This document shows positions 1-64,000 of a stretch of DNA of 64,000 nt, one piece after another. Both the position numbers and the translations under genes were made by a program. Below the pieces are notes generated by a model. It did no database searches, was not told where the DNA came from, and was given only the letters and a program-made list of their open reading frames with translations. This DNA comes from Martinezella lusitana (GTDB lineage: Bacteria > Pseudomonadota > Alphaproteobacteria > Rhizobiales > Rhizobiaceae), in assembly GCF_010668395.1 (NCBI RefSeq), contig NZ_WUEY01000002.1:186001-250000 (forward strand). The letters are read 5' to 3'. The first letter of the stretch is position 1; each line of letters starts with the position of its first letter.

Positions 1-366
1 GGCATGGGCATCCATGGCGAGCCCGGCGTCGCTCGCGGCCCGATGAAATCGGCGGATGAGGTGACGAGCGAGCTCGCCGGCAAGATCCTGGACGAGATGA
101 AGCCGGCGCGCGGCGACCGGGTTGCCGTGCTCGTCAATTCTCTGGGTTCGACGCCGCTGATGGAGCTTTACATCATGATGCGCAAGCTCAAGGCGATGCT
201 CGACGACGCAGGTCTCGTCATCCATGTGTCCCTGGTCGGCAACTACTGCACATCGCTGGAAATGGCCGGCGCCTCGATCACGCTCATGCATCTCGACGAC
301 GAACTGCAGCGGCTGATCGATCATCCCTGCGATTGCGCCATGTTCCGCTCCGGCGAGGCACTGTGA
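1..366 (+). CDS. dhaK: Dihydroxyacetone kinase, DhaK subunit (C-terminal part; start lies before the window)
   Basis: The reading frame is open from base 1 and ends in TGA at 364-366, so only the last 121 or so residues are present. The G-I-H-G-E-P-G motif near the left edge, then a segment with Asn-Ser-Leu-Gly and Leu-Val-Gly-Asn-Tyr-Cys-Thr, is typical of the C-terminal half of the DhaK substrate-binding subunit, which holds dihydroxyacetone covalently on a His that lies upstream of the window. The stop shares its A with the ATG of dhaL, so the two subunits are translationally coupled. Whether the phosphate donor is ATP or a PTS protein cannot be told from here. Confidence 0.9.
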   Translation, partial: GMGIHGEPGVARGPMKSADEVTSELAGKILDEMKPARGDRVAVLVNSLGSTPLMELYIMMRKLKAMLDDAGLVIHVSLVGNYCTSLEMAGASITLMHLDDELQRLIDHPCDCAMFRSGEAL

Positions 367-1010
367 TGACGACGATTGGAACGGAAGACCTGCAGGCACT
401 TTTCGCGCGGCTCGCCGAGGCAATGGCACACGAAAAGGATCGTCTCTGCGCGCTGGACGGCGTCATCGGCGACGCCGATCACGGCATCGCCATGGAACTC
501 GGTTTTGCCGCCGCCGCAAAGGCGGTTTCAGAGCTGGATCCGGCAACGGCAGACCCGACAGCGGTCTTCAATACGGCGGCGAAATCCTTCCTCAATGCCG
601 TGGGCGCCTCGTCCGGACCTCTCTATGCGACGGCCCTCATGCGCGCGGGCGCCGTCGCCAAGGGCAAAACCTCGCTAAGCGAGGACGATATGGTCGATAT
701 AATGACGGCTTTCGCCAAGGGCATTCAGGACCGGGGCAAGGCGGAGGTCGGCGAAAAGACGATGGTCGATGCCTGGGCGCCTGCCGCAGCCGCCTGCCGC
801 GACGCCCGTGATCGGGGCTTGCCGCTTGCCGACTGTCTTGCAGCCGGCCTCGCGGCGGCCGAAGCGGGAGCAGAAGCGACGAAGGCGATGATCGCCACAA
901 AAGGCAGGTCATCCCGGCTTGGCGACCGCGCTCTGGGGCACATGGATCCGGGGGCGGCTTCGGCGGTGGTGGTGATATCGTGCTTCAAAAGCCACTTCGC
1001 ATTCGAATAG
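366..1010 (+). CDS. dhaL: Dihydroxyacetone kinase, DhaL (nucleotide-binding) subunit
   Basis: A 214-residue protein starting M-T-T-I-G-T at the ATG that overlaps the dhaK stop (TGATG). A longer upstream start at 333 would run back into dhaK and is less likely. D-G-V-I-G-D-A-D-H-G, about 35 residues in, is the Mg-ADP binding motif of DhaL, and G-A-S-S-G-P-L-Y is the next family hallmark. The length matches stand-alone DhaL. With DhaK it would phosphorylate dihydroxyacetone, or a related ketotriose or ketotetrose, to feed glycolysis. The operon ends here, followed by a strong hairpin. Confidence 0.92.
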   Translation: MTTIGTEDLQALFARLAEAMAHEKDRLCALDGVIGDADHGIAMELGFAAAAKAVSELDPATADPTAVFNTAAKSFLNAVGASSGPLYATALMRAGAVAKGKTSLSEDDMVDIMTAFAKGIQDRGKAEVGEKTMVDAWAPAAAACRDARDRGLPLADCLAAGLAAAEAGAEATKAMIATKGRSSRLGDRALGHMDPGAASAVVVISCFKSHFAFE

Positions 1011-1054
1011 CGATCAAGGCTGCTGATAATTTAATAGAATAGAAAGATATAAGA

Positions 1055-1082
1055 AGCTGAGAAATATATATTTTTCTCAGCT
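1055..1082. terminator. Bidirectional intrinsic terminator between dhaL and the convergent oxidoreductase
   Basis: AGCTGAGAAA at 1055-1064 pairs perfectly with TTTCTCAGCT at 1073-1082 around an AT-only loop. T-rich sequence follows on the plus strand and A-rich sequence precedes it, so it can stop transcription arriving from either side. It sits in the 115 bp between two convergent genes. Confidence 0.8.
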
Positions 1083-1125
1083 CTTTCTGTTGATTTTCGG
1101 CCGCTCAGCGACACACCCGGCGACT

Positions 1126-3168
1126 TCACAGCAGCGAGCAATAGCGCAACGCATCGTAGATGGCAGCGTGGATATTGCGGCTCGCGATGGCGTCCCCGAT
1201 GCGGATCAGATCGAAGGAGCCGGCCTCGTTCTTCGCTGGCAATGGCGGGCGGCGCGCTATCAGGGCTGGATAGTCGATAGCGCCGAGGTTGCGCGACAGC
1301 GGTTTCAAGTCGAGGTAAAGCTCGTCATTGGCCATCGTGCCGTGCTCGACGACCACCTGGGACACTCGACGCTCCCATTGGGTCTGCTCGGAAAAATCGG
1401 AGCCCAGGACCGCGACAAGGACGTTTCCGTCGCGCCGTACCGATTTGAGCCGCGTATTGATGGTGACACGGACGTTCTTCTCGGCGAAGGCTTTCGCATA
1501 GGGCACATGGTTCATGCCGCCCATTTCCGGCGCAAAGAAACGCTCCGGCGAAACCAGTTCAAGTTCGGCGCCGCTATTGGCGATGACCTCGGCGGCCGAC
1601 ATGCCCGGATGCCCGCCATTGTCGTCGTAGAGCAGGACCTGGCCCTCGGGCTTGATCGCGCCTGCGAGAATATCCCATGACGAGGTGACGAGCGCGTCAC
1701 CCCCCTCCAGCTCAGGAGATTGCGCGATACCGCCGGTCGCCACAACGACAAGATCAGGCGCGAAAGCCATCACCTCATCGGCGCCGGCATAGACGTCGTA
1801 GTGAATGGTGACATCGAGACGTTCCAACTCCGCAAGCCGCCAATCGATGATGCCGATCATCTCCTTGCGCCTCGGATTGCGGGTCAGAAGATTCACCTGT
1901 CCGCCGGCCTTGCTGCTCGCCTCCAGCACGTCGACGGTGTGGCCGCGCTCGGCAAGCACGCGTGCCGCCTCCAGACCCGCAGGGCCAGCTCCGATGACGA
2001 CGGCCTTGCGCGGCGCGACTGCACGCTCGATCCGGTGCGGCATCTCGGCCTCGCGGCCGGTTGCCGCATTGTGAATACAGAGCGCTTCGCCGCCCTCATA
2101 GATGCGGTCGAGACAGTAGGTTGCTCCCACACAGGGGCGAATATGGGCTTCCTGTCCGGACATCACCTTGCTGACGATATGCGGGTCGGCAATATGGGCG
2201 CGCGTCATGCCAACCATGTCGAGCTTGCCTTCCGCGATCGCATGGCGCGCTGTGGCGACATCGCCGATGCGGGCCGCGTGGAAGACGGGAAACTTCGTCG
2301 CCGCCCTCACCTCGCCGGCAAAGTCCAGATGCGGTGCCGACGCCATGCCCTGGATCGGAATGACGTTGTTGAGCGCCGCGTCGCTTTCAATATGGCCGCG
2401 AATGATGTTGAGAAAATCGATATTGCCCGATGCGACCAGCCGCCTGGCGATCTCGACACCTTCTTCCCGCGAAAGCCCCTTTTCCCAATCCTCGTCCGCC
2501 ACCATGCGCATGCCGACGATGAAATCCGGCCCGACCGCCTTGCGAATGGCTTGGGTCATCATCCTCGAGAAGCGCATGCGGTTTTCCAGCGAACCGCCGA
2601 ATTCGTCATCCCGCCTGTTCGTGGCCGGCGACCAGAAACCGTCGGTCAGATGGCCATAGGCTTCGATCTCGATACCGTCGAGGCCGGCGGCCTGCATGCG
2701 CTGGGCGGCGGCGGCGAAATCGGCGATGATGCGTTCGATGTCCCAGTCTTCCGCCGTCTTCGGGAAAGCCCGATGCGCCGGTTCGCGGATCGGCGACGGC
2801 GCCAGCACAGGCAACCAGTCGCCCTTGTTCCATCCCGTGCGGCGGCCGAGATGGGTCAATTGGATCATGACCGCGGCGCCGAACTCGTGACAGTCGTCCG
2901 CAAGCTTCTTCAGCCAGGGCACGATCTCGTCGCGATAGGCATGGAGGTTGCCGAAGGCCGGCGGCGAATCCGGCGAAACGACCGCAGACCCCGCCGTCAT
3001 GGTCAGCGCGATGCCGCCCTTGGCTTTTTCGCGATGATAGAGCCTGTATCTGTCCGTCGGCATGCCGCCTTCCGAATAGGCCGGCTCATGCGCCGTCGAC
3101 ATGATGCGGTTCTTCAGCGTCAGGTGCTTGAGCTGATAGGGCTGGAGCAAGGGATCGTTGGAGGTCAT
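1126..3168 (-). CDS. NADH:flavin oxidoreductase / FAD reductase, similar to N-methylproline (stachydrine) demethylase
   Basis: A 680-residue two-part flavoenzyme. Residues 1 to about 350 form an old-yellow-enzyme TIM barrel, and the rest is an FAD/NAD(P)-binding reductase with V-I-G-A-G-P-A-G-L-E. This is the layout of 2,4-dienoyl-CoA reductase, trimethylamine dehydrogenase and rhizobial StcD, and the N-terminus and the C-V-G-A-T-Y-C-L-D-R-I-Y region look closest to StcD as recalled. The start at 3168 (M-T-S-N-D-P-L) matches the StcD N-terminus; an in-frame ATG at 3210 is possible. The expected iron-sulfur motif reads C-x5-C-x11-C, so one of the usual four cysteines is absent. The DMT transporter upstream is probably co-transcribed. 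A role in N-demethylating a betaine-type compound is inferred. Confidence 0.75.
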   Translation of the reverse strand: MTSNDPLLQPYQLKHLTLKNRIMSTAHEPAYSEGGMPTDRYRLYHREKAKGGIALTMTAGSAVVSPDSPPAFGNLHAYRDEIVPWLKKLADDCHEFGAAVMIQLTHLGRRTGWNKGDWLPVLAPSPIREPAHRAFPKTAEDWDIERIIADFAAAAQRMQAAGLDGIEIEAYGHLTDGFWSPATNRRDDEFGGSLENRMRFSRMMTQAIRKAVGPDFIVGMRMVADEDWEKGLSREEGVEIARRLVASGNIDFLNIIRGHIESDAALNNVIPIQGMASAPHLDFAGEVRAATKFPVFHAARIGDVATARHAIAEGKLDMVGMTRAHIADPHIVSKVMSGQEAHIRPCVGATYCLDRIYEGGEALCIHNAATGREAEMPHRIERAVAPRKAVVIGAGPAGLEAARVLAERGHTVDVLEASSKAGGQVNLLTRNPRRKEMIGIIDWRLAELERLDVTIHYDVYAGADEVMAFAPDLVVVATGGIAQSPELEGGDALVTSSWDILAGAIKPEGQVLLYDDNGGHPGMSAAEVIANSGAELELVSPERFFAPEMGGMNHVPYAKAFAEKNVRVTINTRLKSVRRDGNVLVAVLGSDFSEQTQWERRVSQVVVEHGTMANDELYLDLKPLSRNLGAIDYPALIARRPPLPAKNEAGSFDLIRIGDAIASRNIHAAIYDALRYCSLL

Positions 3169-3234
3169 GACGCTTTCATCGCTTTTGTGAAATCGAGGCC
3201 AAGCCGTCATCTTTGCCGAGACGGGAGCTTATGG

Positions 3235-4152
3235 CTATAGCTCGTTGAGTTGGACGCGAGCGCGGCGGCCGTGCCTGAGGTCGATGGCGGTATGCCAGAC
3301 GATCGTCGCGAAGATGATCGCACCACCGACGAATGTCGCCACGGGCGGAGTCTCGGAGAAGAAGAGCCAGACCCAGAATGGCGTCAGCACGATTTCCATC
3401 GAGCTGATGAGCGCGGCGTCCGCAGCGGGCATCTTTCTCGACCCAAAAAGGAAAAGAACAAAGGCCAGCGCGAAATTCGTCGCCCCGAAAGCGGCAAGCA
3501 GAAGCCAGTTTTGAAGGTCTACCGAGCTTGTCGAAGCGAAGGGCACGAAGATCACGAATGTCAGCAGCCCGCTGACGACGCTCGAGGGCAGGATCGGAAT
3601 GCTGCGATCCATGCGCGGGATGACGATGATCAGCGCGAAGGTGATCGTCATGCCGAGCGCGAGCAGATCGCCGACACCCGTGCCGCCGCCGATCGACGAG
3701 GCCACGATGACGGCGACGCCGATGAGACAGACGCCACCGGCAATCAATGTCCGCTTCGCCACACGCTCCTTCAGCATGGCCCAGCTGAGAAACGCCGCGA
3801 TAAATGGCGCCGTCGCGTAGATCATGGTCACATTTGCAACCGTGGTCATGTAGAGCGCGCCGATGAAGCAGGCCTGACTTATCATCTGGCACGCCAGCAT
3901 CGCCAGACCGGCCGGATGGAAGATCGATGCCCATTGCCGCCGCGAAAACCCACCTTCGAGGAAAAAGCTGGGTATCAGCAGGAACAGGCCGCCGAACAGC
4001 GACCGCCAGGCGATCGCCGTCCATATGTCCGCGGTCAGAAGGCGTGCGTAGATGCCGCTGCAGCTCCACGCAAGCATCGCCGTAGCCACAAGTATGACGC
4101 CCCTCTCGTAATCGCTGGCAAAAGCGGAGCGGGCCGGTAACTGGAATGTCAT
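3235..4152 (-). CDS. DMT-family (EamA) membrane transporter
   Basis: A 305-residue protein with about ten hydrophobic segments in two EamA halves, a short charged N-terminus and a basic C-terminal tail, all usual for drug/metabolite transporters. It runs in the same direction as the oxidoreductase 66 bp downstream and is divergent from the LysR gene, so it is probably the first gene of a LysR-controlled two-gene operon. Substrate and direction cannot be read from the sequence; import or export of a metabolite of the neighbouring demethylase is an inference. The ribosome-binding site before ATG 4152 is weak. Confidence 0.8.
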   Translation of the reverse strand: MTFQLPARSAFASDYERGVILVATAMLAWSCSGIYARLLTADIWTAIAWRSLFGGLFLLIPSFFLEGGFSRRQWASIFHPAGLAMLACQMISQACFIGALYMTTVANVTMIYATAPFIAAFLSWAMLKERVAKRTLIAGGVCLIGVAVIVASSIGGGTGVGDLLALGMTITFALIIVIPRMDRSIPILPSSVVSGLLTFVIFVPFASTSSVDLQNWLLLAAFGATNFALAFVLFLFGSRKMPAADAALISSMEIVLTPFWVWLFFSETPPVATFVGGAIIFATIVWHTAIDLRHGRRARVQLNEL

Positions 4153-4173
4153 GTAATGGACTCAGGAACAGAA

Positions 4174-4238
4174 GGAACGTTCCCTGTGTGCGCCGATATT
4201 TGACATCAGGCAAACGAATAGTAGAGATAGTAGCTATC
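4174..4238. promoter_or_regulatory. Divergent LysR-type control region
   Basis: The 106 bp between the transporter and the LysR gene holds a perfect palindrome GGAACGTTCC at 4174-4183 and a perfect inverted repeat GATAG-TAG-CTATC at 4226-4238. The second lies about 20 bp before the LysR start. Divergent placement and dyads of this kind are typical of LysR autoregulation, but which dyad is bound is a guess. Confidence 0.4.
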
Positions 4239-4258
4239 GGAAATATTTGTGACCCGTC

Positions 4259-5134
4259 ATGCGCGAACCCATCGAAAGCGACCTGCTGCGGACCTTTCTC
4301 GTCATCACCGAGACGTCCAATTTTTCGGCCGCGGCGCAAAGGATCGGCCGGACGCAATCGGCGGTGAGTGCCCAGATAAAGCGGCTCGAGGAAACCATCG
4401 GCGAAGCCGTGTTTGAAAGAAGCGCCCGGGGAGCCGTGTTGACACGCGCGGGCAACCAGCTGCTCCCCTATGCGCAGAGGGTGATCGAACTCCTGAACGA
4501 GGCTGCGGCGACCATCCGCACCAAGCCTCTGGATGGTCCGGTTCGGATCGGGATTCCGGAAGAATACAGCCAGACCGTTCTTCCGGCGGCGCTGGCCGCC
4601 TTTGCTATCCGGCATCCAGCCGTCGAGGTCACGGTCTCATGCGACTATACGGCCCATAATCTGACCGCTCTGGAGAAGGACGAGCTGGACCTTGCCGTCG
4701 TCTTCGATTGGAGCAACCAGACGAAAGGCGAAGTCCTGTGTATCGACCCCACCGTCTGGGTAACATCCATGGTGCATCGGTTGCACGACGCCGTGCCACT
4801 GCCCATCGCAACCTATCGGAATTCGACATGGGCGCGCGATTTCGCCTTGCGCTCCTTGGAGCAGCAAGGCCGCGCCTATCGTATCGCCTTCATCGCCGAT
4901 ACGAGTTCGGGCTTGAAGAATGCCGTTTCCGCCGGGCTTGCCGTGACGACGCTGTCGCGCAGCAACATTCCGCATGGCTGCCGGGAATTGACGAGCGACG
5001 ACGGGTTTCCGCCGGTCGATTCCTCGCGCGTCGTGCTTCGCCGCAATCCCTATCATTCGAGCGAGGCGATCCGCGAGCTGGCGGACATGGTGCGCGAAGC
5101 CTTCCAGCCTATGTCGGCTCTGCTGCAGCCGTAG
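4259..5134 (+). CDS. LysR-family transcriptional regulator
   Basis: 291 residues. The winged helix-turn-helix covers about residues 6-65 (F-S-A-A-A-Q-R-I-G-R-T-Q-S-A-V-S is the helix-turn-helix) and a periplasmic-binding-like effector domain starts near 90. It is divergent from the DMT transporter/demethylase pair, its most likely target. Its 3' end overlaps the 3' end of the convergent CdhR-like gene by 26 bp. Confidence 0.9.
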   Translation: MREPIESDLLRTFLVITETSNFSAAAQRIGRTQSAVSAQIKRLEETIGEAVFERSARGAVLTRAGNQLLPYAQRVIELLNEAAATIRTKPLDGPVRIGIPEEYSQTVLPAALAAFAIRHPAVEVTVSCDYTAHNLTALEKDELDLAVVFDWSNQTKGEVLCIDPTVWVTSMVHRLHDAVPLPIATYRNSTWARDFALRSLEQQGRAYRIAFIADTSSGLKNAVSAGLAVTTLSRSNIPHGCRELTSDDGFPPVDSSRVVLRRNPYHSSEAIRELADMVREAFQPMSALLQP

Positions 5135-6101
5135 GGCGTCGGCGTAGCCTGCGGCGCGTGCCGGAGGGGCTTTCGGAAAAGCTTGCCCGGTAGCTGCGCG
5201 AAAATGCCGATGCAGAATTGAAGCCGGTCGCGGCCGCGATCTCGGCAAAGGAAGCCTTCGTCTCGATGACCTTGCGCCGCGCCGCATTGAGCCTCAGCGC
5301 CAGGTAGTGCACATGCGGCGGCGCGCCGATGCTCTCCTGGAACAACGCCTGCAGGTGGCGCGCACTGACGCCGATGCGCCGCGCCAGGCGGGTGAGAACC
5401 AGCGGCTGCTCGATGTGGTCTTCCATCAGACGGATCGCCTGGGCAACCCGCGGATCCCGCATCCGCAGGCCGGCCGTGGACGGTGAAAGCTCCGCCACGC
5501 TCTGCGTGCTGGCCGACTCGTAGATGAACAGGCGGCTGACCTCCAGCGCGAGTGAATAGCCCTGCCGCCGGCGGATGATCTCCAGCATGAGATCGACAGT
5601 GGGCAAGGAGCCGGCGGTGGTGATGCGCTTGCCATCGATCACGAAGCGATCCTTCACGGCGCGTACCTGCGGATAGGCAAGCCCGAAATCGTCGAAATCC
5701 TCCCAGTGAACGGCGGCCGCAATGTTGTCCAGCAGGCTCGCCTCGGCAAGCAGCCAAGTGCCGGACTCGATGCCGGCGACCATCGAACGGTGGCGTGCGG
5801 TTTGCGACAATTGCATCTTCAACGCCTGCGTGGCGCTGCGCCGCCAATTGTAGCTGGCAAGCACGAAAAGCGGTGTCGTGTCCGATGTCGGTTTGAAACT
5901 GGAGGAGGCTGGCACCGGGATAAGGCTGGTCGTTTCCGCCGGCGAACCATCCGGCGTGAAGAGACGCCAGCGATAGAGCTCGGCTCCGGAAATACGGTTG
6001 GCCCCGCGCAACGGTTCGATGACCGAAGCAATCAGAATCAGGTTCGTCTCCGGAAGGATCAGGAGGTCGATATCGAGCGTCTCGTTGGCGGAAGTGAGCA
6101 T
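5109..6101 (-). CDS. cdhR: GATase1/AraC regulator, probable carnitine regulator CdhR
   Basis: A 330-residue GlxA-type regulator with an N-terminal DJ-1/PfpI-like amidotransferase fold (about 1-190) and a C-terminal AraC double helix-turn-helix (about 215-315, with L-A-R-R-I-G-V-S-A-R-H-L and the second motif A-A-A-T-G-F-N-S-A-S-A-F). ATG 6101 is chosen because AAGGAA precedes it; upstream in-frame starts would lie across the intergenic region. In Pseudomonas, CdhR of this family activates carnitine dehydrogenase genes, and this gene is divergent from the cdhC/cdhAB operon. Carnitine or a metabolite as inducer is inferred from that context. Confidence 0.8.
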   Translation of the reverse strand: MLTSANETLDIDLLILPETNLILIASVIEPLRGANRISGAELYRWRLFTPDGSPAETTSLIPVPASSSFKPTSDTTPLFVLASYNWRRSATQALKMQLSQTARHRSMVAGIESGTWLLAEASLLDNIAAAVHWEDFDDFGLAYPQVRAVKDRFVIDGKRITTAGSLPTVDLMLEIIRRRQGYSLALEVSRLFIYESASTQSVAELSPSTAGLRMRDPRVAQAIRLMEDHIEQPLVLTRLARRIGVSARHLQALFQESIGAPPHVHYLALRLNAARRKVIETKASFAEIAAATGFNSASAFSRSYRASFSESPSGTRRRLRRRPTAAAEPT

Positions 6102-6136
6102 CGCGCATTCCTTCGATATTTCCGAAACTGTATTAT

Positions 6137-6159
6137 ATGCTTCCAATAATGCAAAGCAT
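6137..6159. promoter_or_regulatory. Candidate CdhR operator in the cdhR-cdhC divergent promoter
   Basis: ATGCTT at 6137-6142 is mirrored by AAGCAT at 6154-6159, with an 11-bp AT-rich spacer, in the middle of the 106 bp between the divergent cdhR and cdhC genes. The overlapping TATTATATG could be a -10 element for cdhC. The site is proposed by eye only. Confidence 0.4.
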
Positions 6160-6207
6160 GAAGGCGTCTCATGGCTCGTAATGTCCTTAATACGAGGGAG
6201 AACAAAA

Positions 6208-7110
6208 ATGCCTCTTGCGATGAACAGAGATGTTTTCATCACCTGTGCCGTGACCGGCGCCGGCGACACGGTTTCCAAATCCAGCCATGTTCCGATCACT
6301 CCCAAGCAGATCGCGGACTCCGCGATCGACGCCGCCAAGGCTGGGGCGGCAGTGGTTCACTGCCATGTCCGCGATCCGGAAACGGGCGCCGCCAGCCGCC
6401 GCAACGAACTCTACAGGGAAGTCACGGACCGGATCCGTTCGGCCGATGTCGATGTGGTGCTGAACCTGACCGCCGGCATGGGTGGCGACCTGATTTTCGG
6501 CGATGTCGAACGTCCGTTGCCTCTGAACGACAGGGGCACCGACATGGCCGGTGCGTCCGAACGCGTCAGCCACGTTGCCGAATGCCTGCCTGAGATCTGC
6601 ACGCTCGATTGCGGCACGATGAACTTCAGTCTCGGCGATTATGTCATGACCAACACGCCCTCAATGCTGAGGGCCATGGCCAAGAAGATGACCGATCTCG
6701 GCGTGCGTCCCGAGATCGAGGCTTTCGATACCGGTCATCTCTGGTTTGCCAAGCAGCTTGCCGAGGAGGGTCTCATCGAGGACCCGGTTCTCATCCAGCT
6801 CTGCATGGGCATCCCCTGGGGGGCGCCCGACGACCTGAACACCTTCATGGCGATGGTCAATAACGTTCCCAAGAGCTGGACCTTCTCGGCCTTTTCCATC
6901 GGCCGCAACGCCATGGCCTATCCGGCAGCCGCGATCCTTGCCGGCGGCAATGTCCGCGTCGGGCTCGAAGACAATCTCTATGCCGGAAAGGGCATGCTCG
7001 CGACCAACGCGCAGCTTGTCGAAAAGGCGGTGCAGGTGGTCGAAGGCATGGGCGCGCGCATCATCGGCCCCGAAGACGTCCGCAAGAAGCTGAAACTGAC
7101 GAAGCGCTGA
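6208..7110 (+). CDS. cdhC: Beta-keto acid cleavage enzyme (BKACE, DUF849): dehydrocarnitine cleavage
   Basis: A 300-residue BKACE protein. A-V-V-H-C-H-V-R-D-P near residue 50 carries the two Zn-ligand His residues, and a second conserved block reads C-G-T-M-N-F. ATG 6208 has GAGGGAG before it; an extension to 5998 would run through the promoter. Known CdhC enzymes transfer acetyl-CoA's CoA onto 3-dehydrocarnitine, giving betainyl-CoA and acetoacetate. First gene of the operon, 7 bp before the dehydrogenase/thioesterase fusion that supplies the preceding and following steps, which supports the substrate assignment within a family of varied specificities. Confidence 0.88.
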   Translation: MPLAMNRDVFITCAVTGAGDTVSKSSHVPITPKQIADSAIDAAKAGAAVVHCHVRDPETGAASRRNELYREVTDRIRSADVDVVLNLTAGMGGDLIFGDVERPLPLNDRGTDMAGASERVSHVAECLPEICTLDCGTMNFSLGDYVMTNTPSMLRAMAKKMTDLGVRPEIEAFDTGHLWFAKQLAEEGLIEDPVLIQLCMGIPWGAPDDLNTFMAMVNNVPKSWTFSAFSIGRNAMAYPAAAILAGGNVRVGLEDNLYAGKGMLATNAQLVEKAVQVVEGMGARIIGPEDVRKKLKLTKR

Positions 7111-7117
7111 GGCCACG

Positions 7118-8608
7118 ATGACCAAGATCAACAAGGCAGCCTGCATCGGCGGCGGCGTCATCGGCGGCGGATGGATCGCCCGTTTCCTGCTGGCCGGCAT
7201 CGATGTCGATGTCTATGACCCGCATCCGGAGGCAAAGCGTATCGTCGGCGAGGTGCTCGCCAATGCCGAAAAAGCCTATGCGATGCTGACCGGCGCGCCG
7301 CTTCCGCCGCGCGGCAGGCTCACATTCCGGGACACGCTGGAAGCGGCCGTCGATGGTGCCGACTGGATACAGGAAAGCGTGCCCGAGCGGCTGGACCTCA
7401 AGCGCAACGTCCTGACGCAGATCGACGCTGCAGCCCGGCCCGATGCCCTGATCGGCTCGTCCACCTCGGGCCTGCTCCCGACAGACCTGCAACGCGACAT
7501 GCGCCACCCCGAGCGCCTCTTCGTCGCCCATCCCTATAACCCCGTCTATCTCCTGCCGCTGGTCGAAATCGTCGGCGGCGAAAAGACCAGTGCTGCAACC
7601 ATCCAGGGGGCGATGGACAGGCTGCCGCCGATCGGCATGAAGGGCGTGCATATCGCCCGGGAGATCGAGGCCTTCGTCGGCGACCGCCTGCTGGAAGCGC
7701 TGTGGCGCGAGGCGCTGTGGCTGATCAAGGACGATATCTGCACCGTCGAAACGCTTGACGACGTCATTCGCTATTCCTTTGGCCTGCGCTGGGCGCAGAT
7801 GGGTCTGTTCCAGACTTATCGCATCGCCGGCGGCGAAGCGGGCATGCGTCACTTCCTGGCGCAATTCGGCCCGGCATTGCAGTGGAACTGGACGAAGCTG
7901 ATGGACGTCGTCGATCTCGACGATGCCCTCGTCGAAAAGATCGGCCGGCAATCGGACGAGCAGGCCGATGGCCTGTCGATCCGCGAACTCGAGCGCATCC
8001 GCGACGAAAACCTCGTCGGCATCCTCCAGAGCCTGAAGGGAAGCCATGGCGGCAAGGGCTGGGGTGCCGGCAAGTTGCTGAAGGATTTCGAGCAGAGCCT
8101 CTGGGCCGCCGGCGGTGGCGAGAAACAGGCGCCGGACGTTGCAAAGCCGCTACGCCTGATCGACACCAAGGTCAGCCCGGCTTGGGTTGATTATAACGGC
8201 CATATGACCGAACACCGCTACCTGCAGGTGTTCGGCGACACGTCGGACGCGCTCCTGCGCCTCATCGGCGTCGATCTCGATTATGTCGAGCGCGGCCATA
8301 GCTATTACACGGTGGAGACCCATATCCGCCATCTCGGCGAAGCCAAGCTCGGGCAGGCCATCCATTCGACCGCGCAGATCCTCGCATCGGACGAAAAGCG
8401 GCTGCATGTGTTCCATGCGCTGCACGACACGGTGAGCGGCGACGTCATCGCGACAGGGGAACAGATGCTGCTGCATGTCGATGCCAAGGCGGGCAAGGCC
8501 GTTGCCGCACCGGAGGAGGTGCTGAGCAAACTGAGGCCGATCGCCGCGGCGCATGCAGCCTTGCCAGTGCCGGAGGGAGCCGGCCGTCATGTGGGACAAA
8601 AACGCTAG
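7118..8608 (+). CDS. cdhAB: L-carnitine 3-dehydrogenase fused to betainyl-CoA thioesterase
   Basis: 496 residues. Residues 1 to about 310 are a 3-hydroxyacyl-CoA-dehydrogenase-like NAD enzyme, with the Rossmann motif G-G-G-V-I-G-G-G-W at 10-18 and a conserved H-P-Y-N-P segment. From about 345 a hotdog (4HBT) domain begins, recognised by V-D-Y-N-G-H-M. In Pseudomonas these are separate CdhA and CdhB proteins; here they are joined by a short Gly/Lys-rich linker. The fused protein would oxidise carnitine to dehydrocarnitine and hydrolyse the betainyl-CoA made by CdhC to glycine betaine. Seven bases separate it from cdhC and 12 from the acyl-CoA dehydrogenase. Confidence 0.9.
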   Translation: MTKINKAACIGGGVIGGGWIARFLLAGIDVDVYDPHPEAKRIVGEVLANAEKAYAMLTGAPLPPRGRLTFRDTLEAAVDGADWIQESVPERLDLKRNVLTQIDAAARPDALIGSSTSGLLPTDLQRDMRHPERLFVAHPYNPVYLLPLVEIVGGEKTSAATIQGAMDRLPPIGMKGVHIAREIEAFVGDRLLEALWREALWLIKDDICTVETLDDVIRYSFGLRWAQMGLFQTYRIAGGEAGMRHFLAQFGPALQWNWTKLMDVVDLDDALVEKIGRQSDEQADGLSIRELERIRDENLVGILQSLKGSHGGKGWGAGKLLKDFEQSLWAAGGGEKQAPDVAKPLRLIDTKVSPAWVDYNGHMTEHRYLQVFGDTSDALLRLIGVDLDYVERGHSYYTVETHIRHLGEAKLGQAIHSTAQILASDEKRLHVFHALHDTVSGDVIATGEQMLLHVDAKAGKAVAAPEEVLSKLRPIAAAHAALPVPEGAGRHVGQKR

Positions 8609-8620
8609 GAGGAAGCGATC

Positions 8621-9781
8621 GTGAATTTCGGACTCAGCGAAGAACAGGAGATGATCGTCCAGACGGTCAGGGACTTCGTGGAGACGGAGATCTATCCGCA
8701 CGAGAACGAGGTCGAGCGCACCGGCATCGTGCCTCCGGACCTCGGGGACGAGATCCGGCGCAAATGCATCGAGCTCGGCTTCTATGCCTGCAGCTTTCCC
8801 GAGGAGATCGGTGGTGCCGGCCTCGATCATCTGACCTTCACGCTCGTCGAACGCGAGCTCGGCCGCGGCTCGATGGCGCTCACCGTCTTCTTTGGACGTC
8901 CCTCCGGCATCCTGATGGCCTGCGAGGGCGAACAGCGCGAGCGCTATCTCCTGCCGGCGGTACGCGGGGAAAGGATCGATGCGCTTGCCATCACCGAGCC
9001 CGACGCCGGCTCCGACATGCGCGGCATGAAATGCGTGGCGCGACAGGATGGCGATGATTTCATCCTCAACGGCACCAAGCATTTCATTTCGCACGCCGAC
9101 GTCGCCGATTTCGTCATCGTCTTTGCCGCAACCGGCGAGGAAGATACCCATAGGGGCGTCAAGAAGAAGATCACCGCCTTCCTGGTCGATCGCGGCACGC
9201 CGGGCTTCGATATCCTGAAAGGCTATGACTCGGTTTCCCATCGCGGCTATCACAACTGCATCCTGAACTTCACCGACTGCCGACTGCCGAAATCGCAGGT
9301 GCTCGGCGAAGTGCATCGCGGCTTCGATCTTGCCAACCAATGGCTCTACGGCACGCGCCTGACGGTCGCCGCCACCTGCGTCGGCCGGGCGCGCCGCGTC
9401 TTCGATCTCGCCCTGCCCTATGCCGCCGAGCGCAAGCAGTTCGGCAAGCCGATCGGCGCCAATCAGGGCGTGTCGTTCAAACTTGCCGACATGATTACCG
9501 AGATCGACGCCGCCGACCTTCTGACGCTGTCCGCCGCCTGGAAACTGGATGCCGGCATCCCGGCCAATCGCGAGATCGCGTCGGCCAAGCTCTACGCCTC
9601 CGAGATGCTCGCACGCGTCACCGACGAAGCGATCCAGATCTTCGGCGGCATGGGATTGATGGACGATCTCCCGCTTGCCCGCTTCTGGCGCGACGCCCGC
9701 GTCGAGCGCATATGGGACGGCACCTCGGAAATCCAGCGGCACATCATCAGCCGCGACCTGCTTCGCCCGTTCGGAGCATGA
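8621..9781 (+). CDS. Acyl-CoA dehydrogenase, probable gamma-butyrobetainyl-CoA (crotonobetainyl-CoA forming) dehydrogenase
   Basis: A 386-residue FAD acyl-CoA dehydrogenase of full length. A-I-T-E-P-D-A-G-S-D near 125 is the FAD/substrate signature, Y-A-A-E-R-K-Q-F-G-K-P and I-Q-I-F-G-G-M-G are the later ones. The position of the usual catalytic Glu (I-Y-E-G-T in medium-chain enzymes) reads I-W-D-G-T, with Asp near residue 366. Placed between the carnitine genes and caiD, it is best read as converting gamma-butyrobetainyl-CoA to crotonobetainyl-CoA, though similarity alone would not tell this substrate. The start is ATG-less in appearance upstream: GTG at 8621 follows AGGAAGCGATC. Confidence 0.8.
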   Translation: MNFGLSEEQEMIVQTVRDFVETEIYPHENEVERTGIVPPDLGDEIRRKCIELGFYACSFPEEIGGAGLDHLTFTLVERELGRGSMALTVFFGRPSGILMACEGEQRERYLLPAVRGERIDALAITEPDAGSDMRGMKCVARQDGDDFILNGTKHFISHADVADFVIVFAATGEEDTHRGVKKKITAFLVDRGTPGFDILKGYDSVSHRGYHNCILNFTDCRLPKSQVLGEVHRGFDLANQWLYGTRLTVAATCVGRARRVFDLALPYAAERKQFGKPIGANQGVSFKLADMITEIDAADLLTLSAAWKLDAGIPANREIASAKLYASEMLARVTDEAIQIFGGMGLMDDLPLARFWRDARVERIWDGTSEIQRHIISRDLLRPFGA

Positions 9782-9785
9782 GCCC

Positions 9786-11843
9786 ATGACGCAGCACTCG
9801 CTCGACCGCCTCATCAGACCCAGAACGATCGCCGTCTTCGGCGGTCGCGAGGCGCGACGGGTCATCGAACAATGCGATCTCATGGGGTTTGCCGGCAAGA
9901 TCTGGCCGGTGCACCCGACACAGGAAAGCGTGCTCGGCCGCCGCTGCTATCGGTCGGTCGCCGAGCTGCCGGATGCGCCGGACGCCGCCTTCGTCGGCGT
10001 CAACCGGACGCTTACCGTCGATATCGTGCGGGAACTTTCCGCCAAAGGCGCCGGCGGCGCCGTCTGCTACGCCTCGGGCTTCAGCGAGGCGGTTGCGGAA
10101 CTGACCGACGGGGCGGATTTGCAGCAAGCCCTGGTCGAGGCGGCCGGCGCCATGCCGATCGTCGGCCCGAACTGCTATGGCGTGATCAACGGCCTCGACG
10201 GCGCCCTGCTCTGGCCTGACCAGCACGGCATCGTGCGCACGGAGCGCGGTGTTGCGATCCTCACCCAATCCTCCAACATCGCCATCAATCTCAGCATGCA
10301 GAGGCGCGGCCTGCCCATCAGCTATCTGATGACGGCGGGCAACCAGGCGCAGATCGGCTTGTCGGATCTTGCCTGTGCGGTTCTCGAAGATCCTCGCGTC
10401 ACCGCAGTCGGCCTGCATATCGAAGGCTTCGGTGATATCCGGGCGCTGGAGGCGCTGGCAACGCGCGCCAGGGAGCTCAAGAAACCCGTCATTGCGCTGA
10501 AAGTCGGCAAATCCGAACAGGCGCAGCGCGCAACTGTATCCCACACGGCCTCGCTAGCCGGCAGCGACGCTGTTGCCGACGCCGTTTTCGATCGCCTCGG
10601 CATCGGTCGTGTTTCGACCTTGCCGGAGCTGATCGAAACGCTGAAGCTCCTGCATGTCGCAGGCCCGCTCGAAAGCAATGCGATCTCCTCGATGAGCTGT
10701 TCGGGCGGCGAGGCGTCGCTGATGGCCGATGCCGCTGTCGGCCGGAATGTCGAGTTTCGTGCCCTGAAGCCCGAGCAATTGCCGGCGCTGCGCGCAAGCC
10801 TCGGCCAGATGGTGACGCTTTCCAATCCGCTCGACTACCACACCTTCGTCTGGGGCGATCTGGCTCGGCAGACCGAGGCTTTCAGTGCCATGTTCGCCGG
10901 CGGCTATGCGCTCAATCTGCTCGTTCTCGACTTCCCGCGCGAGGATCGATGCGACGGCGCGGACTGGATGATCACCGTTTCGGCCGTTGCCGCGGCCGCC
11001 AAGCAGACCGGCGCGCGTGCCGGCATTCTGGCGACGCTGCCTGAAAACATGCCGGAGGCAATCGCGCAGCAACTGATCGAAAACGGCATCGTGCCGCTCT
11101 GCGGCATCAGCGAGGCGCTTGTGGCGGCGGAGATTGCCAGCCGTATCGCCGACGCCTGGAAAAGGCAGCAGCCACTGCCGCTTCTGAGCACGCCGGCCCG
11201 CATGGGCGAGATGGAGACGCTGAGCGAGGCTGCGGCAAAGGCCGAGCTCGCAGCCGCAGGCCTTGCCGTGCCGCGCGGCAAAACCGCCGCCACGGCGGGC
11301 GATGCCGCCGACTGCGCGGAACAACTCGGCTTCCCGGTGGCGCTCAAGGCGCTCGGCGTCGAGCACAAATCCGATGTCGGCGCCGTCAAGCTCAACCTGT
11401 GCGATAGGAATGCCGTCAGAGATGCTGCCGAAGGCATGGCCCATGTCGCGCAAGGATTTCTCGTCGAGCGCATGATCGACCGCCCTCTCGCGGAGCTGAT
11501 CGTCGGCGCGGTCCGCGATCCGGTCGTCGGCTTGGCCCTGACGGTCGGAGCGGGCGGGATTCTCGTGGAATTGCTTGAAGATTCTATCGTTTTGCCGCTT
11601 CCGGTCACGAAAGCCGAGGTCTTGCATGGCATTTCGCGGCTGAAGGTCCGCAAATTGATCGAGGGATTCCGCGGCAATGCAGGCAGCAGCCTCGATATCG
11701 TGGCCGATGCCGTCGTATCAGCGGCAGAATATGTCGTAAAGAATGCCGCACAGCTTGAAGAACTAGACATTAATCCATTGATGGTCCTACCTGAATCTCG
11801 CGGCGTCGTTGCTGCGGATGCTCTCATTCGGCGAAGGAGGTAG
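9786..11843 (+). CDS. NDP-forming acyl-CoA ligase (acetyl-CoA synthetase ADP-forming type), probable betaine-CoA ligase
   Basis: 685 residues in the order CoA-binding Rossmann domain (about 5-130), succinyl-CoA-ligase-like domains (about 140-450) and a C-terminal ATP-grasp domain (about 465-680). T-V-S-H-T-A-S-L-A-G holds the His expected to be phosphorylated during catalysis, and H-K-S-D-V-G lies in the ATP-grasp part. ATG 9786, 4 bp after the preceding stop, is chosen over upstream in-frame codons inside the dehydrogenase gene. In this operon it is the only CoA-activating enzyme, so it probably loads gamma-butyrobetaine, crotonobetaine or carnitine onto CoA, a job done in enterobacteria by AMP-forming CaiC or the transferase CaiB. 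Confidence 0.82.
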   Translation: MTQHSLDRLIRPRTIAVFGGREARRVIEQCDLMGFAGKIWPVHPTQESVLGRRCYRSVAELPDAPDAAFVGVNRTLTVDIVRELSAKGAGGAVCYASGFSEAVAELTDGADLQQALVEAAGAMPIVGPNCYGVINGLDGALLWPDQHGIVRTERGVAILTQSSNIAINLSMQRRGLPISYLMTAGNQAQIGLSDLACAVLEDPRVTAVGLHIEGFGDIRALEALATRARELKKPVIALKVGKSEQAQRATVSHTASLAGSDAVADAVFDRLGIGRVSTLPELIETLKLLHVAGPLESNAISSMSCSGGEASLMADAAVGRNVEFRALKPEQLPALRASLGQMVTLSNPLDYHTFVWGDLARQTEAFSAMFAGGYALNLLVLDFPREDRCDGADWMITVSAVAAAAKQTGARAGILATLPENMPEAIAQQLIENGIVPLCGISEALVAAEIASRIADAWKRQQPLPLLSTPARMGEMETLSEAAAKAELAAAGLAVPRGKTAATAGDAADCAEQLGFPVALKALGVEHKSDVGAVKLNLCDRNAVRDAAEGMAHVAQGFLVERMIDRPLAELIVGAVRDPVVGLALTVGAGGILVELLEDSIVLPLPVTKAEVLHGISRLKVRKLIEGFRGNAGSSLDIVADAVVSAAEYVVKNAAQLEELDINPLMVLPESRGVVAADALIRRRR

Positions 11844-11849
11844 CAGAAG

Positions 11850-12632
11850 TTGCAAGACCCCATTCGTACCCGATGCGAGGACGGCATCCTCGAAGTCATC
11901 ATCGACCGGCCCAAGGCGAATGCCATCGACCTGGCGACCAGCCGCAAGATGGGGCTGATCTTTCGCGATTTCCGCGACGATCCGGACCTGCGCGTCGCCA
12001 TCGTCACCGGCGCGGGCGAAAAATTCTTTTCCGCCGGCTGGGATTTGAAGGCTGCGGCTGATGGTGATGCGGTCGACGGCGACTATGGTGTCGGGGGCTT
12101 CGGCGGCCTGCAGGAGCTGCGCGATCTCAACAAGCCGGTCATCTGCGCCGTCAACGGCATCTGTTGCGGCGGCGGCCTTGAGATCGCACTTTCGGCCGAT
12201 CTTATCATCGCCGCCGCCCACGCGACTTTCGCGCTGCCGGAGATCCGCTCGGGCACCGTCGCCGATGCCGCATCAATCAAGCTGCCGAAGCGCATCCCCT
12301 ATCACATCGCCATGGACATGCTGCTGACCGGCCGCTGGCTCAATGTCGAAGAGGCCCATCGCTGGGGTTTCGTCAACGAAATCGTCATGGCCGACAAGCT
12401 TCTGGACAGGGCATGGGATCTTGCCCGCCTGCTCGCAAGCGGGCCACCGCTCGTCTATGCCGCGATCAAGGAAATCGTTCGCGAAGCGGAGGGTTCGACG
12501 TTTCAGACTGCCATGAACAAGATCACCAAACGGCAGTTTGCGACGGTCGACGCGCTCTATTCGAGCGAAGATCAATTGGAAGGCGCAAGGGCTTTCGCGG
12601 AGAAGCGAGCCCCAATCTGGAAAGGAAAGTAA
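11850..12632 (+). CDS. caiD: Carnitinyl-CoA dehydratase / crotonobetainyl-CoA hydratase
   Basis: A 260-residue crotonase. It resembles enterobacterial CaiD along its whole length (D-R-P-K-A-N-A-I-D, then G-A-G-E-K-F-F-S-A-G-W-D-L-K-A-A-A, and the A-F-A-E-K-R-x-P-x-W-K-G-K ending). The two catalytic Glu positions are kept, in G-G-G-L-E and F-A-L-P-E. The start is TTG at 11850, read because AAGGAGG lies 9 bases upstream overlapping the end of the ligase gene. It hydrates crotonobetainyl-CoA to carnitinyl-CoA, linking the dehydrogenase to the carnitine steps. Last enzyme gene before the ABC importer. Confidence 0.92.
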   Translation: MQDPIRTRCEDGILEVIIDRPKANAIDLATSRKMGLIFRDFRDDPDLRVAIVTGAGEKFFSAGWDLKAAADGDAVDGDYGVGGFGGLQELRDLNKPVICAVNGICCGGGLEIALSADLIIAAAHATFALPEIRSGTVADAASIKLPKRIPYHIAMDMLLTGRWLNVEEAHRWGFVNEIVMADKLLDRAWDLARLLASGPPLVYAAIKEIVREAEGSTFQTAMNKITKRQFATVDALYSSEDQLEGARAFAEKRAPIWKGK

Positions 12633-12759
12633 AAGGCGGCGGCAACCGCAACATCTTCCCGCATGTCGCGGGCAACAGGCTTCAGGCGGAAGAGGAACCG
12701 AGACCTGAAGTGGCTTGCCCGGGAATTTTGTCAACACGGCAAGAAGAAGGAACAGGGGA

Positions 12760-14349
12760 ATGAACGACTATACGAAATATCTGGCAGGCCGCGTCACTGC
12801 GGGCGGCCTCAGCCGCCGCGAATTCATGGGACGCGCAATGGCGGCCGGCGTGACTTTGACGCTCGCCGACAAACTCTTTACCGAAAGTGCGATGGCAGCC
12901 GAACCGAAGCGCGGCGGCCATCTGAAGCTCGGCCTCGAAGGCGGTGCTGCGACCGATTCCAAGGACCCGGCGAAATTCCTGTCTCAGGTCATGTTCTGCA
13001 TCGGCCGCTGCTGGGGCGACATGCTGGTGGAATCCCACCCGCTGACCGGTGCCGCCGTTCCCGCGCTGGCCGAATCCTGGGAGCCGTCGAAGGATGCAGC
13101 CACCTGGACCTTCAAGATCCGCAAGGGCGTCAAGTTCCATAACGGCAAGGAACTGACGATCGACGACGTCGTCGCCACTCTCAAGCGCCATACCGATTCG
13201 AAATCGGAATCCGGCGCGCTCGGCGTGATGAAGTCGATCAAGGAAATCAAGGCTGATGGCGACAACCTCGTCCTGACGCTGACCGAGGGCAACGCCGACA
13301 TGCCGCTGCTCTTGACCGACTACCATCTCGTCATCCAGCCGAATGGCGGCAATGACGATCCTCTCGCCTCGATCGGCACCGGTCCCTACAAGATGGTCAG
13401 CTTCGAGCCCGGCGTGCGCGCCACGTTCGAGCGCAACAAGGACGACTGGCGCACCGATCGCGGCTTTGTCGATAGCGTCGAGATCATCACGATGAACGAT
13501 GCGACGGCTCGTATCGCCGCGCTGTCGTCCGGCCAGGTCCATTACATCAACCGCGTCGACCCGAAGACCGTCGATCTTCTGAAGCGCGCGCCGACCGTCG
13601 ATATCCTGTCCACAGCCGGCCGCGGTCACTACGTCTTCATCATGCATTGCGACAAGGCGCCCTTCGACAACAATGATCTTCGCCTGGCGCTGAAATACGC
13701 CATGGACCGCGAGACCATGGTCAAGAAGATCCTTGGCGGCTACGGCAAGGTCGGCAATGATTTCCCGATCAACAACACCTACGCCCTCTTCCCCGAAGGC
13801 ATAGAGCAGCGCGCCTACGACCCCGACAAGGCCGCCTTCCACTACAAGAAGTCCGGCCACAGCGGCTCGGTATTGCTGCGCACCTCGGAAGTCGCCTTCC
13901 CCGGCGCCGTCGATGCGGCCGTTCTCTATCAGGAAAGCTGCAAGAAGGCCGGGATCGAGATCGAGGTCAAGCGCGAGCCGGGCGACGGCTACTGGACCAA
14001 CGTCTGGAACGTCCAACCCTTTTCCACCTCCTACTGGGGCGGAAGACCGACGCAGGACCAGATGTATTCCACCGCCTACCTGTCGACGGCGGACTGGAAC
14101 GACACCCGCTTCAAGCGCCCGGACTTCGACAAGCTTCTGCTTCAGGCCCGCTCCGAACTGGACGAAGCCAAGCGCAAGGAGCTCTACCGCGCCATGGCGA
14201 TGATGGTGCGCGACGAAGGCGGCGTCATCCTGCCGATGTTCAACGATTTCGTGAACGCCTCCACCAAGCATGTGAAGGGTTATGTCCACGATATCGGCAA
14301 CGACATGTCGAATGGTTACGTCGCCACCCGCGTCTGGCTGGACGCCTGA
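12760..14349 (+). CDS. Peptide-type ABC importer, substrate-binding protein 1 (Tat-exported)
   Basis: 529 residues of the family 5 (DppA/OppA-like) binding proteins. The N-terminus S-R-R-E-F-M-G-R followed by a hydrophobic stretch and A-M-A-A is a twin-arginine signal, so the protein folds in the cytoplasm before export. ATG 12760 is preceded by AAGGAACAGGGG. It heads a complete importer (two permeases and a fused ATPase) 127 bp after caiD, in the same direction, so a betaine or betaine ester or peptide taken up for the pathway is the likely ligand. It is clearly paralogous to the binding protein at 20221-21801. Confidence 0.88.
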   Translation: MNDYTKYLAGRVTAGGLSRREFMGRAMAAGVTLTLADKLFTESAMAAEPKRGGHLKLGLEGGAATDSKDPAKFLSQVMFCIGRCWGDMLVESHPLTGAAVPALAESWEPSKDAATWTFKIRKGVKFHNGKELTIDDVVATLKRHTDSKSESGALGVMKSIKEIKADGDNLVLTLTEGNADMPLLLTDYHLVIQPNGGNDDPLASIGTGPYKMVSFEPGVRATFERNKDDWRTDRGFVDSVEIITMNDATARIAALSSGQVHYINRVDPKTVDLLKRAPTVDILSTAGRGHYVFIMHCDKAPFDNNDLRLALKYAMDRETMVKKILGGYGKVGNDFPINNTYALFPEGIEQRAYDPDKAAFHYKKSGHSGSVLLRTSEVAFPGAVDAAVLYQESCKKAGIEIEVKREPGDGYWTNVWNVQPFSTSYWGGRPTQDQMYSTAYLSTADWNDTRFKRPDFDKLLLQARSELDEAKRKELYRAMAMMVRDEGGVILPMFNDFVNASTKHVKGYVHDIGNDMSNGYVATRVWLDA

Positions 14350-14360
14350 TGCCTCAAGCC

Positions 14361-14418
14361 GGGCGAAAACGCCCTCATCTCTGACGAAGCCGGGGCCGCG
14401 GAAGCCTTTCGCGGTCCC
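14361..14418 (+). other. Two intercistronic hairpins after the binding-protein gene
   Basis: GGGCG-AAAA-CGCCC at 14361-14374 is followed by a 9-bp stem, 14392-14400 with 14410-14418 (one G-U pair), around a 9-base loop. Hairpins directly behind a binding-protein gene usually protect its mRNA and reduce read-through, giving more binding protein than permease. No T-run follows, so they are not called full terminators. Confidence 0.55.
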
Positions 14419-14446
14419 CCCGACGTTTAAGCGCGAGGCATCGGCC

Positions 14447-15454
14447 ATGTCCAATCCACCATCTGGAACCGTTCTGCCTGGGCTGCGGTTCAAACAGCGT
14501 TTTCCGCTGCTGTCCCTGATTATCGAGCGCTGCCTGCTCAGCATTGTCCTGCTGTTTGCGGTCTCCATCCTGATTTTCGGCGGGCTGGAAGCCCTGCCGG
14601 GCGATTTTGCGACCACGTATCTCGGCCAGTCGGCGACGCCGCAGGCGGTCGCCAATATCCGAGAAGAGCTCGGCCTGAACCGGCCCATCGTCACCCGCTA
14701 TGTGGAATGGCTCGGCCATGCCGTGCAGGGCGACTTCGGCACCTCCTGGGCCAGCAAGAACTCCGTCAGCGAGCAGATCGGCAAGCGGCTCGGCAATTCG
14801 CTGTTTCTGGCCGGTTTCGCCGCGCTGATCTCGGTGCCCCTGGCGGTCTGCCTCGGCATGTTGGCCGTGCATTTCAGGAACCGGTTGCCGGACAAGATCA
14901 TCAACGTCATTTCGCTGGCGGCGATCTCGCTGCCGGAATTCTTTATCGGCTACCTGCTGATCATGTTCTTCTCGGTCAAGTACGGCATCGCGACCTTTCC
15001 GGCGACAGTCTATGACGGCATGGGCTTCCTCGATCGGCTGCAGGCGATTGCCCTGCCGACGGCAACGCTGGTGCTGGTCGTGCTCGCCCACATGATGCGC
15101 ATGACCCGCGCGGCCATCCTCTCGGTCATGTCCTCCGCCTATATGGAAACGGCCGAGCTCAAAGGGCTCTCCGCCTTCCGTGCCATCGTCAAGCACGCCG
15201 CCCCCAACGCGCTGGCGCCGATCATCAACGTCATCGCGCTCAACCTTGCCTATCTCATCGTCGGGGTCGTCGTCGTCGAAGTCGTCTTCGTCTATCCCGG
15301 CATGGGCCAGTACATGGTCGATGCCGTTACCGTGCGCGACATGCCGGTCGTCCAGGCCTGCGGCCTGATCTTCGCCGCCGTCTACATCTTCCTCAACATG
15401 ACGGCCGACATTCTGGCGATCGTCGCCAACCCGCGTCTGAGGCATCCGCGATGA
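14447..15454 (+). CDS. Peptide-type ABC importer, DppB-like permease
   Basis: 335 residues with six predicted membrane segments: one near residue 25-50, a large periplasmic loop, then five after about 100. The DppB N-terminal pattern L-P-G-D is present, as is the cytoplasmic EAA-type loop (E-T-A-E-L-K-G-L-S-A-F-R). ATG 14447 follows GAGG by nine bases; the frame stays open upstream but would overlap the previous gene. The last ATGA is shared with the next permease gene. Confidence 0.9.
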   Translation: MSNPPSGTVLPGLRFKQRFPLLSLIIERCLLSIVLLFAVSILIFGGLEALPGDFATTYLGQSATPQAVANIREELGLNRPIVTRYVEWLGHAVQGDFGTSWASKNSVSEQIGKRLGNSLFLAGFAALISVPLAVCLGMLAVHFRNRLPDKIINVISLAAISLPEFFIGYLLIMFFSVKYGIATFPATVYDGMGFLDRLQAIALPTATLVLVVLAHMMRMTRAAILSVMSSAYMETAELKGLSAFRAIVKHAAPNALAPIINVIALNLAYLIVGVVVVEVVFVYPGMGQYMVDAVTVRDMPVVQACGLIFAAVYIFLNMTADILAIVANPRLRHPR

Positions 15455-16278
15455 GATTGAGAGATATCCCCATCACCGCCTGGATCGGCATCATCGGAAT
15501 CCTGATCGCCTTGATCTGCGCGATCTTCGCCCCCTGGATCGCCCCTTACGGCGAGACGGAAGTCGTCGGCAACGTCTGGCAGCCTGCCGACGCGCAATAT
15601 TTCTTCGGCCTTGACAATCTCGGCCGCGATATCCTGTCGCGTCTCATCTACGGCGCCCGCACGACCCTGTTCGTCGCGCTGGCGGCGACGATCATCTCCT
15701 TCTCGCTCGGCATCATCCTGAGCTTTACCGCCGCCGTCTCGCGCGGATTGATCGATACGGTCTTTTCGCGCTTCAACGACCTGATGATGTCGATCCCGAC
15801 GCTGATCTTCGCGCTTGTGGTGCTGGCGGTGCTGCCGCAGAACCTGATCGTGCTGATCCTCGTCATGGCCATTCTCGACTCCACCCGCGTCTATCGCCTC
15901 GGCCGCGCCGTGGCGCTCGACGTCGCCGTCATGGAATTCGTGGAGGCGGCCAAGCTTCGCGGCGAAGGCAGGATCTGGATCATCTTCCGCGAGATCCTGC
16001 CGAATACGCTTTCGCCGTTGCTGGCGGAATTCGGCCTGCGCTTTGCCTTCTCGATCCTGTTCCTGTCCACCCTCTCCTTCCTCGGCCTGGGCATCCAGCC
16101 GCCGTCGGCCGACTGGGGCGGCATGGTCAAGGACAACAAGGACGGCATCATCTTCGGCATTTCCGCCGCCCTCGTGCCGGGCTCCGCCATTGCGGCGCTC
16201 GCTATCTGTGTCAATCTGGTGGTCGACTGGCTCTTGAAGCGCACCTCCAGCCTTAAGGGAGGACGTGGCGATGCCTGA
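15451..16278 (+). CDS. Peptide-type ABC importer, DppC-like permease
   Basis: 275 residues with six membrane segments and the DppC-type N-terminal region F-G-L-D-N-L-G-R-D-I-L-S-R. The EAA loop reads V-E-A-A-K-L-R-G-E-G-R. It overlaps the DppB-like gene by ATGA and the ATPase gene by 8 bp, so the three are translated as one coupled block. Confidence 0.9.
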   Translation: MRLRDIPITAWIGIIGILIALICAIFAPWIAPYGETEVVGNVWQPADAQYFFGLDNLGRDILSRLIYGARTTLFVALAATIISFSLGIILSFTAAVSRGLIDTVFSRFNDLMMSIPTLIFALVVLAVLPQNLIVLILVMAILDSTRVYRLGRAVALDVAVMEFVEAAKLRGEGRIWIIFREILPNTLSPLLAEFGLRFAFSILFLSTLSFLGLGIQPPSADWGGMVKDNKDGIIFGISAALVPGSAIAALAICVNLVVDWLLKRTSSLKGGRGDA

Positions 16279-17902
16279 GCTTCTTTCTGTTCGCGATCTG
16301 AAGATCGAAGCCACCAGCTATCCGCCGGGGGAACCGCCGAAACGCGTCACCATCGTCGACGGCGTCTCCTTCGACCTCCAGAAGGGCAAGGTGCTCGGAT
16401 TGATCGGCGAATCCGGCGCCGGCAAGTCGACCATCGGCCTTTCCGCGCTCGCCTATGGCCGTGGCGGCGCCGAGATCACCGGCGGCCAGGTTTTGCTTGA
16501 CGGCGCCGACATCCTGCCGCTCGGCAAATCCGGCATCCGCAAGATCCGCGGCGCCCGCGTCTGCTATGTCGCGCAATCGGCAGCGGCCGCGTTCAATCCG
16601 GCGCACAGGCTCGGCGATCAGGTGATCGAAGCCACCGTCAAGCACCGCCTTATGACGAAAGAGGAAGCGAGGAAGCGAGCGCTCTACCTCTTCAGGGTAC
16701 TCGGCCTGCCCAATCCGGAAACCTTCGGCGAGCGCTATCCGCATCAGGTCTCCGGCGGCCAGCTCCAGCGTGCCATGACCGCCATGGCGCTCTGCTCCAA
16801 CCCGGAGTTGATCGTCTTCGACGAGCCAACGACCGCGCTCGACGTGACGACGCAGATCGATGTGCTGGCGGCGATCAAGCACGCCATCGAGGAAACGCAC
16901 ACGGCAGCACTTTACATCACCCATGACCTTGCCGTCGTTGCCCAGATCTCCGACGACATCATGGTGCTCAGGCATGGCAAGACGGTGGAATATGGCAGCG
17001 TCCAGCAGATCATCGAGGAGCCGCGGCAGGACTATACCCGTGCCCTCGTCAACGTTCGCCAGGAGGTGAGAGCCGAAGCCGCCGACCAGTCGAGCGCGCT
17101 TCTGAAGATCGAGAATATCAGTGCGCAATACTCAAACGGTTTCAAGGTATTGCACGATGTTTCTCTACATGTTCCCAAGGGGCAGACATTGGCAGTCGTC
17201 GGTGAATCCGGCTCGGGGAAATCGACGCTCGCCCGCGTCATCACCGGCCTGCTGCCGCCAAGCGACGGACGGATCTCCTTCGACGGCAAACCGTTGACAC
17301 CGACCTTGAAAAATCGCTCGCGGGAGGAGCTGCGGCGCATCCAGCTGATCTACCAGATGGCGGACACCGCCATGAACCCGCGCCAGACCGTGCGGGATAT
17401 CATCGGCCGGCCGCTGACCTTCTATGACGGCCTGCACGGCGCGGCAAAGACGACGCGTGTCAAGGAGCTGCTGGACCAGATCGAAATGGGCAACGGGTTC
17501 ATCGACCGCTATCCGGCGGAGCTATCCGGCGGACAGAAGCAGCGCGTCGCCATTGCCCGCGCGCTTGCCGCCAAGCCGGAGCTGATCCTCTGCGACGAAC
17601 CGACATCGGCGCTCGATCCGCTGGTTGCGGAGGGCATTCTGAAATTGCTGATGAAGCTGCAGGAAGAGGCGCGTCTCTCCTATGTCTTCATCACCCACGA
17701 CATCGCCATCGTGCGCGCCATCGCCGATAGCGTTGCCGTCATGCATCGCGGCAAGCTCGTTCGCTTCGGTCCGAAATCGCAGGCGTTGTCGCCACCGTTC
17801 GACGATTACACCGACCTGCTGCTGAAATCCGTGCCCGAAATGGAAATCGGCTGGTTGGAGCGTGTCCTGACGACGCGAAAAATGGAGAGCGCGGGAAATT
17901 AG
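16271..17902 (+). CDS. Peptide-type ABC importer, fused DppD-DppF ATPase
   Basis: 543 residues containing two complete ATPase domains. The first has Walker A G-E-S-G-A-G-K-S-T near residue 50 and signature V-S-G-G-Q; the second has G-E-S-G-S-G-K-S-T near 315 and signature L-S-G-G-Q-K-Q-R. Each is followed by an oligopeptide-type C-terminal extension. Single-chain DppDF fusions are common in rhizobia. ATG 16271 is preferred to the GTG at 16265 because GGGAGG at 16257-16262 is then correctly spaced. Confidence 0.92.
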   Translation: MPELLSVRDLKIEATSYPPGEPPKRVTIVDGVSFDLQKGKVLGLIGESGAGKSTIGLSALAYGRGGAEITGGQVLLDGADILPLGKSGIRKIRGARVCYVAQSAAAAFNPAHRLGDQVIEATVKHRLMTKEEARKRALYLFRVLGLPNPETFGERYPHQVSGGQLQRAMTAMALCSNPELIVFDEPTTALDVTTQIDVLAAIKHAIEETHTAALYITHDLAVVAQISDDIMVLRHGKTVEYGSVQQIIEEPRQDYTRALVNVRQEVRAEAADQSSALLKIENISAQYSNGFKVLHDVSLHVPKGQTLAVVGESGSGKSTLARVITGLLPPSDGRISFDGKPLTPTLKNRSREELRRIQLIYQMADTAMNPRQTVRDIIGRPLTFYDGLHGAAKTTRVKELLDQIEMGNGFIDRYPAELSGGQKQRVAIARALAAKPELILCDEPTSALDPLVAEGILKLLMKLQEEARLSYVFITHDIAIVRAIADSVAVMHRGKLVRFGPKSQALSPPFDDYTDLLLKSVPEMEIGWLERVLTTRKMESAGN

Positions 17903-17962
17903 AAGCTGGGCACCCAATGCGTAGCGGTTCAGTCTGTGCTCGCTTTCGTGCCGCCGGAGAGT

Positions 17963-19072
17963 TCAGCGCATAAGGTGTTTTCCGAGTTCGCGAGCGAGCG
18001 TGCCGGCATTGCGTCCGACAATCATGCTCTGGTGATTGCCCGGCACGTCGACCCAATCCGCATGCACAAGAAAGCGCGCCCATATGGATTTTGGATCGCA
18101 ATCGACGGGAGAACCTTGAAGACTGCGATAGAAAGTCAGTGGCCCGTCATAACGATCCGGCTTGTAAAGGCCTTTCATGCGCAGGAGTTGCCTGGCAGCT
18201 GCATCATAAAGCGGGGGATAGTCCCCCACCCATTGCGGCGCCAGCTCCGGATAATAGCCTATCCGTGGGTCAGCATAGCGGAACGAGAGGGGCTTCAACC
18301 TTCTTGCGAGATGTTCCCGTCGCTCGATAGCCGGCAAGCCGGGCTTTACCGGTGCCTGGCCGCGCATCTGAGGGGCCGTTCCCGTTCGGTTTCTCTTTCT
18401 GCTTCGAGCTCTCCGCCAGCGCTGCCACATGAAGCCGCCCCAGGTCATCAGCGGCCACTCCTGCTCGCCCAGAGGAGTATCGAGCATCCCGAGGAACGCG
18501 ATCTCTTGGCCCTGCGCCCTCAAGGCACGAGCCAATTCCAGAGCAAACACACCGCCAAACGAATAGCCGACCAATCGATAAGGCGCCCCTATCCCCGCCG
18601 CTCGCAGCGCTCTCAGCGTGCTTTCAACCTCGTCCTGTACTGTTGCAGGGTGCTGAGGATCGCGATTGAAGGCCGTCAACGCGACGCCGAGGATCGGTCC
18701 CGGAAAGCCGATTTCCTTGATGAGTTGCTGCATTTCCAGAAAGCAGCTTGCTCCCCCGGCGAACAGCAGCAGCGGCATCCCATCGTCGCCGCCTCGGAGT
18801 TCTATGATTTTCGGTGAGGCCGAGAGGTCCTCGTGATTGGAAATTGCAAAGCCGAAGGCTTCAAGGGTGCGATGACGATAGAATATATTGACATCCATCT
18901 CCTCGCCGGTTTCGCTCCACAGACGTTTTATGAAGTTCAACGCCCGGTTGACGGAAACCACATCGGGAATGTCTGCGTCGCGATCCAAACTGATCTTCGC
19001 TTCCTGGCGAAACAGATCGTCAAAGTAAGTATGCGAACTGGAATCTACATCCGGTCTCGTAGAGAGAAGCAT
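17963..19072 (-). CDS. Alpha/beta hydrolase of the NRPS-type thioesterase family with a carrier-domain-like N-terminus
   Basis: 369 residues. A thioesterase domain begins near 85 with L-L-L-F-A-G-G, and G-Y-S-F-G-G is its nucleophile elbow; a C-terminal G-N-H-Q-S supplies the likely catalytic His. Residues about 35-80 look like the second half of a peptidyl-carrier domain (V-V-S-V-N-R-A-L-N-F-I, then a helix ending T-L-E-A-F-G-F-A-I), but without the usual G-G-x-S. No synthetase gene is in the window. Convergent to the ABC importer and near the betaine genes, it could cleave an acyl ester or thioester of the pathway. ATG 19072 has GGGGGTG before it. Confidence 0.72.
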   Translation of the reverse strand: MLLSTRPDVDSSSHTYFDDLFRQEAKISLDRDADIPDVVSVNRALNFIKRLWSETGEEMDVNIFYRHRTLEAFGFAISNHEDLSASPKIIELRGGDDGMPLLLFAGGASCFLEMQQLIKEIGFPGPILGVALTAFNRDPQHPATVQDEVESTLRALRAAGIGAPYRLVGYSFGGVFALELARALRAQGQEIAFLGMLDTPLGEQEWPLMTWGGFMWQRWRRARSRKRNRTGTAPQMRGQAPVKPGLPAIERREHLARRLKPLSFRYADPRIGYYPELAPQWVGDYPPLYDAAARQLLRMKGLYKPDRYDGPLTFYRSLQGSPVDCDPKSIWARFLVHADWVDVPGNHQSMIVGRNAGTLARELGKHLMR

Positions 19073-19312
19073 CCAGGCACCCCCAAATGTGAAAGCATGC
19101 GTCCCTAAACGATATAATGAAAAGTATTCTTATAAAGTGATCCTTAATATATTCTGTAAAAGCACAACTTCCGCATCGGTTTTCGAGAGTTTCAACCTTA
19201 TGCTAACCGAGGGGCACGGACCGACCACCGCCAGGCACTGCGATGGCGAGCGCGCTATCAGGCTATCCGCTATGCCCGGTCCGGATGCAGGCCTGTTCGA
19301 ACATTGGCGTCA
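19073..19312. promoter_or_regulatory. AT-rich intergenic region upstream of the thioesterase-like gene
   Basis: 240 bp between two minus-strand genes. The part at about 19100-19200 is much richer in A and T than the genes around it and probably carries the promoter for the thioesterase-like gene. No convincing operator, terminator or small gene was found. Confidence 0.35.
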
Positions 19313-20098
19313 TCAATACTCTGCCGGCACCGCATAGACTTCGGCGGAGGGATCCGCGAGGAAGGAGCGCACCGTCGGCGGCAGCTGGCGCGACGACAGT
19401 GGCAGCGGTCCGCAGCGCGACAGAAGTTCGCGCAGGTCGGGCTCGGCGCCGACGTGTCTCCAGATCATCCGGGAAGCATAGGGAAGGTTTTCCCTCCGCC
19501 AGGAGACCCCCATGGTTGTTCCGCGCAAATAGACGCGCTGATGCTCGTCGAAGGGCAGGAGAATCGTCTGCGACAGCATGGAGTTCGGGCCGATGACACG
19601 CTCCGTTATGAAGAGCCGGTTTCTATGAAACGCCGCCAGGCCCACATATTTTGAAAACTGCTGGATACCGTTTCCGGGGTCCCTGAGACGCTCCATGGAC
19701 TTGACGCGCACCAGCCCGCCCTGCTCGCTGAGGCGACTGCACGAGCAGACAACCATCCCCGGCCAGGACGGTGAGCGGTGATAGGTCTGGAAATAGCCGA
19801 TATGGCGTCTCAGGGCCGTAAGATTTCCCGGAAAGGCCTTCAAGAGCTCGGAGCTTTCATTGAGGCCGAGGGCCGGTCCGCGAAGCCGTTCGCGAAAGAG
19901 CTTGGGGGCGAGAAGAAAGTCGGCGGCGTCGAGATCAAAATATCTGGCTATGCGGGCCAGGTTGTGGGCGGACGGTGTCGTTTCGCCGTTGATGTAGCGA
20001 TTGAATTGCTGCCGATTGATATCGATTGCACGACATACATGCGAAATGGAACGCTGTGTGGCACAGGCAATCTTGAGGTTTTCGGCCAGGTGCGGCAT
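19313..20098 (-). CDS. XRE-family transcriptional regulator with an unassigned C-terminal domain
   Basis: 261 residues. A Cro/CI-type helix-turn-helix spans about residues 8-62 (S-H-V-C-R-A-I-D-I-N-R-Q-Q-F-N-R-Y-I-N-G). The remaining 190 or so residues form a domain I do not recognise, rich in Arg and aromatic residues, possibly a ligand-sensing domain. ATG 20098 has GGAG eight bases upstream. It is divergent from the second binding-protein gene, 122 bp away, and is the natural candidate to control it and the CocE-like hydrolase. Confidence 0.8.
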   Translation of the reverse strand: MPHLAENLKIACATQRSISHVCRAIDINRQQFNRYINGETTPSAHNLARIARYFDLDAADFLLAPKLFRERLRGPALGLNESSELLKAFPGNLTALRRHIGYFQTYHRSPSWPGMVVCSCSRLSEQGGLVRVKSMERLRDPGNGIQQFSKYVGLAAFHRNRLFITERVIGPNSMLSQTILLPFDEHQRVYLRGTTMGVSWRRENLPYASRMIWRHVGAEPDLRELLSRCGPLPLSSRQLPPTVRSFLADPSAEVYAVPAEY

Positions 20099-20220
20099 CG
20101 ATGGCTCCGTCTTGATGATACCAGCGTAAACTCACTTAAACATGCGTCAAGTCGCGAAATTGCGTGAGCCGGCCCGACCTCTAGGTTTCCTCTTACAAAA
20201 CCGAAAAAGAGGGAACTGCA
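20099..20220. promoter_or_regulatory. Divergent promoter region between the XRE regulator and binding protein 2
   Basis: Within this 122 bp, ACTT at 20134-20137 is mirrored by AAGT at 20149-20152 around an 11-bp spacer, and CTCAC at 20131-20135 is mirrored by GTGAG at 20164-20168. GAGGGA before ATG 20221 is the ribosome-binding site. The dyads are short and are offered only as possible operator halves. Confidence 0.3.
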
Positions 20221-21801
20221 ATGACGAGTGAAAAGGATCAATCTTCGCATCTGAAAATCGGCCGCCGCCGTTTCCTCGGCGGTGCGGTCGCCCTCAGCGC
20301 TATGCCGAGCCTTGCCTCAGGCCTGTTGATGCCGCGTGACGCGCGCGCCCAGCAAGCCAAACATGGCGGCCATCTGAAGCTCGGTCTCAAGGGCGGCGCC
20401 ACCAGCGATGAGCTCGACCCGGCAACATACAGCGCATCCGTTTTGTTCGTCATTGGTCGCCTCTGGGGAGATACGCTGGTCGAATCCGATCCCAAGACCG
20501 GTGCGCCCTTGCCGTCGCTGGCAACCTCCTGGACGCCATCGGCGGACGCTTCCGTCTGGACGTTCAAGATCAGGGACGACGTGCAGTTTCACGACGGCAG
20601 CAAGATGACCGTCGCCGACATCGTCGCCACGCTCAAGCGCCACGCGGACAAGAATTCGCAGTCGGGTGCGCTCGGCCTGCTGGCCTCGATCACCGGCATC
20701 GAGGAAAAAGCGGGGGAGCTTGTCCTGACGCTTTCGGAAGGCAATGCGGACCTGCCTCTGCTTCTCACCGACTACCATCTGATCATTCAGCCGAAGGGTG
20801 GCGTGGAAAAGCCTGCCGCGGCTATCGGCACCGGGCCGTACATTCTGAAAAACTTTGAACCCGGCGTCCGCGCGCTCTTTGAGAAGAACCCGAAGGATTG
20901 GCGCTCGGACCGAGGCTATGTCGACAGCGTCGAAATACTCGTCATCAACGACAACACCGCCCGCATCGCCGCCCTGGCGTCCGGTCAGGTCCATTTCGTC
21001 AACAGCGTCGACCCGAAGACCGTGCCCATGCTGAAACGCGCGCCGAATGTCGACATCGTCCGGAGTGCCGGCAAGGGCTTCTACTGCTTTCTAATGCACT
21101 GCGACACAGCGCCGTTCGACAACAACGACCTCCGGCTCGCGCTGAAATATGCGATCGACCGCCAGTCGATCCTGGACAAGGTTCTGGGCGGCTACGGCAC
21201 GATCGGCAACGACTATCCGGTCAATTCCAATTATGCGCTGGCGCCGACCGATATCGAACAGCGCCCCTACGATCCGGACAAGGCCGCCTTCCACTTCAAG
21301 AAATCGGGCCTCGACCGTCCGGTCCTGTTGCGCACATCCGACGCAGCTTTCGCAGGTGCCGTGGATGCCGCGACCCTGTTCCAGGAAAGCGCGCGCAAGG
21401 CCGGGATCACCATCGACGTGCAGCGTGAGCCGGAAGACGGCTACTGGACCAACGTCTGGAACAAGCAGCCTTTCTGCGCCTCTTTCTGGGGTGGCCGTCC
21501 GACACAGGATTCGCGCTATTCCACCTCCTATCTTTCGACAGCCGAATGGAACGACACGCGTTTCAAGCGCCCCGAGTTCGACAAGATGGTGCTGCAGGCA
21601 AGATCCGAGCTCGACGAGACCAAGCGCAAGGCTCTCTATCGCCAGCTGGCGCTGACGGTGCGGGACGATGGCGGTCTGATCCTGCCCGTCTTCAACGACT
21701 ATCTGATGGCCTCGTCGAAAACGCTGAAGGGATATGTCGACGACATCGGCAACGACACGTCCAACGGCTACATCGGCAGCCGTGTGTGGTTTGATGCTTA
21801 A
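20221..21801 (+). CDS. Peptide-type ABC importer, substrate-binding protein 2 (Tat-exported)
   Basis: 526 residues, alignable to the protein at 12760-14349 with few gaps and mostly identical or similar residues from H-L-K-L-G-L onward. The signal is again twin-arginine (G-R-R-R-F-L-G-G), ending near A-R-A-Q. No permease or ATPase gene adjoins it, so it probably shares the importer encoded at 14447-17902 and widens its substrate range. It is the first gene of a pair with the CocE-like hydrolase 15 bp downstream. Confidence 0.87.
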   Translation: MTSEKDQSSHLKIGRRRFLGGAVALSAMPSLASGLLMPRDARAQQAKHGGHLKLGLKGGATSDELDPATYSASVLFVIGRLWGDTLVESDPKTGAPLPSLATSWTPSADASVWTFKIRDDVQFHDGSKMTVADIVATLKRHADKNSQSGALGLLASITGIEEKAGELVLTLSEGNADLPLLLTDYHLIIQPKGGVEKPAAAIGTGPYILKNFEPGVRALFEKNPKDWRSDRGYVDSVEILVINDNTARIAALASGQVHFVNSVDPKTVPMLKRAPNVDIVRSAGKGFYCFLMHCDTAPFDNNDLRLALKYAIDRQSILDKVLGGYGTIGNDYPVNSNYALAPTDIEQRPYDPDKAAFHFKKSGLDRPVLLRTSDAAFAGAVDAATLFQESARKAGITIDVQREPEDGYWTNVWNKQPFCASFWGGRPTQDSRYSTSYLSTAEWNDTRFKRPEFDKMVLQARSELDETKRKALYRQLALTVRDDGGLILPVFNDYLMASSKTLKGYVDDIGNDTSNGYIGSRVWFDA

Positions 21802-21816
21802 TCATCTTCGGGATAT

Positions 21817-23826
21817 ATGACCATGGCAGAGCGCAGCTTCACCACCATCGAAAATCACTGGATCACTCTCAAGGACGGCACGCGGCTCGCCGCGCGCATC
21901 TGGATGCCCGACGGCGCGGACAGCGATCCCGTACCGGCGGTCTTCGAATTCCTTCCCTACCGCAAGCGCGATGGAACGAGCCCGCGCGACGAATCCACCT
22001 ATCCGGTCTTTGCCGCAGCCGGCATCGCCGGGGTGCGCGTCGATATAAGAGGTTCCGGCGAATCCAGCGGCATCATCGACGGCGAATATACCGAGCTCGA
22101 GCTCGCCAATGCCTGCGAGCTGATCGCCTGGATCGCGGCGCAGCCGTGGTCGAACGGTTCGGTCGGCATGATGGGCATTTCCTGGGGCGGCTTCAACTGC
22201 CTGCAGGTCGCGGCCCTGAAGCCGCCGGCGCTCAAGGCGGTGATATCGATCGCCTCCACGGTCGACCGCTACAATGACGATATCCACTACAAGAACGGCT
22301 GCCACCTCTCGGCCCAGCTGTCCTGGGCGGCGACGATGCTTGCCTATCAGTCGCGCTCGCCCGATCCGGCCATCGTCGGCGACGACTGGCGGGACATGTG
22401 GCTGCAGCGCCTCGAGCAGGAGCCCTTCTTCATGGAGGAATGGCTCCGGCATCAGCGCCGCGACGACTTCTGGCGGCACGGGTCGATCTGCGAGGATTTC
22501 GCAGGCTTCGATATTCCCGCCATCGTCATCGCCGGCTGGGCGGACGGCTACCGCAACACGCCGCTGCTGGCCGTCGAGGGTCTCGGAGACACGGCAAAGG
22601 CGCTTATCGGCCCCTGGGTTCACAAATATCCGCATTTCGCCTGGCCGAAGCCGCGCGCCGACTTCCACGGCGAGGCCATCAACTGGTGGAACCGCTGGCT
22701 GCGCGGCGAGCGCAACGGTGCCGAGAACACGCCCTCCGTGCGCGCCTATATTCTCGATTCGATAAAGCCCGCCACGCGCCGCGATTTCGATCCGGGCTTC
22801 TGGATCGCCAAACGGGAATGGCAGCCACCGGAAATGCAATCCTTCTACGTCGAGCAGTTCGGCACGTTGATGGAGGGTATGCCGATCCCGCATGCGCCGG
22901 AGCATCCGGTCTATCTGCGCTCACCGCTCGACACCGGCACGGCGTCAGGCGAGTGGTTCACCCTGAAGCCCGATGCCGAAATGGCGATCGATCAGCGCAT
23001 CGACGATGCCGGGTCGCTGACCTTCCAGACCGCACCGCTGACGGAGGACCAGGATTATCTCGGACGCCCGGTTGTGACCTTGACGCTGCGATGCGATGCA
23101 GAGACCGCCAATCTCTGCGCAAGGCTCGTCGATATCCATCCGGACGGCACGGCAACGCGCGTCTCCTTCGGCGTTCTCAACCTTGCTCATCGCAACGGCA
23201 ATGCCGCCCCCAAGCCGCTGAGCAAGGGAGAGCGGACCACCGTGACCGTGACGCTGGATGCCTGCGGCTATCGCTTCCGCAAGGGGCATCGCATCCGCCT
23301 GTCGCTCTCTTCCGCCTATTGGCCGATGGTCCTGCCGCCCCCGGAAGATCCGGGGCTGACGATCGACATCGCCTCTCTCGGCCTCGCCCTGCCCAAGCTC
23401 GGCGCGCATGAGATCATCGACGTGAAGCAGCCCGACAATCCCGATCCCCTGCCGAAATATATCGAACATGCGCCGGGCTCGACGAAGCGGCAGGTGGTGC
23501 GCGATCTCTCGGCAGGTCGAACTCGCTATGAAATTCAGGAGGATACGGGTCTTTCCGAACATCCAGGCACAGGTCTTTCCACGCGTCAGTTGCGCGAGGA
23601 AATCTGGTCGATCGCACCAAACGACCCGCTGTCGATGAGCGGCGTCTCGACATGGACGTGCGACATGGAGCGCCCCGGCTGGTTCGTCCGCACGATCGCG
23701 ACTTCCTCCATATCCTGCACGGCAACGGACTGGATCATCAGCGCCTCGGTCATCGCCTATGAAGGCGAAACGCAGATTTTCGAGAAGATATTCGAAGAGA
23801 CGCGTATCGCCCGCGACCTGATGTAG
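21817..23826 (+). CDS. CocE/NonD-family (peptidase S15-like) hydrolase
   Basis: 669 residues. The N-terminal alpha/beta-hydrolase has G-I-S-W-G-G with the nucleophile Ser near 122; a helical cap follows, and from about 350 a jelly-roll C-terminal domain of X-Pro dipeptidyl-peptidase type. Such enzymes cleave esters or amides, including cocaine and cephalosporin side chains. No export signal is seen, so it acts inside on something imported. Co-transcribed with binding protein 2. Substrate unknown; an ester or amide of a quaternary amine is a guess from context. ATG 21817 or 21823 may be the start. Confidence 0.82.
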   Translation: MTMAERSFTTIENHWITLKDGTRLAARIWMPDGADSDPVPAVFEFLPYRKRDGTSPRDESTYPVFAAAGIAGVRVDIRGSGESSGIIDGEYTELELANACELIAWIAAQPWSNGSVGMMGISWGGFNCLQVAALKPPALKAVISIASTVDRYNDDIHYKNGCHLSAQLSWAATMLAYQSRSPDPAIVGDDWRDMWLQRLEQEPFFMEEWLRHQRRDDFWRHGSICEDFAGFDIPAIVIAGWADGYRNTPLLAVEGLGDTAKALIGPWVHKYPHFAWPKPRADFHGEAINWWNRWLRGERNGAENTPSVRAYILDSIKPATRRDFDPGFWIAKREWQPPEMQSFYVEQFGTLMEGMPIPHAPEHPVYLRSPLDTGTASGEWFTLKPDAEMAIDQRIDDAGSLTFQTAPLTEDQDYLGRPVVTLTLRCDAETANLCARLVDIHPDGTATRVSFGVLNLAHRNGNAAPKPLSKGERTTVTVTLDACGYRFRKGHRIRLSLSSAYWPMVLPPPEDPGLTIDIASLGLALPKLGAHEIIDVKQPDNPDPLPKYIEHAPGSTKRQVVRDLSAGRTRYEIQEDTGLSEHPGTGLSTRQLREEIWSIAPNDPLSMSGVSTWTCDMERPGWFVRTIATSSISCTATDWIISASVIAYEGETQIFEKIFEETRIARDLM

Positions 23827-23827
23827 G

Positions 23828-24748
23828 TCAGCGCGAACCGGCAAACCGGCTTGCCGCCGCGCATATGGCGACAAAGCCGGCGCGCGCGCCTTCGCTCATA
23901 TGCCTTGCGCGCAGCCAGGCATGCACCATCTGCGGCTCTTCGCGGAACCAGACTTCGACACCCGCCTGCGCAAGACGCGCCGCATAGTTGCGGCCGTCAT
24001 CACGCAGCGGGTCGTAATGCGCCACCGTAATGAAGGCCGGCGGAAGACCGGCCACGGAAGGTTGGGCAAGCGGCTCCGAGACCGGATCGCCCGATGGAGC
24101 CTGCAGGATGGTGCGATAGTAGCTGACATCCGCCGTCGTCAGGCCCGGCGCCTCGGCCATTTCCTCGTAGGAACCGGAAACGAGATCGCCGCCCAGCGCG
24201 GGATAGATCAAAATCTGGCCGACGACGCCGGACAGCCCCTCGGCTTTCGCCCGCACCGCCAGCCCAGCCGCCAGATTGCCGCCGGCGCTGTCGCCGATCA
24301 GCACGACCGACTTTTTTTCGGCAAGCAACTGCTTGAGGACGATGAAGCAGTCGTCCGTCTGCGCCGGCCAGCGATATTCCGGCGCCAGCCGATAGTCGAC
24401 CGAGATCAGTTCCGCACCGGCATGATCGGCAATCTCGGCGCAGATGGCATGATGGCTATCGAGCGAGCCGACGACGAAACCGCCGCCGTGGAGATAGAGG
24501 AGGTTCGTTGCCGTGCGGAGATTGGCGGGCTTGTAGCGTCGGACCGGAATCGTTCCAGCCGCGAACTCGTCCCTGGTCTGCAAGCCCTCCGGCAAGAGGC
24601 GGTCGAACCGGGCGCACAAAGCGTCGTACCATGCGCGCTGCTGGGTGATCGAGGCCGTTACCGCATCCGGCGGATAGAAGGAATCGCAGATCTCCATGAA
24701 CTGCAGGATGCCTGCCTCGCTCGGCATGGGACGCTCGGCTGACGTCAT
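23828..24748 (-). CDS. Alpha/beta hydrolase of the hormone-sensitive-lipase (HSL) family
   Basis: 306 residues. L-H-G-G-G-F-V is the oxyanion-hole motif and G-D-S-A-G-G the nucleophile elbow that define bacterial HSL esterases; an Asp and a His late in the chain complete the triad (H-Y-D-P-L-R-D-D; M-V-H-A-W). ATG 24748 is chosen because GAGGATATCCG lies before it. The gene is convergent with the CocE-like hydrolase, with only one base between their stops. Probably a carboxylesterase for short acyl esters. Confidence 0.87.
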   Translation of the reverse strand: MTSAERPMPSEAGILQFMEICDSFYPPDAVTASITQQRAWYDALCARFDRLLPEGLQTRDEFAAGTIPVRRYKPANLRTATNLLYLHGGGFVVGSLDSHHAICAEIADHAGAELISVDYRLAPEYRWPAQTDDCFIVLKQLLAEKKSVVLIGDSAGGNLAAGLAVRAKAEGLSGVVGQILIYPALGGDLVSGSYEEMAEAPGLTTADVSYYRTILQAPSGDPVSEPLAQPSVAGLPPAFITVAHYDPLRDDGRNYAARLAQAGVEVWFREEPQMVHAWLRARHMSEGARAGFVAICAAASRFAGSR

Positions 24749-24868
24749 CGGATATCCTCGAATCGTGGATGCTGGCCGAAGATAGCGCGGCGCGCTCAGC
24801 GAGTCTTCTCCGCCTACGGCCAATTGCGCCGCGATGGCGACATGGAGATACTGCTGGAAATAAAGGGA

Positions 24869-24991
24869 TTAGTCGGCGGCAAACACGCTTTTCGACGGCA
24901 GGGAAAAGCCAGTCGGCATCTGCATGCATTGCGCATTGGACCAGGTAAGCGCTGCAAGCGCGAGTGCCGCGCCAATCACGAGCCGGATCAT
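24869..24991 (-). CDS. Small secreted peptide (40 residues), function unknown
   Basis: A short frame with a good ribosome-binding site (GGGGGA eight bases before ATG 24991). It starts M-I-R-L-V-I-G followed by an Ala/Leu-rich hydrophobic run and a possible cleavage site at S-N-A, so it looks exported. The mature part would be about 20 residues with one Cys and two Met. Not recognised. It lies alone between the HSL esterase and the cupin gene, in the same direction as both. Length and composition make a chance frame possible. Confidence 0.45.
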   Translation of the reverse strand: MIRLVIGAALALAALTWSNAQCMQMPTGFSLPSKSVFAAD

Positions 24992-25199
24992 GATATGTCC
25001 CCCAATTCAAGTCGGTGCCGATACGAGGTCCGTCACCCCGCCGGCGCAATTCACTCTCTGGTCCTGCGCCGTAAAACGACAGGAGAGTTTCGCTGATACC
25101 GGCGTCTTGCGGCCGACTTGTGGCGAAGCCGCGGCAATAGGCCGGTCCCTCCTGATAGAACGACCGGTTCAGCGGAAACGGGGTCGAAGGCTCCGGCGT

Positions 25200-25598
25200 T
25201 CATCTCGCCAGATATTGCTCGTCGGTGACATGTTCCATCCAGTCCACCACCTTGCCGTCGACATGTTCGTGGATGGCGATATGGGTCATGGCAGTCGTTG
25301 GGGACGCGCCATGCCAGTGCTTCTCTCCCGGCTCGAACCAGACGACATCCCCGGGGCGAATCTCCTCGACCCGACCACCCTCGCGCTGAACCAGGCCCAG
25401 GCCGGCGGTGACGATCAGGGTCTGGCCGCGCGGATGGGTGTGCCATGCAGTCCTTGCGCCCGGCTCGAAGGTAACGGTTGCGGCGGCGGCTCGACGCGCC
25501 TCGTTGGCGGCAAACACCGGATCTATCCGCACAGCGCCGCTGAACCAATCGGAGGGCCCTTTGCCGGAGGGTTGTGTCCCGTTTCTGATGACATCCAT
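25200..25598 (-). CDS. Small cupin-domain protein
   Basis: 132 residues forming one cupin barrel. W-H-T-H-P-R-G-Q with a later E-P-G-E-K-H-W-H-G gives the usual two-His/Glu-or-Gln/His metal site. ATG 25598 has GGAGAG before it; an in-frame start 12 codons upstream lacks support. The sequence is of the type annotated as cupin carboxymuconolactone-decarboxylase-like or (R)-hydroxynitrile-lyase-like, but the reaction cannot be told. Not obviously part of either neighbouring operon. Confidence 0.75.
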
Positions 25599-25738
25599 TA
25601 TGCTCTCCTCTCGATGGCCCCGGCTTGGGGGCATGCCGGCAACTTAGCTCCAAAACAGGGCAAGAGTAGAGGCCGATAGCTCGTTTTACAAACAAACCGC
25701 AAAAGAGTGCCGCTAACGGGTTCTTTCGCTGATGGCGG

Positions 25739-27370
25739 TTAAGACGCCATCAACGCGCGAATGCTGCGGTCGGCCGCTTGCAGCAGTTCGAAGGCTTCAT
25801 AGCGCCTTCCGTGCAGTGCGTTCGTGACGCCCTCCGCCGGCTCGAACCTTTTGGCCAGCCGCGACATGGCTGCCATGGCCTCGACCAGAGAGCCGCAATG
25901 TCCGCCGGCCGTGGCCCCAAGCATGGCTGCACCGAGAAGCACAGGCTCTTCGGTATCCGAAACGGCGACCGGCCTGCCGGTCGTATCCGCCAGGAGTTGG
26001 CGCACCAGTCCGCTCTGGGCAGCACCGCCGCTGGCAATGATGAGATCGCAGGCGATGCCATCCTGTGCCAATTTTTCAAGCAGCTGCCGGAGGCCGTAAC
26101 CGATGCCGCAAAGGCCGGCGACGTAAAGAGCGACCAGATCGTCGATACCGGTTTCGAGGCCAAGACCGGAAATCACCGCGCGAGCGTCGGGATCGGCATA
26201 AGGAGACCGGTTGCCGAGGAATTCGGGAACGACCTGGATGGAGTTCACGAGTTTCACGACGTCGGAAGCGCTCCTGCATGCCTTCATGGCCTGGCGGTCG
26301 AGCCAGGCGACCAGCGAAAGGCCGTTGGCTTCGGCCTTGGCGCGCGCCTCCTCTGTTGCCGGATGCATGGTGACGAGATGATCGATCGCCGCACCGGCCG
26401 CGGACTGTCCACCTTCCGTCAGCCAGAGGCCGGGCACCATGGCCGAATAATACGGCCCCCAGACCCCTTCGACGAACACGGCCTCGCCGCTCGACGCCAT
26501 CGAGCACGCCGATGTGCCGAAGATATAGGCGAGCCTGTTCCTGACATCCGCTTCGCCATCCGGCCCCTGCCCGCCCAACGTGCCGACGCCGCCGGCATGG
26601 GCATCGATCAGCGAAGCACCGACCGGCGTACCGGCCGCAAGGCCGAAATCGCGGGCGGCGGCTTCGTTCAGGCCTTCGCCGAGCGCCGTGCCCGGCTCGA
26701 CGATCTCGGTGCCGATCCGCGCGAAGCCCTCGTCCGCCAGTTCACCGAGGCCGATATCCTTGAAATATTGCGCGTCCCACCGCTTCTCATGGGCGAGATA
26801 GGTCCATTTGCACGTCACCGTGCAGACCGATCTCTGCAACGAGCCCGTCGCGCGCCAAGTGAGGTAATCGGCCAGATCGAAGAAATGATCCGTTGCGGCG
26901 AAAGACTGCGGCAGGTTCCGCTTCAACCACAGGAGCTTCGGCGTCTCCATCTCGGGCGAAATGCGACCGCCGACATAGCGCAGCACGGCATGATGTCCGG
27001 CATTGATCTCCGCCGCCTCACCGGCGGCGCGATGATCCATCCAGACGATGATGTTGCGATCGGCATTACCCGATGGTCCCACAGCCACGGGCGCGCCATC
27101 CGCCTTGACCGCGACCAGCGAGCATGTCGCATCGAAGCCGATGCCGGCGACACGATCAGCCGCTATCCCTGCCGTTTCGACAGCTTCCCTGACGCTGTCG
27201 CAAACCGCCTTCCATATCTGCTCGCTGGATTGCTCGACGATGCTGCCGGCCTCGTGCCAGATGGTGATCGGCCGCTTGGCCGCAGCAAGAAGATGGCCAT
27301 GCGCATCGAAAACCCCGGCCCGGGCGCTCCCGGTGCCGACATCGATGCCGATGAAGTAAGGTGCCGTCAT
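25739..27370 (-). CDS. rbtK: FGGY-family pentulose kinase, probable D-ribulokinase
   Basis: 543 residues of the FGGY carbohydrate kinases. G-I-D-V-G-T-G-S-A-R-A near residue 10 is the phosphate-1 motif, and A-S-G-G-A-A-Q-S near 440 is in the C-terminal domain. Its ATG shares a base with the stop of the ribitol dehydrogenase gene (TGATG). Ribitol dehydrogenase makes D-ribulose, so phosphorylation to D-ribulose 5-phosphate is the expected reaction, feeding the pentose-phosphate pathway. The length fits the FGGY ribulokinase branch better than xylulokinases. Confidence 0.85.
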   Translation of the reverse strand: MTAPYFIGIDVGTGSARAGVFDAHGHLLAAAKRPITIWHEAGSIVEQSSEQIWKAVCDSVREAVETAGIAADRVAGIGFDATCSLVAVKADGAPVAVGPSGNADRNIIVWMDHRAAGEAAEINAGHHAVLRYVGGRISPEMETPKLLWLKRNLPQSFAATDHFFDLADYLTWRATGSLQRSVCTVTCKWTYLAHEKRWDAQYFKDIGLGELADEGFARIGTEIVEPGTALGEGLNEAAARDFGLAAGTPVGASLIDAHAGGVGTLGGQGPDGEADVRNRLAYIFGTSACSMASSGEAVFVEGVWGPYYSAMVPGLWLTEGGQSAAGAAIDHLVTMHPATEEARAKAEANGLSLVAWLDRQAMKACRSASDVVKLVNSIQVVPEFLGNRSPYADPDARAVISGLGLETGIDDLVALYVAGLCGIGYGLRQLLEKLAQDGIACDLIIASGGAAQSGLVRQLLADTTGRPVAVSDTEEPVLLGAAMLGATAGGHCGSLVEAMAAMSRLAKRFEPAEGVTNALHGRRYEAFELLQAADRSIRALMAS

Positions 27371-28098
27371 CAGAGATCCGTACTCAAGGGCAGGATCACC
27401 AGATCCCGAATGACAATGTTGCGCGGTCTGGATAGCATGAAGAGGACGGCCTCCGCCACTTCCGTCGGCTCCATAAGACCGCCTGCGGCGATCGCCTCAT
27501 CGAGCTTTGCCTGCGGCCAGTCGCTGATCAACGCCGTCACCACCGGCCCCGGCGCCACGGCGCCGACACGGATGCCGTGCTTGGCGACCTGACGCCGCAC
27601 CGTATGCGTGAAGGCCTGAACGGCATGCTTCGAGGCCGTGTAAATCGGCTCCCAGACCACGGGCACAAGACCGGCGATCGAGCTGGTCATGATGATGTCG
27701 CCGGTCTTGCGCTCAATCATGTGCGGCAGCACCATCCGGACCGAACGGAAAGCGGCGTTGATATTCAGATCCAGCATCCGGTCCCAGGCATCGGGATCGC
27801 CCTCCGCGACCTCGCCGCCAATATAGGCGCCGGCATTGGCATGGAAGATATCGAGCTTGCCGAACCTGCCGAGGATCTGCGGCATCATGGTGGCGACGCT
27901 CTCGGGGTTCAGGAGATCGACGACGACCGGAAAGGCATTCGGACCCAACTCCGCGCAAAGGCTTTTCAGACTGTCCTCGGCCCTGTCGACGAGGGCGACG
28001 CTGGCGCCCTCGTTCAATAGCGATTTGGCGCATTCCAGGCCAATTCCGGAGGCAGCCCCGGTGATGGCGGCGACTTTACCGGTAAAATCCTGTCTCAT
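27370..28098 (-). CDS. rbtD: Ribitol 2-dehydrogenase (short-chain dehydrogenase)
   Basis: 242 residues, closely resembling Klebsiella ribitol dehydrogenase as recalled: [14 protein letters not shown] at the NAD site, [13 protein letters not shown], and the catalytic Y-T-A-S-K. ATG 28098 has AAGGA before it, and the longer frame upstream runs into the gap after the permease. It oxidises ribitol to D-ribulose with NAD. Third from last in the ribitol operon order (binding protein, ATPase, permease, dehydrogenase, kinase) and coupled to the kinase. Confidence 0.88.
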
Positions 28099-28123
28099 AT
28101 CAATCCTTACCTTCTTGTAGAAA

Positions 28124-29374
28124 TCAGCCGCGCCCATGCGAGGCACGGGAACGGCGAGCCAGCGAGTCGACGATGACGGCAATGGCGAGAACAGCGCCGG
28201 TGATCATGTAGCGAAGCGCCGACGACAGATCGAGCATGGTCAGGCCGCTCGCGATCGATTGGATGACGATGATGCCGAGCAGCGCGGAATAGGCGCTGCC
28301 GCGGCCGCCGAAGAGGCTGGTGCCGCCGATGACGGCCGCCGCGATCGCATTCAGATTGACGTCTCCGGTGCCCGCCTGCTGGCTGGCCGACGCCAGGCGC
28401 GCAGCCGCCAGCACGCCGCCAAGGGCCGCGAACATGGCGCAAAGCACGAAAGCGCTGGTGTAGATTCGCCGCACGTTGATACCGGCGCGGCGCGCTGCCT
28501 CGCGATTGCCGCCGACCGCCGACATGGACCGGCCCCATTGCGTGCGCGTCAGCGCATAGTCCATGAGGATGACGAGCACCACGAACACGGCGAACATCCA
28601 GGGAATGCCGCGATCCTGATTGAGATAGAAGGCGACGAACTCCAAAGCCACGGTGATGACAGCCGCTTTGGCCAGGAGGCCGCCGATGGAGGGAGCCGAA
28701 AGGTTCGCCTGCTTGCGCCGCCGCGCCGCGCCGAGACCGGCAACCAGCATCACCGCACCCGGAATGAGCGCGAAGACATAGGCAAGCGGCCGGGGAATGA
28801 CGAGGAGCTGGCCGAAATTCACGATCGCCGAGCCATAGGGCAGATTGATGGAACCCGTCGCGCCGAGCAGGTAGAGCTGCATGCCGAGCACGGCGAGAAG
28901 CCCCGCCAGCGTGGCGACGAAGCTCGGCATGCCCAGCCGATTGAACAGAACGGCATAGACCGCACCGATCACGCCCCCGACAACCAAAGCCGCCAGGATC
29001 GCCAAAGCCACCGGCCAGCCCTCGTTCACCCAAAGCATGCCGACCATGGCCGAAGCGAAGCCGCTGATCGAGCCGACGGAAAGATCGATCTCGCCGACCA
29101 TCAGCACGCAGACGATGCCGAGCGAAATGATGCCAACGGTCGAGGCATCGAACAGCAGGTTGGCAAGGTTGTTGCTGGAGAGGAAGGTCGGATTGAGCGT
29201 GCCGAACACCGTCCAGATGATGACGAGGCCGACAACGACAGGCAGCGAGCCGAGATCGCCGGAGCGCACCTTGTCGATGAACGAACGGATGGTGGCTGCA
29301 AGCCCCGCGTCATGGTTCACACGGACATCGCCGCGATCGAGCAACAAAGTGGATTGCTTGCTGTCCTCACTCAT
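28124..29374 (-). CDS. Sugar ABC importer permease (RbsC/XylH family), probable ribitol transporter
   Basis: 416 residues with about ten to twelve hydrophobic segments of the branched sugar-permease family. The conserved late loop [16 protein letters not shown] is present. The length and an extended N-terminus resemble XylH rather than RbsC. It overlaps the ATPase gene by ATGA and lies 25 bp before the ribitol dehydrogenase gene. Confidence 0.88.
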
Positions 29375-30192
29375 GGCTGGCCCCCTTCTCTCTGCTCCTG
29401 CTGGGCCTGACGCCGTACGGCGCGGCGCGACACCGAATTTTCCGTAGCACCGGTAATCGCGCTTACGAGTTCCTGGTTCGAGGTGTCGGGATAGAAGATC
29501 CCGTTGTTGCGGCCGAGGCGAAGGACGACGATGCGGTCGGCGACGGCGCGCACGTCCTCCATATTGTGGCTGATCATGATGACGCCGAGACCCCTGTCAC
29601 GGACGCGCTCGATAAGGTTCAGCACTTCCGCCGTCTGCGCCACGCCGAGTGCCGCGGTCGGCTCGTCCAGCATGATGAGTTTGGGCTCGAGCAGCAGCGA
29701 ACGGGCGATCGCCACCGTCTGCCGCTGACCGCCCGAAAGGGATGCGATCGGGATGCGCACGCTCGGGATGCGCGCCGCAAGCTCGTTGAGCAAGGTCCAT
29801 GCGCGGACCTCCATCGCGGTTTCATCGAGCTTCAACGGGCTCAGTTCCCGGCCGAGAAAGATGTTGGCGACGACATCGAGATTTTCGCAAAGCGCCAGAT
29901 CCTGGAAGACCGTGGCAATGCCGAGATCAAGCGCGGTTGCCGGATCGCTGAGCGTCACCTGCTTGCCGCGGAACGTGATCGTACCCGAACTCGGCTGGTG
30001 GACGCCGGCCAGAACCTTGACGAGCGTCGATTTGCCCGCGCCGTTGTCGCCGACGAGTGCGACGACTTCGCCGGCATGTACGTCAAGATTGATATCCGTC
30101 AGTGCCGAGACGGCGCCGAAGTGTTTGGAGATCCCCTTGAGGCTGAGCACAGGCTCGCCTGACGGGGCTCTTGGATCGGAAGCGTCACTCAT
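29371..30192 (-). CDS. Sugar ABC importer ATPase with one nucleotide-binding domain
   Basis: 273 residues with one ATPase domain: Walker A G-D-N-G-A-G-K-S-T near 47, signature L-S-G-G-Q-R-Q-T, Walker B L-I-M-L-D-E-P-T. RbsA and XylG proteins usually have two such domains in about 500 residues, so this one is the single-domain type (as in FrcA-like systems) and should work as a homodimer. The C-terminal 30 residues are rich in Arg and Gln. Confidence 0.88.
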   Translation of the reverse strand: MSDASDPRAPSGEPVLSLKGISKHFGAVSALTDINLDVHAGEVVALVGDNGAGKSTLVKVLAGVHQPSSGTITFRGKQVTLSDPATALDLGIATVFQDLALCENLDVVANIFLGRELSPLKLDETAMEVRAWTLLNELAARIPSVRIPIASLSGGQRQTVAIARSLLLEPKLIMLDEPTAALGVAQTAEVLNLIERVRDRGLGVIMISHNMEDVRAVADRIVVLRLGRNNGIFYPDTSNQELVSAITGATENSVSRRAVRRQAQQEQREGGQP

Positions 30193-30237
30193 GACTGGCT
30201 ACCTTCTCGGGTTGAAATGCTGGGATGCGTTTGGTTT

Positions 30238-30257
30238 CCGGCCGCCGAAGCGGCCGG
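30238..30257 (-). other. Very stable intercistronic hairpin with a UUCG loop
   Basis: On the minus strand the sequence reads CCGGCCGC-TTCG-GCGGCCGG, a perfect 8-bp GC stem closed by the C(UUCG)G tetraloop, one of the most stable RNA loops known. It lies between the binding-protein and ATPase genes without a T-run, so it probably stabilises the binding-protein mRNA 3' end and lowers downstream expression. Confidence 0.7.
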
Positions 30258-30277
30258 ATCTGAAGGGTTGGGAAAGC

Positions 30278-31363
30278 TCAGCTGCCGATACCGAGCTTCT
30301 TGCAGCCATCGGCGTAGCGGTCGATGCAGAGCTGGTCCGGCGTCTGGATCGGCTTGCCGTTGACGGCCTTGTCGATGATTTCGGCCTTGAGATTTTCGGA
30401 CGTAACCAGTGCCGGCGTGAAGAGCTTGGTCGGCGTGTCGAAGAGCTTGGTGTCGGCTTTCGGCGTCTCGCCGGAAAGCAGTTCGATCGCGACATTGGCG
30501 GCGGCGGCGGCAACGATCTCGCTCGGCTTCGAAATCGTGTTGTACTGATCGCCGGAAATGATGAGCTGCAGGCCGGCGATCGTCGCATCATTGCCGGTGA
30601 CCGGCGGGACCGGATCGAAACCGGCCGCCTTGAACGCGGCGACGGCTGCGCCACCCGTGCCGTCATTGGCGGCAACGACGCCGAGGATCTTCTTGCCGAA
30701 ACGGGTGATCTGGCCGCTTGCCCATTGCTGCGCCTTCGGCGGCGCCCATTCCGGCGTATCGAATTCGGCCAGCACCGGATATCCGCCCTCGGCGAGACCG
30801 GCATGAATGCCCTTCTTGATCAGGCCGGCGGCCGCATCGGTCGGCGAACCGTTGATCTCAAGAAGGCCGCCGTCGCCCGCCTTCACGTTCTTGGCCTTGA
30901 GATGATCGACCAGCGATTTGGCGATCATCTTGCCGATCTCTTCGTTATTGAAGGAGACATAGTAGTCGGCGGCAGCCGAGGGGATCGGACGGTCGTAAGC
31001 GATGACGCGCACGCCCTGGCTCTGCGCCAGCTTGACCAGCGAGGCGGCGGCCGTGGAATCGACCGGGTCGAGCACGATGGCCTTTGCGCCCTGCGAGATC
31101 GCCGAATTGAACTGCTGCTGCTGACGCGAGGCATCGCCATTGGCATTCTGATAGATGACCTTGCAGCCGGCGCAGAGCTTCTTCATTTCCGCCTGGAAGC
31201 CGGGGAAGTCATGCTCTTCGTAACGTGTCGAGCTCTGGTCGGGCATCAGGAAGGCGACGGTTGCGTCGGTCACCTTGGCGGACTGGGCGAAGGCGGACGT
31301 GCCGGCCAGAAGGCCGACGGCAAGTGCGGCTGCACCGGCGATTTTGAGTGTGACATGAGTCAT
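30278..31363 (-). CDS. Sugar ABC importer substrate-binding protein (XylF family), probable ribitol-binding protein
   Basis: 361 residues. A Sec signal peptide ends at A-F-A-Q near residue 27, followed by a type I periplasmic binding fold with V-A-F-L-M-P-D, D-P-V-D-S and A-A-N-D-G-T-G. Cys residues in the mature part (C-A-G-C) are unusual for the family. First structural gene after the promoter region and the AraC regulator gene, all in one direction. Ribitol as ligand follows from the ribitol dehydrogenase and kinase downstream. Confidence 0.88.
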   Translation of the reverse strand: MTHVTLKIAGAAALAVGLLAGTSAFAQSAKVTDATVAFLMPDQSSTRYEEHDFPGFQAEMKKLCAGCKVIYQNANGDASRQQQQFNSAISQGAKAIVLDPVDSTAAASLVKLAQSQGVRVIAYDRPIPSAAADYYVSFNNEEIGKMIAKSLVDHLKAKNVKAGDGGLLEINGSPTDAAAGLIKKGIHAGLAEGGYPVLAEFDTPEWAPPKAQQWASGQITRFGKKILGVVAANDGTGGAAVAAFKAAGFDPVPPVTGNDATIAGLQLIISGDQYNTISKPSEIVAAAAANVAIELLSGETPKADTKLFDTPTKLFTPALVTSENLKAEIIDKAVNGKPIQTPDQLCIDRYADGCKKLGIGS

Positions 31364-31564
31364 TGGAATTTCTCCGTTCCAAATGGTAATAGTTTCCCTT
31401 GACCATCACGGCTGTCTGCACGCGATGTTCTTGTTCGATGCTCGCCGGCAACGGTCATCCAACCGAGGCGGCTGCTATTTTTTGGACAAGCGTTCTCCTT
31501 CGGGCGACAGAGGTGCCCGTTCGCTTGGTCCGAATATCGTCTCTCCTCCCTGTCCTCCCTTTTG
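31364..31564 (-). promoter_or_regulatory. Promoter region of the ribitol operon
   Basis: 201 bp between the AraC gene and the binding-protein gene. ATGGT at 31383-31387 is mirrored by ACCAT at 31403-31407, a possible operator about 40 bp before the translation start. A T-run near 31480-31487 follows the regulator gene side. No clear -35/-10 pair stands out. The ribosome-binding site is ACGGAGAA. Confidence 0.4.
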
Positions 31565-32449
31565 TTAGGCGGCCTCCACCGCGCGTGCGTGCTGTGCCAA
31601 TAGCGATCTGAACCGGGAAGGCGCCATGCCCTTCTGATCCAGGAAACGCCGATTGAAGTTCGAGATATTGTTGAAGCCTGCCGCAAAGCAGATGTCGGTG
31701 ATCGTCATCCCGGCCTCGCTCATCAACAGATGGCAGGCGAAGTTGATGCGCAGCCGGTTGACATATTGCACCAGCGCCATGCCGGTATGACGCCGAAAGC
31801 TGCGCGAAAAGGCGCTCGGGCTCTGGCCGGTCAACTCAGCGAGGTCGCATTCGCTGAACGGCTCGGTCAGATGCGTGTTGATGTAGGCCAGCGCCTGGTT
31901 GACGCCTGCCGACATGAAACCGGATGGATCCGGCTGGTAGCCGGCGCTGGCAAGCGTGCGAGTCCCCTGGGCGCTGCTCATGGCATCGAGAATATTCATG
32001 AAGAGTTCGATGCGGCGGATGCCTGCCGCCTCGACCAGTTCGCCAAGGATCGGGCCGACGACGGCGGCAGTCTCGGGAGTGAAAAGCGCGCCTCTGCGAC
32101 TTGTTTCGAGAATACCGCCGCAAGCGGAAAGCTCAGGGAAAACCCTGCTCGCATCGGCGAAGAAGGATTCGGAAAACTGCAGGACGCGGCAGCGCAGCGG
32201 CAGGGTGACGCCAACGGGCACATCGCTCACCCAGTTGTGCGGCAGGTTCGGTCCCGTCAGGACCAGATTGCCCGGCTCGAACTCGCCGATGAAATCCCCG
32301 ACGAAATACTGACCGGTTGTCGCCACCACATGATGGATTTCATATTCGGGATGGAAATGCCAGCGAACCGTGCGGTAGGGATAGCCGTGCTCCCAAGCCT
32401 TGAAAGACTCGCCGCTGCCGATCGCGACCACTTCCAAATCGGGATTCAT
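31565..32449 (-). CDS. AraC-family transcriptional regulator of the ribitol operon
   Basis: 294 residues. An N-terminal cupin (about 1-150, with W-H-F-H-P-E-Y-E-I-H-H) is followed by the AraC double helix-turn-helix (about 190-290, ending in the I-T-D-I-C-F-A-A-G-F-N-N-I-S-N-F-N-R-R-F signature split here into parts). ATG 32449 lies seven bases after AAAGGAGG; a TTG two codons earlier is less well placed. It lies directly upstream of the ribitol genes in the same direction and most likely activates them. Confidence 0.87.
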   Translation of the reverse strand: MNPDLEVVAIGSGESFKAWEHGYPYRTVRWHFHPEYEIHHVVATTGQYFVGDFIGEFEPGNLVLTGPNLPHNWVSDVPVGVTLPLRCRVLQFSESFFADASRVFPELSACGGILETSRRGALFTPETAAVVGPILGELVEAAGIRRIELFMNILDAMSSAQGTRTLASAGYQPDPSGFMSAGVNQALAYINTHLTEPFSECDLAELTGQSPSAFSRSFRRHTGMALVQYVNRLRINFACHLLMSEAGMTITDICFAAGFNNISNFNRRFLDQKGMAPSRFRSLLAQHARAVEAA

Positions 32450-32726
32450 CAGCAAGCCTCCTTTCGTCCGTCCGCCTCGTTGCGGTTACGGCGCCTCCTC
32501 CCAGAGGCCATTGCGTCTTCCATGTGGTAAATCTACCCCTCGCAATAGCCTTCCGCTACTACGCCTTGTACGTTCGGCCGATACTTTTTTGACATGAAGG
32601 GTGGCTTGTTTGGTCAAATGTGCAGTGCGGCATGGGCACTGCGATGCCGAAGCATCGATATCCGGCGCAAAGCGCCGAGAGCTCTGCCCGGAGCCGACAA
32701 GACAGACGAAAGCCTCTCAGCAATCG
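32450..32726. other. Intergenic stretch upstream of the ribitol regulator
   Basis: About 280 bp with no frame that looks coding and no clear terminator. It presumably holds the promoter of the AraC gene on the minus strand; ATGTGG and TTTTTTGACA around 32520-32595 are the most promoter-like parts. It borders the repeat-containing scar region. Confidence 0.3.
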
Positions 32727-32776
32727 TCCACCTCGCCGCAGCCGTCATCAATTCAAGATGAATCCCCGCAGACCTT
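32727..32776. repeat. Direct repeat B, copy 1
   Basis: About 50 bp nearly identical to 34122-34171. The second copy is the 3' flank of the DUF983 gene, including part of its stop codon, so this first copy is a displaced fragment of that flank. Confidence 0.75.
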
Positions 32777-32933
32777 GATCCGAGGCGTCAAGGGTGCGTT
32801 CGGCGGGCGCTATGGTCCGCTCGTTTCGTTTCTTCTTCCCTTGATCGTGATGCCATTTGATGGCGAAGAACATCCCCGTGCCCAGCACGAGAACCTTGAA
32901 TGTAATGAAGACTATAGGGAACCAATCCATCAT
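32748..32933 (-). pseudogene. Truncated copy of the small membrane-protein gene
   Basis: A 61-residue frame whose first 32 residues (M-M-D-W-F-P-I-V-F-I then K-V-L-V-L-G-T-G) match the 75-residue protein at 33741-33968 almost exactly. After H-H-D-Q-G the two diverge completely: the second membrane segment is missing and the tail is translated from repeat B. It is best read as a duplicated and broken copy, though it could still be made as a one-segment membrane protein. Confidence 0.65.
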
Positions 32934-32974
32934 TTTGAGTATTTCCAGGCTATTACCTGACGCTACCCATCGTG
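32842..32974. repeat. Direct repeat A, copy 1
   Basis: About 133 bp matching 33877-34009 with a few substitutions. It covers the first third of the small membrane-protein gene and its upstream region. The match continues past the start codon, so promoter and ribosome-binding site were copied too. Confidence 0.8.
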
Positions 32975-33182
32975 GGGCGCGCTACCCCAAAACTACTGCA
33001 TACAACAGCAGCCATGCTGACGCAGGTGAGATTATAAACTTTCGGTTGGTGATGAAACGACCGTTGGCATCACGAACGGCGAAGTCTGCCCGCTCTGGCC
33101 ATTACGCCAGTCCCGGAACCTCACCGCCGTCCAATCACTCGACTTAGCTGCGATACGTCCCTGCCGACAGGCTTACGGATAA

Positions 33183-33661
33183 AGGAGGCGGAACGTCACC
33201 CAGAAACTGGGGAAGGAGCGCTTTGCCGCCTATGTAAAGCAATTCCGCTACGGCAATGAAGACGTGGATGGAACGCCGCAAGAAGATGGCCTGACGCACG
33301 CTTGGCTCATGAATTCTCTAGCGATCTCCGCCGACGAGCAATGCAGGTTCGTCTCCGACTTCCTCAACGGTAGTCTTGGCGTCGGAGCAAATGCTTATAG
33401 ACAAACCCGCTTGTCACTTCCTGCGTACCCTGGGTCAGAGGGTGGATGGTTCACGGAAAAAGTGGAAGCGGGTGGCTCAGAAATAGCGCCGGCCAGATCG
33501 ATAAATCGCGGCCGCAAGGCTGGTTTGTCGGATGGGGCGAAAGGCAGGGACGAACCGTTGTCTTTGTGCGCTTCCAATTGGATGCGAAACCATCATCTAT
33601 GCCAGGCGGGACCTTGGCACGTAACTTTATCCTAGAGAACCTTTCCATGTTAGCGGGGTAG
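33183..33661 (+). pseudogene. Class D beta-lactamase (OXA-like) remnant, 5'-truncated and frameshifted
   Basis: Two frames together spell the C-terminal half of a class D enzyme. From 33195 the first reads to E-G-G-W and includes F-R-Y-G-N, the class D Y-G-N motif, and W-L-M-N-S-L-A-I-S-A-D-E-Q. At 33449 the frame moves by one base and continues V-H-G-K-S-G-S-G-W, the K-S/T-G motif, then G-W-F-V-G-W and a normal end at 33661. One missing G explains the shift. Everything before the Y-G-N region, including the S-x-x-K serine, is absent; an in-frame stop lies at 33180. No activity is possible. Confidence 0.82.
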
Positions 33662-33682
33662 TAAGAGTTTGCTACAAATGAA

Positions 33683-33710
33683 AGCCCGGTCAGCGTATGC
33701 CGATCGGGCT
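33683..33710. terminator. Hairpin between the beta-lactamase remnant and the small membrane-protein gene
   Basis: AGCCCGGTCAGC at 33683-33694 pairs with GCCGATCGGGCT at 33699-33710 (one mismatch, one G-U) around GTAT. On the minus strand it is followed by TTTCATTTG. It is a plausible terminator for the small membrane-protein gene or formerly for the lactamase. Confidence 0.5.
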
Positions 33711-33740
33711 GCGAATTCACGTTCTTCGTAGGCGATGCCA

Positions 33741-33968
33741 TCATGAGAGGCCCAAGTCCAAACCGAGCATCCTGCTGAGAACGAAGGTAACGACACCCGC
33801 ACCTAGGAGCAACAGCACGAAGATTGCCGCTATCTTGCCGCCCATACGTAGCGCCGCGCGTCTCTCCTCCTCCCCCTGATCGTGATGCCACTTGACGGCG
33901 AAGAACATCCCCGTGCCCAACACGAGAACCTTAAACACGATGAAGACTATAGGGAACCAATCCATCAT
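33741..33968 (-). CDS. Small two-segment membrane protein, function unknown
   Basis: 75 residues with two hydrophobic segments (about 5-25 and 45-65) separated by a charged loop K-W-H-H-D-Q-G-E-E-E-R-R. I do not recognise a named family. It is the intact version of the gene broken at 32748-32933. The DUF983 gene lies upstream in the same direction, 200 bp away. An inner-membrane location is likely. Confidence 0.65.
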   Translation of the reverse strand: MMDWFPIVFIVFKVLVLGTGMFFAVKWHHDQGEEERRAALRMGGKIAAIFVLLLLGAGVVTFVLSRMLGLDLGLS

Positions 33969-34009
33969 TTTGAGTATTTCCAGGCTATTACTTGACGCTA
34001 TCTATCGTG
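33877..34009. repeat. Direct repeat A, copy 2
   Basis: Partner of 32842-32974, in the same orientation, 1035 bp apart. It includes the start and first codons of the intact small membrane-protein gene. Confidence 0.8.
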
Positions 34010-34121
34010 AGGAGCACGAGCTCAGAACCGCTGCTTCAGCAGCTTCATGTTTTGTTCAAACCATCGGCGAACCCAACTTCGATCGTAACGTTCCCATTCC
34101 CACGGCATAGTGGTGTCATCA

Positions 34122-34171
34122 TCCATCTCGCCGCAGCCGTCATCCATTCAAGATGAATCCCCACAGACCTT
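34122..34171. repeat. Direct repeat B, copy 2
   Basis: Partner of 32727-32776, same orientation, 1395 bp apart. It runs into the stop codon of the DUF983 gene. Along the plus strand the copies are ordered B, A, then A, B, so a single tandem duplication does not explain them. Confidence 0.75.
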
Positions 34172-34574
34172 AGTTCGCTGCGTGCGACGTATCGGTCGCC
34201 GGAAGACGGACGAGTTTGCCTTCCTCGGCCTTGTAGAAATACTGGCTAGCCACCAGCCACCCCTTCAGCGGCCGCAATGGCGGAATGCAGGTCGCCAGCA
34301 TGAAGGGTCCGGTTACCAGGAACTGAACCCAGATCGGTGCCGAGAAGGCCACCTCCAGCCAGACGCCGAGAAGCACGCTCGGAATGCAGGCAAAGCAAAT
34401 AACGAAGAACGCCGGGCCATCGGCGGGATCCGCGAAGGAATAGTCGAGGCCGCACGCTTCGCACTGCTTGCGCAAGGTCAAGAACCCATCGAATAGGCGA
34501 CCCTGCCCGCAACGAGGGCAACGGCAACGAAGGCCGGTCTGAATCGGGCTCAGCGGAGGATATTCGGTATCCAT
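34170..34574 (-). CDS. DUF983 family membrane protein
   Basis: 134 residues. An N-terminal zinc-ribbon-like part has C-R-C-P-R-C-G-Q-G and C-E-A-C-G-L-D-Y, followed by two membrane segments (about 52-75 and 82-105). This is the standard DUF983 layout; in many alphaproteobacteria the family lies near cytochrome oxidase assembly genes, but its function is not established. Here the cytochrome bd operon is 2 kb away, separated by a MocR gene. Confidence 0.88.
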   Translation of the reverse strand: MDTEYPPLSPIQTGLRCRCPRCGQGRLFDGFLTLRKQCEACGLDYSFADPADGPAFFVICFACIPSVLLGVWLEVAFSAPIWVQFLVTGPFMLATCIPPLRPLKGWLVASQYFYKAEEGKLVRLPATDTSHAAN

Positions 34575-34631
34575 GGCGGCTCACTCCTGAATCAATATTA
34601 CAAGGATGTGCGATCAATAATTTGATTGCAT

Positions 34632-34657
34632 GCATTCAATATAGTTACAATGAATGC
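34632..34657. promoter_or_regulatory. Inverted repeat upstream of the DUF983 gene
   Basis: GCATTCA at 34632-34638 is mirrored perfectly by TGAATGC at 34651-34657, with a 12-bp AT-rich spacer. It lies about 60 bp upstream of the DUF983 start, in the space between it and the 3' end of the MocR gene, and is a candidate operator for an unknown regulator. Confidence 0.4.
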
Positions 34658-34771
34658 AAATGACGAGTCCATCTGGCAGAATGACGCAGGAGGAGAGCCG
34701 GCGCATGACGAGAGATCGTCTCCGCGCCGAAGCCGGATCCGTCCAGTCAACGGTGAAACAGCGATGAAGTT

Positions 34772-36175
34772 CTAAAAGAAGGAGGCGGCCATTTCCGGCG
34801 GGCCTTCGAGCGCGTGCGCCATGAAATCGAGCGCACCCTTCAACGCCTCGCGACTGATCGGGCCACCGAGGCAAACGCGCACGGCCTCAGGGACGATGCC
34901 CTCCACCGTGAAGGCATCGCTTGCGACGACGCCGATACCCGCATTGCGCATATGGCTGCCGAAAGTCGCGCGGGTCCAGCCGTTGGCCAATGGCAGCCAG
35001 ATATTGAAACTGATGGGATCGGCGCGATAGCTTCCGGACGGCAGAATGTCGGCCACCATCGCCTGCCGGGCGGCGGCCTCCGTGCGAATGAAGCGCAGGA
35101 TGCCATCGGCCGTGCCGTCTTCGATCCAGCGTGTCGCCAGCGCCATGTTGAGCGGCGACGCCATGACATTGTTGCTTCGCATCGCACTGACGAAAGGCCA
35201 GATCGACTTGGTGTCCGGCGCCACGACGAAGGCGAGCCGAAGCCCTGCGCCGATGCATTTCGCCAATCCGCCGATGTGCCAGGTCAGGTCCGGAGCAATG
35301 GCAGCCATCGGTGGCGGCGCGTTGAGCGGAATGAAGCCATAGGCATCGTCCTCGATGATGGGCACGCGGTATTTGCGGGCAATGGCGGCAATCGCCTCGC
35401 GCCGCTTTTGCGGAACGGTCAATGTCGTCGGATTTTGCAGTGTCGGATTGAGGTAAAGCGCCTTTGGCCGCAGACGTTCGCAGCTTTCCCCAAAGGCGTC
35501 TGGCAGAATTCCGTCCTCGTCCATCGGCAGCCCCGCGAGATTGAGCCGGAGCTGAGCGGCAATCGAACGCATGCCGGGATAGGTGATGTTTTCCGACAGC
35601 ACGGTTTCGCCGGGCTTGGCCAGAAGGCCAAAGATCGCCAGCAGGGCCGGATGCGCGCCGGGCGTCACGAAGATGCGCTCCTGCGAGGGGGTGAGCCCGC
35701 GCCGGCTAAGCCAGGCACCGGCCGCCTCCTTGTCTATGCCCGCGCCACCGAACCCCTGATAGCGCAGCAAGGGAATGAGATCGGCCGCCACGACCGACAT
35801 GCCCTCCCGCATGCGGGCGACGAGATCCGGATCGTTCGGCTCCGGCGGCAGGTTCATCGAAAAATCGATGACGGAGGCTCGACGCGGATCAGGAGCGGTA
35901 TCGAGGGAGAACCCACGCCGCTCCCTCTCCTGTCTGCCGGTAACGAAAGTCCCCCGCCCCACATGCGAATCCACCAGCCCGCGCTTCTGTGCCTCGACAT
36001 AACCGCGCGCCACCGTCGTGAAGTCGATGTTGAGACGCTTGGCAAGCGCCCGTTGCGGCGGCAACCTGTCGCCCGCGGCCAGCACGCCGCTGCGCAGATC
36101 CATCTCGATGAGATCGGCGATGGCGATGTAACGGGGGCTGGAGGAGCGGCTGAGGTCAGGGTGCCAGTTTTTCAT
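34772..36175 (-). CDS. MocR-type GntR/aminotransferase regulator
   Basis: 467 residues. The N-terminal winged helix (about 15-80, R-L-P-P-Q-R-A-L-A-K-R-L-N-I-D-F-T-T-V) is of GntR type, and from about 110 there is a fold-type I aminotransferase domain. The PLP-binding region reads H-I-G-G-L-A-K-C-I-G-A-G-L-R, so the Schiff-base Lys is present. ATG 36175 follows GGAG; the frame extends upstream without support. Target genes are not clear: the cyd operon runs in the same direction upstream and nothing obvious is divergent. Autoregulation is likely. Confidence 0.87.
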   Translation of the reverse strand: MKNWHPDLSRSSSPRYIAIADLIEMDLRSGVLAAGDRLPPQRALAKRLNIDFTTVARGYVEAQKRGLVDSHVGRGTFVTGRQERERRGFSLDTAPDPRRASVIDFSMNLPPEPNDPDLVARMREGMSVVAADLIPLLRYQGFGGAGIDKEAAGAWLSRRGLTPSQERIFVTPGAHPALLAIFGLLAKPGETVLSENITYPGMRSIAAQLRLNLAGLPMDEDGILPDAFGESCERLRPKALYLNPTLQNPTTLTVPQKRREAIAAIARKYRVPIIEDDAYGFIPLNAPPPMAAIAPDLTWHIGGLAKCIGAGLRLAFVVAPDTKSIWPFVSAMRSNNVMASPLNMALATRWIEDGTADGILRFIRTEAAARQAMVADILPSGSYRADPISFNIWLPLANGWTRATFGSHMRNAGIGVVASDAFTVEGIVPEAVRVCLGGPISREALKGALDFMAHALEGPPEMAASFF

Positions 36176-36236
36176 TTCATGCTCCGCAAGGGGAACCGGA
36201 CCTGAACTGCAACGGGGCCGGCATTGATCGCATATT

Positions 36237-36248
36237 GTTGCATACAAC
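36237..36248. promoter_or_regulatory. Candidate MocR operator
   Basis: GTTG-CATA-CAAC, a 12-bp imperfect palindrome, lies about 60 bp upstream of the MocR start, next to AT-rich sequence suited to a promoter. The spacing is right for autoregulation, but there is only one copy of the half-site pair. Confidence 0.35.
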
Positions 36249-36431
36249 TTATATCATGTGGAACCATCGGCTCTAGTTTTCACTTGGATAAGACCAAATG
36301 TCGCGCCCGCTCCGCCGATGTCTCGCATTCAGGGAGATTTTTGCAATTGATCGCGTGAAGGGTCGCTATGATTGCACACAAAGCACGCGGCCGCAAAAGC
36401 TCGCGTGGTTTGGAAAAGTGACCTCATGGCA

Positions 36432-36463
36432 ATCGGCGCACCGGTTTTGGCCGGCGCGCCGAT
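36432..36463 (-). terminator. Terminator of the cydDCABX operon
   Basis: A 13-bp GC-rich stem with one mismatch, 36432-36444 pairing with 36451-36463, with a TTTTGG loop. It lies about 40 bp downstream of the cydX stop. The T-run beyond it on the minus strand is weak (ACTTTTCC after about 15 bases), so termination may be partial. Confidence 0.6.
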
Positions 36464-36501
36464 CGTATGGCTAAAACCTCGGTCAAGGACGGGCGACCCG
36501 T

Positions 36502-36627
36502 TTATTTCTCCTGAGGGCGCACGGCTTTCGCCTTCGCTTGATCGTCCACGAGTTCGTACCACATGGCATTGAGGACGGCGAATGCCGCCGCCAGAGGAAA
36601 GCCGAGAAGCCAGGCAAAGTACCACAT
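36502..36627 (-). CDS. cydX: Cytochrome bd oxidase small subunit CydX
   Basis: 41 residues starting M-W-Y-F-A-W-L-L-G, with one membrane segment and a charged tail, exactly the CydX/YbgT pattern (W-Y-F-A-W-x-L-G and a Glu after the segment). AAGGAG lies eight bases before ATG 36627, and the gene starts 18 bp after cydB. CydX binds CydA and is needed for a stable, active bd oxidase in enterobacteria. Confidence 0.92.
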   Translation of the reverse strand: MWYFAWLLGFPLAAAFAVLNAMWYELVDDQAKAKAVRPQEK

Positions 36628-36645
36628 AGGAAATCTCCTTCAGGA

Positions 36646-37800
36646 TCAGTAGGCGTGACCGCCCTTGTCGTTGACCGTCTTCTCGTCGACCTTGCCCCAC
36701 AGCACATGGTAGACCCATGCGGTGTAGGCCAGGATCATCGGCAGGAAGATGATGGCGACGACCAGCATGATGAACAGCGTCATGTGACTGGACGAAGCGT
36801 CCCAAACCGTCAGGCTGGATCGCGGATCGAGCGATGACGGCAAGAGGAAGGGGAACATCGACAACCCGACCGTCGAAATCACGCCGAAGATGGAAAGCTT
36901 GCTGAACAGCAGCACGGTGACTTCACGCCGGCCAAGCATGGCGAGCAGCGCGGCAGCCGCGCCGACAAAGCCGAGAACCGGCGCGATCGTCATCCAGGGA
37001 TGCGTGCTGTAATTCGAGAGCCATGCCTTCGCGCTGCGCTCGACCGTCTTCAGCAAGGGATTGGACGGCCCGCCGACGTCGATGGGGCTCACGATATGAT
37101 AGCCATCGATACCCATCCACAGAAACACGCCGCCGAGTGCAAAGAGCACGATCACGGCCAGCGCCGCCACGATGCCGAACCGGCGAGCGCGTTCGGCCAC
37201 CACGCCATCCGTCTTCACCTGGAGCCAGGCTGCGCCGTGCATGACAAGCATGGCAACGGACAAGAGGCCACAGAGAAGGGCATAGGGGTTCAAAAGGGCG
37301 AAGAAGGATCCTTCATAATAGATGCGCATATCGTCGTCGAAGCGGAAGGGCACGCCCTGCAGCACATTGCCGACCGCAACACCGAAGATGAGCGACGGCA
37401 CGAAGCCGCCGACAAACAGCGCCCAGTCCCAGCCCGCCTTCCACCGTGCGCTATCGCGCTTGGAGCGATATTTGAAGGCGACCGGTCGCAGGATCAGCGC
37501 GAACAGGATGGCGAACATGGCGAGATAGAAGCCGGAGAAGGACACGGCGTAGAGCGGCGGCCAGGCGGCGAAGATGGCGCCGCCCCCGAGGATCAGCCAG
37601 ACTTGGTTGCCTTCCCAGGTCGGGCCGATCGAGTTGATGGCGATACGCCGCTCCGTATCCGTCCTTGCGACGAAGGGAAGGAGCGTGCCGACACCGAGGT
37701 CGAAGCCGTCGGTGACGGCAAAACCGATCAGCAGCACGCCGAGAAGCAGCCACCAGATGACACGCAAGGTCTCGTAGTCGATCAATTCATGCAGGATCAT
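36646..37800 (-). CDS. cydB: Cytochrome bd ubiquinol oxidase subunit II
   Basis: 384 residues with about nine membrane segments, starting M-I-L-H-E-L-I-D-Y-E-T-L-R and containing G-F-D-L-G-V-G-T-L-L-P-F and G-P-T-W-E-G-N-Q-V-W, both characteristic of CydB. It forms the bd oxidase with CydA in the inner membrane and contributes to the heme and proton-path scaffold. It starts 6 bp after the cydA stop. Confidence 0.96.
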   Translation of the reverse strand: MILHELIDYETLRVIWWLLLGVLLIGFAVTDGFDLGVGTLLPFVARTDTERRIAINSIGPTWEGNQVWLILGGGAIFAAWPPLYAVSFSGFYLAMFAILFALILRPVAFKYRSKRDSARWKAGWDWALFVGGFVPSLIFGVAVGNVLQGVPFRFDDDMRIYYEGSFFALLNPYALLCGLLSVAMLVMHGAAWLQVKTDGVVAERARRFGIVAALAVIVLFALGGVFLWMGIDGYHIVSPIDVGGPSNPLLKTVERSAKAWLSNYSTHPWMTIAPVLGFVGAAAALLAMLGRREVTVLLFSKLSIFGVISTVGLSMFPFLLPSSLDPRSSLTVWDASSSHMTLFIMLVVAIIFLPMILAYTAWVYHVLWGKVDEKTVNDKGGHAY

Positions 37801-37806
37801 GGCAGG

Positions 37807-39408
37807 TCACTCCGCAGCCGGAACGAGGTTTTCGGAAATCAGCTTGGCTTCCGGCTTGTCGTCCGCTTCGGGACCCTTGCGGATCGCCTTGATCATCAGC
37901 GTCATCTCGATGACGATGAGGACGGTATAAAGCGCGGCAAAGCCGAGAATGGTCAGGAGCACGGTACCGGCGCCGAGATTGGAAACGGCCGCCGCAGTCG
38001 GCAGCACGCCTTCGATAATCCACGGCTGGCGACCGAACTCCGCAACGACCCATCCCAGTTCGATAGCGACCCATGGCAGCGGGATGGCAAATACCGCGAC
38101 CCGCAGCAGCAGCGGATACCGGTCGAGACGACGCCTTGCCGACAGCCAGAAGAAGACCGCCGTCAGCAGAATGAAGAACATGCCGAGACCGACCATGATG
38201 CGGAAAGCCCAGAAGATCGTCGGCACATGCGGAATGGTATCGCGGGCCGCCTGAGCGATCTGCTCCTCCGTCGCCTGGCGCGGATCGTCCACATAGCGCT
38301 TCAAGAGCAGTGCATAGCCGAGTTCGTGGCCGATATCCTCGAAGGACGTGCGCGCTTCGGCGGTGGCGACATCCTGCGAGGCCTCGCCCGGCGTAGCCGG
38401 CTTTGCGGCGCGAATCTTGATCAGCGCGTCGTAAGCCTTGATGCCCTGGCGAATATGGTCCTTGGCCTGCGCCTCGAGCTTGTCGATGCCGGCGATCTCC
38501 GTCGTCAGCGAGCGCGTGCCGATCAGACCCATAGCCCAGGGAATGTGAATGGCATAATGGGTCTCGCGGGCCTGCTGGTCGGGAAAGCCGAAGGCGGTAA
38601 AGGCGGCGGGTGCCGGCTCGGTCTCCCACATGGCTTCGATCGCGGCGAGCTTCATCTTCTGATGCTCGGTTGTCAGGTAGCCGCTCTCGTCGCCGAGGAC
38701 GACAACGGAAAGCGCCGAAGCCAGGCCGAAGGATGCCGCGACCGTCATGGAACGCTTGGCGAGCTCGACGCTGCGACCGTTCACGAGATACCAGGCCGAG
38801 ACGCCGAGGACGAAGACGGAAGCGCAGACGTAGCCGGCCGAAACGGTATGGACGAACTTTGCCTGCGCCACCGGATTGAAGACCACGTCGAAGAAGCTGA
38901 CGATCTCCATCCGCATGGTCTGCGGGTTAAGCGCCGAGCCCACCGGATTCTGCATCCAGCCATTGGCGATCAGGATCCACAAAGCCGAGAAATTCGAGCC
39001 CAGCGCCACGGCCCAGGTGGCGACCAGATGGCCGACCTTGGACAGCTTGTCCCAGCCGAAGAAGAAGAGGCCGACGAAGGTCGCCTCGAGGAAGAAGGCC
39101 ATCAATCCTTCGATCGCCAGCGGCGCGCCGAAAATATCGCCGACATAGTAGCTGTAATAGCTCCAGTTCATGCCGAACTGGAATTCCATCACGATGCCGG
39201 TGGCGACGCCGAGCACGAAGTTGATGCCGAACAGCGTTCCCCAGAACTTCGTCATCTGCCGCCAGATCTGGCGGCCGGTCATGACATAGGTTGTTTCCAT
39301 GATGGCGAGCAGCACGGAAAGGCCAAGCGTCAACGGCACGAACAAGAAGTGATACAGGGCCGTCATGGCAAACTGCAGGCGCGATAGCGCCACGATATCC
39401 AGTTCCAT
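37807..39408 (-). CDS. cydA: Cytochrome bd ubiquinol oxidase subunit I
   Basis: 533 residues, close to the E. coli length. The heme-ligand His is at residue 20 (T-A-L-Y-H-F-L-F), a second His lies in K-F-V-H-T, and the G-R-Q-P-W quinol-side motif is present. This subunit carries hemes b558, b595 and d and oxidises quinol with high oxygen affinity. A GGGAGAAAG ribosome-binding site precedes ATG 39408. 76 bp separate it from cydC, so an internal promoter is possible. Confidence 0.97.
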   Translation of the reverse strand: MELDIVALSRLQFAMTALYHFLFVPLTLGLSVLLAIMETTYVMTGRQIWRQMTKFWGTLFGINFVLGVATGIVMEFQFGMNWSYYSYYVGDIFGAPLAIEGLMAFFLEATFVGLFFFGWDKLSKVGHLVATWAVALGSNFSALWILIANGWMQNPVGSALNPQTMRMEIVSFFDVVFNPVAQAKFVHTVSAGYVCASVFVLGVSAWYLVNGRSVELAKRSMTVAASFGLASALSVVVLGDESGYLTTEHQKMKLAAIEAMWETEPAPAAFTAFGFPDQQARETHYAIHIPWAMGLIGTRSLTTEIAGIDKLEAQAKDHIRQGIKAYDALIKIRAAKPATPGEASQDVATAEARTSFEDIGHELGYALLLKRYVDDPRQATEEQIAQAARDTIPHVPTIFWAFRIMVGLGMFFILLTAVFFWLSARRRLDRYPLLLRVAVFAIPLPWVAIELGWVVAEFGRQPWIIEGVLPTAAAVSNLGAGTVLLTILGFAALYTVLIVIEMTLMIKAIRKGPEADDKPEAKLISENLVPAAE

Positions 39409-39484
39409 AGTCTTTCTCCCACCCCCTACGGTGTGTCTGACAGGAATGCGACGCCATTCGACGCGTCGCGGGCATGTTCACCTC

Positions 39485-41176
39485 TCAATCCGGCCGCAAC
39501 CGGTTGAGAAGCATTTCGAATTCCGGTGCCTCGCGGCATGCGCTGGCGGCGATGCGACCGCCATCCAGGAGCATGATGCGGTCTGCCAGGGCAGCCTCGC
39601 GGCGAATATGCGTTGCGATCACGAGGCTGCGCCCGTCGGCAGCCGAGGCAAGCCGTTCGAGCACGGCGCGGGCGGTGGCGGCATCCAGGCCTTCCGTCGG
39701 TTCGTCGAGCAACCAGAGCGGCGTGTCGCGCAGCAGAAGCCTTGCCAGCGCCAGCCGTCGGAGCTGCCCGCCGGACAGGCCGCCGCCACCCTCGCCCAGG
39801 CGGGTCGAAAGACCTTGCGGCAGCGCCTCGATATCGTCGAGCAGGCCGGCCGTTGAAAGCGCGTCCCGTAAGCGATCGTCATCCGCATGGGGGTCCGCCA
39901 GCTTCAGGTTGCCTCGGACCGTGTCCTGAAACAACGCGCTGCGCTGCGTCAGCGCCGCTGCCGGCAGGCCGGCGACGGCACCGCTCGTCGCGGCAATCTC
40001 GCCCGCGAGCAGGGCCAGCAACGTCGACTTGCCGGCGCCGCTCTGCCCGACGACCGCCAAGCGCTCGCCGGCGGCAAGCGACAAAGACACATCCTGCAAG
40101 ACCGGATGCGATGATCCCTCGTGCCCTGCGACAACAGACGTAAGCTGGAAAGCGCAGCCGGCCACCGGGTCAGCACGCCGCGTCGGAGCGGAGGCAACGC
40201 TCAATCGAGGAGCAATGCGCCTTGCGGCGAGCAGGGTTCGGCCGAGTTCGAGGGCACCACGTCGCAGGGCAGCGAACGGCTCCGTGGCAGCAAAGGCGAC
40301 GAGGAGCGCCAGGGCCGCGGCGGGAGCGCCGATCGTTCCCTGTCTGGCAAGCAGGGCGACGGTCAGGAGCGTAGCCGTCAACAGCAATGTGGACCCAAGC
40401 GAAAAGCCTGCTGCGACGGCATTGTCGATCCGGTTCAGGGCATCGTCGGCCTTGGCCAGCCGTTCGTCGGCTTCGGCAATCGCAGCTCTTTGTGCCTGCA
40501 ATTGCCCGGCCATTGCCAGATCGGTCTGACCGGCGACGAGATCAACGGCACGGGCGCGCAGCGCCTCCATCGCGTGGGCACGGCGGCGTCCCGGCTTCAG
40601 TGCCAGATGCCCCGCAACGAGGGAAAGCCCAAGACAGAGCGCGATAAGCCACACCCCCGCCGCGATCCCGAACAAGGGGTCGATGAAACAGAGTGCGAGC
40701 GTGACGGCAACGGCGGCGAGAACCGCAACGGCGGCCGGCACCAGCACGCGCAGATAGAGCGAATCGAGCGCATCGACATCGCTCGTCAGTCGGAACAGCA
40801 GTTTTGCAGGCCTTCGGATCATGGCAGCAGCGGCTTCGGGCTCGGCCCAGCCGCGAAACAGCCGTTCGCGCAGCGCGGCGAGAACCCTGAGGGTGGCGTC
40901 ATGGGTGACAAGCCTTTCGCCGTAGCGGGCAGCCGTTCGGCCGATGGCAAGCATGCGTATGCCGGCCGACGGTACGAAGACGTCGAAAACCGCGGCGCTC
41001 GTCACGCTCAATCCGGCAAAGGCCGACGCGGTGATGAACCAGCCGGACAGTCCCAGCAACGCGCCGCCGGCAAGCATTGCCAAGGCGGACAAGCCCGCGC
41101 CAAGGGCTAGGCTCACGCCGCGCTCGATCCAGAACAGCCTGACGAGAGGAAGAAGTAGCCTGAAGGAACGCCTCAT
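39485..41176 (-). CDS. cydC: ABC exporter subunit CydC (cytochrome bd assembly)
   Basis: 563 residues: six membrane segments in about 1-300, then an ATPase domain with Walker A G-Q-S-G-A-G-K-S-T and signature L-S-G-G-Q. As a heterodimer with CydD it exports cysteine/glutathione or handles heme in the periplasm, required for bd assembly. Its ATG overlaps the cydD stop (ATGA). Confidence 0.93.
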   Translation of the reverse strand: MRRSFRLLLPLVRLFWIERGVSLALGAGLSALAMLAGGALLGLSGWFITASAFAGLSVTSAAVFDVFVPSAGIRMLAIGRTAARYGERLVTHDATLRVLAALRERLFRGWAEPEAAAAMIRRPAKLLFRLTSDVDALDSLYLRVLVPAAVAVLAAVAVTLALCFIDPLFGIAAGVWLIALCLGLSLVAGHLALKPGRRRAHAMEALRARAVDLVAGQTDLAMAGQLQAQRAAIAEADERLAKADDALNRIDNAVAAGFSLGSTLLLTATLLTVALLARQGTIGAPAAALALLVAFAATEPFAALRRGALELGRTLLAARRIAPRLSVASAPTRRADPVAGCAFQLTSVVAGHEGSSHPVLQDVSLSLAAGERLAVVGQSGAGKSTLLALLAGEIAATSGAVAGLPAAALTQRSALFQDTVRGNLKLADPHADDDRLRDALSTAGLLDDIEALPQGLSTRLGEGGGGLSGGQLRRLALARLLLRDTPLWLLDEPTEGLDAATARAVLERLASAADGRSLVIATHIRREAALADRIMLLDGGRIAASACREAPEFEMLLNRLRPD

Positions 41177-42924
41177 GCCGCCGCCCTCGGCGCCTGCCCC
41201 TCAAGGCGGACGATACGGTGCATACGCGCCGCTAGCACCGGATCATGCGTGGCAACGATCAGGACCCGACCTTCGGCGAGCGCAAGCAATGCATCCGTCA
41301 CGGCGGCAGCCGTTTGCGCATCGAGATGCGCGGTCGGCTCGTCGGCGAGGATGATATCGGCCCGTTCATCGGCCATCATGCGCGCCAGCGCCAGCCGCAG
41401 CGCCTCGCCACCGGAAAGACCAAGTCCCCCTTCCCCGACCGCTGACGCGCGCTCGGGCGTGAAGACCCGATCCAGATCGACACCCGCAAGAGCCGCCGCA
41501 ACCGCCTCGCCGTCGATGCCGACGCGCCCCAGGGCAATATTGCGCGTGACGCTGGCGGCAAAAACATGTGGCGACTGGCCGATCCATGCCATGCGGCGGC
41601 GCAGTCCGTCGACGGTATCGTCGCGCAGCGGAATACCGCCGATGCGGATGACACCCGTGTCATGCCGCGCCAGACCGGCCATCAGCGACAGAAGCGTGGT
41701 CTTTCCTGAGCCACTGGCGCCCCAAAGCGCCACATGCTCGCCTGGCCCTATGGAAAGATCGAAATGATCGATGACGGCTTCCCGTTCCGGGCCGTGCCGA
41801 AAAACCAGACCCGAGATCTCGACGGACGCGTGACCGGCGGCCGTGAATGGCTGCGAATCGACACCGCCAAGGATGGTTTGATGCGAAGATGCCAGCTCCG
41901 CCAGCGCCGAGAGCGCGGCCTCGCCATTGGCGCGGTCGTGCCAGACAGCGGACAGCTCACGCAACGGCTCGAAGAAAGCGGGGGCAAGCAGGAGAATGAA
42001 AAGGCCCTGCGTCAAGGTCAGATTGCCCTCCCAGGTGCCGATTTCGACCGAACCGAGAAGGCTGAAGCCGACGTAAACGGCCGTCGCCGCGACGCCGAGC
42101 GCTGCGAAGAACTCCAGGACGGCCGAAGACAGGAACGCGATCTTCAGCACGGCCATGGTGCGGAGCCGCAGCGAGTCCGCATCCCCGCGCAGACGCAGTG
42201 CGGTAGCATCGACGGCATCGAGCGCGCGAATGGTGGCGAGGCCCCGCAGGCGGTCGAGCAGAAAGGCATTGATGCCGCCGGTCTCGGCGAGCTGCTCCTC
42301 GCTGGCGGCTTTCGCGCGCCAGCCGATCAACGCCATGAAAACCGGGATGAGCGGCGCGCAGAGCACGAGGATCAACCCCGCCAGCCAGGAAATCGGCACA
42401 ATACAGACAAGCATGACAAGCGGCACGGTGCTCGCCTTCATGCGAGCCGGACGGAACCGTGCGAGATAAGGCACGACGGCTTCGGCCTGCTCGCCCAAAA
42501 CGCTTGCCGCCAGGCCGGATGCGGGACGGCCACTATCGAGGGGTGAACGCAGTGCAAGCGCCGCGGCCGCAGCAGCACGCCGAGTGCTCAATTCCCTGCG
42601 CGCAGCCCGGAACGCAAGCCGCCCGCCAGCGGCATCCAAGCCGGCTCTCAGGACGCCGATGGCCGCAACGACCGCAGCCGGTGCCGCCACGTCGCTCACG
42701 CCGCCTCCCCGGCTGATCGCTCCCACGCCCATGGCCAGCATTGCCGCTTGAGCGATCCACCCGAGAGAAGACAGACAAAGCAGGGCGGATGCGAGGCCGA
42801 GACCGGGACACTTTCCGGTGGCCGGGCCAGTTGCCGTGCGACGGGCCGACAAACTAACCGACGAAGGCGGGTTCGCGGCATTGCGTCTTTCCAAGATGCC
42901 ATCGGTGGCGGAGGAAGCAGTCAC
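41173..42924 (-). CDS. cydD: ABC exporter subunit CydD (cytochrome bd assembly)
   Basis: 583 residues from a GTG start at 42924, chosen because AAAGGAC lies nine bases upstream; TTG at 42954 would begin upstream of that site. Membrane domain about 45-320, ATPase domain after about 350 with Walker A G-A-S-G-S-G-K-T-T and signature L-S-G-G-E. First gene of cydDCABX. Confidence 0.93.
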   Translation of the reverse strand: MTASSATDGILERRNAANPPSSVSLSARRTATGPATGKCPGLGLASALLCLSSLGWIAQAAMLAMGVGAISRGGGVSDVAAPAAVVAAIGVLRAGLDAAGGRLAFRAARRELSTRRAAAAAALALRSPLDSGRPASGLAASVLGEQAEAVVPYLARFRPARMKASTVPLVMLVCIVPISWLAGLILVLCAPLIPVFMALIGWRAKAASEEQLAETGGINAFLLDRLRGLATIRALDAVDATALRLRGDADSLRLRTMAVLKIAFLSSAVLEFFAALGVAATAVYVGFSLLGSVEIGTWEGNLTLTQGLFILLLAPAFFEPLRELSAVWHDRANGEAALSALAELASSHQTILGGVDSQPFTAAGHASVEISGLVFRHGPEREAVIDHFDLSIGPGEHVALWGASGSGKTTLLSLMAGLARHDTGVIRIGGIPLRDDTVDGLRRRMAWIGQSPHVFAASVTRNIALGRVGIDGEAVAAALAGVDLDRVFTPERASAVGEGGLGLSGGEALRLALARMMADERADIILADEPTAHLDAQTAAAVTDALLALAEGRVLIVATHDPVLAARMHRIVRLEGQAPRAAA

Positions 42925-43651
42925 CTTAGCCCGTCCTTTCCAATTCCATGCCAAAAAGGAGGGCCCGCCGACCGGCAGGACCGGGTGACCTGCCCTGCAG
43001 ACACACCGGTCCTTCGTCGAACCCAGAACGCACTTGCCGCAATCGACGATATCGGAGCGCCAATATGACTGGCTTTCCGCCTCTTGTCAGCGACAAGAAT
43101 AGCAACAGCCGTCTCGCTGATGGGTTGAAACCATGGCAAGCTGTTCGCGACATGGTTCTAGGCATGTTGTGCACTGCGCAAAAGCATGCAGGATGTCGCA
43201 GGGCGCCGCTGGAGCGATGGCAGATTGACGCAGAAGCCTATGATATTTTTGAGCCGCCGCGAGAAAGACCATGAGCTGAGCGGCGGTTAAACTGTTTGCG
43301 TTGCAGCAATTTTCTCGATGTCCGCAGCATCTTGCCTTGCGTTGGCGGCATGGTCCTGACGGGCCGCGCTGATAATAAAACCGCGACCATTTGACCTCGA
43401 TCATGGCAATAGACGACCGAAGCGCCGAATCATCCGGTCGAATCGGCAGCGCCTGCAACAGAACCCGCCGCGCCCGACGGCGTCGAAAGCGCACAGATGT
43501 GTATGGTTCGCATCATTGCTGCGACGACACTTGACGGGGCGCGCCAATATCGCTGTGCTGGACACTCGTTTACTTCTCCGGGCAAGTTTCAACCGGCGAG
43601 ATTGCGAGTCGGGTTTGGAAACTGCAGCGGTCGACGCATGAGGAGAGCTTG
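42925..43651. promoter_or_regulatory. Long divergent control region between cydD and the universal stress protein gene
   Basis: 727 bp with no convincing gene; the frames seen are short, Arg- or Cys-rich and lack ribosome-binding sites. It separates cydDCABX (minus) from uspA (plus) and must hold both promoters. A 7-codon frame (ATG 42949, stop next to the cydD GTG) sits in the cydD leader and could couple to it. The FNR-like site is listed separately. Confidence 0.5.
43391..43404. promoter_or_regulatory. FNR/FixK-like box
   Basis: TTGACCTCGATCAT matches the TTGAT-N4-ATCAA consensus in all but two positions. It is the best such site between cydD and uspA, both typical targets of oxygen control. 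It lies about 250 bp from uspA and 470 bp from cydD, so the leader would be long in either case. Confidence 0.4.
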
Positions 43652-44107
43652 ATGTACGACAAGATCATTTGCGCTATAGGGCTGGGATCACGCGAGCGTG
43701 CCGAACGCCTGTTACGCACCGCCCATGCCCTTTTGTCGCCTGAAGGTGAACTCACTGTCGCGCACATCATCGATCGTTTCCCATCCGGACACGAAAGCCC
43801 CGACGAATGGGCGGTCTCCGTCATCAAGGAGGCAGAAGAAAAGCTGGGCGCCCTGTGCAGGCGCCTCGGCATCGCCGCCTCCATAGAAGTGCGCCCGGGG
43901 ACGGCCTCGAAAACACTGCTGACGATTGCCAAGGAGAAGAAAGCAGACCTGATCGTCCTTGCGACGCATAATTCGGATATTCTCGATCGCATATTCGGCT
44001 CCACGGTCGAGTATGTCATCCGACACGCCGATTGCTCCGTTCTCGTCGAGCGCGCGGACACGGCGCATGACGACACGACCAAGACGGGCAAGACAAAGCA
44101 CGCATGA
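43652..44107 (+). CDS. Universal stress protein (UspA family)
   Basis: 151 residues with one Usp domain. The end of the nucleotide-binding loop G-x2-G-x9-G-(S/T) appears as G-S-T-V-E-Y-V-I-R-H-A-D-C-S-V-L. ATG 43652 follows GAGGAGAGC; the TTG immediately before is not used. Divergent from the bd-oxidase operon, a pairing common for low-oxygen stress genes. Confidence 0.9.
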   Translation: MYDKIICAIGLGSRERAERLLRTAHALLSPEGELTVAHIIDRFPSGHESPDEWAVSVIKEAEEKLGALCRRLGIAASIEVRPGTASKTLLTIAKEKKADLIVLATHNSDILDRIFGSTVEYVIRHADCSVLVERADTAHDDTTKTGKTKHA

Positions 44108-44238
44108 AACCCGCCGGGATGAGGCGGCTGCATGCAGTCCGTTGCGGAAGATTCAGTCGAACACCATTGCCGTAACGGTTTGCTATACCCTCCAACAATG
44201 CTACCTACCCGCCTCGATCCATACCCAAGACGAGCTGC

Positions 44239-45495
44239 ATGACCGAATCCGCCATCACCTGGAGCATCGCCGGCCTGACAGCCTTGGGCGTCGTCACGCG
44301 CCCCTTCCGATGGCCGGAAGCGATCTGGGCGGTTCTCGGCGCAACACTTCTGCTCGCCTTCAGGCTCATCGGCCCGGCCGACGTCTGGGCGGGGGTATCG
44401 AAAGGCTTCGACGTCTATCTGTTTCTGATCGGCATGATGCTTCTGTCGGAGCTTGCCCGGCGCGAGGGGCTGTTCGACTGGGTCGCGGCAATCGCCACCT
44501 CGCATGCCAGGGGTTCGCCACGCCGGCTGTTCCTGCTCGTCTATGTCGTCGGCGTGGTCGTAACGGTGTTTCTGTCGAACGATGCCACTGCCGTCGTGCT
44601 CACGCCGGCGGTCTATGCGGCGTGCCGGGCGGCACGGGTCAAGGATCCCATGCCGTACCTGCTGGTCTGTGCCTTCATCGCCAATGCCGCCAGCTTCGTG
44701 CTGCCGATTTCCAACCCCGCCAATCTGGTCATCTTCGCAGGCGGCGAAATGCCGCCCTTGTCGCGCTGGATGCAGACGTTCCTGCTGCCCTCCATCGTCT
44801 CGATCGTCGTGACGTTCGCCTGCCTTTACTGGGTGCTGAGACGCGCACTTGCGGAAGATACGATCGCACGCGATGTCGGCCAGCCTGCCCTTTCGCCTAG
44901 CGCGCGGCTGGCCGGGTGGGGGCTTATCGCAACGGCTCTCATCCTGATCGGGGCGTCCGCGATGAATGTCGACCTCGGCATTCCGACATTCGCCGCCGGC
45001 GTCGTCACGACGATCATCGTTCTGGCGCTTACCCGGCAAAGCCCGATCGAGACGGTTCGCGGCATAAGCTGGAGCGTATTGCCGCTGGTTGCGGGCCTCT
45101 TCGTCATCGTCGAAGCGGTCAATCATACAGGCTTGACCGCGCTCCTGTCGGAAAGGCTTGCATCGCTGGCGGCGCAATCCCAGGCACAGGCGGTCGGAGC
45201 GGCCGGGTTTTCGGTTGCGATCGTCTCCAACCTCGTCAACAACCTGCCGGCCGGGCTTTTCGCCGGCAGCGCGGTGCAGGCGGCTCATGTTCCCGACGCC
45301 ATTGCCGGAGCGGTGCTGATCGGCGTCGATCTTGGTCCCAACCTGTCGGTCACCGGCTCGCTTGCGACGATCCTCTGGCTTGCGGCCCTGCGCCGGGAGG
45401 GGCTTCACATGGGAGCGCTGACCTTCCTGAAGATCGGCGCCGTCGTGATGCTGCCCGCGCTGATCCTCTCGCTTGCAACACTCGCGCTGATCTGA
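44239..45495 (+). CDS. ArsB/NhaD-superfamily anion permease
   Basis: 418 residues with about eleven hydrophobic segments. F-L-S-N-D-A-T-A-V-V-L-T-P and N-N-L-P-A-G-L are the two re-entrant signatures of the ArsB/NhaD/CitM superfamily. It resembles arsenite-efflux ArsB in length and pattern, but no arsR, arsC or arsH gene is near, so arsenite as substrate is not established. Confidence 0.78.
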   Translation: MTESAITWSIAGLTALGVVTRPFRWPEAIWAVLGATLLLAFRLIGPADVWAGVSKGFDVYLFLIGMMLLSELARREGLFDWVAAIATSHARGSPRRLFLLVYVVGVVVTVFLSNDATAVVLTPAVYAACRAARVKDPMPYLLVCAFIANAASFVLPISNPANLVIFAGGEMPPLSRWMQTFLLPSIVSIVVTFACLYWVLRRALAEDTIARDVGQPALSPSARLAGWGLIATALILIGASAMNVDLGIPTFAAGVVTTIIVLALTRQSPIETVRGISWSVLPLVAGLFVIVEAVNHTGLTALLSERLASLAAQSQAQAVGAAGFSVAIVSNLVNNLPAGLFAGSAVQAAHVPDAIAGAVLIGVDLGPNLSVTGSLATILWLAALRREGLHMGALTFLKIGAVVMLPALILSLATLALI

Positions 45496-45515
45496 CGGCT
45501 GACAGCATCGAGTTT

Positions 45516-45535
45516 ATAGACGACCGGTCGATTAT
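45516..45535. promoter_or_regulatory. TetR operator
   Basis: A 20-bp dyad centred on the perfect CGACCGGTCG at 45521-45530, with ATA and TAT as matched outer arms. It ends 17 bp before the TetR start codon, the standard place for autorepression, and would also control the reductase gene downstream. Confidence 0.7.
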
Positions 45536-45552
45536 TTGTTATCGCACCGCTC

Positions 45553-46155
45553 ATGGTGACAAAGAAGAAATCGGAACTGACTCGGAGCCACATTCTCGCA
45601 ATCGGGCGGGAGTTGGTGCTGCGCAAGGGTTTCGGCGGCGTGGGCCTGAAGGAGCTGCTCGAACAGAGCGCTGTGCCCAAAGGGTCTTTCTATTACTATT
45701 TCGCGTCCAAGGAGGCCTTCGGCTGTGCCCTGCTGAAGCAATATTGTTCCGACTACGCCGAGCGCCTCGATGCGCTCTTCGGCTGGAAGGGCAATGGCCA
45801 CCAGCGGGTGATGCATTATTGGAACGCCTGGCTTTCCGATGGCAATACCGCCAGCCTGGCCGACCGGTGCCTGGTGGTCAAGCTTGCCGCCGAAATCTCC
45901 GACCTCTCCGACAATATGCGCGTAATCCTGCTCGGCGGCGTCGAGGATCTTATTCGCCGCCTCACCAAGACCATCACCGAAGGACGCGAGGACGGCTCCA
46001 TTTCACCTTCCTGCATTCCAGAAAAGACGGCTCGTTCGCTCTACAGCCTGTGGCTCGGTGCGGCGATCCTGGCCAAGCTTGGAAAAGACAGGACCCCGCT
46101 CGACCAGGCCATGCTCGCTACCGAACAAGCGCTTTCCACGCCCGGCGGCCTTTGA
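45553..46155 (+). CDS. TetR-family regulator
   Basis: 200 residues. The N-terminal helix-turn-helix (about 8-55) contains G-L-K-E-L-L-E-Q-S-A-V-P-K-G-S-F-Y-Y-Y-F, the TetR signature. The pattern resembles the NemR/AcuR branch that responds to electrophiles and controls reductases. Followed after 41 bp by a quinone-oxidoreductase-like gene in the same direction. Confidence 0.9.
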   Translation: MVTKKKSELTRSHILAIGRELVLRKGFGGVGLKELLEQSAVPKGSFYYYFASKEAFGCALLKQYCSDYAERLDALFGWKGNGHQRVMHYWNAWLSDGNTASLADRCLVVKLAAEISDLSDNMRVILLGGVEDLIRRLTKTITEGREDGSISPSCIPEKTARSLYSLWLGAAILAKLGKDRTPLDQAMLATEQALSTPGGL

Positions 46156-46196
46156 CGCAAGCCCGGACCAGCATGTCAACTCACAAGGAAAACAAA

Positions 46197-47174
46197 ATGC
46201 GCAGTGCCATCCACGATACCTTCGGCGATCCGACTGCGGTCCTTTATCTGGCCGACATGCCCTTGCCGGAGCCTGCCGCGGGGGACGTGCGCATTCGCAC
46301 CATTCTCTCCCCCATCCACAACCATGATCTCTGGACGGTACGCGGCGCCTATGGCTACAAACCGATCCTGCCTGCGATCGGCGGCAGCGAAGCGGTCGGC
46401 ATCGTCGATGCCGTGGGATCCGGCGTCGACAAGACTCTGATCGGCAAGCGCGTCGTTGCGGCCGGCGTGCATGGCACCTGGGCCGAGCAATTCACGGCGC
46501 CGGCGGCAAGCCTCGTCCCCGTGCCCGACGTCATCAGCGACGAAGCCGCGGCTCAGCTTATCGCCATGCCGTTCAGCGCCATCGCGCTTCTGGAATCCCT
46601 CAACGTCGGGCCTGGCGACTGGATTATACAGAATGCCGCGAACGGTGCGGTCGGCAAGACGCTGGCGATGCTGGCGCACAGCCGCGGCATCCACATGATC
46701 AATCTCGTCAGGCGCGATGGCGGCATCGACGAGCTGTCGGCATTCGGCATCGGAAACGCCGTCTCGACCGCTTCTGCCGACTGGAAGGCGAAGGTGCGCG
46801 CCATGGTCGGCGACGCGCCGATCCGGGCGGCCGTCGATTCGGTCGGAGGCGTTGCCAGCAACGATCTCGCCGACCTGCTGAGCGAAAATGGCCTGCTGGT
46901 TTCTTTCGGCACCGCAGCCGGCAAACCCATGCAGATCGCCTCGAGGGCCGTCATCTTCAAGCAGCTGACGATCAAGGGCTTCTGGGGCATCAAGGTCAGC
47001 GCCGCCATGTCTGCCGACGAGCGGCGGCGGCTGATCAGCGAACTGATCACCAGGGTCGCTTCCGGCGAGGTCAAGTTGCCGGTGGAAGCAGCCTACGACA
47101 TCACCGAAATCGCCGAGGCGGTAAAGTCTTCGCTGGCGCCCGGAAAGGCCGGCAAGGTTTTGCTTAAACTTTAG
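46197..47174 (+). CDS. Zinc-free medium-chain reductase (quinone oxidoreductase-like)
   Basis: 325 residues of the MDR superfamily. The N-terminal GroES-like domain lacks the Cys/His zinc ligands, and A-A-N-G-A-V-G-K-T near 150 is the NADPH-binding turn. ATG 46197 has AAGGA before it; ATG 46173 is in frame but poorly served. Co-transcription with the TetR gene suggests reduction of a quinone or alpha,beta-unsaturated carbonyl that is also the regulator's signal. Confidence 0.82.
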   Translation: MRSAIHDTFGDPTAVLYLADMPLPEPAAGDVRIRTILSPIHNHDLWTVRGAYGYKPILPAIGGSEAVGIVDAVGSGVDKTLIGKRVVAAGVHGTWAEQFTAPAASLVPVPDVISDEAAAQLIAMPFSAIALLESLNVGPGDWIIQNAANGAVGKTLAMLAHSRGIHMINLVRRDGGIDELSAFGIGNAVSTASADWKAKVRAMVGDAPIRAAVDSVGGVASNDLADLLSENGLLVSFGTAAGKPMQIASRAVIFKQLTIKGFWGIKVSAAMSADERRRLISELITRVASGEVKLPVEAAYDITEIAEAVKSSLAPGKAGKVLLKL

Positions 47175-47355
47175 ATTTCCCGCAAACGGTACTCGCCGGC
47201 CGTCGATCCCGCGACCGGCGATGCCCTCGTTGCCGGGCGCGCGATTGGCTTGCCTGAACGCGGCCGCCTCAATTTGACCCTTTACGACTGATTCATTCTC
47301 CAGATGGTTCTTTAGATACTGCTCAGACTTTTGCGCTATCTAACGGAAATTATTT

Positions 47356-48555
47356 ATGTCATTCGGAGAGTCATCGGTGAGCGCCGTGACATTGGAAGAG
47401 GTCGATCGCCAAATCCGCAACGGGTTTAGGCTTCTTCGTTTCAAGCCCGCGATCGAATCGCTCTTCCTTCAGGATTACACCGCCCACCGGGTCAAGCTCG
47501 CCCCAATTTGGGCTATCGTCGGTACGCTGATCTACGACATGGTCTATTTTGGCGACCGCACGATGATGGCGAATGTCTTCCCGCAGCTCGTTATCGTCCG
47601 CTTCGGGATCTTCACGCCCTTCGCGCTGTTCAGCGTCCTGGCCCTGAGGCGATGGCCGAGCGCGTTGAACTACGATCTGCTTGCCATCGGCGTGGCGGTT
47701 CTCGGCGCTCTTCTGCCGATGTCGGTCGCCATGCACAGCGGCAGCCCGTACCTGTTCGTCTATCAGAACGGCAACGTGGCCGCCTTCCTCTTCTTCGTCA
47801 TCGCGCTCCGGCCTCGATTCGTGACGATCCTCCTCGGTCTCGCGCTGATGTGCGCCGTGCAGTTCACCACCACCAAGCTCAGCGGCGCCTTCGACGACGT
47901 GGTCTATGCCGGCATCGTCACCTTTTACATAACGCTGGTGATCTTCCTGGTGATCAGCGCCTACATTTCCGAACACAAGGACCGGCTGAACTTCCTCAAT
48001 CAGCTCCGCGGCGGCCTACTGCATGTGCAGCTCGAACAGAAATCGGAACGCGACGAGCTGACCGGCCTCTTCAATCGGCATTCCCTGGAGCGGGTGCGCT
48101 CCTCGATCTGGCGGACGAAGAGCGGCACGACCTCCGTCGCCATCGTCATGATCGACATCGATCGGTTCAAGCTGTTCAACGACGTCCATGGCCATATCGA
48201 AGGCGATGATTGTATCCGCGCCGTCTGCCAATGCATCTCGCGCGAAATCGGCGTCAGCGGAACCACGTTCCGTTTCGGCGGCGAGGAAATTCTGATCCTT
48301 CTGCCCAATGTCGACCGCGAGAAAGCCTTTGCGATCGCCGAGCGAACACGCGGGGCGGTCGAAGCTCTCGGCATCCGCCACCGCGGGCTCGACGATGGGC
48401 AGGTGATCACCGCCAGCCTCGGCGTCGCCTGGGGCGAAACCTCGAGGCAATCGCTTGAGGATCTGCTCAAAACGGCCGACACAGCGCTCTACGAAGCCAA
48501 GCGCCACGGCAGGAACGCCGTCTTCCCACCGCACGCTCTTCCGGAATTGTCCTAG
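47356..48555 (+). CDS. Membrane-anchored diguanylate cyclase (GGDEF)
   Basis: 399 residues. About six hydrophobic segments in residues 45-210 form an unassigned sensor, followed by a GGDEF domain (about 225-390) with D-E-L-T-G-L-F-N-R-H and the active site F-G-G-E-E-I. No R-x-x-D inhibitory site precedes the active site, so product inhibition is not expected. It makes cyclic di-GMP. GTG 47377, which follows GGAGAG, is an alternative start. Confidence 0.9.
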   Translation: MSFGESSVSAVTLEEVDRQIRNGFRLLRFKPAIESLFLQDYTAHRVKLAPIWAIVGTLIYDMVYFGDRTMMANVFPQLVIVRFGIFTPFALFSVLALRRWPSALNYDLLAIGVAVLGALLPMSVAMHSGSPYLFVYQNGNVAAFLFFVIALRPRFVTILLGLALMCAVQFTTTKLSGAFDDVVYAGIVTFYITLVIFLVISAYISEHKDRLNFLNQLRGGLLHVQLEQKSERDELTGLFNRHSLERVRSSIWRTKSGTTSVAIVMIDIDRFKLFNDVHGHIEGDDCIRAVCQCISREIGVSGTTFRFGGEEILILLPNVDREKAFAIAERTRGAVEALGIRHRGLDDGQVITASLGVAWGETSRQSLEDLLKTADTALYEAKRHGRNAVFPPHALPELS

Positions 48556-48631
48556 CCAGGTCCACGGGAAAGACGGTTGGGTCGGTTGGCGACATCCGCA
48601 AATCATCGTGCAGAAATTCGGAAAATCGCTC

Positions 48632-48662
48632 TTGTCCCTCTAGTAGCTAGAGGATGTAGCAA
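48632..48662 (+). promoter_or_regulatory. MerR-family metal-responsive promoter of the P-type ATPase gene
   Basis: TTGTCC at 48632-48637 and TAGCAA at 48657-48662 are separated by 19 bp, the over-long spacer typical of MerR promoters. The spacer holds the perfect dyad CCTCTAG-TAG-CTAGAGG (48637-48653), like the operators of ZntR, CadR and PbrR. The start codon is about 30 bp downstream. No MerR-type gene is in the window. Confidence 0.85.
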
Positions 48663-48692
48663 TGGTTCCAACAGCCAATTCGGAACCGGAAG

Positions 48693-51029
48693 ATGACTTC
48701 GACAACACAACAGAGCCGCTATCGCGTGGAAGGCATGGATTGCGCTTCCTGCGCGGCGAAAATCGACACGGCCGTTCGCCGTCTTCAGGGTGTGGAGGAC
48801 GTCTCGGTCTCGGTGACCGCCGGCACGATGACGGTCAGGCACCAGGGCGATCCCGACCTTCTGCCGACCATCGCCAAGCGGGTCACCGGGCTGGGATACA
48901 AGCTCTTTCCACTTCCCCAAGGCAATGTCGCCACGCCCAAGGTGGAAAAGGACGACCATACCTGCGGCTGTGGCCACGATCATCACGAACACCAATCGCA
49001 CAACAATGACCACACAGGGCACGATCACGATCATGGCGGCCACGCTGACGGAGGCAGCGGTCGTCAGCACGATCATGAGGGGCATGGCCACGGCTCGAAC
49101 GAGCGTGAGGAGGCAGCTGCCGGCCTTCACGGCCACGACCATGGACCGACCAACGGGCCCTGGTGGAAATCGGCCAAGGGCCGCCTGACCATCGCCAGCG
49201 GCGTGGCGCTTGCGGCAGCCTGGGGTATCGGCAAGCTCATTCCCGCACTGGACGTCTGGATCTTTACCGCCGCCATGCTGGTCGGCCTGCTGCCGATTGC
49301 GCGACGGGCCTTCATGGCCGCGAGGATGGGAACACCATTCTCGATCGAAATGCTGATGACGATTGCCGCCGTTGGCGCTGTTGTCATCGGCGCCAGCGAG
49401 GAGGCTGCGGCCGTCGTATTCCTGTTTTTGATCGGCGAACTGCTGGAAGGCGTTGCCGCCGGCAAGGCGCGCGCCAGCATCCAGTCGCTGACGAACCTCG
49501 TCCCCAAGACCGCTCTCGTCGAGGAAAACGGCAAGACCCGCGAAGTACAGGCGGAAGACCTTGCCGTAGGGGCCATCATTCTGGTTCGGCCAGGTGACCG
49601 CATTCCGGCCGATGGCGTGATCCTCTCCGGCGAAAGCGCCATCGACGAAGCGCCGGTCACCGGCGAAAGCACACCCGTGCGCAAGGGTGCCGATGCAACC
49701 GTCTTTGCCGGCACGGTCAACGGCGATGCCGTGCTGCGTGTGCGCGTGACCGCGGCGGCGTCCGACAACACCATCGCCCGCGTCGTCAAGCTGGTCGAGG
49801 AGGCGCAGGAATCGAAGGCGCCGACCGAACGCTTCATCGATCGCTTCTCCCGCTATTATACTCCGGGCGTCGTCTTGGTCGGAGCGCTCGTCGCCATCGT
49901 GCCTCCGCTGCTTTTCGGCGGCGCCTGGGGCGAGTGGGTCTACAAGGGCCTGGCCATTTTGCTGATCGGCTGCCCCTGCGCCCTCGTCATCTCGACGCCG
50001 GCCGCCATTGCCGCTTCGCTGTCTTCAGGCGCGCGGCGCGGGCTATTGCTGAAAGGCGGCGCCGTGCTCGAAAATATCGGCAAGGTCACGGCTGTCGCTT
50101 TCGACAAGACAGGCACGCTGACCGAAGGCAAGCCCAAGGTCACCGATATCGTCGGCCTCGGCATGAACGATGCGGACGTGCTGCGATTGGCGGCCGCGCT
50201 CGAAACCGGCTCCAGCCATCCGCTCGCTCGCGCCATCCTCGACCGCGCGACAGCTACGGGAACGGATATCCCCCAGGTCATCGATGCCAAAGCCATCGGA
50301 GGCAAGGGTGTCAGCGGCACGGTCGACGGTATAGATGTATTCCTCGGATCGCCGCAGGCTGCAGCCGACAGGGTTTCGCTGGCTCCGGAGCAGTCAGCCC
50401 AAATCGCCGCCCTCAATGATGAAGGCAAGACCGTCTCCATTCTCGTGGCCAACGGTGCTGCCGCGGGCCTGCTGGCCATGCGCGACGAACCGCGCGCTGA
50501 TACGGCAGCCGGCCTCAAGGCGCTTTCCGATGCCGGCATCAAGACGATCATGCTGACGGGCGACAACCAGCGCACGGCACAGGCGATCGGCAAGACGCTC
50601 GGCATCGAGGTCAGGGCGCAGTTGCTGCCCGAAGACAAGCAGCGGATCGTCAGCGATTTGAAGCAGCAGGGCTTTCGCGTCGCCAAGGTCGGTGACGGCA
50701 TCAACGATGCGCCGGCACTGGCAGCCGCCGATGTCGGGATAGCCATGGGCGGCGGGACTGACGTTGCGCTGGAAACGGCGGATGCCGCCGTGCTGCATGG
50801 GCGCGTCGGCGATGTCATCGAGATGATCGACCTGTCCAAGCGGACAATGACCAATATAGGCCAGAACATCACCATCGCGCTCGGCCTGAAGGGCGTCTTC
50901 CTGGTCACGACGATCATCGGCATCACCGGTCTCTGGCCGGCGATCCTCGCCGATACCGGAGCCACGGTGCTGGTCACCATGAACGCCCTGCGCCTCCTCG
51001 CCGTCAGGCCCCGCCGCGTCGCGGCCTAA
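48693..51029 (+). CDS. zntA: Zn/Cd/Pb-exporting P1B-type ATPase
   Basis: 778 residues. The N-terminal metal-binding domain has G-M-D-C-A-S-C at 14-20, followed by a His/Asp-rich stretch (about 90-150) with many H-D-H groups. The catalytic core has the C-P-C membrane motif, D-K-T-G-T phosphorylation site, H-P in S-S-H-P-L and G-D-G-I-N-D. The His-rich insert and the MerR-type promoter favour zinc, cadmium or lead over copper. It exports divalent metal from the cytoplasm. A strong terminator follows. Confidence 0.93.
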   Translation: MTSTTQQSRYRVEGMDCASCAAKIDTAVRRLQGVEDVSVSVTAGTMTVRHQGDPDLLPTIAKRVTGLGYKLFPLPQGNVATPKVEKDDHTCGCGHDHHEHQSHNNDHTGHDHDHGGHADGGSGRQHDHEGHGHGSNEREEAAAGLHGHDHGPTNGPWWKSAKGRLTIASGVALAAAWGIGKLIPALDVWIFTAAMLVGLLPIARRAFMAARMGTPFSIEMLMTIAAVGAVVIGASEEAAAVVFLFLIGELLEGVAAGKARASIQSLTNLVPKTALVEENGKTREVQAEDLAVGAIILVRPGDRIPADGVILSGESAIDEAPVTGESTPVRKGADATVFAGTVNGDAVLRVRVTAAASDNTIARVVKLVEEAQESKAPTERFIDRFSRYYTPGVVLVGALVAIVPPLLFGGAWGEWVYKGLAILLIGCPCALVISTPAAIAASLSSGARRGLLLKGGAVLENIGKVTAVAFDKTGTLTEGKPKVTDIVGLGMNDADVLRLAAALETGSSHPLARAILDRATATGTDIPQVIDAKAIGGKGVSGTVDGIDVFLGSPQAAADRVSLAPEQSAQIAALNDEGKTVSILVANGAAAGLLAMRDEPRADTAAGLKALSDAGIKTIMLTGDNQRTAQAIGKTLGIEVRAQLLPEDKQRIVSDLKQQGFRVAKVGDGINDAPALAAADVGIAMGGGTDVALETADAAVLHGRVGDVIEMIDLSKRTMTNIGQNITIALGLKGVFLVTTIIGITGLWPAILADTGATVLVTMNALRLLAVRPRRVAA

Positions 51030-51041
51030 GACCGTCTGCCC

Positions 51042-51071
51042 GGGCGTCGATCGAAATGTCGGCGCCCTTTT
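51042..51071 (+). terminator. Intrinsic terminator after the P-type ATPase gene
   Basis: GGGCGTCGA at 51042-51050 pairs with TCGGCGCCC at 51059-51067 (one G-U pair) around an 8-base loop, followed directly by TTTT at 51068-51071. It sits 13 bp after the stop codon. Confidence 0.8.
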
Positions 51072-51104
51072 CTGTCACCATCCAAAACTCCGGCAAGTGC
51101 GGCA

Positions 51105-51899
51105 TCAGGATTTTCGGACGGAGAGATATCGACGCGGCGACAGGCCGAATGCCTTCCTGAACATGGCGATGAAGCTGCTGGCGCTCGCATATCCCAGGCT
51201 GTCGGCGACCTGCGCGATCGGATTGCCGGCGCTCAGATGTTCAAGCGCAAGCAGCAATCGCGCCTGCTGCCGCCAGTTTGCGAACGACATGCCTGTTTCG
51301 ATATTGAAAAGCCGCCGGGCCGATCGTTCCGATATGCCCGCCTGCTGTGCCAGGGCATGAAAAGTGTCCTCGCTGGCAGGATCCTGCAGCACGGCCTCCG
51401 CAATACGCAGAACCCGCCGGTCCGCCGGCATCGGCAAGTGTAGACCTTCGCGCGGCGCGGCCCGCACTTCGTCCAGCAGGACAGCCGCCAGACGACGCTG
51501 CTGTGGGGAAAGCCGCTCCTCCCAGCGCCATGTCGTCGTTCGGCGCACCAGCGCCCGCAAAACCTCGCTTACACTGAGAACGCACGGATCCTTGGGCAGG
51601 CCGGCACTCGCTTCCGGCGTCAGGAGGATGCCCCAGCCGCTCAGCACACCGTTGATCCCGGCCTTGTGCATGACGCCCGGCGGAATCCATCCCGCACGCT
51701 GCGGCGGCAGCAGCCACGACCCCGTGGGCGTATCGACGCGCACGAGCCCGCTTTCAATGCAGAAAAGCTGCCCGCGCGTGTGCGCATGCCAATCATATTC
51801 CAGGGTTCCCAGGCGGAAGGCGCTGCCGGGCTCGTCCGACCCCCAGAAGGCGATGAGCGGCGGCCCGTCAAGGCGATCGCCGATATCTTCGATATCCAT
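51105..51899 (-). CDS. AraC-family regulator with cupin sensor
   Basis: 264 residues. N-terminal cupin (Y-D-W-H-A-H-T-R-G-Q) and C-terminal AraC helix-turn-helix pair (L-A-Q-Q-A-G-I-S-E-R-S-A-R-R-L-F, then V-A-D-S-L-G-Y-A-S-A-S-S-F). This layout is that of NimR-like regulators. It is divergent from the FAD monooxygenase gene, its probable target, with a 119-bp gap. Confidence 0.88.
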   Translation of the reverse strand: MDIEDIGDRLDGPPLIAFWGSDEPGSAFRLGTLEYDWHAHTRGQLFCIESGLVRVDTPTGSWLLPPQRAGWIPPGVMHKAGINGVLSGWGILLTPEASAGLPKDPCVLSVSEVLRALVRRTTTWRWEERLSPQQRRLAAVLLDEVRAAPREGLHLPMPADRRVLRIAEAVLQDPASEDTFHALAQQAGISERSARRLFNIETGMSFANWRQQARLLLALEHLSAGNPIAQVADSLGYASASSFIAMFRKAFGLSPRRYLSVRKS

Positions 51900-52018
51900 A
51901 TTCCGTTTGGCCGTTTTGCAACATTTATAGTCCGAATGTCGTTATCACGTTCCGGCGGGCGCGCGCTATTCTGACCTCGCAAAATCGAAGTCGAATAGTG
52001 AATGGAATAGAAGAATCC

Positions 52019-53209
52019 ATGCAGGACTTTCATGTCGTCATCATTGGCGCGGGCCTCGGGGGCCTGTGCCTTGCCCAGGGATTGAAGCGCGCCGGCATCC
52101 ACTTCGACGTCTACGAGCGCGACCCGGCAGCCGATAGCCGGCTACAGGGTTATCGCATCCGCATCGATACGGATGGACAGCGAGCGCTGGAGGCGTGCCT
52201 GCCGCAGGGGCAGTTCGATCTTTTTCGGGCGACCGCCTCCATCAGCCCACGGTCGGGGCGTTTCCTGACGCCGCAGCTTCAGCCGATCGCGGGCCGCACG
52301 CCGATGAGCTGGGATACGGGAGAGGATGAAGATGAGGGCGATCTCAGCGTCAATCGCCTTACCCTTCGTGAAATCCTGCTGGCCGGGATCGAGGACCATG
52401 TTCATTTCGATCACGCGCTCACTCAATACCGCTGCCTGGACGATGGCCGCGTCGAGGTTCAGTTCGAAAACGCCTCCGTGGTTTCCTGCAACCTGCTCGT
52501 CGGCGCCGACGGCGTGAATTCGCAGGTCCGCCGTCAGCTGGCACCCTATGCCGAGCCGGCGGATACGGGCTCGATATGCGTTTACGGCAAGAGCGAGCTG
52601 CCACGCAACGGCGCCGCCGATCTGCTTGAAGACGGCACGACGGTGATCTTTGCCGATGGCTGCACGGCGATTTTCGATCTCATGCGGTTCCGCGACGAAT
52701 TTCCCGTCCTTGCGGGAAGTCTCGCACCCGATTGCAGGCTGACGCCGGTCTCCGACTATCTTTATTGGGCGCTGATCGGCCCCCGCCGGCGATTGGGGCT
52801 GGAAACATACGACCACACCCGCGACCTGCCGGTCTTGCTGAGAACCGCAATGCGCGGCTGGCGTCCCGAACTGAGGCAGATCATCGGCCGGAGCAAGGCC
52901 GAAGCCGTGGCGGCGCTTCCCGTTCGAACCGGACGCCCCGATGCTCTCTGGCCGTTCGGAGCGGTCACGCTCATCGGTGATGCCATCCACGCGATGAGCC
53001 CCGCCGGCGGACTTGGCGCCAATACCGCGCTCGAAGATGCCCGCACGCTTTCACAGATCCTGGCGGCGGCCGGCAAGGAGCCAAGGACGACCTGTACGGC
53101 ACTCTTGGACTACGAGGCCGACATGCGCGAACGAGCGACCCGCGCCATCGACATTTCGGAGCGCGGCGCCGCGATGCTGTTCGCAGCAATCACCGACAAG
53201 ATCGCTTGA
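52019..53209 (+). CDS. FAD-dependent monooxygenase
   Basis: 396 residues of the aromatic-hydroxylase type. G-A-G-L-G-G-L at about 10-16 is the FAD Rossmann turn, D-G-V-N-S-Q-V-R marks the second motif and G-D-A-I-H-A-M-S-P-A-G-G-L-G-A-N the third. ATG 52019 is preferred to GTG 51998 since the AGAAG site lies before it. Substrate unknown; members oxidise aromatics, antibiotics or salicylate-like compounds. Coupled to a small gene by GAGGAGA over 10 bp. Confidence 0.88.
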   Translation: MQDFHVVIIGAGLGGLCLAQGLKRAGIHFDVYERDPAADSRLQGYRIRIDTDGQRALEACLPQGQFDLFRATASISPRSGRFLTPQLQPIAGRTPMSWDTGEDEDEGDLSVNRLTLREILLAGIEDHVHFDHALTQYRCLDDGRVEVQFENASVVSCNLLVGADGVNSQVRRQLAPYAEPADTGSICVYGKSELPRNGAADLLEDGTTVIFADGCTAIFDLMRFRDEFPVLAGSLAPDCRLTPVSDYLYWALIGPRRRLGLETYDHTRDLPVLLRTAMRGWRPELRQIIGRSKAEAVAALPVRTGRPDALWPFGAVTLIGDAIHAMSPAGGLGANTALEDARTLSQILAAAGKEPRTTCTALLDYEADMRERATRAIDISERGAAMLFAAITDKIA

Positions 53210-53219
53210 GGAGAATAGC

Positions 53220-53645
53220 ATGACAATCGATGCAACCACTTTCGCCTTTCACGATGTTTCCCTGTGGCCGATCGTGCGCCAATCGGCCCGGTCCGTGCAG
53301 CCGGGTTATGCGGCACAATGGGCGCGCGAGATGGACGCCATCCTCGCAATCTCGATGCCTTTCGTCGTCATCATGGAAGGCGATCAGCCTGCCGAGGATC
53401 ACGAGGATCGCAAGGCACGCGGCATATGGCTGAAGAGAAACAAGGCGGCGCTTGCGGCAATTTGCAGGGCTGTGATCGGGATCGAGGCGAGCGCCATCAA
53501 GCGGGCGGCCATGCAAGTGCAGATGAGCCTTGCCACGAAAGCATTCGGCACGAGGATGGAGATCGTCGCGTCCCAGGAAGACGCCCTGCAGCTGGCGGAG
53601 CGAATCCTTGCCGGAACGGAAGATACACGCCCGTCCATCGGCTAG
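53220..53645 (+). CDS. Small protein coupled to the FAD monooxygenase, function unknown
   Basis: 141 residues, start ATG 53220 after GAGGAGAATAGC. The middle is Ala- and charge-rich with a conserved-looking E-D-H-E-D-R-K-A-R-G-I-W-L-K-R-N-K block. No signal peptide or membrane segment. I do not recognise the family. Tight spacing implies co-translation with the monooxygenase, so it may be a partner or a regulator of it. Confidence 0.7.
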   Translation: MTIDATTFAFHDVSLWPIVRQSARSVQPGYAAQWAREMDAILAISMPFVVIMEGDQPAEDHEDRKARGIWLKRNKAALAAICRAVIGIEASAIKRAAMQVQMSLATKAFGTRMEIVASQEDALQLAERILAGTEDTRPSIG

Positions 53646-53740
53646 CGGATCAAAACGTCCGCGCCGTCCTCAGCGCGGCATCATCCAGGCCGGATCGGCA
53701 ATCTGCCGATCCGGTTGCGCGGTTTTCTATCCCACAGACA

Positions 53741-54781
53741 TCAGGATGCCGACCGGCGCAGGAGCGCGGGTTCTTTCCAGCCAATCTCCGGAGCGATCAA
53801 CGTTACGAAGTCGTGAATGATCTGCCGATACTCCTCGTCGTGGAACTCGTAGGGCAGCTCCAGCCGGAATTCATTGACATGGGGCAGGATCGGATCGTTG
53901 CGCAGGCGCTCCAGAATCTCCTCCGACGAGCCGACGAGATCGCGCGCGAAAAGCGTGCGGCGCTCGCCTTGCGGAGACAGCGTTCGCTCATGGCGGCCGG
54001 CGGCATAGTCGGTATAGCGCTTGCGCGTCACGGCGTCGGCGCTGTCGAAGGGTACGATGACCCGGCCGAGCGCCACGCGCCTCGTATCGCCGCCGGAGTT
54101 CCGATAGGTTTCCAGCTGCCGCGACTGCGCGACGAAGAAATCGTCGGTCTGCTCCCCCGTCGTGACATTGCCGATCAGCAGGTTGAAACCGTTGCGCCCT
54201 GCCCATTCGGCCGAACGCAGCGAGCCGCCGCCATACCAGATGCGATCGATCAATCCCTTCGCATAGGGCTGCAGACGCGGACGCTGCGGACCGAACGGCG
54301 TCTTGATGACCGTATCCTGATTGCCGATATAGGCGCCCTTCAAATTATCGGCAAAGCGCAGCACTCTCTGATGGGAGAAATCATGGCTTTCCCAGTCGCC
54401 ATCGAAAGCGAGCGGGCCGATCAGGTCCGCATGCAGCGGACGGCCGGCGCTGAGGCCGATATTCAATCGCCCACGCGACAGCACATCCACGGTCGCCAGA
54501 TCCTCGGCAAGCCGATAGGGGCTTTCATAGCCGATGGGTATGACGGCCGTGCCGAGCTCGATGTGGCGCGTGCGCTGTGTCGCTGCCGCGAGAAAGGCGC
54601 TCGCCGAGGAGATGCCGGGTTCGAGATGCCGCTGGCGAACCCAGGCGCTGTTGAAGCCCCTGCCTTCTCCGTATTCGAGCAATTGCAGGGTTTGCTCCAG
54701 GCCCGCTAACGGATCTTCATCCGGATAGTTTCCTGGCGTGAGAAAGCCGATGTGGCTGATCGATGGGGCTGGGCGGCTCAT
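53741..54781 (-). CDS. Luciferase-like flavin monooxygenase (LLM), third of the operon
   Basis: 346 residues with the LLM TIM-barrel pattern: G-F-N-S-A-W-V-R-Q-R-H near 45 and S-R-G-R-L-N-I-G-L-S-A-G near 105. It is the last gene of the minus-strand sulfur-salvage-like operon, 12 bp after the second binding-protein gene. It probably needs a flavin reductase from elsewhere in the genome. Confidence 0.83.
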   Translation of the reverse strand: MSRPAPSISHIGFLTPGNYPDEDPLAGLEQTLQLLEYGEGRGFNSAWVRQRHLEPGISSASAFLAAATQRTRHIELGTAVIPIGYESPYRLAEDLATVDVLSRGRLNIGLSAGRPLHADLIGPLAFDGDWESHDFSHQRVLRFADNLKGAYIGNQDTVIKTPFGPQRPRLQPYAKGLIDRIWYGGGSLRSAEWAGRNGFNLLIGNVTTGEQTDDFFVAQSRQLETYRNSGGDTRRVALGRVIVPFDSADAVTRKRYTDYAAGRHERTLSPQGERRTLFARDLVGSSEEILERLRNDPILPHVNEFRLELPYEFHDEEYRQIIHDFVTLIAPEIGWKEPALLRRSAS

Positions 54782-54793
54782 GCAGCTATCTCC

Positions 54794-55732
54794 TCAAAAT
54801 TTCGGCAGGCCCGGCGGATTGGTTTCCGACTTCGGCAAGGCTTCTTCCGCAAGATGCCAATGGTCGAGGATCCTCGCGTAGCTGCCATCCTTGATCAGCC
54901 CGTTCGTTGCGAGGGTGAGGGCGGCCGCCAATCCGCTGCCCTTGCGCGTGGCGATCGCGACATCCGAGCGATCCGGCCAGCCGGCGCTCAACGTACCCAC
55001 GCGCTTGATGTTCTTGTCGCGGGCGGCGATGTAGACCAGCTGGGCGTGCGGCTGCACGATGACTTCGGCGCGATCCGACTGGAGGGCCAGGAGGCTTGCC
55101 GCATCATCGTCGTAATATTGCAGCTCGATCGGCTTCAGGCCGGCTTTGACATCCTCGTCGCTCCATTTCAGCAGAATTCGCTCCTGATTGGTGCCGGCAC
55201 CGACGATGATGCGCAGGCCCGCCGCATCCTTCGGCTCCTTGATGCCAGTGATCTTGCTGTCGGTTTTGACGAAGAATCCATGCAGGCCCTGTCGGTAGGT
55301 GGAGAAATCGAACTTCTCCTTGCGCTGTTCGGTCACCCCGACATTGGAGATGACGGCATCGTATTTGCCCGAGGTCAGCCCGAGCGGCCAGTCGATCCAG
55401 GCGACCGGGACAAGCTCGAGCTTCAATCCGAGCGCGTCGGCGATGGCGGAGGCATAGTCAGGATCCGCCCCGACCACGGTCTTGGCATCCGTTGCATAGG
55501 TCGCAAGCGGAGGCCCGCTGGGCGCCACCGCCACGGTGAACGTCCCTGGCGTGACAAACTTGAAATCCTTGGGGATCGCGGCGATGGCGGCCTCGTCCTT
55601 GGCCGCATGAACACGCCCGGGCTGTTCAGGACCGAGATCGAACTCGTCGGCGGCGTGAACGGCACCGACTCCGATCAGGGAAACCGTCGCTACAGCGGCA
55701 AATATGGTTTTGAGATTGGGAAAGAAAGTCAC
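54794..55732 (-). CDS. Amino-acid ABC binding protein (family 3), copy 2
   Basis: 312 residues with a Sec signal (about 1-28, ending V-H-A-A). Start GTG 55732 follows GGAG; the frame extends upstream to 55783 without a site. It aligns along its length with the neighbouring binding protein (both carry F-D-F-S-T-Y-R and G-A-G-T-N-Q-E), so the pair is a tandem duplication. Ligands of this family are polar amino acids or cystine-like compounds. Confidence 0.86.
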   Translation of the reverse strand: MTFFPNLKTIFAAVATVSLIGVGAVHAADEFDLGPEQPGRVHAAKDEAAIAAIPKDFKFVTPGTFTVAVAPSGPPLATYATDAKTVVGADPDYASAIADALGLKLELVPVAWIDWPLGLTSGKYDAVISNVGVTEQRKEKFDFSTYRQGLHGFFVKTDSKITGIKEPKDAAGLRIIVGAGTNQERILLKWSDEDVKAGLKPIELQYYDDDAASLLALQSDRAEVIVQPHAQLVYIAARDKNIKRVGTLSAGWPDRSDVAIATRKGSGLAAALTLATNGLIKDGSYARILDHWHLAEEALPKSETNPPGLPKF

Positions 55733-55807
55733 GAACAGGTCGCTCCATGAATGAGACAGGGAGCGGATCGACGCGGGCCCCACCGGCGCCGATCCGCTCT
55801 ACCAACA

Positions 55808-56752
55808 TTACGAACCGCTCTTCGGCAGGCCCGCAGGGTTGGTCTTGGACTGATCGATCGCCTCGGCGCTCAGGCTCCAGTGCTTGAGCACCTCACCGTA
55901 CTTGCCGTCCTTGATCAGATCATTGAGTGCGAGGGTGACGGCGTCAGCCAATCCGGCTCCCTTCTTCGTCGTCACGGCGATTTCCGCCGTCAGTGGCCAG
56001 CCACCGGATACGATGCCCACGAGCTTCCTCGTACCGTTGATAGCCGCGTTGTAGGCCTGCGTCGCATTCGGATTGAATTCGACATCGGCGCGACCGGACT
56101 GCAGCGCGAGATCGGCAGCGGCGCGGTCGTCATAATACTGCACCTCGATGGGCTTCAGCCCGGCCGCCACATTTTCCCGGTCCCATTCGAGAATGATCTT
56201 CTCCTGGTTGGTGCCGGCGCCGGTGATGACCTTGAGACCGGCTACGTCCTTCGGTTCCTTGATCGACGTGATCTTGCTGTCGGCCTTCACGTAAAAGCCG
56301 AGCACGTCCTTGCGATAGGTCGAGAAATCGAATTTCTCCTTGCGCTCCTCGGTAACGGTCACGTTGGAGATGACGGCGTCATATTTGCCGGAGGAAACGC
56401 CGAGCGGCCAGTCTTCCCAGGCGACAGGCACCAGCTCGAGCTGGAGGCCGAGGGAATCGGCAAGCAGTTGGGCGAGATCCGGGTCGCCGCCGACGACGGT
56501 CTTGGCATCGGTCGCATAGGTGGCGATCGGCGGGTCCCAGGGGTTGATCGCCACCGTGAACTTGCCGGGATTGACGAACTTGAAGCTCGGCGCGATCGCC
56601 TTGATCGCCGCCTCGTCCTTCTCCGCTCTGACGCGATTGGACGTATCCGGGCTGAGATTGAACTTTTCGGCCGCACCGGCCGTCGTGCAACTCATCACCA
56701 CCGCGGTTAACACGCCGGCAAAAGCATATTTTGCTCTATCAATGAATGCCAT
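55808..56752 (-). CDS. Amino-acid ABC binding protein (family 3), copy 1
   Basis: 314 residues with a Sec signal ending near T-A-G-A-A. Start ATG 56752 is chosen because the ribosome-binding site AAGGAGAAGG lies before it, inside a longer frame that reads TTG. Partner of the fused permease/ATPase upstream (90 bp). Confidence 0.87.
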   Translation of the reverse strand: MAFIDRAKYAFAGVLTAVVMSCTTAGAAEKFNLSPDTSNRVRAEKDEAAIKAIAPSFKFVNPGKFTVAINPWDPPIATYATDAKTVVGGDPDLAQLLADSLGLQLELVPVAWEDWPLGVSSGKYDAVISNVTVTEERKEKFDFSTYRKDVLGFYVKADSKITSIKEPKDVAGLKVITGAGTNQEKIILEWDRENVAAGLKPIEVQYYDDRAAADLALQSGRADVEFNPNATQAYNAAINGTRKLVGIVSGGWPLTAEIAVTTKKGAGLADAVTLALNDLIKDGKYGEVLKHWSLSAEAIDQSKTNPAGLPKSGS

Positions 56753-56842
56753 TTCCCTTCTCCTTTTCAATTTTAAGTTGTTTATATTGTTGTCGTTGTC
56801 CAGACGCCTGACGTCAGGTCGTCCGATGGCTGCCTGTGTCTG

Positions 56843-58621
56843 CTAGAGAACCTTGGCGAGGAAGGCGCGGGTACGCGGGTGCCTCGCATCGTTGAAAACC
56901 TGTACCGGCGAGCCGGTCTCGATGATGTGCCCGCCTTCCATGAAGACGACGGTATCGGCGACCTCGCGAGCAAAGCCGATCTCGTGGGTGACGATCACAA
57001 GGGTCGTGCCGGTGCGGGCAAGCTCCTTGATCACGTCGAGCACTTCGCCGACGAGTTCCGGATCGAGCGCCGAGGTCGGCTCGTCGAACAGCAGTACCTT
57101 CGGCCGGAGCGCCAGAGCACGAGCGATCGCCACACGCTGCTGCTGGCCGCCGGAAAGCTGGCGTGGATAGGCATCGATCTTGTCGCTGAGGCCGACGCGA
57201 GCGAGCAGCTCGTGTGCGAATGCGATAGCCTCATCCCGGCTCAGCCCACGCACCTGAATCGGCGCCTCGATAAGGTTTTCCAAAACAGTGAGATGCGGGA
57301 ACAGATTGAAGTTCTGGAAGACCATGCCGATGTCGGTCCGCCGCCTCAGGATATCCTTCTCCTTGAGCTCGTAGAGCACATCGCCCTTCTGCGTATAGCC
57401 GACGAGTTCGCCATCCACCGAGATGAACCCGCTGTCGACGCGCTCCAGATGATTGATGGCGCGCAGCAAGGTCGATTTTCCGGATCCCGACGGACCTATG
57501 ATGGCGGTCACGCTGCTGGCAGGCAGGTTGAGCTCGATGTTGTCGAGGACTTTGAGCGTGCCGAAGCTCTTCGATATACCGTGGATGCGCACGGCCCCAC
57601 CCTTCGCACGCCAGTCGGCAGGATTCTTCTGGCTTCCAAGGCTCCCGATGCCTGCCTTCGTGGAGACTACCGTCGACGCACGACGCAAGCGCTGGAAATA
57701 GGCCTGGAAGGGCAAGGGCGTCGGATTGCGCACCGCTCCCTTCGAAAAATAGCGCTCGATGTAGTGCTGCGCGATCGACAGCACCGTCATGATGACGAGA
57801 TACCAGACCGTCGCCACCATCAGCAGCGGGATGACTTCCAGATTGCGGCGGTAGATGACCTGCACCGTGTAGAAGAGCTCCGGCAGCGCCAGCACGTAGA
57901 CCATGGACGTGCTCTTGGCGAGACCGATGATCTCGTTGAAGCCGGTGGGAAGAATGGAGCGCATCGCCTGTGGCAGAACGATGCGAAAGGCCTGCCGGCG
58001 ACGTGACAGGCCGAGGGCGGCCGCCGCCTCCAGTTGCCCCTGGTCGACCGAAAGGATGCCGCCGCGAACGATTTCCGCGAAGAAGGCCGACTGATTGAGC
58101 GTCAGTCCGAGAAAGGCTGCGGCAAACGGCGTCAACAGCTGCGTGGTCGGGTAATCGAACAGCACCTTGTCGGTGAAGGGGACGCCGATGCTAATGGTTT
58201 CATAGAGATAGCCGAGATTGTTGAGAACCAGCAACAACACAATCATCGGGATCGAGCGCAGCAGCCAGATATAACCCCAGGAGAGGCTTGCTAGCAGCGG
58301 CGACTTCGATACGCGCGCCAGCGCCAGCGCCGTACCGAGAATGGAGCCGGAAACCGCCGCGAGCGCCGTCAGAAGCAGCGTCCTGCCGAGGCCCACCAGC
58401 ACCGGCTCGGCAAAGAACCATTCCGCGAAAACATTCCAGCCCCAGCGCGGATTGGTGAAGGTGGAATAGAGGATGACCGATATGACAAGTGCGGCGAAAA
58501 TCGTGCCCGCAATGCGTCCGGGGTGCCGCGCGGGCACGATGCGGTAACGCGAATAATCCGTCTTCGTCTCGGCGGTTCCCGTGCCGGGATCGACACTCGC
58601 AAAATCCGTCGTTAGCGCCAT
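56843..58621 (-). CDS. Amino-acid ABC importer, fused permease-ATPase
   Basis: 592 residues. Residues 40 to about 300 are a HisM-type permease with E-A-A-A-A-L-G-L-S in the EAA loop; from about 345 a GlnQ-type ATPase has Walker A G-P-S-G-S-G-K-S-T and signature L-S-G-G-Q-Q-Q-R, Walker B L-L-F-D-E-P-T. Joining permease and ATPase in one chain is less common than separate genes. With either binding protein it forms the importer of the operon. Confidence 0.92.
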   Translation of the reverse strand: MALTTDFASVDPGTGTAETKTDYSRYRIVPARHPGRIAGTIFAALVISVILYSTFTNPRWGWNVFAEWFFAEPVLVGLGRTLLLTALAAVSGSILGTALALARVSKSPLLASLSWGYIWLLRSIPMIVLLLVLNNLGYLYETISIGVPFTDKVLFDYPTTQLLTPFAAAFLGLTLNQSAFFAEIVRGGILSVDQGQLEAAAALGLSRRRQAFRIVLPQAMRSILPTGFNEIIGLAKSTSMVYVLALPELFYTVQVIYRRNLEVIPLLMVATVWYLVIMTVLSIAQHYIERYFSKGAVRNPTPLPFQAYFQRLRRASTVVSTKAGIGSLGSQKNPADWRAKGGAVRIHGISKSFGTLKVLDNIELNLPASSVTAIIGPSGSGKSTLLRAINHLERVDSGFISVDGELVGYTQKGDVLYELKEKDILRRRTDIGMVFQNFNLFPHLTVLENLIEAPIQVRGLSRDEAIAFAHELLARVGLSDKIDAYPRQLSGGQQQRVAIARALALRPKVLLFDEPTSALDPELVGEVLDVIKELARTGTTLVIVTHEIGFAREVADTVVFMEGGHIIETGSPVQVFNDARHPRTRAFLAKVL

Positions 58622-58661
58622 GATGCTTACCCCTTATGATTGTGATTGATCCGGCTCGCCG

Positions 58662-59222
58662 TTATCGGCCGGCGGCGGCCAGACGTTGCTGCGATCCGGA
58701 GGCTTCGGCGGCATAGGACAAGGCCAGGCGGCTGATATCCTTCTCGAAAGGCAGGCTCTTGTAGACTTCCGGATCGACCGACGTGTCGAAGAGCGCGGTG
58801 TAGCCGTTGGTCAGATAGAGGCCGACGGCCTCGGGCTGGCGGAAGCCCGTCGTCAGATAGATGCGGTGATAGCCCTGCCGCGCCGCCTGGGCCTCCAGCT
58901 CGACGAGCAGCGTTCGCGCCAATCCCTGACGACGAAGATCGTGCCGTGTCCAGATGCGTTTGAATTCCGCGGTGTGGTCGTCGTAGTGCTTGAACGCCCC
59001 ACCGCCGATGGTCTCGCCGTCCCGCAACAACAGCAGGAAGTTGCCGTGCGGCGGCGAAAAGGCCTCCGGCGGATAGCGATTGAGTTCGGCCGCCGCACCC
59101 TCTGCGTTGAAATAGGTGCCATAGCGACTGTCATACTCATGGATCAGCTCGTCGATCAGCGGCTTCGCGCGCGGATCGACCGGGGTCGTATAAAGAAACG
59201 TATCGCTCATGTCGGTCGTCAC
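58662..59222 (-). CDS. GNAT acetyltransferase
   Basis: 186 residues with the acetyl-CoA loop R-R-Q-G-L-A-R-T near 100. The GTG start at 59222 overlaps the preceding stop as GTGA, implying coupling to the M20 hydrolase gene. In known S-alkyl-cysteine routes a GNAT enzyme N-acetylates the substrate first. Substrate here is inferred from the operon only. Confidence 0.82.
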   Translation of the reverse strand: MTTDMSDTFLYTTPVDPRAKPLIDELIHEYDSRYGTYFNAEGAAAELNRYPPEAFSPPHGNFLLLLRDGETIGGGAFKHYDDHTAEFKRIWTRHDLRRQGLARTLLVELEAQAARQGYHRIYLTTGFRQPEAVGLYLTNGYTALFDTSVDPEVYKSLPFEKDISRLALSYAAEASGSQQRLAAAGR

Positions 59223-60418
59223 CTGTTGTCATCCGCAAGGAAAGTTTCGGCGAGCCGCACCCAATAGCGGGCCGCGGGCGCGATGATGGCGTCGTTGAAA
59301 TTGTAGTGGGCGCTGTGCAGCGGCGCGCTGTCGCCGTTGCCGACGAAGAGGTAGCTTCCAGGCTTGGCCTGCAGCAGGAACGCAAAGTCTTCGCTTGCCG
59401 TGCGCGGCCGGAAATCCGCCTCGATCGCCGCCGGGCCAAGCGCCTGCACCGCGACGTCGCGGGCAAAAGCCGTCTCGTCCGCATGGTTGACCAAGGCCGG
59501 AAAGCCCAGGCGATAGTTGACCTCGGCGACGGCTCCGAAGCTTTCCGCCTGCGCCCGTGCCAGTGCCGGAATGCGCTCCTGAAGTTTCGCGCGCACCCCT
59601 TCGCTGAAAGCGCGCATGGTCAGCTTCAACTCGACGCTTTCCGGAATGACGTTCGATGCGGAGCCCGCATGAATCGAGCCCACCGTCGCCACGGCCATGT
59701 CCTGCGGATCGATATTGCGCGAAACGACGCTTTGCAGAGCCGTGATGAACGAAGCCGACGCCAAAACGGGGTCGACGGCCCGATGCGGTTCGGCACCATG
59801 ACCGCCCTTGCCGACGATCTTGATAACCGCCTGGTCGACGGAGGCCATCGCTGGGCCGGCAACGAAGCCGAATTGCCCTTCGGGAACGCCGGGCCAATTA
59901 TGCAGACCGAAGACGGCATCGACCGGAAAGCGATCGAAAAGCCCTTCCGACAGCATCTTGCGCGCACCCGCGCCGATCTCCTCGGCCGGCTGGAAAATCA
60001 GGCGCAAGGTGCCGCTGAAACTGCCGCTTTCCGCAAGATAGCGGGCAGCGGCCAGCAGGATGGACGTGTGCCCATCATGTCCGCAGGCATGCATGACACC
60101 AGGATTGCTGCTGGCGTAATCGAGCCCGGTTGCCTCCTCGATGGGCAGCGCGTCCATATCGGCGCGGATGCCGATACTTCGATTTCCACCTCCCCGCTTC
60201 AGAGTCGCGACAACGCCGGTGCCGGCGATGCCCGTTGCAACCTCATAGCCCCAGTCGGCAAGAAGCGACGCGACCTTCTTGGCGGTTCGGTGCTCCTGGA
60301 AGGCGAGCTCGGGATATTGATGCAGATCGTGCCTCAGCGCGATGATCTCGTCGATATAGGCGGCAATCCCTGCCTCGACTTGATCCGTGACCGAAGCGGA
60401 CTTGATGATGGCGTTCAT
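59219..60418 (-). CDS. M20-family amidohydrolase (HipO/aminoacylase type)
   Basis: 399 residues. The metal-site motif H-A-C-G-H-D-G-H near 110 and F-Q-P-A-E-E-I-G-A-G near 140 are diagnostic of the M20D group (hippurate, N-acyl amino acid and IAA-amide hydrolases). In the proposed salvage route it removes the acetyl group after oxidation. Lies 15 bp after the NtaA-type monooxygenase gene. Confidence 0.9.
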   Translation of the reverse strand: MNAIIKSASVTDQVEAGIAAYIDEIIALRHDLHQYPELAFQEHRTAKKVASLLADWGYEVATGIAGTGVVATLKRGGGNRSIGIRADMDALPIEEATGLDYASSNPGVMHACGHDGHTSILLAAARYLAESGSFSGTLRLIFQPAEEIGAGARKMLSEGLFDRFPVDAVFGLHNWPGVPEGQFGFVAGPAMASVDQAVIKIVGKGGHGAEPHRAVDPVLASASFITALQSVVSRNIDPQDMAVATVGSIHAGSASNVIPESVELKLTMRAFSEGVRAKLQERIPALARAQAESFGAVAEVNYRLGFPALVNHADETAFARDVAVQALGPAAIEADFRPRTASEDFAFLLQAKPGSYLFVGNGDSAPLHSAHYNFNDAIIAPAARYWVRLAETFLADDNR

Positions 60419-60433
60419 GGCGATCGTCCGGGC

Positions 60434-61783
60434 TCAGGCGCCCACGGCCTTTGCGGGTTCGATGCCATCGGGCTCTGCCGCGTAGCGGCTTTCGCGGAAC
60501 GGCAGGCCAAGGTGATCGCGCAGCGTCTCGCCCTTCAGTACCGGATCGAAATAGCCACGCTCCGTCAGGATCGGCAGGACATGCTTGGAGAAATCGTCGA
60601 AGCCTTCACCAATGACGGGGAAGCCGAGGATGAAGCCGTCCGCACCCTCCTCATCCACCCAGCGGATGATCTCGCTGGCAATGTGCTCGGCGGTGCCGAT
60701 GAAGGAGGTGCGCGGCGTTGCGGCATCGAGCGCCACCTGACGCAGGGTAAGCCCCTTCTCCCGCGCCGTCTTCTTGATCCGATCGGTCGTGGCGCGGAAA
60801 TTGTTGCGGCCGATGTCGCCGAGATCGGGGAACGGCTCATCGAGCGGATAGGCGCTGAAGTCGTGATGGTCGAAGAAGCGGCCGAGATAGGCGAGCGCCT
60901 CTTCGATGGTGACAAGATTGCGGATCGCCAGGTATTTGGCGTCCGCCTCCTCCTGGGTCGCGCCGACGATCGGTCCGATGCCGGGGAAGATGCCGACATC
61001 GGCAGCACTGCGGCCATGCGCGATCGCGCTCTGCTTCACCTGCTTGTAGAAGGTCTTGGCGTCTTCGAGCGGCCCGCCATTGGTGAAGACGGCGTCCGCA
61101 TGTTTGCCGGCAAGCCGGATGCCGGAATCGGACGCGCCGGCCTGAAACACCACCGGTTGGCCCTGCTTGGAGCGACCGATATTAAGAGGGCCTTCGATGC
61201 GGAAAAAGCGGCCCTTGTGGTTCAGGCGATGCAGCTTGGACTTGTCGGCATAGACGCCGGTCTCGCGATCGCGCACGAAAGCGTCGTCGTCCCAGGAGTC
61301 CCACAGCCCCTTGATGGCATCGAGATATTCATCGGCGATCTCGTAGCGCAGCTCATGCTCGGGATGCTCGCGGCTATAATTGCGGCCGGACCCTTCGAGC
61401 GGCGACGTCACCGCGTTCCAGCCGGCGCGACCGCCGCTGATGACATCAAGCGAGGCGAATTGGCGGGCAATGGTGAAGGGATCGCTGTAGGACGTCGAAA
61501 CCGTACCGACCAGACCGAGCTTCGTCGTAAAGGCAGCGAGCGCAGAGAGGATGGTCAGCGGCTCGAACCGGTTGAGGAAATGCGGGATCGACTGTTCGTT
61601 GATATAGAGCCCGTCCGCGACAAAGGCGAAGGCAATGCCGGCATCTTCCGCCTTGCGGGCCGTCTTAACGAAGAAGTTCAGATTGGTGCTGGCGTCGGCT
61701 GGAACGCTTGGATGCTTCCAGGCATTCATGTGGCCGCCCGGGCCTTGCAGCATGATACCGAAAGTGACGTGTTTTTGAACCAT
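60434..61783 (-). CDS. NtaA/DmoA/SnaA-family flavin monooxygenase
   Basis: 449 residues, the length of nitrilotriacetate or dimethyl-sulfide monooxygenases. Family features include W-R-H-P-like N-terminal W-K-H-P, N-A-V-T-S and S-D-S-G-I-R-L-A-G-K-H-A-D-A-V-F. It uses FMNH2 and O2 and in related operons oxidises the S-alkyl group of N-acetylated cysteine derivatives. No flavin reductase gene is adjacent. Confidence 0.88.
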   Translation of the reverse strand: MVQKHVTFGIMLQGPGGHMNAWKHPSVPADASTNLNFFVKTARKAEDAGIAFAFVADGLYINEQSIPHFLNRFEPLTILSALAAFTTKLGLVGTVSTSYSDPFTIARQFASLDVISGGRAGWNAVTSPLEGSGRNYSREHPEHELRYEIADEYLDAIKGLWDSWDDDAFVRDRETGVYADKSKLHRLNHKGRFFRIEGPLNIGRSKQGQPVVFQAGASDSGIRLAGKHADAVFTNGGPLEDAKTFYKQVKQSAIAHGRSAADVGIFPGIGPIVGATQEEADAKYLAIRNLVTIEEALAYLGRFFDHHDFSAYPLDEPFPDLGDIGRNNFRATTDRIKKTAREKGLTLRQVALDAATPRTSFIGTAEHIASEIIRWVDEEGADGFILGFPVIGEGFDDFSKHVLPILTERGYFDPVLKGETLRDHLGLPFRESRYAAEPDGIEPAKAVGA

Positions 61784-61806
61784 GATGATTCTCCTGGGGT
61801 AGGTGC

Positions 61807-62799
61807 TCAGGCCACGAGCGAAAGGCGCTCTTTGGCGAGCAGTTCTATGGAGTTGAGCCGTTCGGCCGCCGTCAGAGCCGGGGTGTCGAGCACGAACTCC
61901 TCGACGCCGTAGCGGCGATGGAGCGTGTCGAGTTCATCGCGGATCTGCGCTGCCGTGCCGTGCAGCACGCTTGGCGCCTTTTCCTCGGTGCGGAAATCCG
62001 AAAAGCCCGCCTGGCGCGCGAATTCCGCCGCCTGTTCCTGGGTGCCGACATTGACGCTCTGGCCATTGGGCAGGAAGAGCTTGACGATGCGCAGCTGGCC
62101 GACGCGTTCCTTGGCATGAGCTTCGCTTTCGGCTGCAAAGGCAGCGAGCGCCAGGATCGGAACTTTACCGCCGGTCGCATGTTCATAGGCTTCGAAAGTC
62201 TTCTTGAGATTTTCCGGATCGCCGTTCAGATGGCCGGCGAACACCAATGTCCAGCCCTTCTCGGCTGCGAGTTTCGCGCTTTCGACGCTGGCGCCAAGGA
62301 GAAAGCGCTCCGGCGAGCGTGGCGGAAATGGCGTCGCCAAGGCACCCTCGGAATGGGGATCGGCGGCGAAGTAGGCGTTGATATCGGATAGCTGCTCCGC
62401 GAAATCGGGCTTTTTTTCAGGGTCGAAGGCACGCTGCAGCGCGCGCGTCGACAGCGGAAACCCGCCCGGCGCCTTGCCGACGCCGAGGTCGATGCGGCCA
62501 GGCGCAAGCGAGGCCAGAAGGTTAAAGGCCTCGGCGACCTTATAGGCGCTGTAATGCTGAAGCATCACGCCGCCCGAACCGATGCGGATCTTCGATGTCC
62601 TGGCGAGAAGATAGGCAATCAGAACTTCGGGCGCCGAACTTGCGAGGTTTGCCATATTGTGGTGCTCGGCGACCCAGAAGCGATGATAGCCGAGTTCTTC
62701 GGCCCTGATGGCCAGGCGCGTCGTGGCGCCGAGCGCATCGGTGGCGCTGAGCCCCTGTTCGATCGGGCTCTTGTCGAGAAGGCTGAGGAGATAAGACAT
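61807..62799 (-). CDS. Luciferase-like flavin monooxygenase (LuxA/YtmO-like), first gene of the operon
   Basis: 330 residues starting M-S-Y-L-L-S-L-L-D-K-S-P-I, with G-Y-H-R-F-W-V-A-E-H-H near 40 and L-A-P-G-R-I-D-L-G-V-G near 95. The N-terminus is the type seen in YtmO/CmoO-like proteins of S-methylcysteine operons. It is the promoter-proximal gene, behind a clear 21-bp dyad. Confidence 0.86.
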   Translation of the reverse strand: MSYLLSLLDKSPIEQGLSATDALGATTRLAIRAEELGYHRFWVAEHHNMANLASSAPEVLIAYLLARTSKIRIGSGGVMLQHYSAYKVAEAFNLLASLAPGRIDLGVGKAPGGFPLSTRALQRAFDPEKKPDFAEQLSDINAYFAADPHSEGALATPFPPRSPERFLLGASVESAKLAAEKGWTLVFAGHLNGDPENLKKTFEAYEHATGGKVPILALAAFAAESEAHAKERVGQLRIVKLFLPNGQSVNVGTQEQAAEFARQAGFSDFRTEEKAPSVLHGTAAQIRDELDTLHRRYGVEEFVLDTPALTAAERLNSIELLAKERLSLVA

Positions 62800-62845
62800 G
62801 CCGTTTCATCCATGTTCGCACTCAATGCCGACCACCGAATGCTGT

Positions 62846-62866
62846 AATCTATAAAAAACATAGATT
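62846..62866. promoter_or_regulatory. Operator/promoter dyad of the sulfur-salvage-like operon
   Basis: AATCTAT at 62846-62852 and ATAGATT at 62860-62866 form a perfect inverted repeat with a 7-bp A-rich spacer, about 47 bp upstream of the first gene. TATAGATT on the minus strand also looks like a -10 element. A LysR-type (CysB-like) or other regulator could bind here; none is encoded next to the operon. Confidence 0.5.
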
Positions 62867-62880
62867 TTAAGTTATTTAAG

Positions 62881-63347
62881 AAACAGCTTTCTTTTTCTTC
62901 CGCCAGATGCGGAAAAAATCGGCAATTGCATGCAGGCTGGTGGATGCAGCCGCAACAAATGTCACCCGGCGAGGGTTGCGCGACTGGTTGCACCCAAACA
63001 GATGTCACAGTTGCTAGATGCGACCGAAATGCGGGCGCCGCCGGCGATAGCCTCGCAAGGGATCGGCCCCATGGCGCCCCAATCGACGTTTCGGTCGCGC
63101 TGAGAAGCTTGCTCCGCAGTATCGTTGGATACGGCGAGGATCGGATCCAAACTATGAGACAACTTGGATTCGCGAGGACCGGGAATTGAAATCGGGCCAG
63201 CCGAGCTTGAGCCTATCGACCTAATTCACGACTTGTAAAAGTACGATTTCGATGATTGGATTGCTGCCGGTTCGGATAAATGTCCGAGTACGACCAAGAC
63301 GTTGACAGCATAACAGTAACGCTGGATTGTCCGAGTTGGAGTGTGCG
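62881..63347. other. Intergenic region with repeated motifs, possibly an insertion-sequence remnant
   Basis: About 470 bp with no convincing gene. ATGTCAC occurs twice (about 62958 and 63003), each next to a GTTGC or GCAAC element. GCGACCGAAA at 63020-63029 is repeated inverted as TTTCGGTCGC at 63089-63098. Such paired short motifs are common at the ends of transposable elements, but no transposase fragment could be read. Confidence 0.35.
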
Positions 63348-63611
63348 ATGAAGCGTCTGATATTAGCGGTATCGCTGAGCGCCGTTCTTGCGTCCTGTCA
63401 GGCTGGCGGTGCTGCGCTGAAGCCCATTCCAGGAAGTATTACCTATGGTGGGCAGCCGACACAGCGTCTGATGAAATCGCCTATCGGCAGTTTGGTTCCC
63501 CATGACTTTACAGATCAATGGGGCGAGCGCGTTCGAGAGACATACATATTGCAACCGGACCGAAGCTTGAAACTGGTGGATCGAGTTTACCTAGACGATC
63601 CGCCTGGCTGA
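63348..63611 (+). CDS. Small lipoprotein, function unknown
   Basis: 87 residues. The N-terminus M-K-R-L-I-L-A-V-S-L-S-A-V-L-A-S-C is a lipoprotein signal with the lipobox ending L-A-S-C. ATG 63348 follows GGAG; an earlier ATG at 63327 would add seven residues before the signal. The rest is hydrophilic and not recognised. Outer-membrane anchoring is likely as there is no Asp after the Cys. Confidence 0.75.
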   Translation: MKRLILAVSLSAVLASCQAGGAALKPIPGSITYGGQPTQRLMKSPIGSLVPHDFTDQWGERVRETYILQPDRSLKLVDRVYLDDPPG

Positions 63612-63780
63612 TTGGCGGCGGCAGACCTTGGCGAACAAGGCTCCCCAAATTCTTATCTTTAGAGTGCGCATTGGAGCTTAGTCGTCGATAGCCATGGTCT
63701 CCATATGTGAGATGGCAGCTCTCAGCTGTCCGGATCCCAGCAGGCCGGATAAGCTCGCGATTGGCGCCGATTTCGACAGG

Positions 63781-64000
63781 CTATAGGCCGCTGACCGCCA
63801 CCTGCCGTAACTGTTCGAACCGAGCAATGCTTTCCGACAAATGCGTTCGCATCGTGCTGCGAGCCGCAGCCTCATCTTTGTTTCGGATCGCCTCGAATAT
63901 CGCGCGATGTTCCCGAGTCATACGAGCAGTGTGGACCCCGCGCTCCTCCTCTGACAGCAGATCAAGGCGAGCCCACTGGCGGGGGATCATCGCGCTTTCG
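63781..64000 (-). CDS. GntR-family regulator, FCD domain (C-terminal part; start lies beyond the window)
   Basis: The frame is open to the right edge and ends at 63781. The visible 72 residues end an FCD (FadR C-terminal) domain: E-H-R-A-I-F-E-A-I-R-N-K-D-E-A-A-A-R-S-T-M-R-T-H-L is the final helix pair with its metal-binding His. The DNA-binding part is outside the window, so the target cannot be guessed. Confidence 0.85.
   Translation of the reverse strand, partial: ESAMIPRQWARLDLLSEEERGVHTARMTREHRAIFEAIRNKDEAAARSTMRTHLSESIARFEQLRQVAVSGL

Follow-up and report, generated by a model that had tools for sequence, protein, structure and literature searches.

The question raised by this locus is whether five neighbouring genes on a 64,000-nucleotide stretch of Martinezella lusitana DNA (the window, at its full length) together encode a route from gamma-butyrobetaine or crotonobetaine through carnitine to glycine betaine, and whether the union of carnitine genes and Cai-like genes in one operon is as unusual as the original prediction had assumed.

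Gene arrangement and conservation

The five genes occupy positions 6208 to 12632, all on the plus strand, and are separated by intergenic gaps of 7, 12, 4 and 6 bases according to the reading of the open reading frames:

6208 to 7110, plus strand: cdhC, 3-dehydrocarnitine cleavage enzyme (BKACE) with betainyl-CoA as product; 300 aa, ATG start, PF05853 at 325 bits
7118 to 8608, plus strand: cdhA-cdhB fusion, L-carnitine 3-dehydrogenase and hot-dog thioesterase; 496 aa, ATG start, NF005716 and 4HBT_2
8621 to 9781, plus strand: acyl-CoA dehydrogenase, probably for gamma-butyrobetainyl-CoA; 386 aa, GTG start, Pfam N, M and C domains
9786 to 11843, plus strand: NDP-forming acyl-CoA synthetase, probably gamma-butyrobetaine/crotonobetaine--CoA ligase; 685 aa, ATG start, CoA_binding_2, Succ_CoA_lig and ATP-grasp_5
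11850 to 12632, plus strand: crotonase, probably crotonobetainyl-CoA hydratase (CaiD-like); 260 aa, TTG start, ECH_1, NF002936 below its cut-off

The Pfam domains match this description, and the one-direction cluster with gaps of 4-12 bp is real as first described. For its conservation we used the best 80 of at least 594 loci, a sample that is skewed to near relatives and in which S. meliloti is represented by congeners; 75 loci were informative, with L040, L041, L080, L075 and L082 excluded because the contig ends just behind or within the cluster. Genes were counted at identity thresholds of 50% for cdhC and the fusion, 55% for the dehydrogenase, 45% for the ligase, 60% for the hydratase, 60% for the substrate-binding protein and 28% for the regulator, all chosen after the identities were known. 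The five genes were found in identical order in 57 of the 75 informative loci, mostly from Rhizobiaceae as judged by record title. As 57 loci from other genomes keep this order, the cluster is not a product of chance. Rhizobium tropici CIAT 899 has the stretch along its whole length at 88.5% identity. Best-segment identities in these loci ranged from 68 to 99% for cdhC, 55 to 97% for the fusion, 63 to 97% for the dehydrogenase, 48 to 92% for the ligase and 71 to 95% for the hydratase. The tiny gaps of the window are not general among them: median gaps were 53, 39, 18 and 19 bases, with maxima of 535, 766, 750 and 919 bases. The Ensifer/Sinorhizobium loci (L019, L022, L032, L036) keep the five-gene order, and some of their intergenic gaps are larger than those in the window.

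The carnitine-degrading enzymes

The second gene had been predicted to be a cdhA-cdhB fusion, which the domain searches confirmed. Its product scores 931 bits with the NCBIfam model NF005716 'carnitine 3-dehydrogenase' (cut-off 592), and a 4HBT_2 (PF13279) domain exceeds its cut-off at residues 352-472. Residues S115, H138, E150, D358 and H362, which have functional roles in these families, are kept in 80 of 80 relatives. The adjacent cdhC carries the metal-site residues, with H51 and H53 present in 77 of 78 relatives and E254 in all 78. Gene content, gene order, kept residues and conservation were all observed directly in this analysis.

A point left over by the original prediction was the release of carnitine from CoA, for which an enzyme seemed to be missing unless the fused thioesterase served both hydrolyses. 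We searched the organism's own genome for a separate carnitinyl-CoA thioesterase of the 4HBT_2 family; there are five matches, and the fused domain is the sole one on this contig. In S. meliloti, an anabolic cluster is said to lie beside the catabolic genes, with five enzymes reportedly accounting for the seven steps that lead from gamma-butyrobetaine to glycine betaine. With five enzymes for seven steps the 'missing' hydrolysis of carnitinyl-CoA would fall to the fused thioesterase, so that this half of the suggestion agrees with the pathway as reported. The betainyl-CoA half is backed by S. meliloti SM2011_c01638, which according to an excerpt of PMC12482172 performs both carnitine oxidation and the conversion of betainyl-CoA to glycine betaine. 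This dual activity fits the fused gene, whose thioesterase would hydrolyse betainyl-CoA and probably carnitinyl-CoA too.

The CoA-route enzymes

None of the NCBIfam cut-offs was passed by the dehydrogenase, the ligase, CdhC or, among the best 25 of its 73 matches, the hydratase; the substrates of these four enzymes consequently rest on gene context and on the work in S. meliloti. The hydratase is closest to the crotonobetainyl-CoA hydratase model NF002936 (CaiD; 313 bits, cut-off 500) among 73 matching families, which makes 'caiD' the nearest name and not a strict assignment. Its E111 and E131, residues with functional roles in this family, are kept in 57 of 57 relatives.

The nearest solved relatives of the ligase are 3-hydroxypropionate and 4-hydroxybutyrate CoA ligases, followed in third place by the DMSP lyase 7cm9 (206.5 bits over residues 11-681). 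The latter is an ATP- and CoA-dependent enzyme whose substrate is a sulfonium analogue of such betaines. His253 of the ligase is kept in 58 of 58 relatives.

For the dehydrogenase the best NCBIfam model was acryloyl-CoA reductase (309 bits, cut-off 640), and the CaiA model NF002885 gave 184 bits with a cut-off of 540. Asp or Glu occupies the position of the catalytic base in 59 of 59 relatives. In the window's enzyme it is Asp366, aligned to a Glu in human SCAD; this replacement of the usual catalytic Glu is an oddity that counts against the explanation we favour.

Proposed route and its alternatives

We regard the operon as very probably allowing the cell to use gamma-butyrobetaine, crotonobetaine and carnitine aerobically. 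Substrates and step order follow by analogy from what is characterised in S. meliloti and from the named families. The NDP-forming ligase would activate gamma-butyrobetaine to gamma-butyrobetainyl-CoA, which the acyl-CoA dehydrogenase would oxidise to crotonobetainyl-CoA, and the CaiD-like hydratase would hydrate this to L-carnitinyl-CoA. Carnitine would then be released by the thioesterase domain of the fusion and oxidised to 3-dehydrocarnitine by its dehydrogenase domain. CdhC would cleave the latter, using acetyl-CoA and giving betainyl-CoA plus acetoacetate; in a second use of the thioesterase domain betainyl-CoA would yield glycine betaine. The carnitine 3-dehydrogenase match, the domains, the conserved order and the S. 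meliloti pathway make the predicted oxidative route from gamma-butyrobetaine via carnitine to glycine betaine the best reading. The chemistry described for strain HK4, the ligase's match to a DMSP lyase, the lack of a TauD-family gene in the genome and the position of the fused domain as the sole 4HBT_2 match on this contig also speak in its favour.

A route through butyrobetaine dioxygenase (BBOX) was considered and rejected, as the genome has no match to PF02668, the TauD family of hydroxylases, to which this enzyme belongs; among 14 control genomes the family was matched in E. coli. Regarding the electron acceptor, a search for ETF-QO gave two partial matches, both at contig ends. To follow glycine betaine further, we took up the ring-hydroxylating dioxygenase that Rhizobium sp. 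CC-CFT758 has, by its annotation, close to the cluster; its relatives in the window's own genome reach just 33% identity and lie on other contigs.

The CoA genes could also run reductively as in Cai systems, so that carnitine would be reduced to gamma-butyrobetaine to dispose of electrons. CaiA-like and CaiD-like folds do co-occur in such systems and the best model for the dehydrogenase is a reductase, yet its score stays far under the CaiA cut-off, the acidic base needed for dehydrogenation is present in every relative, oxidative carnitine-degrading genes stand in the same operon, and the scanned genes (3235-4152 and 4259-17902) include neither a CaiB transferase nor a CaiC ligase nor a CaiT antiporter. 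We give this direction hardly any credence. The score of 184 bits with a cut-off of 540 led us to reject a Cai module run backwards, and together with the NDP-forming ligase and the lack of CaiB, CaiC and CaiT among the scanned genes it means that the earlier description of the CoA part as Cai does not hold in the strict sense.

A division of labour within the operon deserves somewhat more weight and is still improbable. Here cdhC and the fusion would act on carnitine, with the ligase, dehydrogenase and hydratase serving some other short acid or betaine, for instance crotonobetaine alone or a further onium acid, that would join the pathway through its own CoA route. The order kept in 57 of 75 loci argues for a single pathway, a CaiD-type hydratase is the natural source of carnitinyl-CoA, and the published S. 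meliloti pathway reportedly covers the upper part. Separate functions would be consistent with the 18 of 75 informative loci, two from Rhizobium (L024, L051) included, in which the lower genes occur without the upper three, and with a class sample in which the ligase lies within 3 kb of the fusion in only 6 of 22 fusion-carrying genomes. The same holds for the upper enzymes passing no NCBIfam cut-off and for the several different acids used by the solved relatives of the ligase, DMSP lyase among them.

Comparison with known systems

The single oxidative route has close counterparts. An acyl-CoA dehydrogenase, a CoA ligase and a CaiD-like hydratase, which reportedly define the S. meliloti cluster, occur together in the window. 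According to an excerpt of PMC12482172, S. meliloti has a dual-function carnitine dehydrogenase of the 3-hydroxyacyl-CoA type that also yields glycine betaine from betainyl-CoA. At the level of congener loci, the larger gaps were the one difference noted. Its L-carnitine metabolism was described by Bazire et al. 2019 (J Bacteriol 201:e00772-18, as cited in the excerpt of PMC12482172).

The Rhizobium/Agrobacterium-like Lonza strain HK4 is used for industrial production of L-carnitine from gamma-butyrobetaine, by a pathway termed 'analogous but not identical to fatty acid degradation'; it also grows aerobically on carnitine with a carnitine dehydrogenase step (PMC2131755, in excerpt). A table in the same review assigns 'gamma-butyrobetaine hydroxylase' activity to HK4 and strains derived from it, which is at odds with the review's text and counts against the explanation we favour. 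Judged by the described chemistry, HK4 and the window would share the fatty-acid-like route and the dehydrogenase step, and the industrial process rests on a pathway of the same kind (PMC2131755, in excerpt).

Pseudomonas aeruginosa caiX-cdhCAB-hocS provides the CdhC, CdhA and CdhB functions and a divergent AraC-family cdhR as in the window (PMC5806209, in excerpt); in contrast, the window has cdhA and cdhB fused, lacks caiX and hocS in the operon and adds three CoA-route genes. E. coli caiTABCDE shares the CaiD-like hydratase, the acyl-CoA dehydrogenase/ligase chemistry and the carbon skeleton, whereas the net direction is opposite and an NDP-forming ligase takes the place of CaiC.

The supposed rarity of the union was not upheld: the same order stands in 57 of 75 informative loci and the S. 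meliloti pathway was published in 2019, a rejection that is weaker in the class sample. The operon is well conserved and already known, an ordinary gene set of root-nodule bacteria and their relatives. With the pathway worked out earlier in S. meliloti, the original prediction was largely right on the chemistry and wrong on rarity. The operon explains how plant-associated rhizobia can convert betaines of soil and rhizosphere to glycine betaine, which serves them as nutrient and osmoprotectant. It contributes just one further genome with a known pathway, leaving over the Asp of the dehydrogenase and a linked peptide-type importer with a putative substrate.

Regulator and linked importer

Upstream of the operon lie a divergent gene and a short intergenic region:

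5109 to 6101, minus strand: AraC-family regulator, GlxA/CdhR-type by position and a relative's annotation; 330 aa, HTH_18 at 76.5 bits
6102 to 6207, no strand: divergent intergenic region of 106 bases, presumed promoter/operator

The regulator matches only HTH_18 and HTH_AraC in Pfam, and one relative is annotated as 'GlxA family transcriptional regulator'. It lies divergently upstream in 55 of the 57 full loci and 16 of 21 lower-module loci, the same position as cdhR of P. aeruginosa (PMC5806209, in excerpt), and is likely to act as a CdhR-like activator. By eye, several blocks of the intergenic region are similar among relatives' loci, and the P. aeruginosa CdhR half-site GGTCGC (PMC5806209, in excerpt) was not found in its 106 bases.

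Downstream, the genes of an ABC importer follow:

12760 to 14349, plus strand: substrate-binding protein, family 5, possible betaine importer; SBP_bac_5 at 266 bits
14447 to 15454, plus strand: permease; BPD_transp_1_N from residue 77 of the long open reading frame
15451 to 16278, plus strand: permease; BPD_transp_1 and OppC_N
16265 to 17902, plus strand: ATPase with two ATPase domains in one chain; two stretches of ABC_tran

The first permease frame is open from 14282, and 14447 is the last in-frame start ahead of the conserved domain. Carnitine and gamma-butyrobetaine are usually carried by glycine betaine-type or BCCT systems; this family-5 (peptide/nickel-type) importer probably takes up the substrate of the operon. 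In excerpts of the S. meliloti transportome literature nothing was found on its substrate. One may speculate, with some doubt, that the importer is dedicated to carnitine and gamma-butyrobetaine and, jointly, that the rhizobial butyrobetainyl-CoA dehydrogenases form a Glu-to-Asp clade, perhaps as a fit to a substrate with a fixed positive charge. The gene for the family-5 binding protein is linked in 44 of the 57 full loci and in 5 of 21 lower-module loci.

Structure of the gene cluster and its fused gene

We found the predicted five-gene layout in place, with starts, stops and domain contents confirmed and gaps of 7, 12, 4 and 6 bases between the genes:

6208-7110, plus strand, cdhC (BKACE)
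7118-8608, plus strand, cdhA-cdhB fusion
8621-9781, plus strand, acyl-CoA dehydrogenase
9786-11843, plus strand, NDP-forming CoA ligase
11850-12632, plus strand, CaiD-like hydratase

The second gene is a genuine carnitine 3-dehydrogenase/thioesterase fusion: its dehydrogenase part was assigned to carnitine 3-dehydrogenase (NCBIfam NF005716, 931 bits versus a cut-off of 592), and a domain search assigned residues 352-472 to a hot-dog thioesterase domain. Among the matches listed, the fusion was the only one of the five products to reach an NCBIfam cut-off.

Gene order in related genomes

Searching named genomes with the fused protein as query yielded at least 594 relatives. The best 80 of them were examined, so near relatives are over-represented. 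All five genes were present in the same order and on the same strand in 57 of the 80 loci, according to the record titles in Rhizobium, Neorhizobium, Shinella, Ensifer/Sinorhizobium, Pararhizobium, Ciceribacter, an Agrobacterium, Nitratireductor, some Rhodobacteraceae and others. Another 18 loci, with downstream DNA to judge by, carried only the lower genes, cdhC and the fusion (titles: Ancylobacter, Aurantimonas, Brucella tritici/Ochrobactrum, two Rhizobium and others), and five were broken off by a contig end. Intergenic gaps in the relatives, with medians of 53, 39, 18 and 19 bases, often exceed those of the window. In one of the 18, L034 from the betaproteobacterium Caballeronia udeis, the fusion stands without the rest of the pair; its fused dehydrogenase is 74% identical and the ABC importer is present, while no close CdhC or upper gene (acyl-CoA dehydrogenase, ligase, hydratase) passed the thresholds used. 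This pattern suggests horizontal transfer.

In an even sample of 289 alphaproteobacterial genomes the fused protein was matched at E <= 1e-60 in 48, the window's own genome included. We used those 22 of the other 47 in which the match reached into the thioesterase part. A CdhC relative was found somewhere in all 22 and a ligase relative (E <= 1e-60) in 18, but, as read from match coordinates, only six (G061, G079, G107, G211, G233, G257) have the ligase on the same strand and no more than 3 kb from the fusion. Outside the near relatives the two modules are therefore more often separated, or lie on different contigs. In the genus, 42 of 60 genomes carry the ligase at E <= 1e-100, the window's own among them. 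Of 333 plasmid records with a match, 139 span 80% or more of the entire stretch; six of the 20 listed were annotated under the match, and all six name the same five products.

Conserved residues and ligase relatives

Residues were counted over the relatives of each protein found in the 80 loci. The following positions, which we take to be catalytic or metal-binding sites of their families, are almost invariant: CdhC H51 and H53 (77/78, the remaining one a gap) and E254 (78/78), in the fusion S115, H138 and E150 on the dehydrogenase side and D358 and H362 on the thioesterase side (each 80/80), ligase H253 (58/58), and hydratase E111 and E131 (57/57). Residue 366 of the acyl-CoA dehydrogenase is Asp in the window and in 52 of 59 relatives, and Glu in seven. 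The same motif of human short-chain acyl-CoA dehydrogenase has Glu at the aligned position, where it serves as the catalytic base. The Glu366 enzymes are the seven more distant relatives (62.5-65.5% identity), the lowest Asp366 relative having 76.7%.

Among solved structures, the ligase is similar to 3-hydroxypropionate and 4-hydroxybutyrate CoA ligases; in addition, its residues 11-681, nearly the full length, match the DMSP lyase 7cm9. DMSP is the sulfonium counterpart of betaines of this kind, and the likeness fits an onium substrate. Within the NDP-forming family, the enzymes that join CoA to onium acids may constitute a single branch.

Probable function: a known route to glycine betaine

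The proposed oxidative route from gamma-butyrobetaine via carnitine to glycine betaine is very probably right for the window genes. The original prediction regarded the union of carnitine and CoA modules as unusual; the finding itself is real, but the pathway is already known and the arrangement is common among Rhizobiaceae. The S. meliloti study of Bazire et al. (2019) reportedly assigns the conversion of gamma-butyrobetaine into glycine betaine, in seven steps, to five enzymes, whose genes adjoin the catabolic ones. If so, the step left without an enzyme, release of carnitine from CoA, falls to the thioesterase domain of the fusion, as the original prediction guessed. A citing paper has S. 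meliloti SM2011_c01638 convert carnitine to 3-dehydrocarnitine and also betainyl-CoA to glycine betaine (PMC12482172). For soil strain HK4, near Rhizobium meliloti, a review of bacterial carnitine production describes a butyrobetaine-to-carnitine pathway analogous, not identical, to fatty acid degradation, yet Table 2 of the same review contradicts this and places HK4 under butyrobetaine hydroxylase activity (PMC2131755). In some Arctic SAR11 a butyrobetaine dioxygenase accompanies a carnitine dehydrogenase and BKACE (PMC12421898), whereas a profile search of the window's genome found no TauD-family gene.

Neighboring genes

Three features flank the operon:

4259-5134, LysR-family regulator gene adjoining the AraC-type gene; found close to the cluster in 14 of the 80 loci (E <= 1e-20)
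5109-6101, AraC-family gene, divergent from the operon; conserved in 55 of the 57 full loci and in 16 of the 21 with the lower module
12760-17902, peptide/nickel-type ABC importer (family-5 binding protein, two permeases, double ATPase), starting 127 bases downstream of the operon

The AraC-family gene is placed like cdhR of Pseudomonas aeruginosa (PMC5806209). Given its low frequency near the cluster, the LysR-family gene is probably not part of it. For the importer, a betaine uptake system is the natural guess; its binding protein accompanies the cluster in 44 of the 57 full loci and in 5 of the 21 with the lower module, and at the threshold applied the other 13 full loci lack it in the DNA examined. 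In L090 (NZ_CP104990.1 331355-352842, Rhizobium sp. CC-CFT758) an annotated FAD-dependent oxidoreductase and a ring-hydroxylating dioxygenase lie at 638-4564, within a few kb of the carnitine cluster, and are perhaps genes for glycine betaine demethylation.
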